Source of the DNA: Candidatus Binatia bacterium
GTDB lineage: Bacteria > Desulfobacterota_B > Binatia > UBA9968 > JAJDTQ01
NCBI GenBank assembly: GCA_022827045.1
Contig: JAJDTQ010000070.1
Location: forward strand, 1-21,246
DNA: 21,246 bases
Direction of reading: 5' to 3'
The position numbers and the translations under genes are program-made. Positions 1 to 21,246 of this stretch are shown here, in pieces; positions within the stretch are counted from its first letter, which is position 1; each line of letters starts with the position of its first letter. The notes below the pieces were generated by a model that was not told the origin of the DNA, searched no databases, and worked only from the letters and a program-made list of their open reading frames with translations.

Positions 1-1
1 C

Positions 2-139
2 CTATGAGAAGCGGCGCATCGATCGCACCTTCGCCAACCTGAACCGGAAGGCCCGGACTCTCGGCTACCGGCTTGTCCAGGCCGCCGTCAACGAAGAAGT
101 ACCCAACGGCGCACCGGCAGCGGCTTAGTTACTCAAGAG
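2..139. repeat. Left copy of window-terminal inverted repeat
   Basis: Bases 2-139 are the exact reverse complement of 21109-21246 as far as I can read by eye. The shared block covers the transposase 3' end, its TAG stop and about 11 bases beyond, ending at the near-palindrome CTCAAGAG. After that the two flanks differ. This is either the inner edge of two insertion-sequence copies facing inward, or a contig that ends in a repeat at both sides. Confidence 0.85.
3..128 (+). mobile_element. Transposase C-terminus (partial, insertion sequence)
   Basis: The first 126 bases read as an open frame running in from outside the window and ending at a TAG stop, giving a basic 41-residue tail that begins YEKRRIDRTFANLNRKA and ends in an alanine-rich stretch. 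The same sequence recurs exactly, inverted, at the right end of the window, which is what marks it as a multicopy element rather than a host gene. A basic helical tail like this is common at the end of insertion-sequence transposases, but I cannot assign the family from so little sequence, and no catalytic residues are visible. Calling it a transposase is inference from repetition and composition. Confidence 0.5.
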
Positions 140-309
140 AATCTTCGCTGCCAGACCTGCGCTCGCACCGCCACGGCTACCTTTCTGCATGGACGCCCTG
201 AAACCGCCAGTGATCCACGACTTCGGCCCTGTATGCTCTGACCTCTCTCTCCCGCTCAAGCGCCGCTCGGGCTAACCCGTTGATATTACGCGTCTTTCAT
301 CCCCCGATC
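140..309. other. Short flank with no recognisable gene
   Basis: Between the transposase end and the diverged repeat I see no open frame with protein-like composition, no RNA gene and no clear terminator. The stretch near 240-270 contains a GCGGCG-CTTGAGCGG motif on the minus strand. It resembles GCGGCG-TTTGAGCG in the 11861 and 20381 repeats, so this flank may be a far-diverged continuation of that repeat. Confidence 0.35.
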
Positions 310-570
310 GTCTATGCTTCGCCATACGGTTCCGTCTCTACGGCGGAGCCGTTATTCTTCCACACCTGCCGCACCATGGTGCCTGACGTGCCGTGTCTGC
401 GCCCGGGTGCGCAGTCCGAGCCCCCTCGGACCCGCTCGTACCATGGAAAAGGTGTATGCTCTTTGTAGGACGGGCGTGTACCGAGCGTGTTACAGCCCAA
501 ACACATCCCTGTGATTTCAAGCACTTGGCGGACTCCAACCTGCGACGCAAAAAGCGACACACGGCCATTC
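310..570 (-). repeat. Diverged inverted repeat, left copy
   Basis: The reverse complement of this segment aligns with 20128-20390. The best-conserved part is 505-565, which on the minus strand reads a GTCGCTTT-TGCG-TGCAG-TTGGAG-CCGCCAAG-CTTGAAATCAC-GGGATGTGTTTGG pattern shared with 20139-20201. A second conserved part reads CAGGCACCA-GGTGCGGCAGGTGTG. Short open frames exist in both copies and share a few residues after MA--RFLR, but they diverge quickly, so the conservation looks like DNA rather than protein. It is most likely a non-coding flank duplicated along with nearby genes. Confidence 0.65.
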
Positions 571-849
571 ACTTGGGGAAAGTCCTGAAGCTCGTATCCT
601 ACGGCCGGTTCGGGCGGGGCCGCCCACTGGCTGACCGGGAGCGCCTTTTCCAAGACAGCCCCGGCGTGACAAGGATGCTCGGACGACGCCACGTTTCGGT
701 CATGCCTGCGCCCGGCATTGAACACCCCCGCGTCAGCGCCCTCATGCGCAGGAGTGCGGAGAATCCGCTGCCGGGATCACGGTTCCCTGGGAACCCAAAC
801 GTACAGACGAACGACAGGCTGCGCACGGGCATGAACAGCGGCGAGACGG
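571..849. other. Region without recognised gene
   Basis: This stretch lies between the inverted repeat and the relaxase-tail repeat. Open frames run through it on both strands, as expected for GC-rich DNA, but none has a ribosome-binding site, a family motif or plausible composition. A minus-strand frame entering the left repeat contains EKALPVSQWAAPPEP, which might be the decayed end of a gene, but I cannot name it. Confidence 0.35.
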
Positions 850-1110
850 ACGGCCCGGTAGCGGGAGGGGCGATGGTAGAATCCCCCGGCCCGCTCCGGT
901 GGCGACGCCGGGGTTCCCGGATCGAATCGGCAATGGGTTTTCGCTCGCCGGCGACGGCCTCGAGGTCGGCCGCAAGAAGGGAAGTGTCTACGTTTCGAGG
1001 TCCAAGTCGAAGGGCTGTTCGTCCGGATCGCGCGTCTTTTCCTGTACGGGATCCCATACCGGCCTGCTCAAGCGACGGTACTTGCAGCCGATGTCGCGCT
1101 ATCCGTCATG
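850..1110 (-). repeat. Direct repeat of relaxase 3' end and downstream flank, copy 1
   Basis: This segment aligns in the same orientation with about 3120-3400. Shared stretches include CCGCTCCGGTG, TCGCCGGCGACGGCCTC followed by GGTCGGCCG, TTTCGAGGTCCA, and TTTCCTGTACGGG. Copy 2 contains the last codons and downstream flank of the intact relaxase gene, so copy 1 is the matching end of a second, otherwise missing relaxase gene. Confidence 0.75.
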
Positions 1111-1115
1111 CCCGA
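988..1115 (-). pseudogene. Remnant of a second MobF relaxase, C-terminal tail only
   Basis: On the minus strand the final codons read DPVQEKTRDPDEQPFDLDLE-T and a TAG stop at 988-990. The intact relaxase nearby ends EPVQETTLDPEEKLLDMDLE-M and stop. The match continues upstream as DNA to roughly 1115, but an in-frame TGA and small length differences break the frame, and no helicase or relaxase motifs remain. Beyond about 1120 the sequence becomes the CoiA-like pseudogene. This is therefore the last scrap of a former relaxase gene, left by recombination or by insertion of the coiA-DUF2726 segment upstream of its tail. The tail is acidic and low in complexity, but the shared downstream flank makes chance similarity unlikely. 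Confidence 0.65.
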
Positions 1116-1126
1116 AGTTTCCGTTG

Positions 1127-2162
1127 TTACCCCATCGAATAAACGCCCCATCCCTCCAATTCTTCTTCGTGTTGCCGGATCGCGCGGTGCCAGCTCTCGT
1201 CTATCCGGGTTTGGGACTCGCAGACCGTCTTCTCATACTAGGCGTGGTGTTCGAAAATTCGCCCATTAGTACATCGCAGTGGGCACAACCGTTGCTCAGG
1301 TAAGATCTTTTCTGCGTCTTGCTGTATCGACGCTTGATGCCGCCAATACCAAGACCGTCGAGAATTAGGCCGCGGATCCTCTCGAACAGATCAGGATGCG
1401 CGTCCAGATCGGGCACGGTAAAGCGATACTTGTCAGGTCCGACATCGACCGCTATCCCGGTGACGATCTGGGTCTCGGCGCGACAGGACCAGCAGAGCAA
1501 CGGGCCGGCCTGGACCGACACGGCCGCGTCGCACCCAAGGGGCAGCCCGAAGCGAAACCGTTTGTTGAATGCCGCGTCGAAGAATTCCTCCACTGGCAAG
1601 CTTTGCTCTCCCGTTGCCGTCGGAATGACGGCAACGAAGCCTTTGTCGGGATTGCCGCCGACGAGCACCGCGGGCACGTCGCGGGACACCGGAAAGCCTC
1701 CGTGGCGAAGGAGCCACAGACCCCGGACCCATGATTCCGCGTACCGCGCCTGTCGGCGGAATGTCTCCTTGTTCGTCTGGGACGACCATTGAATCTCCAC
1801 CGCCACTGTGAGCTTGCCTTTCCGCGCGAGCACATCGGCCTTCCACCGCTCGCCCTCGCCGGTTTCTCCGGCAACCTCGGTCTCCGCATCCCAACCGTGC
1901 TTCCGGCAGCCTCTACGGCAGTCCGTTTCAACCGCAGATGGGCCTCCGTCTCCGGAGCGGTCGAGCACTCGCCAACGCTCTTGTGGGCGAAGAACGGCGA
2001 GCCGCGCCGGGATTTCTTGAGCGTCACTTGCGCATCGCAGCACGTCATCTTCAGGTAGCGGGTCTTCCTGTTCTCAAGCTCCAGCGCGCGCCACTCGCCG
2101 GGCGACAGGTCGAACGCAAGAATACTGCGGTTGGCGGAGGGGTCAAGACATCTGAGAGGCAT
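1127..2162 (-). pseudogene. CoiA-like competence nuclease-domain protein, frameshifted
   Basis: The N-terminal frame from the ATG at 2162 starts MPLRCLDP and includes the family-like segments CCDAQVTLKKSRRG and FFAHK, then a TAPETEAHLRLKR helix. It then runs out of frame at about 1905, where one G is missing (GCCGG for the expected GCCCGG on the minus strand). The next frame continues RKHGWDAETEV, WKADVLARKG, VAVEIQWSSQT and a CWSC zinc-ribbon-like motif to SNGCAHCD. A second one-base loss in the A-run at 1254-1257 and a TAG at 1238-1240 (in place of Trp) precede a further conserved-looking stretch, ESQTRIDESWHRAIRQHEEE, ending at a TAA at 1127. The D...ExQ pattern fits the PD-(D/E)xK-like nuclease domain of CoiA proteins, which aid DNA uptake in Gram-positives; its role in mobile islands is unclear. 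The start could instead be an ATG at 2255, which would overlap the upstream gene. As written, no functional protein is expected. Confidence 0.8.
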
Positions 2163-2232
2163 CTCGGCTATCGGCCCTTTCGGCTGTCGCGGGCTTTCAA
2201 CCGACGGGACGGCGAGCATCCGGGAGGCGCAG

Positions 2233-2913
2233 TCAGGCGGAACTGCGCCTTTCATCCGGGCGCAACGCCGAGCGAATTTGGTTCTCCACGACCGTTCTGT
2301 CGTACTCCGCCGGAATCTCCAGGAACGGCACCCTGGCCTTCCTGATGGCTTCCCGTTTCACGGCATCGCGCATGAACGCCCTGTTCTGGTAGTGGCCATG
2401 CCCCTGGTATTCCACCGCCAAAGCGGGCATGCCGGTGCGGTCGATGACCAGGAAGTCCAGGCGTTTGCTGTTGATTGAGCGAAAGGCAAGGTCGCGCGCT
2501 TCTGCCGACCCGGATGCGGAACTGTTGACAGGGGCGATCACCTCGCCTAGGCTGGTTTGCGCCATGACGCGATAGCCGCCTCCCATTTCGTGGGTAAGCC
2601 TCTCAAGAACCTGCAGAATGCCGTATTCGGACTTGTTCAGGAGACGTCGCGGCTCGAAATCCACTCTGGAAATGAACTCCATTTGTGCAGTCGGATCGCC
2701 AAGACGGGAGGCGTCCGACTTCGGTGCTTCCCTCGGCCACCTTCCCATTCTTCCCGAATATTCCCAGCCGCGCCGCCGCCTTCGACGAGGCCGCCGCCTG
2801 GCGACTTCTCCCAGAATCGACAGACCCAAAGCGACGAGAATCACCCACCACCAGGTTGCGAGCAATTCACCTGCTGCTCCTGTCATGATGTCGTTCAAGC
2901 CTACGCTGTTCAT
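2233..2913 (-). CDS. DUF2726 domain membrane protein
   Basis: This 226-residue protein has one hydrophobic segment at about residues 16-35 (LLATWWWVILVALGLSILGE), then a strongly basic stretch (RRRPRRRRRR) that would stay in the cytoplasm, and a C-terminal domain from about 89 to 215. That domain resembles DUF2726: LLNKSEYGILQVLERL, RVMAQTSLGEVI, then RLDFLVID, ALAVEYQGHGH and KREAIRKARVPFLEIP. The D-x(n)-E-x-Q pattern in the core is reminiscent of PD-(D/E)xK nuclease folds, to which I believe this family is related. The ATG at 2913 is preferred over the longer frame from 3018 because GGGGAG lies eight bases upstream and the membrane segment follows directly. The gene sits just upstream of the coiA-like gene on the same strand, suggesting one transcript. 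Its biochemical activity is unknown. Confidence 0.75.
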   Translation of the reverse strand: MNSVGLNDIMTGAAGELLATWWWVILVALGLSILGEVARRRPRRRRRRGWEYSGRMGRWPREAPKSDASRLGDPTAQMEFISRVDFEPRRLLNKSEYGILQVLERLTHEMGGGYRVMAQTSLGEVIAPVNSSASGSAEARDLAFRSINSKRLDFLVIDRTGMPALAVEYQGHGHYQNRAFMRDAVKREAIRKARVPFLEIPAEYDRTVVENQIRSALRPDERRSSA

Positions 2914-3264
2914 TCTGCATCTCCCCGCTTCAACCAACGCGAGTGCCAGCGTTTCCGAACGAAACAGGACCCGAGCGGTCGCCCGTCGTTGTCTCAGCCA
3001 AATCCGGTTTCGTAGCACATCACTCGGGCTTGAGGCGAACTGGGCTCAGCAATGTTCGTGGATGGAGGTCACCCAGCATCTGGCCGCGGCGGATGTCAGC
3101 CGGAGTCCGGAGGGATCTCGTGGCGGGGCCGGAGAGCCCGGGAGCGGGGCGGTGGAATCCATCCGCCCGCTCCGGTGACGATACCGGGGTTTGCCGGATC
3201 GATCCGGCGATGGGTTTCTCTCGCCGGCGACGGCCTCAGGGTCGGCCGAAAGGAGGGAGGGTGT
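2914..3264. other. Intergenic region downstream of relaxase gene
   Basis: These 351 bases lie between the relaxase stop and the DUF2726 start, both on the minus strand. From about 3120 on, the sequence is the second copy of the relaxase-end repeat. It contains a perfect 16-base palindrome (3193-3208). I see no gene here; the longer plus-strand frames are shadows of the relaxase or the DUF2726 gene. Confidence 0.6.
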
Positions 3265-3400
3265 CTACATTTCGAGGTCCATGTCGAGCAGCTTTTCTTC
3301 CGGATCGAGCGTCGTTTCCTGTACGGGTTCGCGTTCCGGCTCACGCGACCGGTCCTCCTCGGGTTCGGTTTCCCGATCCGTGTCCCAGGATTCGAGACCG
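3120..3400 (-). repeat. Direct repeat of relaxase 3' end and downstream flank, copy 2
   Basis: This is the partner of 850-1110. It contains the stop codon and last 40 or so codons of the intact relaxase plus about 145 bases of downstream flank. Similarity is patchy but collinear throughout, with small indels, which suggests an old duplication. Confidence 0.75.
3193..3208. repeat. Perfect 16-bp palindrome
   Basis: GCCGGATCGATCCGGC is self-complementary and lies 57 bases beyond the relaxase stop. The other repeat copy (around 913-928) carries a disrupted version. It could act as a weak terminator stem or a protein-binding site; there is no following T-run, so an intrinsic terminator is not supported. 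Confidence 0.4.
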
Positions 3401-6318
3401 TCCGCATCCCGTCCGGCGCTCCGTTCCGGAGATTTCAGATCGTCCTCCCAGTCGAGTTCATGCAACGGTTGATGCCCGCCCCCGTGCCCCGAGTCCGGCT
3501 GAAGCTCAGGTTCGTACTCGCGTTCCATGCGATCCGTGTGACCCGCGTCCCGCTCTTCGGGCGGTTCGAGGCCCATCTCTGCCTCGTGCGCGGCCTCCCT
3601 GGCGACTCCATCCAGCGCCGAGATCCGCTCTCCGGTCGCTCGCTCCAGCTGTTCGGAGAGCTTCCTGGCATCGTCGGTGACCAGCTCGGCATGGTCTCGA
3701 GCCCGGCTGATGGCCACGTAGAAGGCTCTCTGGTTGGTCAGATTCGGATTGCCGGCGGGCATTGCAGCCACGATATGGTCCACCGTCCTGCCCTGAAAAG
3801 AGTGAACCGTGGCCGCCCAAGCCCTGTCCATGTGCCGGAGTTGCGGATCGTCTTCGTCCAGTCCGGCTTCCTTTCCGTTCTCCAGCCGGAACCGGACTCC
3901 CTCCTTTTCGATGGACTCCACCATCGCCGCCTCCCCGTTCACGAGTTCCGAGCCCGGATCGTTGCGCGTCCACCGGACCCGGTCGCCCGCCCGAAGCTCC
4001 ATCTCCTCGCTCCTGTAGACCTCGACGCCGCCCTTGGCGGCGGCAATTTGGTACGGCCGCCAGGCCACGAGATCTCCTCCACCGCCGGCCAGCCATAACG
4101 TGTTGCGGTCGTAGTCGACGCGCACCACATCCCGCTCGTCTCCCTTCTCCACCCCGAGCGTCTTGTACTGCCGGTTGAAAATCACCGTGTCTCCCGCCGA
4201 GTAGTTGGAGGCCCGGGCCATCTCCGCCCGGGTCAGGCCCGTCGACACGAGCTTCTTGCCTTGGCGGGCGGGTCCTGAAACCACCCCGTCTGCGACCAGA
4301 CTCTCGCGGATTCTCGTGTTGATCTCGTCCCGTAGCGCCCTCGTGGGTGCAATCACTCCTGCCCTCGTGCGTTGTTCGGGAGACAGTTTCAGCCACCGTT
4401 CGGCGGCTTCGAGGCCGAGTTGTTCCCTATCCACCTGCACAACCTGATCGCCGAGTTTGTCGAATGCGGTCTTCACCTCGCCGGCCAAGCCCGCCCGCAC
4501 CGCTTCCTTGAGCTCCATGTCGCGCTGGCGGAGGATCTCGTCCATTACCGCGGTCTGCATCCCCGCGCGCCTGAGTTGCTCGAAGGGCTTGCCCGCTTCC
4601 ACCGCTCCGAGCTGCCTCTCGTCTCCGACCAGCACCACCCGTGGGACCCGGAGCGTGGTTGCGGCCCTGAGGAGACCCCTCATCTGCTCGCTCGATGCGA
4701 GCGAGCTCTCGTCCACCACCAGGACCGTCTTCGAGAACGAGGCGCGCAACTGGCGAAGACCCTTCACCGTGCCCCGGCCTTCTATGACTCCCGCATTGCG
4801 GGCGAGGAACCGTTGCAGAGTCTCCGACCCGATCCCGGATTCCCGCTCAAGGGTGCGCGCGGCCGAGGCCGAAGGCGCAAGCCCCACCGTCCGGTAGTCC
4901 CGGCTCTCCGCCAGCGTCCGCAGGCGCTTCAGCATCGTCGTCTTGCCCGTTCCCGCATAGCCCTGCACTCCCACCACACGGTCTTTCGATGCCAGCACCA
5001 TCTTGACCGCTTCCTTCTGGCCCTCGTTGAGACGCCCTCCGTGGAGTTTGGTCTCCGCGATCCAGCCCCGCATGATGGGTTTCCCCGATCCCTGGCCGGC
5101 GTGCATCAGCGCGATGGCCTCGGACTCCCTCGCCATTGCCGCGTCCGTGGTCCAGTGCCTGCCGTGGTCGAGACCCCTGGCGGCGTGCAGTCCGCCCTCC
5201 CGTTCGAGCTCCGAGACGGCGCGCTCCGCCGCCTCCACCCTGACCGCGCCCGGCTCCCGGGAGAGCGCGGCCGCCAGAAGATCCCCGTGGCCGAACACCG
5301 ACTGGCGTTCGGATAGGTGCTCCACCGCCCAGCTTGCCGCCTCCGCGGCGGGCTGTCCCCGGTCCGTGAACAGGTCCGGTATGGGGAGTTCCCGCTCGGC
5401 CCGCATTGCCTTCGCCCGCACCGTGTCTGGCAAAAACCCCAGATCCGCCGCTTGGCGCTCCCAGGACCGGCGCAGCTCGCCCCGTTCCACGTCGCGCTTC
5501 CCAGCCCGCGTCATCAGCGTGGCCCGGGCCGCCATGTGCGGGTTGTCTCCCGTCCTGCCCAAGCCATGCTCCCTCATTGCAGCCTCTATCTCCGACCGCC
5601 GGGTGGAAAACTCCTCGATCACTTCCCGCGATACCCCCGCGATCTCGAACCGCCCGTCCGGGTGCGTCTTCTCTATCCCGTACCCGAGATCCTGAAGCCC
5701 TTGCGCCAGCTCCGCCCGGTAGATGGCTCCGATCGTCATCTTGCCCCTGAAGAGCCCGTCATCCACCATCGTGCGCCACTTCTGATCCTCGCCCTGCACC
5801 ATGTTGGCGATGACGGCGTGAGTGTGGAGTTGAGGGTCGAGGTTGCGGGAGGTGTCGTGGCGGAAGGTCGCGGCCACCATCTTCTGGCCGCCGGCCCGGA
5901 CCATTGCGCCCGTCGCCCGATCCTGCATCCGGGTCTCGACGGCGTTCTTCTCGATCCACGCCAGCGTTCGGCCGACCGCCCTGTCGTGGGCGTCCACGAT
6001 CCGCTCGTCGCCGCCCACCATCGCCATGAGCGACACCGACTTGGGCGCGGACAGCGTCACGTCCCGGCCCGGACGGTGCTGGATGTTGCCGTCGAGATCC
6101 TTGCGGCCAAGCTGGCGTCCGCCGGGAACCTTACCTTCAAGGACGGCCCGGAACGCATCGGAGTCGACCGGGCCTGAGAGCCCCAGTTCCTCCGCGCCCC
6201 GGCCCGCCCAGGCGCTCGCTTCCTTGTGCGCCGGGTCGTCCCTTGAGTAATACCCATCCCGCTCGAAGTAGCTCGCCCCTTGCGACGGAGAGGCGATCTT
6301 GCCGATGGAGGCTACCAT
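3265..6318 (-). CDS. MobF-family conjugative relaxase-helicase (TrwC/TraI-like)
   Basis: This 1017-residue protein would nick plasmid or element DNA at an origin of transfer, stay attached to the 5' end through a tyrosine, and unwind the strand for transfer. The N-terminal relaxase domain (about 1-300) has candidate catalytic tyrosines at Y17 and Y23/Y24 (ASYFERDGYYSR), GRGAEELGLSG, and the metal-binding triad HDTSRNLDPQLHTH with H154, H165 and H167. The helicase part has a Walker A motif GYAGTGKT at 453-460, Walker B VVDES at 534-538, and late motifs TVHSFQGRTVDH and FYVAISRARDHAEL. The last roughly 90 residues are acidic and low in complexity. The ATG at 6318 follows GGGAGG with an eight-base gap. 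Length and domain order match full-length family members, and I see no frameshift. The coupling ATPase and small DNA-binding accessory protein that usually neighbour trwC are absent from this window, so transfer would need genes elsewhere. Confidence 0.93.
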   Translation of the reverse strand: MVASIGKIASPSQGASYFERDGYYSRDDPAHKEASAWAGRGAEELGLSGPVDSDAFRAVLEGKVPGGRQLGRKDLDGNIQHRPGRDVTLSAPKSVSLMAMVGGDERIVDAHDRAVGRTLAWIEKNAVETRMQDRATGAMVRAGGQKMVAATFRHDTSRNLDPQLHTHAVIANMVQGEDQKWRTMVDDGLFRGKMTIGAIYRAELAQGLQDLGYGIEKTHPDGRFEIAGVSREVIEEFSTRRSEIEAAMREHGLGRTGDNPHMAARATLMTRAGKRDVERGELRRSWERQAADLGFLPDTVRAKAMRAERELPIPDLFTDRGQPAAEAASWAVEHLSERQSVFGHGDLLAAALSREPGAVRVEAAERAVSELEREGGLHAARGLDHGRHWTTDAAMARESEAIALMHAGQGSGKPIMRGWIAETKLHGGRLNEGQKEAVKMVLASKDRVVGVQGYAGTGKTTMLKRLRTLAESRDYRTVGLAPSASAARTLERESGIGSETLQRFLARNAGVIEGRGTVKGLRQLRASFSKTVLVVDESSLASSEQMRGLLRAATTLRVPRVVLVGDERQLGAVEAGKPFEQLRRAGMQTAVMDEILRQRDMELKEAVRAGLAGEVKTAFDKLGDQVVQVDREQLGLEAAERWLKLSPEQRTRAGVIAPTRALRDEINTRIRESLVADGVVSGPARQGKKLVSTGLTRAEMARASNYSAGDTVIFNRQYKTLGVEKGDERDVVRVDYDRNTLWLAGGGGDLVAWRPYQIAAAKGGVEVYRSEEMELRAGDRVRWTRNDPGSELVNGEAAMVESIEKEGVRFRLENGKEAGLDEDDPQLRHMDRAWAATVHSFQGRTVDHIVAAMPAGNPNLTNQRAFYVAISRARDHAELVTDDARKLSEQLERATGERISALDGVAREAAHEAEMGLEPPEERDAGHTDRMEREYEPELQPDSGHGGGHQPLHELDWEDDLKSPERSAGRDADGLESWDTDRETEPEEDRSREPEREPVQETTLDPEEKLLDMDLEM

Positions 6319-6521
6319 CGCCGATGCCTCCCGCCGGGCGTCTGTTCACACGAATCTTGCGTGTCCATGAAGCCCGGATACGCGCTTTACGAACCGGGGA
6401 CAAGGGGTGAAGACTTCGCGTCATCGGCGTGGCGGTGAATGGCGTCGATTGTCTGAAAAACTGAAAAACCGCCCGACGCGGTGCCGAGCTCGTCGAGTCC
6501 ATGGGAGACTGCGATCAACAC
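6319..6521. other. Gap between relaxase and HEPN genes
   Basis: About 200 bases upstream of the relaxase gene and just past the 3' end of the HEPN gene. It holds a short tandem, CTGAAAAA CTGAAAAA (about 6449-6464), in an AT-richer patch. Origins of transfer often lie near the relaxase gene, so this is the most natural place in the window to look for one, but I cannot identify a nick site. Confidence 0.3.
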
Positions 6522-7883
6522 TCAACGGGTTTGCATGTCCGACCGCGAAAACAGTCGCGGGTCATTCGCTTGCTGGTGCTCGGCCGCCCATTCCAGACAG
6601 CTTATCAAGCACCCCCGTGCCAGTTCCTCTGAAAGATTTCTGGTATCAGTCCAATCATGGCCCAATCGATCATTGGCCCCGTGAACGGTTGGGTTACGCC
6701 CCTCCCCATAGAATCGCTCCACGTCCTCTTGAAGCTTGTCTTCATCTACAACTGACAAACGGGCCTTCACCAAGTCACGAATACCGTTGCGCCCTTTCCC
6801 CCTGCGCCCTTTTCCGCAGGCCAGAGCTTCCAACGACGAACAAAATTTAACGATCGCCATCGAATCGACAACTTCCCTGCATCCCTCATGGAACCACAGC
6901 AACGCCTGAAACAGAGCGTTCATCATCTTCGGTCGCGTAACCTCTTTTGGGCCATGCGTCACGTACCGAACCGTATCGCCGGCAGTACCGAACAACTTGC
7001 CCAGGTCGGATCGCAAGCTACGCCAGTCCTCCGCCTTCAGCCGTCCTTCTCCCCCCGGAGGATACGACGGTAAGTTTCCCCGACGGAAGCGTCCGCCCGT
7101 TGACGAAACCACGTACTGGCGATCATGTGGTTGCCGATCATACGTGAGGTTCATGAACTTCAACGCCGACGATGGCCGACGCCATGCAAGGGCTAGCGTT
7201 ACCATGGCGAGCCGGGCCGCAATCAAGGCCTTCTGCAGTCCCGCTTCTTCTCCCATAGGTCCAACCACAACACTGCAAACGAAGTGGCTCTCTCCTATAG
7301 TGTCGAGAACGGCCGACTCGCGCCTCGCATCCTCAGATGCCCTTCTCTTGCGAAGGTGCTTTCCCTCCCACGCTCTTTCGACACGTGACCGCATTACGTC
7401 AGATGCACAACCGCTACCGTGCATTCTCGCAAGCCATGCGCGTCTTGGCTCAAAGCGTACGGTTCCAATGCAGAGCGGTTCCAGGTCGGGAATCCTGGAC
7501 AAATGACAACCGAAAGCATACTCGCGCGGTTGAATCTCACGAATCCGGTCCTCAATCGTCTCCCTAACGGCTTCCAGAATCGTGGTGGCGTTCTCTTCAA
7601 GCCGATTTTCTTCGTAACGGTGGGCAAGAGCGGGTCCCAATGCGCGTTTCACCAGTCGGTTCCAGTCCGAGTCTGTAAACTCGGATCTTTGCGATTCGTT
7701 CATTACGGCCTTGGAAAAGAGGGTGAGCATCCCGTCTATCTCAGGTGTGATTGCGATCTGGCCGTTGCCCACATCCAGCCAAATCGGGAGGCGATACTCT
7801 TCGTCCAAAAAGTCGTTTGGGAGACTGTCCAGCTTTTCCAGAATATCTGTGAGAAGCCGAATACAGGAGTGATTCTCGGTCAT
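6522..7883 (-). CDS. HEPN-motif protein of unknown function
   Basis: This 453-residue protein is not a family I can name over its full length. Its C-terminal 120 residues look like a HEPN-type four-helix domain: a long helix ALLWFHEGCREVVDSMAIVKFCSSLEAL, then FYGEGRNPTVHG, in which R396 and H401 form the RX4H signature of HEPN ribonucleases, then a closing helix ending CLISCLEWAAEH. The layout resembles Apea-like HEPN proteins. The first 300 residues are mixed alpha/beta with no motif I recognise. There is no signal peptide or membrane segment, so it should be cytoplasmic. The ATG at 7883 follows CGGAGAG at suitable spacing. HEPN proteins are often RNA-cleaving toxins or defence effectors; here the gene is a plausible cargo gene upstream of the relaxase on the same strand. 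No antitoxin partner is visible beside it. Confidence 0.7.
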   Translation of the reverse strand: MTENHSCIRLLTDILEKLDSLPNDFLDEEYRLPIWLDVGNGQIAITPEIDGMLTLFSKAVMNESQRSEFTDSDWNRLVKRALGPALAHRYEENRLEENATTILEAVRETIEDRIREIQPREYAFGCHLSRIPDLEPLCIGTVRFEPRRAWLARMHGSGCASDVMRSRVERAWEGKHLRKRRASEDARRESAVLDTIGESHFVCSVVVGPMGEEAGLQKALIAARLAMVTLALAWRRPSSALKFMNLTYDRQPHDRQYVVSSTGGRFRRGNLPSYPPGGEGRLKAEDWRSLRSDLGKLFGTAGDTVRYVTHGPKEVTRPKMMNALFQALLWFHEGCREVVDSMAIVKFCSSLEALACGKGRRGKGRNGIRDLVKARLSVVDEDKLQEDVERFYGEGRNPTVHGANDRLGHDWTDTRNLSEELARGCLISCLEWAAEHQQANDPRLFSRSDMQTR

Positions 7884-8136
7884 GAAGCTCTCCGTTCGAT
7901 GAACCTTTCACCTCGCCTGCCGTGTGCCGCAACGTCTTGTGGCGCGAAATTCATATCTGTGGCAATGCTATGGCAAGGCAGACCCTCTTCACAAACTCCC
8001 GTGCGGCGTGGGTATAGCGAGCGGTGGCGCGCCTGCCGGTGCTCCGGCAGCAGGGCGAGCGCTCTCGAAGCGAAACCGTGACGAAGATCGTAGATTTGCA
8101 TGTCTTCTGTTAGCGCTTCGAAGTCCTTTATGATCG
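7884..8136. other. Intergenic region, nothing recognised
   Basis: About 250 bases separate the HEPN gene from the nuclease lipoprotein gene, both on the minus strand. It should contain the HEPN promoter and any terminator of the lipoprotein gene. A GC-rich stretch at about 8029-8050 (GCGCCTGCCGGTGCTCCGGC) could form a small hairpin. I see no small gene. Confidence 0.4.
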
Positions 8137-9090
8137 TTAGCGACTGACGCCGAACACGCCAAGCCAGCCGCCACGCCTGAATACGCCGCCTGCTTCGTCC
8201 TGTTGCGGACCGTAGAAGCGTCCGCGCACGGAGCCGTCGACGGCGTCGAAGGATCCTGCGTGGAGCGGGATGTCGGCCCAGTGAAGGGAGCCGGTGTCCG
8301 GGCTGGAGAGCACCAAGTCTATTTCAAACTGCTGGAGATCGACTGTGAGCCGGGCGACGCCGCTGGCGCGCGTTCCAGCCGCGTTCCTGGCGATCATGTC
8401 GCCGAACCAGGTCGCGTCGTCGGTCGCCGGGTTTGCGGCTTGCCAGTCGCCGAAGGAGACGGCGCTGCCGGCGTCGGTGAACCCGAAGACGCTGGAGGGT
8501 AGGAGCATGCCGTCGACGGCGTTGACGTCTCCCCTCAGGATCGTCTCGGCGAGTTGCGGGACGTCGACGGGGCCGAGGGCGACCCAGGCCAGGGTGTCGC
8601 CGCCTTCGAGCCGCTCTCCCTTGCGTCGGTAGGCGGGCCGGACGAACTCGCCTCGATGGATGCCGCGGCGCTCGGCCCGGGCCCGGTCCTCGTGGCCGCG
8701 ATAGTCATCCGAGTACTCGGCGAGCGCCCAGCCGTTGAGGACCATCCAGGCGTTGAGGTCTTGGCCGCCCGACGAACAAACGCCGATCACGCGTCCGTAT
8801 CGGTCGGTGGATCCTCCCGTGCAGGAAAGGCCGTCGACGTGGCGGGCGAGAGCGTCAATCGCCGCCTCGCCGCAATCCCAGGTGTATCCCCACGCGCGGC
8901 AGGTCTGGTAGGACTCGGGGGCGTCGATGCCGTGAAGGCGGTAGCGAGTGCCGTCGACGTCGATGGTGTCGGCGTCGATGATCCGGACCTCCCGGGGCGG
9001 ATCGGGAGGCTCAAGACGCGGGTCGGGGGATTGGCTGCCGCCGCATCCGGCGAGCAGCAGGATCGCGATGACGGTGGCGAGGCGGATCAT
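8137..9090 (-). CDS. Lipoprotein: thermonuclease-like domain fused to TbpB-like barrel domain
   Basis: This 317-residue protein starts at the ATG at 9090, which follows AAGGAAGG; the longer open frame to 9333 lacks such support. A lipoprotein signal peptide ends at the lipobox LLAGC (C16). Residues 34-155 form a staphylococcal-nuclease domain with every key residue: D41 (IIDADTID), R51, D56 and E59 (RLHGIDAPE) and R100 (DRYGR), followed by LNAWMVLNGWALAEYSDDY. Four cysteines (C64, C73, C90, C105) could form disulfides outside the cytoplasm. Residues about 185-317 look like the small beta-barrel domain of transferrin-binding-protein-B-like proteins, ending GRFYGPQQDEAGGVFRRGGWLGVFG. The enzyme should hydrolyse DNA or RNA at the cell envelope, with calcium as the usual cofactor. 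The barrel may bind a ligand or help surface display. Nuclease domain confidence is high; the barrel call is by end-motif only. Confidence 0.85.
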   Translation of the reverse strand: MIRLATVIAILLLAGCGGSQSPDPRLEPPDPPREVRIIDADTIDVDGTRYRLHGIDAPESYQTCRAWGYTWDCGEAAIDALARHVDGLSCTGGSTDRYGRVIGVCSSGGQDLNAWMVLNGWALAEYSDDYRGHEDRARAERRGIHRGEFVRPAYRRKGERLEGGDTLAWVALGPVDVPQLAETILRGDVNAVDGMLLPSSVFGFTDAGSAVSFGDWQAANPATDDATWFGDMIARNAAGTRASGVARLTVDLQQFEIDLVLSSPDTGSLHWADIPLHAGSFDAVDGSVRGRFYGPQQDEAGGVFRRGGWLGVFGVSR

Positions 9091-9260
9091 GCCGAACCTT
9101 CCTTTATTGAACCGGCCGAGAGGTCTCTCCCCTCGTCGTCCTCGATTATGGCACCTTCGACGAACGGCGTCTTGCCCTGGACGAGTGCGCGCCGGTATGT
9201 TCCATGATTCAAAGCTAAACGCGGCCGGTGCCGAAAATCTGACAATTTCGGCGCTCTCAT
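9087..9260 (-). CDS. Possible 57-residue ORF overlapping the nuclease lipoprotein start
   Basis: An ATG at 9260 opens a 57-residue frame starting MRAPKLSDFRHR and ending DDEGRDLSAGSIKEGSA. Its TGA overlaps the ATG of the nuclease lipoprotein as ATGA, an arrangement typical of translational coupling. Composition is protein-like, with an acidic C-terminal half. I recognise no family. The upstream ribosome-binding site is weak (CCGAGG directly before the ATG). A further minus-strand frame ends in the same ATGA manner at 9257. This may instead be the tail of a decayed gene. Confidence 0.3.
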   Translation of the reverse strand: MRAPKLSDFRHRPRLALNHGTYRRALVQGKTPFVEGAIIEDDEGRDLSAGSIKEGSA

Positions 9261-9881
9261 CCTCGGTCAGCTCCCGGCAGCCAGGTGCGTTCCTCCACCG
9301 AGCGAATCCTGTCCGTTTGGGACCACAAGTCATGGTTTTCGTTCAGATTGCTCGAAAGCCTGCCCGCTCCGGGTCCGGTGATCACCCAGGGCTGTCCGGT
9401 ATCCGCGGCAGGGTGGCAAGCACCGTCGTAGCCACCAGCGAGGGCTTCTGCACCATGCGTGTGCCACTTACAGCAAGGCCTCAACCGTCACCGGTTGCGG
9501 CCCTTTCCCAAGGATTCGGCGGTTTTCCCTGGGGCGCGCATGCGCACGCCGGGCCAGGATCGCACGGGGCGGCCGGTTCCTGCTATGGGATGACTCCGAA
9601 GCCGTTGGCGTCGCGGTTTGGGTTGCCGGAGACACGGACGCCTTCAGGGGATGCAGCCGAAAACCTCGCCCGTTGGCCCTGCCTGGATGCGTCACCTCTT
9701 GCAGTCGGAACAGGATTCGACGAAGTTGTGGCACGGGCCAAGCAAACGCAAAGGCAAGGAACAACGACGAATAACGTCCTGCTTGTTTCATGGCATCGCA
9801 AACCGTCTCTCTGTGGTCATAGTCTGTCCCGACGATTCGCTCAATGAAGTTGCCGAAGAGGTGAGCGTGTACGGACATCGA
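9261..9881. other. Long intergenic region without recognised gene
   Basis: About 620 bases separate the divergent lipoprotein genes. Frames of 70-200 codons run through on both strands, but none has a start with a ribosome-binding site, a motif or consistent composition. The minus-strand frame 9257-9484 ends with protein-like residues (DLWSQTDRIRSVEERTWLPG) and may be the end of something lost. Promoters for both flanking genes should be here; I cannot place them. Confidence 0.4.
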
Positions 9882-10199
9882 ATGAAGGCGGTGTTGCTGC
9901 TGATTTGTTGCACGTTGTCGCTGGCGGGGTGCTACGTCACCCTGAAGGCGAAGAAACCGGACGGAAGCCGGCCAAGCAGCCAAATGATGGCGGAGTGCAG
10001 CCGTCAAGCGGTCCGGGCCAATCAAGAAGCAGGAGACTATGTAAACGAGGGGTTCCATGAACCAATGCGCTCGCCGAGTGCGCGGAAACGGCGGGCGGTA
10101 GTCAGACGGCAAACGAAGCGGTGGTACGACTTGGTCGCATTATGCCTGACAGGGAAGGGCTACGCGGTGGATGTGCGCTGCTGGGACTGTGGCGAGTAG
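9882..10199 (+). CDS. Small lipoprotein, function unknown
   Basis: This 105-residue protein begins MKAVLLLICCTLSLAGC, a clear lipoprotein signal with the lipobox cysteine at residue 17. The mature part is short, basic and charged, with a RKRRAVVRRQTKRWYDLV stretch and two cysteines near the end (VRCWDCGE). No domain is recognisable. The open frame extends upstream to 9618, but only the ATG at 9882 puts the signal peptide at the N-terminus. A GTG at 9861 is an alternative in-frame start. It stands alone on the plus strand, divergent from the nuclease lipoprotein. It would be anchored in a membrane, probably facing the periplasm. Confidence 0.6.
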   Translation: MKAVLLLICCTLSLAGCYVTLKAKKPDGSRPSSQMMAECSRQAVRANQEAGDYVNEGFHEPMRSPSARKRRAVVRRQTKRWYDLVALCLTGKGYAVDVRCWDCGE

Positions 10200-10431
10200 G
10201 GCTTCCTCGGCTAGCACTCTGCTTATGACTCCCTGACATCTACGGTCATTCACATCCCGGTAGGGTCGCAGACAAGGACGGGGAGATCTACCATCGGGGT
10301 GGGACGTGACGCTGTCGGCAGAGATCGAAACCCTGCGACAGCAGACCGGCACCGGCGCCACGATCAACGATCTCGGCAGATGATCCCACAGACACTACGC
10401 CAGCGGATCGGGAAACGGTCGCGGCCAGCTC
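10200..10431. other. Region upstream of truncated transhydrogenase
   Basis: The missing FAD-binding end of the transhydrogenase would be expected here, but no frame shows the dinucleotide-binding GxGxxG motif. One plus-strand frame ending at a TGA at 10381-10383 reads WDVTLSAEIETLRQQTGTG and INDLGR, which looks like the C-terminal end of some other protein. I cannot name it. The break suggests that foreign DNA replaced the start of the gene. Confidence 0.35.
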
Positions 10432-11688
10432 GTGACATCCCCGCGTGCAACCCGCTATGGGGAGGCTTCGGTCGACTCGATGGCGGATCGGTCCCAGCCG
10501 GACATGCCAGCGACCCGGGTCCGGAAAGTGGTGGAGCGGCGGATCGCCGCCATGGAAGACCAGCTCCAGGTCTACCACGACCGGATCGATATCTTCCGGG
10601 GCTACCACGCTACCCTGGACAGTCCCAACTCGGTGCATGCGTGGGTGCTCAGGAACCCCATGGAGTCCATCAACCTGAAAGCGGAGAAGATCATCATCGC
10701 CGCCGGATCGAGGCCGCGCTTCACGCCGGACATCCCGGTGGACAACGAGGTCATCTTCGATTCTGACTCCGTGTTCACGCTCGAGCTCAAGCGCAAGTCC
10801 CTGCCCGAGTCGATCATCGTCATCGGCGCTGGGGTCATCGGTGCGGAGTATGGCTCGGCATTCGCGGTTCTGGGGTGCAAGGTGTCGCTGATCCAGCGGG
10901 ACCGGACCTTCCTCACCTTCGCCGAGAGCCCGCTCGTCGACATGCTCATCCGGCGCATGGAGGACTACGGCGTGGAGTTCGTCTGGGGCAACTGGTACGA
11001 CAAGATCGAGCGGATGGCCGGATCGGACGAGAGGGCGCGGGTCACCCTCGCCGACGGCCGGGTGCTGGAGGCGGACGTGGTGATCGTGGCCAGCGGCCGC
11101 GAGGTGGCCACCAGGGTGCTGGGGCTCGAGGACGTGGGCGTCGCTTTCAATCAGTACGGCCTGATCGAGGTGAACGAGCTGTTCCAGACCTCGATTCCCA
11201 ACATATACGCCGCCGGCGACGTGGTGGGTTTCCCGGCGCTGGCCTCCACCAGCAGCGAGCAGGGCCGCATGGCCGCCAACTACGCACTGGGACGCCGGGC
11301 GGGCGGGCGCAGGACGCTGTTCCCCATGTGCGTCTACACCATCCCCGAGATCGCCATGGTGGGCTACACGCAGCAGGAACTGGAAGACAAGGGCATACCC
11401 TACGCCAAGGGGGTGGCCACCTACGACGAGGTCACCAAGGCCGGCATCATCGGCGATCCGCACGGAATGTTGACGCTCTTGTTCGAGCCCAACGGCTGGC
11501 ACCTCCTGGGCGTTCACATCATCGGCGACCAGGCCTGCGAGCTGATCCACATCGGCCAGGCGGTGTTGAGCTACAACGGGACCATCGATTACTTCATCGA
11601 CAACGTTTTCAACTTTCCCACCATGGGAGAAGCCTACAAGATGGCGGCTCGGAACGGGGTGAAGCAACTCACGCATTCGGAGGAGTGA
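10432..11688 (+). CDS. sthA: SthA-like soluble pyridine nucleotide transhydrogenase, N-terminally truncated
   Basis: The 418-residue frame matches the central and C-terminal parts of SthA, the FAD enzyme that moves reducing equivalents between NADPH and NAD+. Family-like sequence begins near residue 28 (TRVRKVVERRIAAMEDQL). It continues with AAGSRPRF at 90-97, the NAD-binding GAGVIGAEYG at 132-141, the second FAD contact IYAAGDVVG at 259-266, and the dimerisation domain (CVYTIPEIAMVGYT to FNFPTMGEAYKMAARNG). SthA is usually about 465 residues; the first 80-90, with the Rossmann GxGxxG that binds the FAD ADP moiety, are missing, and the preceding DNA does not encode them. The GTG start at 10432 and the first 27 residues are uncertain. 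Without the FAD half-domain, catalysis is unlikely. The rest is cleanly open, so the truncation may be recent. Confidence 0.85.
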   Translation: MTSPRATRYGEASVDSMADRSQPDMPATRVRKVVERRIAAMEDQLQVYHDRIDIFRGYHATLDSPNSVHAWVLRNPMESINLKAEKIIIAAGSRPRFTPDIPVDNEVIFDSDSVFTLELKRKSLPESIIVIGAGVIGAEYGSAFAVLGCKVSLIQRDRTFLTFAESPLVDMLIRRMEDYGVEFVWGNWYDKIERMAGSDERARVTLADGRVLEADVVIVASGREVATRVLGLEDVGVAFNQYGLIEVNELFQTSIPNIYAAGDVVGFPALASTSSEQGRMAANYALGRRAGGRRTLFPMCVYTIPEIAMVGYTQQELEDKGIPYAKGVATYDEVTKAGIIGDPHGMLTLLFEPNGWHLLGVHIIGDQACELIHIGQAVLSYNGTIDYFIDNVFNFPTMGEAYKMAARNGVKQLTHSEE

Positions 11689-12247
11689 GGCAGGTCCGGA
11701 CCGGGTCGCCGCCAAGACGGACTGCCGGGGCTGCACGCTCCCTCTTCAGCCGATTCCTCGACCAGAACCGGGCGAACGTTACGGGCGGACGCTGTGTACA
11801 AGGACGGAGATTCTTCAACGTCCGGTATGCGGCCTGGACTGAGAGACGGGTGATGCGGTTCGGCATTCATCCATAATGATGGTGAACGTTCGCAGGTCAT
11901 GCGTCAAAGGCAAAGCCGTCGCGGCGTTTGAGCGAGAGGACCGGCCCACGATCCATGAGCGTATGGCGAGGAGTGTTTCACACTTCGCACAGGGCGATGT
12001 CGAAGCGGCTATCGGGTACGATGGTTCCGGTCGGTGATCACCGCGTCGATGCGAATGCTTCCGCACATGTTACCGCTCCACACGGAGGGCTGACCGAAGC
12101 CGCGGCTTGCAAGCAGCACGAGGCCGCTGCATGGTGAAGGGAACATGATGGCAACGAGGAATCATGCTTCTATGAACGAGGCCACGTCATACAGCGTGGT
12201 CAGTCGTCGCCGTCGGCCGCGTCCACGTCCCCGCAGCGGTGGGCGCC
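11689..12247. other. Intergenic region mostly made of repeated flank
   Basis: The first 170 bases after the transhydrogenase show nothing I recognise. From 11861 on the region is copy A of the repeat that also precedes the second MmeI-like copy. Short open frames in the two copies do not correspond, so I read it as non-coding. It should hold the promoter of the MmeI-like gene. Confidence 0.5.
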
Positions 12248-12538
12248 ATGACGCCGGGGGAGTTCATCGCCAAGTGGCGGGTGGTCGAACTCAAGGAGCG
12301 CTCGGCATCGCAGTCGCACTTCAACGACCTCTGCGCCTTGGTGGGCGAGCCCACGCCGACGGACGCGGACCCTTCGGGCGAAGGGTACTGCTTCGAGCGC
12401 GGCGCGCGGAAGGACAGCGGCGGGGACGGATGGGCCGACGTGTGGAAGCGCGGCTGCTTCGCGTGGGAATACAAGGGGCGGCGCGCGGACCTCGACGCGG
12501 CGTTCAACCAGCTGCAGCAGTACGCGTTCGCGCTGGAG
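11861..12538 (+). repeat. Direct repeat copy A (upstream region plus MmeI-like N-terminus)
   Basis: This aligns collinearly with 20381-21116. Conserved landmarks are TTCATCC--AATGATGGTGAACGT, GCGGCGTTTGAGCG, ACACTTCGCACAG-GCGATGTCGA, GGAGGGCTGACCG, CTGCATGGTGAAGGGAACATGATGGCAACGAGG-ATCATGCTTC, and then the first 100 codons of the gene. Copy A lacks about 60 bases present in copy B near 20470-20550. Identity looks high but well short of perfect. Confidence 0.85.
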
Positions 12539-13729
12539 AACCCGCCGCTGCTGATCGTCTCGGACATGGCGCGGTTCCGCATCCGCACCAACTGGACCAA
12601 CAGCGTGAGCGAGACGCACGAGTTCACGCTGGAGGACCTGGCGGACGGGGCGGCTCGGGACAAGTCCGACCTTACGGCCCGGCGCGGTGGAGCCGGAATC
12701 GACCTGACCGTGGCAAAACGTATCCCGGCGAACATGGAGGTTGCCTTCATGGGCGACACCAAGAGCGGGCCGTTCGACGTTCCCGGTGATCTCGCTCGGG
12801 AATGGCTGCGCCTTCCGGGGAACCCGAACGGGCGGCCCAACGCCGATGTGCTCAAGCCCTGGGTGAACGGCATGGACTTGACCCGCCGTCCGGCGGGCAA
12901 GTGGATCGTGGATTTCAGCTGGGAGATGTCGGAAGCGGACGCGGCGCTCTATGAGGCATCCTTCCGGCACGTGAAAGAACATGTCTGGCCCATGCGACAG
13001 CGGAACCGCCGAGAGTCGTATCGCCTCAATTGGTGGCGGCATGTCGAACCGCGACAGGGCATGTGGAAGGCGCTTGACGGGCTATCGCGCTACATCGTCA
13101 CGCCGACCGTCGCCAAGCATCGGCTGTTCGACTGGCTGGAGGCGGGCATCTGCCCGGACCACCAGCTCATCGCCATCGCTCGCGACGACGATGTGACCTT
13201 CGGCATCCTGCACAGCCGGTTTCACGAGGTATGGTCACTCAGGCTCGGGACTTGGCTCGGCAAGGGCAACGATCCGCGCTACACGCCGACCAGCACCTTC
13301 GAGACCTTCCCCTTCCCGGACGGGCTCTCGCCCGACATCCCCGCCGCCGATTATGCGGACGGTCCCCATGCCATCGCCGACGCTGTGCGGCGCTTGGTCG
13401 GACTACGTGACCGCTGGCTCAACCCGCCCGAATGGGTGGAGTGGGTGGAGGGGCCGGTGCTAGGTTATCGAAAGCGCCCGGTAGCCCGGGACGAGGAGGC
13501 GGCGAAGAAGCTCACGGCCCGCACGCTGACGAACCTCTACAACGCCCGGCCGCAATGGCTCACTGATGCTCACGCGACACTTGATGCCGCTGTTGCAGGG
13601 GCCTACGGGTGGGATGCGAGGATCTCCGAGGAGGACGCTGTAGCCGAGCTGCTGTCACACAATCTCACCGTAGACCGAACGAAGGCGTCTGGGAACAAGG
13701 GGAGTAAGACCGTGAACACGAAAGGATAG
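12248..13729 (+). CDS. MmeI-like restriction protein lacking its methyltransferase domain
   Basis: Type IIL MmeI-like enzymes are single proteins of about 900-1000 residues combining nuclease, helical spacer, DNA methyltransferase, target-recognition and C-terminal domains. This frame has 493 residues from the ATG at 12248 (MTPGEF; a GTG at 12239 is also in frame). Counting from that GTG, residues 1-142 match the N-terminal domain, including the nuclease motif D67-x9-E77-x-K79 (ADVWKRGCFAWEYKG). Residues 143-496 match the target-recognition and C-terminal domains (GAGIDLTVAKRIPANM, VLKPWVNGMDLTRRPAGKW, WSLRLGTWLGKGNDPRYTP, FPFPDGL, LTNLYNARPQWL). The junction ARDK/SDLTARRGG (about 12665) skips the spacer and the methyltransferase, so the SAM motif (DPACGSG type) and NPPF are absent. 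The frame is otherwise open and conserved. Related enzymes cut only with SAM, so this form may be inactive, or act as a DNA-binding or modified nuclease protein. The last 20 residues differ from the usual end. Confidence 0.85.
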   Translation: MTPGEFIAKWRVVELKERSASQSHFNDLCALVGEPTPTDADPSGEGYCFERGARKDSGGDGWADVWKRGCFAWEYKGRRADLDAAFNQLQQYAFALENPPLLIVSDMARFRIRTNWTNSVSETHEFTLEDLADGAARDKSDLTARRGGAGIDLTVAKRIPANMEVAFMGDTKSGPFDVPGDLAREWLRLPGNPNGRPNADVLKPWVNGMDLTRRPAGKWIVDFSWEMSEADAALYEASFRHVKEHVWPMRQRNRRESYRLNWWRHVEPRQGMWKALDGLSRYIVTPTVAKHRLFDWLEAGICPDHQLIAIARDDDVTFGILHSRFHEVWSLRLGTWLGKGNDPRYTPTSTFETFPFPDGLSPDIPAADYADGPHAIADAVRRLVGLRDRWLNPPEWVEWVEGPVLGYRKRPVARDEEAAKKLTARTLTNLYNARPQWLTDAHATLDAAVAGAYGWDARISEEDAVAELLSHNLTVDRTKASGNKGSKTVNTKG

Positions 13730-13736
13730 CGACAAT

Positions 13737-13796
13737 ATGCCAACCTTCAACGCGATCGATGTAGAAACGGCGAACGCCGACGGAGTTCGCTGCTAA
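13737..13796 (+). pseudogene. Remnant of a DnaQ-type 3'-5' exonuclease, first 19 codons
   Basis: Seven bases after the MmeI-like stop an ATG opens MPTFNAIDVETANADGVRC and then TAA. FNAIDVETANAD is the hallmark start of DEDDh exonucleases of the DNA polymerase III epsilon type, where the D and E of DVE bind metal. The usual continuation (a SICQIG-like stretch) is missing and no further exonuclease motifs are found downstream. The gene was therefore cut off right after its first motif, probably by the event that brought in the TIR gene. Confidence 0.55.
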
Positions 13797-13989
13797 GCGA
13801 TGGCAGCGATCTCCAACTCATTTGCAAGACATTGAGAGAGCTGGATGCCGTGTCTGGGCCCCAAGGTCATACGCCGCGAACCGAAGCGTTTGAAGCGAAA
13901 ACATGCGAGCTAACCAGTCGCTCCAGCCGACGGCTGCGCGGCTTGTCCGCGGCTGAGCGTGGTCGTTCGGCAGATGAGGGAACCCGCCC

Positions 13990-14982
13990 ATGTGGGACGT
14001 TTTCATATCGCACGCAAGCGAAGACAAGGCAGCAGTTGCGTCGCCTCTGGCCGACGAACTCCGGAACTATTGTCAGCGCGTCTGGCTCGACAGGTGGGTA
14101 CTGTCCCCTGGGGACTCGCTGAGGCGCAAGATCGATGAAGGAATATCAAAGTCGCGGCTCGGCGTCGTAGTCCTGAGTCATTCGTTCTTCGCGAAAGCGT
14201 GGCCCCAAGCCGAGCTTGATGCACTCTACACATTGGCCGTAAGCGGCAAGCGCTCGGTGGTTCCGGTGTGGCACGAGATCACTGCTGATGAGGTGGCGGG
14301 CTACTCTCCGCTTCTCGCTGCCTTCCTCGCGTTGCCGACCAGCAAGGGAATCGAGACGATCGCGGAAGAGCTCGCCCGAAAGCTCGGCTGCAAGGGACGC
14401 CCCTTGACGCTGGAAGTCGGTGCGCGCCCGCTTGCTGTCGTTCCTGGTGTGGATGCATTGGCGGAGGCTATCCGTCAAAGCGAAGACATTCCAGGGAGCT
14501 ACACGAAGAGGCGCGTCAGGGTGTCTTTTCCTGAGCGCGTGACTTCGCACGAAGAGGAAATCCGGCGGGGCGTGAGGCTCTTGATAACGCTGGAATCCCT
14601 CACGTTCCCAGTTCGGACAAGCGGCCTTCTCGCAACGACCGTGGACTCGTTCATTCGGATCTACGACGAGTCGGTGTCGAGAGTGACTGGGACACGGTTG
14701 GACCTCTGGCGGAGGGAGGATACTGGCTGGAATACCGGAATCAACGTCACGCCAGAGGAGGCGTCGCATATATGTGGCATCCTCGGTGTCGACAGCATCA
14801 GGGCCCTTCGCGGCGGCTTCCCAAACGATATGCTCGATCTAGGTACTCTGGTCCTGGCGACGAAGGCCGTCCCTCGGATCCTCTTCGAGTTCTTCCGGAG
14901 GGAACAGCGTGACCGAACGGATTACACAGATCGTATTCATGAGTTGTTGGCGCTCCCTACGTGGACGTTCGGGATAGGGTAG
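13990..14982 (+). CDS. TIR-domain protein with unrecognised C-terminal domain
   Basis: This 330-residue protein begins with a TIR domain (about 1-135): MWDVFISHASEDK, the BB-loop region VWLDRWVLSPGDSLRRKIDEGI, VVVLSHSFFAKAWPQAELDAL and the HEITADEV stretch. E75 in WPQAELDAL sits where bacterial TIR NADases have their catalytic glutamate, so NAD+ cleavage or production of an NAD-derived signal is plausible. The remaining 190 residues contain RRVRVSFPERVTSHEEEIRRGV and later GINVTPEEASHICGILGVDSIRALRGGFP; I do not recognise this part, which would be the sensor or partner-binding half. There is no membrane segment. The ATG at 13990 is preceded by GAGGGA at good spacing. It lies in a plus-strand block between the MmeI-like gene and a secreted protease gene, a setting that fits antiviral defence, but function is inferred from the TIR family only. 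Confidence 0.85.
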   Translation: MWDVFISHASEDKAAVASPLADELRNYCQRVWLDRWVLSPGDSLRRKIDEGISKSRLGVVVLSHSFFAKAWPQAELDALYTLAVSGKRSVVPVWHEITADEVAGYSPLLAAFLALPTSKGIETIAEELARKLGCKGRPLTLEVGARPLAVVPGVDALAEAIRQSEDIPGSYTKRRVRVSFPERVTSHEEEIRRGVRLLITLESLTFPVRTSGLLATTVDSFIRIYDESVSRVTGTRLDLWRREDTGWNTGINVTPEEASHICGILGVDSIRALRGGFPNDMLDLGTLVLATKAVPRILFEFFRREQRDRTDYTDRIHELLALPTWTFGIG

Positions 14983-15340
14983 GCCATCGACACTACGAGG
15001 TCATGAGGGACGTACCCTGAAGGCGGAGAAGGATTCTCGGAATGCGGCCGCATGATCTTTCGCAAGGAATGAAATCCTGTCAGCCGTGATTCAAGCGAGT
15101 CTTGGAGTGTCGAAGCCGGTAGTGTGAGAGTGGCGGGCGCGCTTTGCGGGGGCGGCGTGGACGGTTTGGCAGATCGGGGTTCAACTCTCGTCAGGAACAC
15201 CTCCATCGCCTTTTGACCTTCATCGGCTCTTGCAAGGCCGACGCACGTCGCGTTCAAGGGCCTTTCGCCGACAACCCCTTGGCCGCGTGACAAGTCAACC
15301 TACTTTGGAAACACTTGCGGGGTTTGATATAGGGCCAACC
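14983..15340. other. Intergenic region before the protease gene
   Basis: These 358 bases show no gene I would defend. A minus-strand frame of 118 codons crosses it (to 15293), but its proline-rich, motif-free product and its overlap with the TIR gene end argue against coding. The right edge holds a likely promoter for the protease gene. Confidence 0.45.
15305..15333 (+). promoter_or_regulatory. Candidate sigma70-like promoter of the protease gene
   Basis: TTGGAA at 15305-15310 and TATAGG at 15328-15333 are separated by 17 bases, each matching four of six consensus positions. Transcription would begin at about the ATG at 15341, giving a nearly leaderless message. The alternative reading is that AGGG at 15331-15334 is a ribosome-binding site and the promoter is further upstream. 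Confidence 0.3.
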
Positions 15341-18300
15341 ATGAGGCTTGCACCTATCGTTATCGTTGTTCTCCTCGCGGGCCTTTTTGGGACCTCGTCC
15401 GTAGTCTGGAGCGGGTCGGCGAAGGAGGTGTTCCAGTCGGTGGCGCCCTCGGTGGTGGTCGTGCTGGGTTTGGGCGAAGACGGTGCCGCCGTGAGTCAGG
15501 GTAGCGGCGTAGTGGTGGGCAGGAAGGAAGTCGTAACAAATTGCCATGTAGTCGAAAAGGCTGCCGGCATCGCTGTGCGCCAAGCGTCGCGGCATGCTGG
15601 TGGACCCACGTGGCGGATGACGGCTTCGTTGCTTTTGCAGGAATCCAAGCGGGACCTGTGCCTGTTGTACGTGGACGAGTTGTCGAAACCGCCAGCCGCG
15701 CCCGCCGTTCGCCTCGGTTTCGCCAAGAAACTGTCGGTGGGTGAGGAAGTATACGCGGTGGGAGCACCCAACGGACTGGTGCTATCCCTTTCCCGTGGAA
15801 TAGTATCGCAACTCCGCAGGGTCTTCGGCAAACGGCGTGCACCGCTGGTGCAGACGGATGCGGCCATATCTCCGGGTTCCTCGGGCGGCGGCCTTTTCAA
15901 CAGCCGCAGTGAGCTCGTCGGAATCACGACATTCAAGTGGAAAGGAGAGAACCTCAATTTCGCCTTGCCGGTCGAATGGGTGCGTGAACTGACACAACTG
16001 GGCCAACGGAGACTCACCGCGGAGCAGCGGCGTTCGTCATGTTTGGAGGTTCCAGACTTCGATTGCCTCATCGAACTCGCTCGGAACATCGACAATAGCG
16101 TTTCTGCATGGCTCGAAATCGTTGCCGTGCAACTGGAAGTCGGAGACAAACGAGCGGCAAGGCAGCATCTGGACACTTTGTTTGCGACCGCGAATACCAT
16201 GGACAAGGGTGGTGACCGTGATCGGTTGCTGCGTAACATCGCCGAATTGCAGGTGCAGGCGGGGGCCTTCACCGACGCACTCGCGACAACGCGAAGCATT
16301 GACTCAATCCATCATAGAATACGGACATGGTCTTGGGTGGGGCCGGAGATCGCCAACGCCCAGTTGGAGTCAGGGGACAGACAGGCGGCGAGGAGGACGA
16401 GACGGATAGTCAGAAATGTGCTGGTGAAATTACTCAAGGAAATGCAGAGCCAGGGGATTGAGCCCGATATATTGCCAGGGTTGTTGGTTGCCATCGCCAT
16501 GGGGCAGGTGGAAGCCGGAGACAAGCAAGCGGCGAGACAGACCCTGACTCTTGCCTTCAAGATATTCAAGACCACGAAATCGAAGTGGCCGTGGAGCAAC
16601 GTAATCAACCAGGCCCACAGTGACGGAAGACCGTCATGGAGCCTGGACAAAAGGGGAAAGCTCGACAGTGCGTTGAAGGATATCGTCCCACTCCTGGTGG
16701 ATGCGGGAGACATCGTCGTTGCGTACCACACCGCGCAAGCCGTCTACGACACGCAATCTGGAGAATTTGGAAGTGTATTGAAGTCCATGGCGAGGGCGGC
16801 GGTCGAAGCGGATATCACCGACCTATTCGAGGCACTGAGGACAGACCAATTCCACGGGTTCGTTTTGTTTGTGTGGGAGGTGACTGTGGCTCAACTCGAA
16901 GCGGGGAATATTGGTGCCCTACTCAAGACAGCAAGGACGGCGAAGGATGCGGGTTATGGCCGGTGGTTTTTCGGTCCTGCCGGTTTTGCATGGGGCGATC
17001 TTGCCAGATCACAGGTTGCAGCAGTTGAAATCGTCGCTTCATTCAGAACCGCGAAGGACGACTCGCGGGGTTGGGCCAGTGATCTTGACCATGCCTTGCG
17101 GCAGGTTGTCGCGACGCAAGTCAACCTGGGGGATATTGCCGCTGCACTCACCACGGTCGAGGGCATAGATGCGGCCGGAGACCGCGCAGTGGCGTATGCA
17201 CACATCGCCAAGGCACAGGCGAAATCCGGCGACCGGGAAGTGGCGAGGAAAACCTTTGGGGCCGCGTTCGGGGCAGCGCAGGGGATAGAGAACAGGTTCA
17301 ACCGCGTTAAGGCGTTGAGGGACATCCTCGGGGCACATGTGGAAATTGGGGATGTGGCTGGTGCGCGTAAGGTCGCGGGACACATCGTGGCGGAGAAGGT
17401 CGCGGGACACATCGTGGCGGAGAATACCGAGCCATTCGATTCAGATGTCCTCTCGGTATGGGTGTCGGAGCGAGTTGCTACCGCGCAAGCAAAGTCCGGT
17501 GACAGAGAATCGGCGAAGGAGACACTTGCGGCGGCACTCAAGACGGCGCAGGGCATGAAGGACGCGCCCAAACGTGATGCGGCGTTGATGGTCATCGTCC
17601 AGTCACAGTTGGGAGTTGGGGACCTGGCTGGTGCACGCAACACATCGACGAGCTTCCGGTCGGATTCTCCGCTTGTAAGGGCACTGACGTCGATCGCCAA
17701 GGCGGAAGCGAAGTCAGGCGACAGCGAATTGGCGAGAGAGACCCTTGCCGCGGCACTCAAGACGGCGCGGGGCATGAAGGACGTGCCCGAACGTGATGCG
17801 GTATTGATGACCATCGTCCATTCACAATTGGAAGTGGGGGACGTGGCTGGCGCGGGCGACGCATCGACGAGCTTCCGGTCGGATTCTTTGCTTGTAGAGG
17901 CACTGACGTCGATTGCCTTGGCGGAAGCGAAGTCCGGGCACAAGCAAGCGGCTAGACAAGACTTTGCCGCTGCGTTGGAGAGAGTACAGGGCATGGAGGA
18001 TGTCTCCGAGCGTGACTCGATATTGTGGGTACTCGCCGAGGCACAGGGACGCGCGGGAGATGTCGTTGGTGCACTGAACAGCCTATTCCGTATCCAGAAC
18101 GTTGAAGGTTATCAAGTCGCAACGATCGTCACTCAGGCCAAAGCCAATGCCCGGGAAATTGTTGTTGCGCTAGAGTTCGTCGAGAGGCTGGACAAAGGTC
18201 CCAAGCGCGACGAGGCATTGAGCACAATCATCCGGGCATTGTTGGACGTTGGGCACATCGGTGGCGCCCTCAAGGCTGCGGAATACATGGACGATGGCCA

Positions 18301-18934
18301 ATTGCGTCACAATGCGCTGGGAGAGATCATCCGGGCGAAAGTAGGGATGGGGGATTTCACCGGTGCACTCGAAACGGCGCAGCGCATGTCCGATGAGCCC
18401 GTCAGTTTTTTCGATATGGGCCGTAGTGGTTGGGTGTCTTTGATATTGCAACGTTTCGCTGCCCGGCAGGCGAAAGGTGGGGAATTCGCGGTTGCGATGA
18501 AGACGGTGATGAGCATCAAGAAAGCATACTCGCGTTTCTCTGCACTACTGCGTGTCGCAGTATACTTGAAAGGATATCCGGAACGTTTCCCGATCAAGGA
18601 GAAGGGGAACATGGCGGAGTCATTGGAGTTGGAGCGCTCGGATTGGATTCTCGTTCAGCGCGGTCTCGCCTCGTTCAACATCAATGTAGGTCCGGTAGAT
18701 GGGATTTTCGGACCGCGGACTCGCAAGGCGATACGTTCCTGGCAAGCGAAGAATGGCCTGGAGGAGACGGGTCATCTGACGCAGGAACAAGCGGGCGCGC
18801 TGATCGATGTGGCAAAGCGGCAGCAACGCGCCGGGGACGAATACCTGTTGCCGTTGCCGAAGGTGTTCGAGGAATTCTGCGCCGAGAATCCATGCTTCAG
18901 GATCTGCACTCCGATTGGCAACTGCCTCCCCTAA
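15341..18934 (+). CDS. Secreted trypsin-like protease with helical repeats and peptidoglycan-binding domain
   Basis: From the ATG at 15341 (the longer frame to 15230 would bury the signal) this is a 1197-residue protein. Residues 1-26 are a hydrophobic signal or anchor. Residues about 28-235 form a chymotrypsin-fold serine protease of the DegP/HtrA kind with the full triad: H69 (VVTNCHVVE), D105 (KRDLCLLYV) and S181 (ISPGSSGGGLF). Residues about 236-1095 are TPR-like helical repeats with a recurring GDxxxARxTL pattern and units near 70 residues. Residues about 1100-1160 are a peptidoglycan-binding domain (VGPVDGIFGPRTRKAIRSWQ), followed by a cysteine-rich end (FCAENPCFRICTPIGNCLP). The protein should sit in the periplasm or envelope, attached to the wall, with the repeats binding partner proteins. 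No PDZ domain is seen. It follows the TIR gene in the same direction after 358 bases, so a joint role is possible but unproven. Confidence 0.85.
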   Translation: MRLAPIVIVVLLAGLFGTSSVVWSGSAKEVFQSVAPSVVVVLGLGEDGAAVSQGSGVVVGRKEVVTNCHVVEKAAGIAVRQASRHAGGPTWRMTASLLLQESKRDLCLLYVDELSKPPAAPAVRLGFAKKLSVGEEVYAVGAPNGLVLSLSRGIVSQLRRVFGKRRAPLVQTDAAISPGSSGGGLFNSRSELVGITTFKWKGENLNFALPVEWVRELTQLGQRRLTAEQRRSSCLEVPDFDCLIELARNIDNSVSAWLEIVAVQLEVGDKRAARQHLDTLFATANTMDKGGDRDRLLRNIAELQVQAGAFTDALATTRSIDSIHHRIRTWSWVGPEIANAQLESGDRQAARRTRRIVRNVLVKLLKEMQSQGIEPDILPGLLVAIAMGQVEAGDKQAARQTLTLAFKIFKTTKSKWPWSNVINQAHSDGRPSWSLDKRGKLDSALKDIVPLLVDAGDIVVAYHTAQAVYDTQSGEFGSVLKSMARAAVEADITDLFEALRTDQFHGFVLFVWEVTVAQLEAGNIGALLKTARTAKDAGYGRWFFGPAGFAWGDLARSQVAAVEIVASFRTAKDDSRGWASDLDHALRQVVATQVNLGDIAAALTTVEGIDAAGDRAVAYAHIAKAQAKSGDREVARKTFGAAFGAAQGIENRFNRVKALRDILGAHVEIGDVAGARKVAGHIVAEKVAGHIVAENTEPFDSDVLSVWVSERVATAQAKSGDRESAKETLAAALKTAQGMKDAPKRDAALMVIVQSQLGVGDLAGARNTSTSFRSDSPLVRALTSIAKAEAKSGDSELARETLAAALKTARGMKDVPERDAVLMTIVHSQLEVGDVAGAGDASTSFRSDSLLVEALTSIALAEAKSGHKQAARQDFAAALERVQGMEDVSERDSILWVLAEAQGRAGDVVGALNSLFRIQNVEGYQVATIVTQAKANAREIVVALEFVERLDKGPKRDEALSTIIRALLDVGHIGGALKAAEYMDDGQLRHNALGEIIRAKVGMGDFTGALETAQRMSDEPVSFFDMGRSGWVSLILQRFAARQAKGGEFAVAMKTVMSIKKAYSRFSALLRVAVYLKGYPERFPIKEKGNMAESLELERSDWILVQRGLASFNINVGPVDGIFGPRTRKAIRSWQAKNGLEETGHLTQEQAGALIDVAKRQQRAGDEYLLPLPKVFEEFCAENPCFRICTPIGNCLP
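17369..17422 (+). repeat. Exact 27-bp tandem duplication inside the protease gene
   Basis: The 27-base unit encoding KVAGHIVAE occurs twice back to back (17369-17395, 17396-17422) with no mismatch. It adds nine residues (677-685 and 686-694) without breaking the frame. An exact copy within otherwise diverged repeats points to a recent slippage event. Confidence 0.9.
17489..17926 (+). repeat. 219-bp tandem repeat inside the protease gene, two copies
   Basis: Copies 17489-17707 and 17708-17926 each encode 73 residues starting AKSGD and containing ETLAAALKTA-GMKD and STSFRSDS-LV-ALTSIA. They are far more alike than the other helical repeats of this protein and have the same length, so this is a fairly recent in-frame duplication of one repeat unit. 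Confidence 0.9.
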
Positions 18935-19423
18935 CCCCAAAGCCACTCCTTGTTTCATCCGACGGTGCGCCTTGCACCAAGCCATGGGACCGTCGTCCAG
19001 CGTGGCAATCCGCGGCCAACCGTTCGAAGAACCTCCGCTCGTCGCCATGACTTGAGACTGGACCAGCCTCCGGCGCGGGTGCGGCGGATTCCAACAGGGC
19101 TTCTATGCGCTCTGCCACGCGTTGAGCGGGCTCCCGGAGTTGCTCGACGGTCCAGTTGGCGGCATAGCCCTCGGTGATGTCGTCGTCGTGGGCGTGGTTG
19201 ACGAGCCGTTTGGTCAACGGGAGCGGCAGCATCAGGTCGCGCTCGGCCACGGTGATGAAGGCGTTGCGTAGCCCGTGGAACCAGAAACGGGTTCCGCCGG
19301 CCTTGCTGATCCGGGGTGATGGCGACCGACGCCCTTCAGGTGTCCTTCTGCGCTCGTGGGGGACGGGAACACCCAGTCCTCCTCCCGAGCTCCGCCGCTC
19401 TCCTCCCGGCGGCGCTTGACATC
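18897..19423 (-). pseudogene. Tyrosine integrase, C-terminal fragment with frameshift
   Basis: The minus strand encodes the catalytic end of a phage-type tyrosine recombinase. The upstream part reads RREESGGAREEDWVFPSPTS and AEGHLKGVG, then loses frame at the G-run 19313-19316 (one base short). The next frame reads ISKAGGTRFWFHGLRNAFIT with the H-x-x-R box (HGLR), then LTKRLVNHA, and DITEGYAANWT with the likely nucleophile tyrosine at 19164-19166, ending near RIEALLES. The family's N-terminal SAM-like and DNA-binding domains are missing: the TetR gene region begins where the integrase should continue. The frame stays open to a stop at 18897, overlapping the protease 3' end, beyond the normal C-terminus. 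Such integrases move genomic islands, so this is a relic of an island end. Confidence 0.8.
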
Positions 19424-19454
19424 GTCACCAACCGTGCGGCATTTACCCTTGCTG

Positions 19455-20090
19455 ATGGAAAGAACTTCCCTGCAGCGTCCATGGGCAGGAAGTCTCTCAC
19501 GCGCGCCGCGCCGGGCTCACATACTTGATGTCGTCATCAAGGTGCTGGCCGAACGCGGCTACCGCGGCGCCACCATGCTCGAAGTGGCACGACGTTCTTC
19601 GGCGTCCAAGGAAACGCTGTATGCGTGGTTCGGCAACAAGCCCAGGCTCTTCGAGGCCGTCATCCGGCGATACGCGGAACGGTTTCGACTGGCGGTGAAC
19701 GAACATCTCGACGGCGGCGCTTCGGTCGAGGCTGTCTTGACGGGGTTCGGCCGGGCAATGGCGGCCCACCTTCTCGGCGACTACGCGGTGGCGGTCTACC
19801 AGGCCGCCGTTTCCGAGGCGTCCTCAACCCCGGCGCTGGCGGCCAGCCTGTCCAGGTTGTGCCGCGACCCGATTCACGGGAACTTGGTCCGGTATCTGGA
19901 GCAGTGCGGTGCGCGAGGCCTCCTGAAGATCGAGGATGCGAACGAGGCCGCTGACACCTTCGTCGGGCTGCTCCTCGGAGATGCCCAGCCCCGGCGGTTG
20001 CTGGGGGTTCTGGATTCACCTTCCGAGAGCGACATCGAGGTCCGCGCGAAGCGGGCGGCGGGACTGTTTCTTCGCCTGTACGACGCTTAA
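19455..20090 (+). CDS. TetR/AcrR-family transcriptional regulator
   Basis: From the ATG at 19455 the protein has 211 residues. Residues 21-68 are a typical TetR DNA-binding domain: AHILDVVIKVLAERGYRGATMLEVARRSSASKETLYAWFGNKPRLFEAV in outline, with the recognition helix in SASKETLYAWFG at about 49-60. The C-terminal part (about 80-208) is all-helical and resembles the AefR-like group of ligand-binding domains (MAAHLLGDYAVAVYQAAVSEA). It would repress transcription until a small molecule binds. The start is uncertain: there is no good ribosome-binding site, and the frame is open back to 19356, through the integrase remnant. No obvious target operon (efflux pump, for instance) adjoins it here. 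TTGACA at 19416-19421 could be a -35 box, but no convincing -10 follows. Confidence 0.82.
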   Translation: MERTSLQRPWAGSLSRAPRRAHILDVVIKVLAERGYRGATMLEVARRSSASKETLYAWFGNKPRLFEAVIRRYAERFRLAVNEHLDGGASVEAVLTGFGRAMAAHLLGDYAVAVYQAAVSEASSTPALAASLSRLCRDPIHGNLVRYLEQCGARGLLKIEDANEAADTFVGLLLGDAQPRRLLGVLDSPSESDIEVRAKRAAGLFLRLYDA

Positions 20091-20825
20091 CGAACCCTAT
20101 TGGGGCGGTTGTCAGGCGTTCCGCCCGGAATGGCCTTGCGTCGCTTTCTGCGTTGCAGATTGGAGGCCGCCAAGTCCTTGAAATCACGGGGATGTGTTTG
20201 GATCGTACACGCCCGTAACACAGGAGCGTCGCAAAATGACACCGTCTTTTCCATGGCGTCCGCGCGTCGGAGAAACTCGGAGCGCGCAAGGGAGCGCACC
20301 AAGTCGCAGACAGGGCGCGACAGGCACCACGGTGCGGCAGGTGTGAAATCCTTAACGGGCGCCAGCCCGTCGGAACCGACCCGGCGTTCATCCGCAATGA
20401 TGGTGAACGTCCGGAGGGTCATGCAGCGACGGCAAAGCCACCGCGGCGTTTGAGCGGACCGATTGATCCGTAATACATGAGCGTTCCGCATTACCTTCCG
20501 GTCGCCGGACACAACATGGCCGCCGGGTGCGAAGCAAACGAGCGAGGGAGTCTTGCACACTTCGCACAGCACGATGTCGATGCGGCTGCCGGGACCGATG
20601 CATCGGCTGGCGATCACCGCGTCGACGCCGAATGCTTCCGGACATGTTGCCTTTCCACGCGGAGGGCTGACCGGAGCCGCTGCTTGCAGCCGGCGTGAGC
20701 CCGCTGCATGGTGAAGGGAACATGATGGCAACGAGGAGTCATGCTTCGATGAACGAGGCCACCTCATCCAGCGCGATCTTGCGTCGCCGCCGGTCGGCGT
20801 CCACGTCCCCGCAATGGTGGGCTTG
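20091..20825. other. Long intergenic region made of repeats
   Basis: About 735 bases between the TetR gene and the second MmeI-like start. Almost all of it is repeat: 20128-20390 pairs with the inverted copy at 310-570, and 20381-20825 pairs with 11861-12247. A minus-strand frame covers the whole area (20087-21175), but it also runs antisense through the MmeI-like coding region, and the matching frame is not kept in copy A, so I do not call it a gene. Confidence 0.5.
20128..20390 (+). repeat. Diverged inverted repeat, right copy
   Basis: This is the partner of 310-570 in opposite orientation. It begins GAATGGCC, contains TTGGAGGCCGCCAAGTCC and TTGAAATCACGGGGATG, and ends in GGAACCGACCCGGCG, with scattered substitutions and indels relative to the left copy. 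It directly precedes the direct repeat copy B. Confidence 0.65.
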
Positions 20826-21116
20826 ATGACGCCGGGAGAGTTCATCGCGAAGTGGCGCGTGGTCGAGCTCAAGGAACGCTCGGCGTCGCAGTCGCACTTC
20901 AACGACCTGTGCGCGTTGGTAGGCGAGCCGACGCCGACGGACGCCGACCCCTCGGGCGAATGGTACTGCTTCGAGCGCGGCGCGCGGAAGGACAGTGGCG
21001 GCGACGGCTGGGCCGACGTATGGAAGCGCGGCTGCTTCGCATGGGAGTACAAGGGGCGGCGCGCGGACCTGGACGCCGCGTTCAACCAGTTGCGGCAGTA
21101 CGCGTTCGCTCTTGAG
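20381..21116 (+). repeat. Direct repeat copy B (upstream region plus MmeI-like N-terminus)
   Basis: This is the partner of 11861-12538. Similarity covers about 440 bases upstream of the MmeI-like start and about 290 coding bases. It stops abruptly at the terminal transposase copy. Confidence 0.85.
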
Positions 21117-21119
21117 TAA
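20826..21119 (+). pseudogene. Second MmeI-like gene, N-terminal fragment cut off by transposase end
   Basis: The frame from the ATG at 20826 (an ATG at 20814 is also open) encodes MTPGEFIAKWRVVELKERS and continues nearly identical to the first 97 residues of the copy at 12248, including the intact D-x9-ExK nuclease motif (ADVWKRGCFAWEYKG). Many differences are silent third-position changes, so the gene was under protein-level selection after the duplication. It ends QYAFALE and a TAA at 21117-21119 that lies inside the terminal inverted repeat. The full gene would continue NPPLLIVSDMARFR. Insertion of a mobile element, or a recombined contig end, truncated it. Confidence 0.8.
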
Positions 21120-21246
21120 CTAAGCCGCTGCCGGTGCGCCGTTGGGTACTTCTTCGTTGACGGCGGCCTGGACAAGCCGGTAGCCGAGAGTCCGGGCCTT
21201 CCGGTTCAGGTTGGCGAAGGTGCGATCGATGCGCCGCTTCTCATAG
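21109..21246. repeat. Right copy of window-terminal inverted repeat
   Basis: This is the exact inverse of bases 2-139. The junction with the MmeI-like fragment is blurred because CTCTTGAG, shared by both copies, also fits the expected coding sequence (Ala-Leu-Glu). Confidence 0.85.
21120..21245 (-). mobile_element. Transposase C-terminus (partial), inverted copy
   Basis: The minus strand repeats the 41-codon transposase tail found at the left end, entering from outside the window and stopping with TAG at 21120-21122. Both transposase copies therefore point inward. The family is not assigned for lack of the catalytic part. Confidence 0.5.

Follow-up and report, generated by a model that had tools for sequence, protein, structure and literature searches.

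A methyltransferase-less MmeI-like gene in a Candidatus Binatia contig, probably a recent deletion allele of a type IIL restriction-modification gene

We identified in a contig of a Candidatus Binatia bacterium an MmeI-like open reading frame (ORF) in which an N-terminal nuclease domain runs directly into a target recognition domain (TRD) and a C-terminal domain. The whole contig, 21,246 bases, was analysed and is called the window in this text. The ORF is most probably a deletion allele: a type IIL MmeI-like restriction-modification (R-M) gene, about 955 aa at full length, that has recently lost its function. The deletion, its size, its frame and a simple match on both sides of the join are apparent from the comparison with relatives.

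Domain organization and extent of the deletion

The gene and its parts are located as follows.

11861..12238, + strand: upstream flank of the MmeI-like gene, shared with relatives and repeated before a second copy
12248..13729, + strand: MmeI-like ORF with internal deletion, 493 aa
12248..12664, + strand: N-terminal PD-(D/E)xK endonuclease domain (MmeI_N), residues 1-139 (Pfam; identity to the relative L003)
12437..12475, + strand: nuclease motif D64-x9-E74-Y-K76, read directly in the sequence
12664..12665, + strand: deletion junction (comparison with 8 relatives)
12665..13729, + strand: TRD and C-terminal domain (Pfam, PADLOC, relatives)

In the ORF list the frame starts at GTG 12239 and, as the original prediction had stated for both sides of the join, it is open through 13729. 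The likely start is the ATG at 12248, which gives 493 aa; the window's own protein, recovered in our homologue search as P0001, begins at the same Met. The nuclease domain is recognized by Pfam MmeI_N with 44.6 bits (cut-off 27). The TRD is evident from the homology of the right part, with Pfam MmeI_TRD scoring 25.4 bits, just below the cut-off of 27, and the C-terminal helical domain is present in that the alignment reaches L003 residue 951, with Pfam MmeI_C at 23 bits below the same cut-off. The PADLOC type IIG model covers residues 152-476 (E 1.3e-121). The predicted layout of nuclease, TRD and C-terminal domain is thus borne out by the Pfam and PADLOC matches, and the D-x9-ExK motif is indeed kept: D64-x9-E74-Y-K76 is the counterpart of D70...E80-M81-K82 in MmeI, as given in the available sections of PMC4833311. 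The sequence matches MmeI in PDB 5hr4 with E 0.00026. A predicted structure reached a mean pLDDT of 50.6 from 35 sequences, to be read against only 57.4 from 36 sequences for the intact L003 control.

L003, a 954-aa protein from a Candidatus Binatia MAG, is the closest intact relative among the best 80 of 325 confirmed loci. Over residues 1-139 the window protein shares 97.8% aa identity with it. L003 residues 140-617 (478 codons, 1434 bp) are then absent at 12664/12665 with nothing inserted, and the window protein resumes at the start of the TRD. An in-frame loss of the whole methyltransferase core had been predicted from the sequence, and the estimates of about 450 residues and a junction near 12665 came close. 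The right part shares 74.6% aa identity with L003 in a tblastn alignment that starts slightly left of the join. Measured against other relatives, the gap is 1434 bp (L006, L033) or 1422 bp (L008, L004, L012, L009), and it is 1435 bp against the frameshifted L020.

Methyltransferase motifs I (L003 residue 379) and IV (491) both fall inside the missing stretch, and the protein consequently lacks them. Likewise, the helical spacer of type IIL enzymes is gone with L003 residues 140-617, and PF20465 is not listed for P0001. According to the accessible part of PMC4833311, MmeI is organized into nuclease (1-155), spacer (156-300), methyltransferase (301-620), TRD (621-825) and C-terminal bundle (826-919). 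Because the left edge of the deletion lies near MmeI residue 145 (extrapolated by a few residues from the 5hr4 alignment), the deletion would have taken spacer and methyltransferase, and perhaps also ten residues at the end of the nuclease domain. The order of nuclease motif, TRD and C-terminal domain in the window protein is thus that of the MmeI/type IIL family (PDB 5hr4), but the helical spacer and methyltransferase motifs of MmeI are both absent, and the lack of these motifs rules out methylation of DNA by the remnant. The motifs had not simply been overlooked elsewhere: apart from the alignment, a tblastn search of the window with the missing segment gave a best E of only 0.32, and a six-frame search of the window for NPP[FYW] or P[AS]CGSG gave no match. 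A partner methyltransferase within the window was also considered and rejected, as the tblastn and six-frame motif searches found none.

The junction and the surrounding contig

The join was compared with 8 relatives, which stand in for the unseen parents. Judged from these, it contains zero inserted bases and zero microhomology: beyond the join the left parent diverges at once, and other bases precede the right parent in 8/8 relatives. Identity to L020 is 91% both in the bin before the gap and in the bin after it, and 69–88% further right; this equal match on two sides is what a simple deletion would leave. Identity to L003 is 93–96% along the N-domain and 69–90% along the TRD and C-terminal domain. 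No chimera is needed to explain this fall, because the intact pair L003-L006 displays the same contrast (88–93%, then 74–92%). GC3 of the window gene goes from 0.95 in the N-domain to 0.79 in the TRD, and a drop of at least 0.16 was found in 8 of the 53 genes taken as intact, with L003 itself dropping by 0.15.

It seems very unlikely that the join is an assembly or library artefact uniting two stretches of one intact gene or of two paralogues. The protein is known from this contig alone, and a second, highly similar gene start 8.6 kb away would offer material for such an error; however, k-mer assemblers need a shared word, and since the parents have no bases in common at the join, as far as the 8 relatives tell, there is no word at which the assembly could have crossed over. 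The in-frame position of the join and the equal match of both adjoining sides to one relative (L020) also speak against an artefact, although a library chimera keeps a small probability. The contrast between a conserved N-domain and a variable TRD is typical of intact relatives as well, and the fall in GC3 occurs among genes taken as intact; both weaken the idea of a genomic chimera, in which non-homologous recombination would have placed the N-domain of one paralogue before the TRD of another. The two copies within the window would suit that idea, as would the nearest matches among the best 80 of 325 loci (L003 for the N-domain with 97.8% aa identity, L006 for the right side with 83.6% in its best long nucleotide match), but we regard it as the least probable explanation of all. 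The paralogue chimera that the original prediction had worried about is therefore made unlikely by a junction without shared bases and by the two-sided L020 match, and a deletion within one gene is the preferred reading.

Further features of the window concern the second copy and possible mobile elements.

3265-6318, - strand: TrwC-type relaxase-helicase; L006 and L001 have similar DNA (74%) near their MmeI-like genes
20826..21116, + strand: start of a second MmeI_N gene, interrupted after 97 residues that are identical to L003
21109..21246, - strand: 138-bp repeat, a perfect inverted copy of window 2-139, overlapping the gene homology by 8 bases

The second copy with its flank (20341-21116) is cut off at the 138-bp repeat. 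This repeat is probably the end of an insertion sequence, and the two contig ends probably mark breaks at two copies of one such element; by eye, one reading frame of the repeat resembles the C-terminus of a transposase. Of the two gene copies, one is gutted and the other interrupted, the remainder of the latter being outside the contig or lost. L003, L006 (both intact) and L020 (frameshifted) share the upstream flank of the window gene and keep residues 140-617 of L003 or the equivalent; in whole or in part, the flank 11861-12238 is shared with L003, L020, L006, L076, L012 and L004. It is found twice in the window (11861-12238 and 20341-20825) and also precedes relatives whose MAGs carry the labels of different classes. 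A stretch farther upstream of the second copy, 20128-20348, has a diverged inverted copy at 358-570 on the minus strand.

The TrwC-like DNA near the genes of L006 and L001 hints that MmeI-like genes travel on mobile elements. The terminal repeat had no match in plasmids and window 9000-21246 had no near match there, and among the protein matches on plasmids none of 95 records reached 80% query coverage in one place. Viral contigs yielded three distant relatives with 43–49% identity over the TRD side. Many of the MAGs matched here presumably come from sponges, to go by their names. An enrichment of R-M systems in sponge symbionts has been reported (PMC5649159, available in part).

Among the neighbouring genes, the ORF of an SthA-like transhydrogenase (10432-11688, + strand) aligns with its family model from position 87 of 464 onwards only; by eye, no N-terminal part could be recognized in the forward frames back to 10081, and the gene is possibly truncated. 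Just downstream of the MmeI-like remnant, a TIR-domain protein (13990-14982, + strand) resembles ThsB and retron-TIR effectors over roughly its first 130 residues, while its C-terminal part is unmatched. It is followed by an ORF of 1234 aa (15230-18934, + strand) with a trypsin-like and a peptidoglycan-binding domain; at 17483-18015 it contains a 219-bp tandem repeat, a length divisible by three. Searches of the window gave 0 Rfam hits at the gathering threshold and 0 tRNAs.

Deletions, decay and selection among related genes

A protein search gave 6996 hits, of which the best 120 were listed, restricted to proteins of 0.55–1.75 times the query length. This length rule shuts out full-length genes and favours proteins that keep both ends, so that the number of deletions does not measure their frequency; out-of-frame deletions would not appear as a single protein at all. 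We called an internal deletion well supported if it spanned at least 60 residues and was flanked on both sides by at least 50 aligned residues with at least 40% identity. One such deletion was present in 21 of the 120 listed homologues, the window's own included. A looser count gave 31 of 120, from which ten (P0010, P0033, P0038, P0044, P0050, P0052, P0056, P0092, P0093, P0108) were dropped for a short or poor flank. Merging P0083, P0089, P0112 and P0120 leaves 18 distinct events with scattered edges, and 11 of these remove both methyltransferase motifs. The four merged proteins are 97–99% identical and lack reference residues 364-730, one methyltransferase-less join on several contigs.

The original prediction had proposed a search for the same short architecture. 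It is found among the 120 listed proteins in P0013, P0025 and P0027 (391–440 aa), where, as in the window protein, a single in-frame deletion joins the start of the nuclease domain to the TRD; the edges all differ from those in the window, however, with residues 159-675, 87-647 and 125-689 missing, respectively. The window's join was found in no other protein among the 120 listed of 6996 hits. A second search with residues 101-200, which span the join, gave 1231 hits; among the best 120, only the window's own protein contained it, and the other 119 were all at least 586 aa long. A conserved methyltransferase-less MmeI subfamily with this join was not seen among the matches listed. Titles and abstract openings in the literature, with subscription papers mostly outside reach, likewise revealed no MmeI-like protein without a methyltransferase.

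The best 80 of the 325 confirmed genome loci were examined without the length rule. They comprise 53 intact genes, 14 interrupted by the end of a contig, and 13 that are broken or have a missing or different N-terminus (L014, L018, L020, L023, L027, L029, L032, L037, L050, L057, L058, L062, L071). Decay in MmeI-like genes is therefore common but not the rule, with 53 of 66 assessable relatives intact. One of the 80, L050, has a large internal deletion that joins the N-terminal part to the TRD, and its N-terminal part also has a stop codon; L057 has a different N-terminal sequence. L029, L037 and L058 are not edge-cut: they share their truncated start with L018 and L023. The form shared by these five loci (L018 from 7434, L023 from 4345, L029 from 130, L037 from 128, L058 from 896) begins at reference residue 425-428, is preceded by closely similar DNA, and lacks nuclease, spacer and motif I. 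Its MAGs are labelled Gammaproteobacteria and Gemmatimonadetes, and this C-terminal half seems to have spread to the five loci. In the 20 genomes searched for the N-domain, each had 1–3 matches at E 1e-8.

We next consider selection on the remnant. Of 190 columns in which at least 95% of the intact genes agree, the window gene departs from 9; equal or higher numbers occur in 2 of 52 intact genes. For this count, L027 was dropped from the 53 genes first taken as intact by ORF length (84/190 departures); a first version of the count gave 7/167, with 4 of 53 intact genes at or above. L026, left out of these genes because of an ORF without a closed 5' end, is included among the 53 intact genes in the tally of the 80 loci. 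The departures are raised, yet within the range of intact genes. For the TRD and C-terminal domain, dN/dS of the window gene against relatives was 0.15–0.27 (8 pairs), compared with 0.12–0.25 among the same 8 relatives (28 pairs), one of them being L020, which is frameshifted upstream of this region. Private changes in the N-domain (3 synonymous, 1 non-synonymous) are too few to tell. Relaxed selection is thus not detectable; the data fit a deletion too recent to leave a mark and do not separate a dead gene from a retained one.

Activity of the remnant

About 1434 bp would have been lost in one recent in-frame event, between ends that lack homology; this took out helical spacer and methyltransferase domain and left the nuclease fused to the TRD. 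The product, if made, would very probably neither methylate its site nor cut there, because one wall of the DNA-binding cleft is built by the methyltransferase, which also binds the SAM on which cleavage depends in a related enzyme. As described in the available sections of PMC4833311, MmeI grips its DNA with the TRD on one side and the methyltransferase domain on the other, while the spacer likely sets the position of the nuclease. BpuSI, a type IIG enzyme, no longer cleaves once a single SAM-binding residue is mutated (PMC3817140, accessible in part). By analogy, specific cutting by the remnant appears unlikely. If specific cutting was lost along with protection, as the absence of spacer and methyltransferase suggests, there would be no lethality paradox, and in light of the MmeI and BpuSI evidence the prediction that such a protein should be lethal if it still cuts was overstated. 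We infer that all activity was lost, that this happened recently and that the remnant is harmless; the gutted gene would survive since it is harmless and young.

The recurrence of other deletions with different edges and the cutting of the second window copy at a repeat argue for a dead gene. On the other side, no stop interrupts the 493 codons, dN/dS resembles that among relatives, and the join lies near domain borders, as it might in a useful fusion. A retained and re-purposed nuclease-TRD fusion, which would bind DNA or serve as nuclease or subunit alongside a further system, of type II or type I, that supplies methylation, is nevertheless unlikely. The intact D-x9-ExK motif, the open frame and the lack of clear relaxation would agree with it, and HVO_A0006 of Haloferax volcanii provides a precedent: according to the accessible part of PMC4389544, it is, like the window protein, a methyltransferase-less type IIG piece that keeps PD-(D/E)xK, it adjoins transposition genes, and its deletion altered m6A methylation. 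Unlike the window protein, it is an N-terminal piece only, without a TRD, and an effect of its removal on methylation has been shown (PMC4389544). The join shared by P0083, P0089, P0112 and P0120 indicates that methyltransferase-less alleles can persist a while, and the N-terminally truncated form occurs with one shared start at five loci. However, the window's join region matches none but the window's own protein among the best 120 of 1231 hits, the other distinct deletions have different edges, and the TRD would be left without the wall against which it packs DNA. The number of deletions does not affect these odds, because the argument rests on differing edges. Highly improbable is a live methyltransferase-free type IIL protein in which the TRD reads the site, the nuclease nicks or blocks, and an intact paralogue of like specificity protects in trans, or in which the nuclease is lent to another R-M complex, as proposed for HVO_A0006. 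If true, an active fusion would challenge the need of the methylase half for cutting and tolerance in single-chain R-M enzymes. Among the three fates first proposed (dead, a new role or a partner methyltransferase), a dead gene is best supported, by inference, and no partner is needed to explain its survival.

As a decaying allele, the window gene would be one of several: independent, clean and mostly different deletions have arisen within one R-M family. They may form a mildly useful natural deletion series with which to ask what parts a type IIL enzyme can lose and what parts it can keep.
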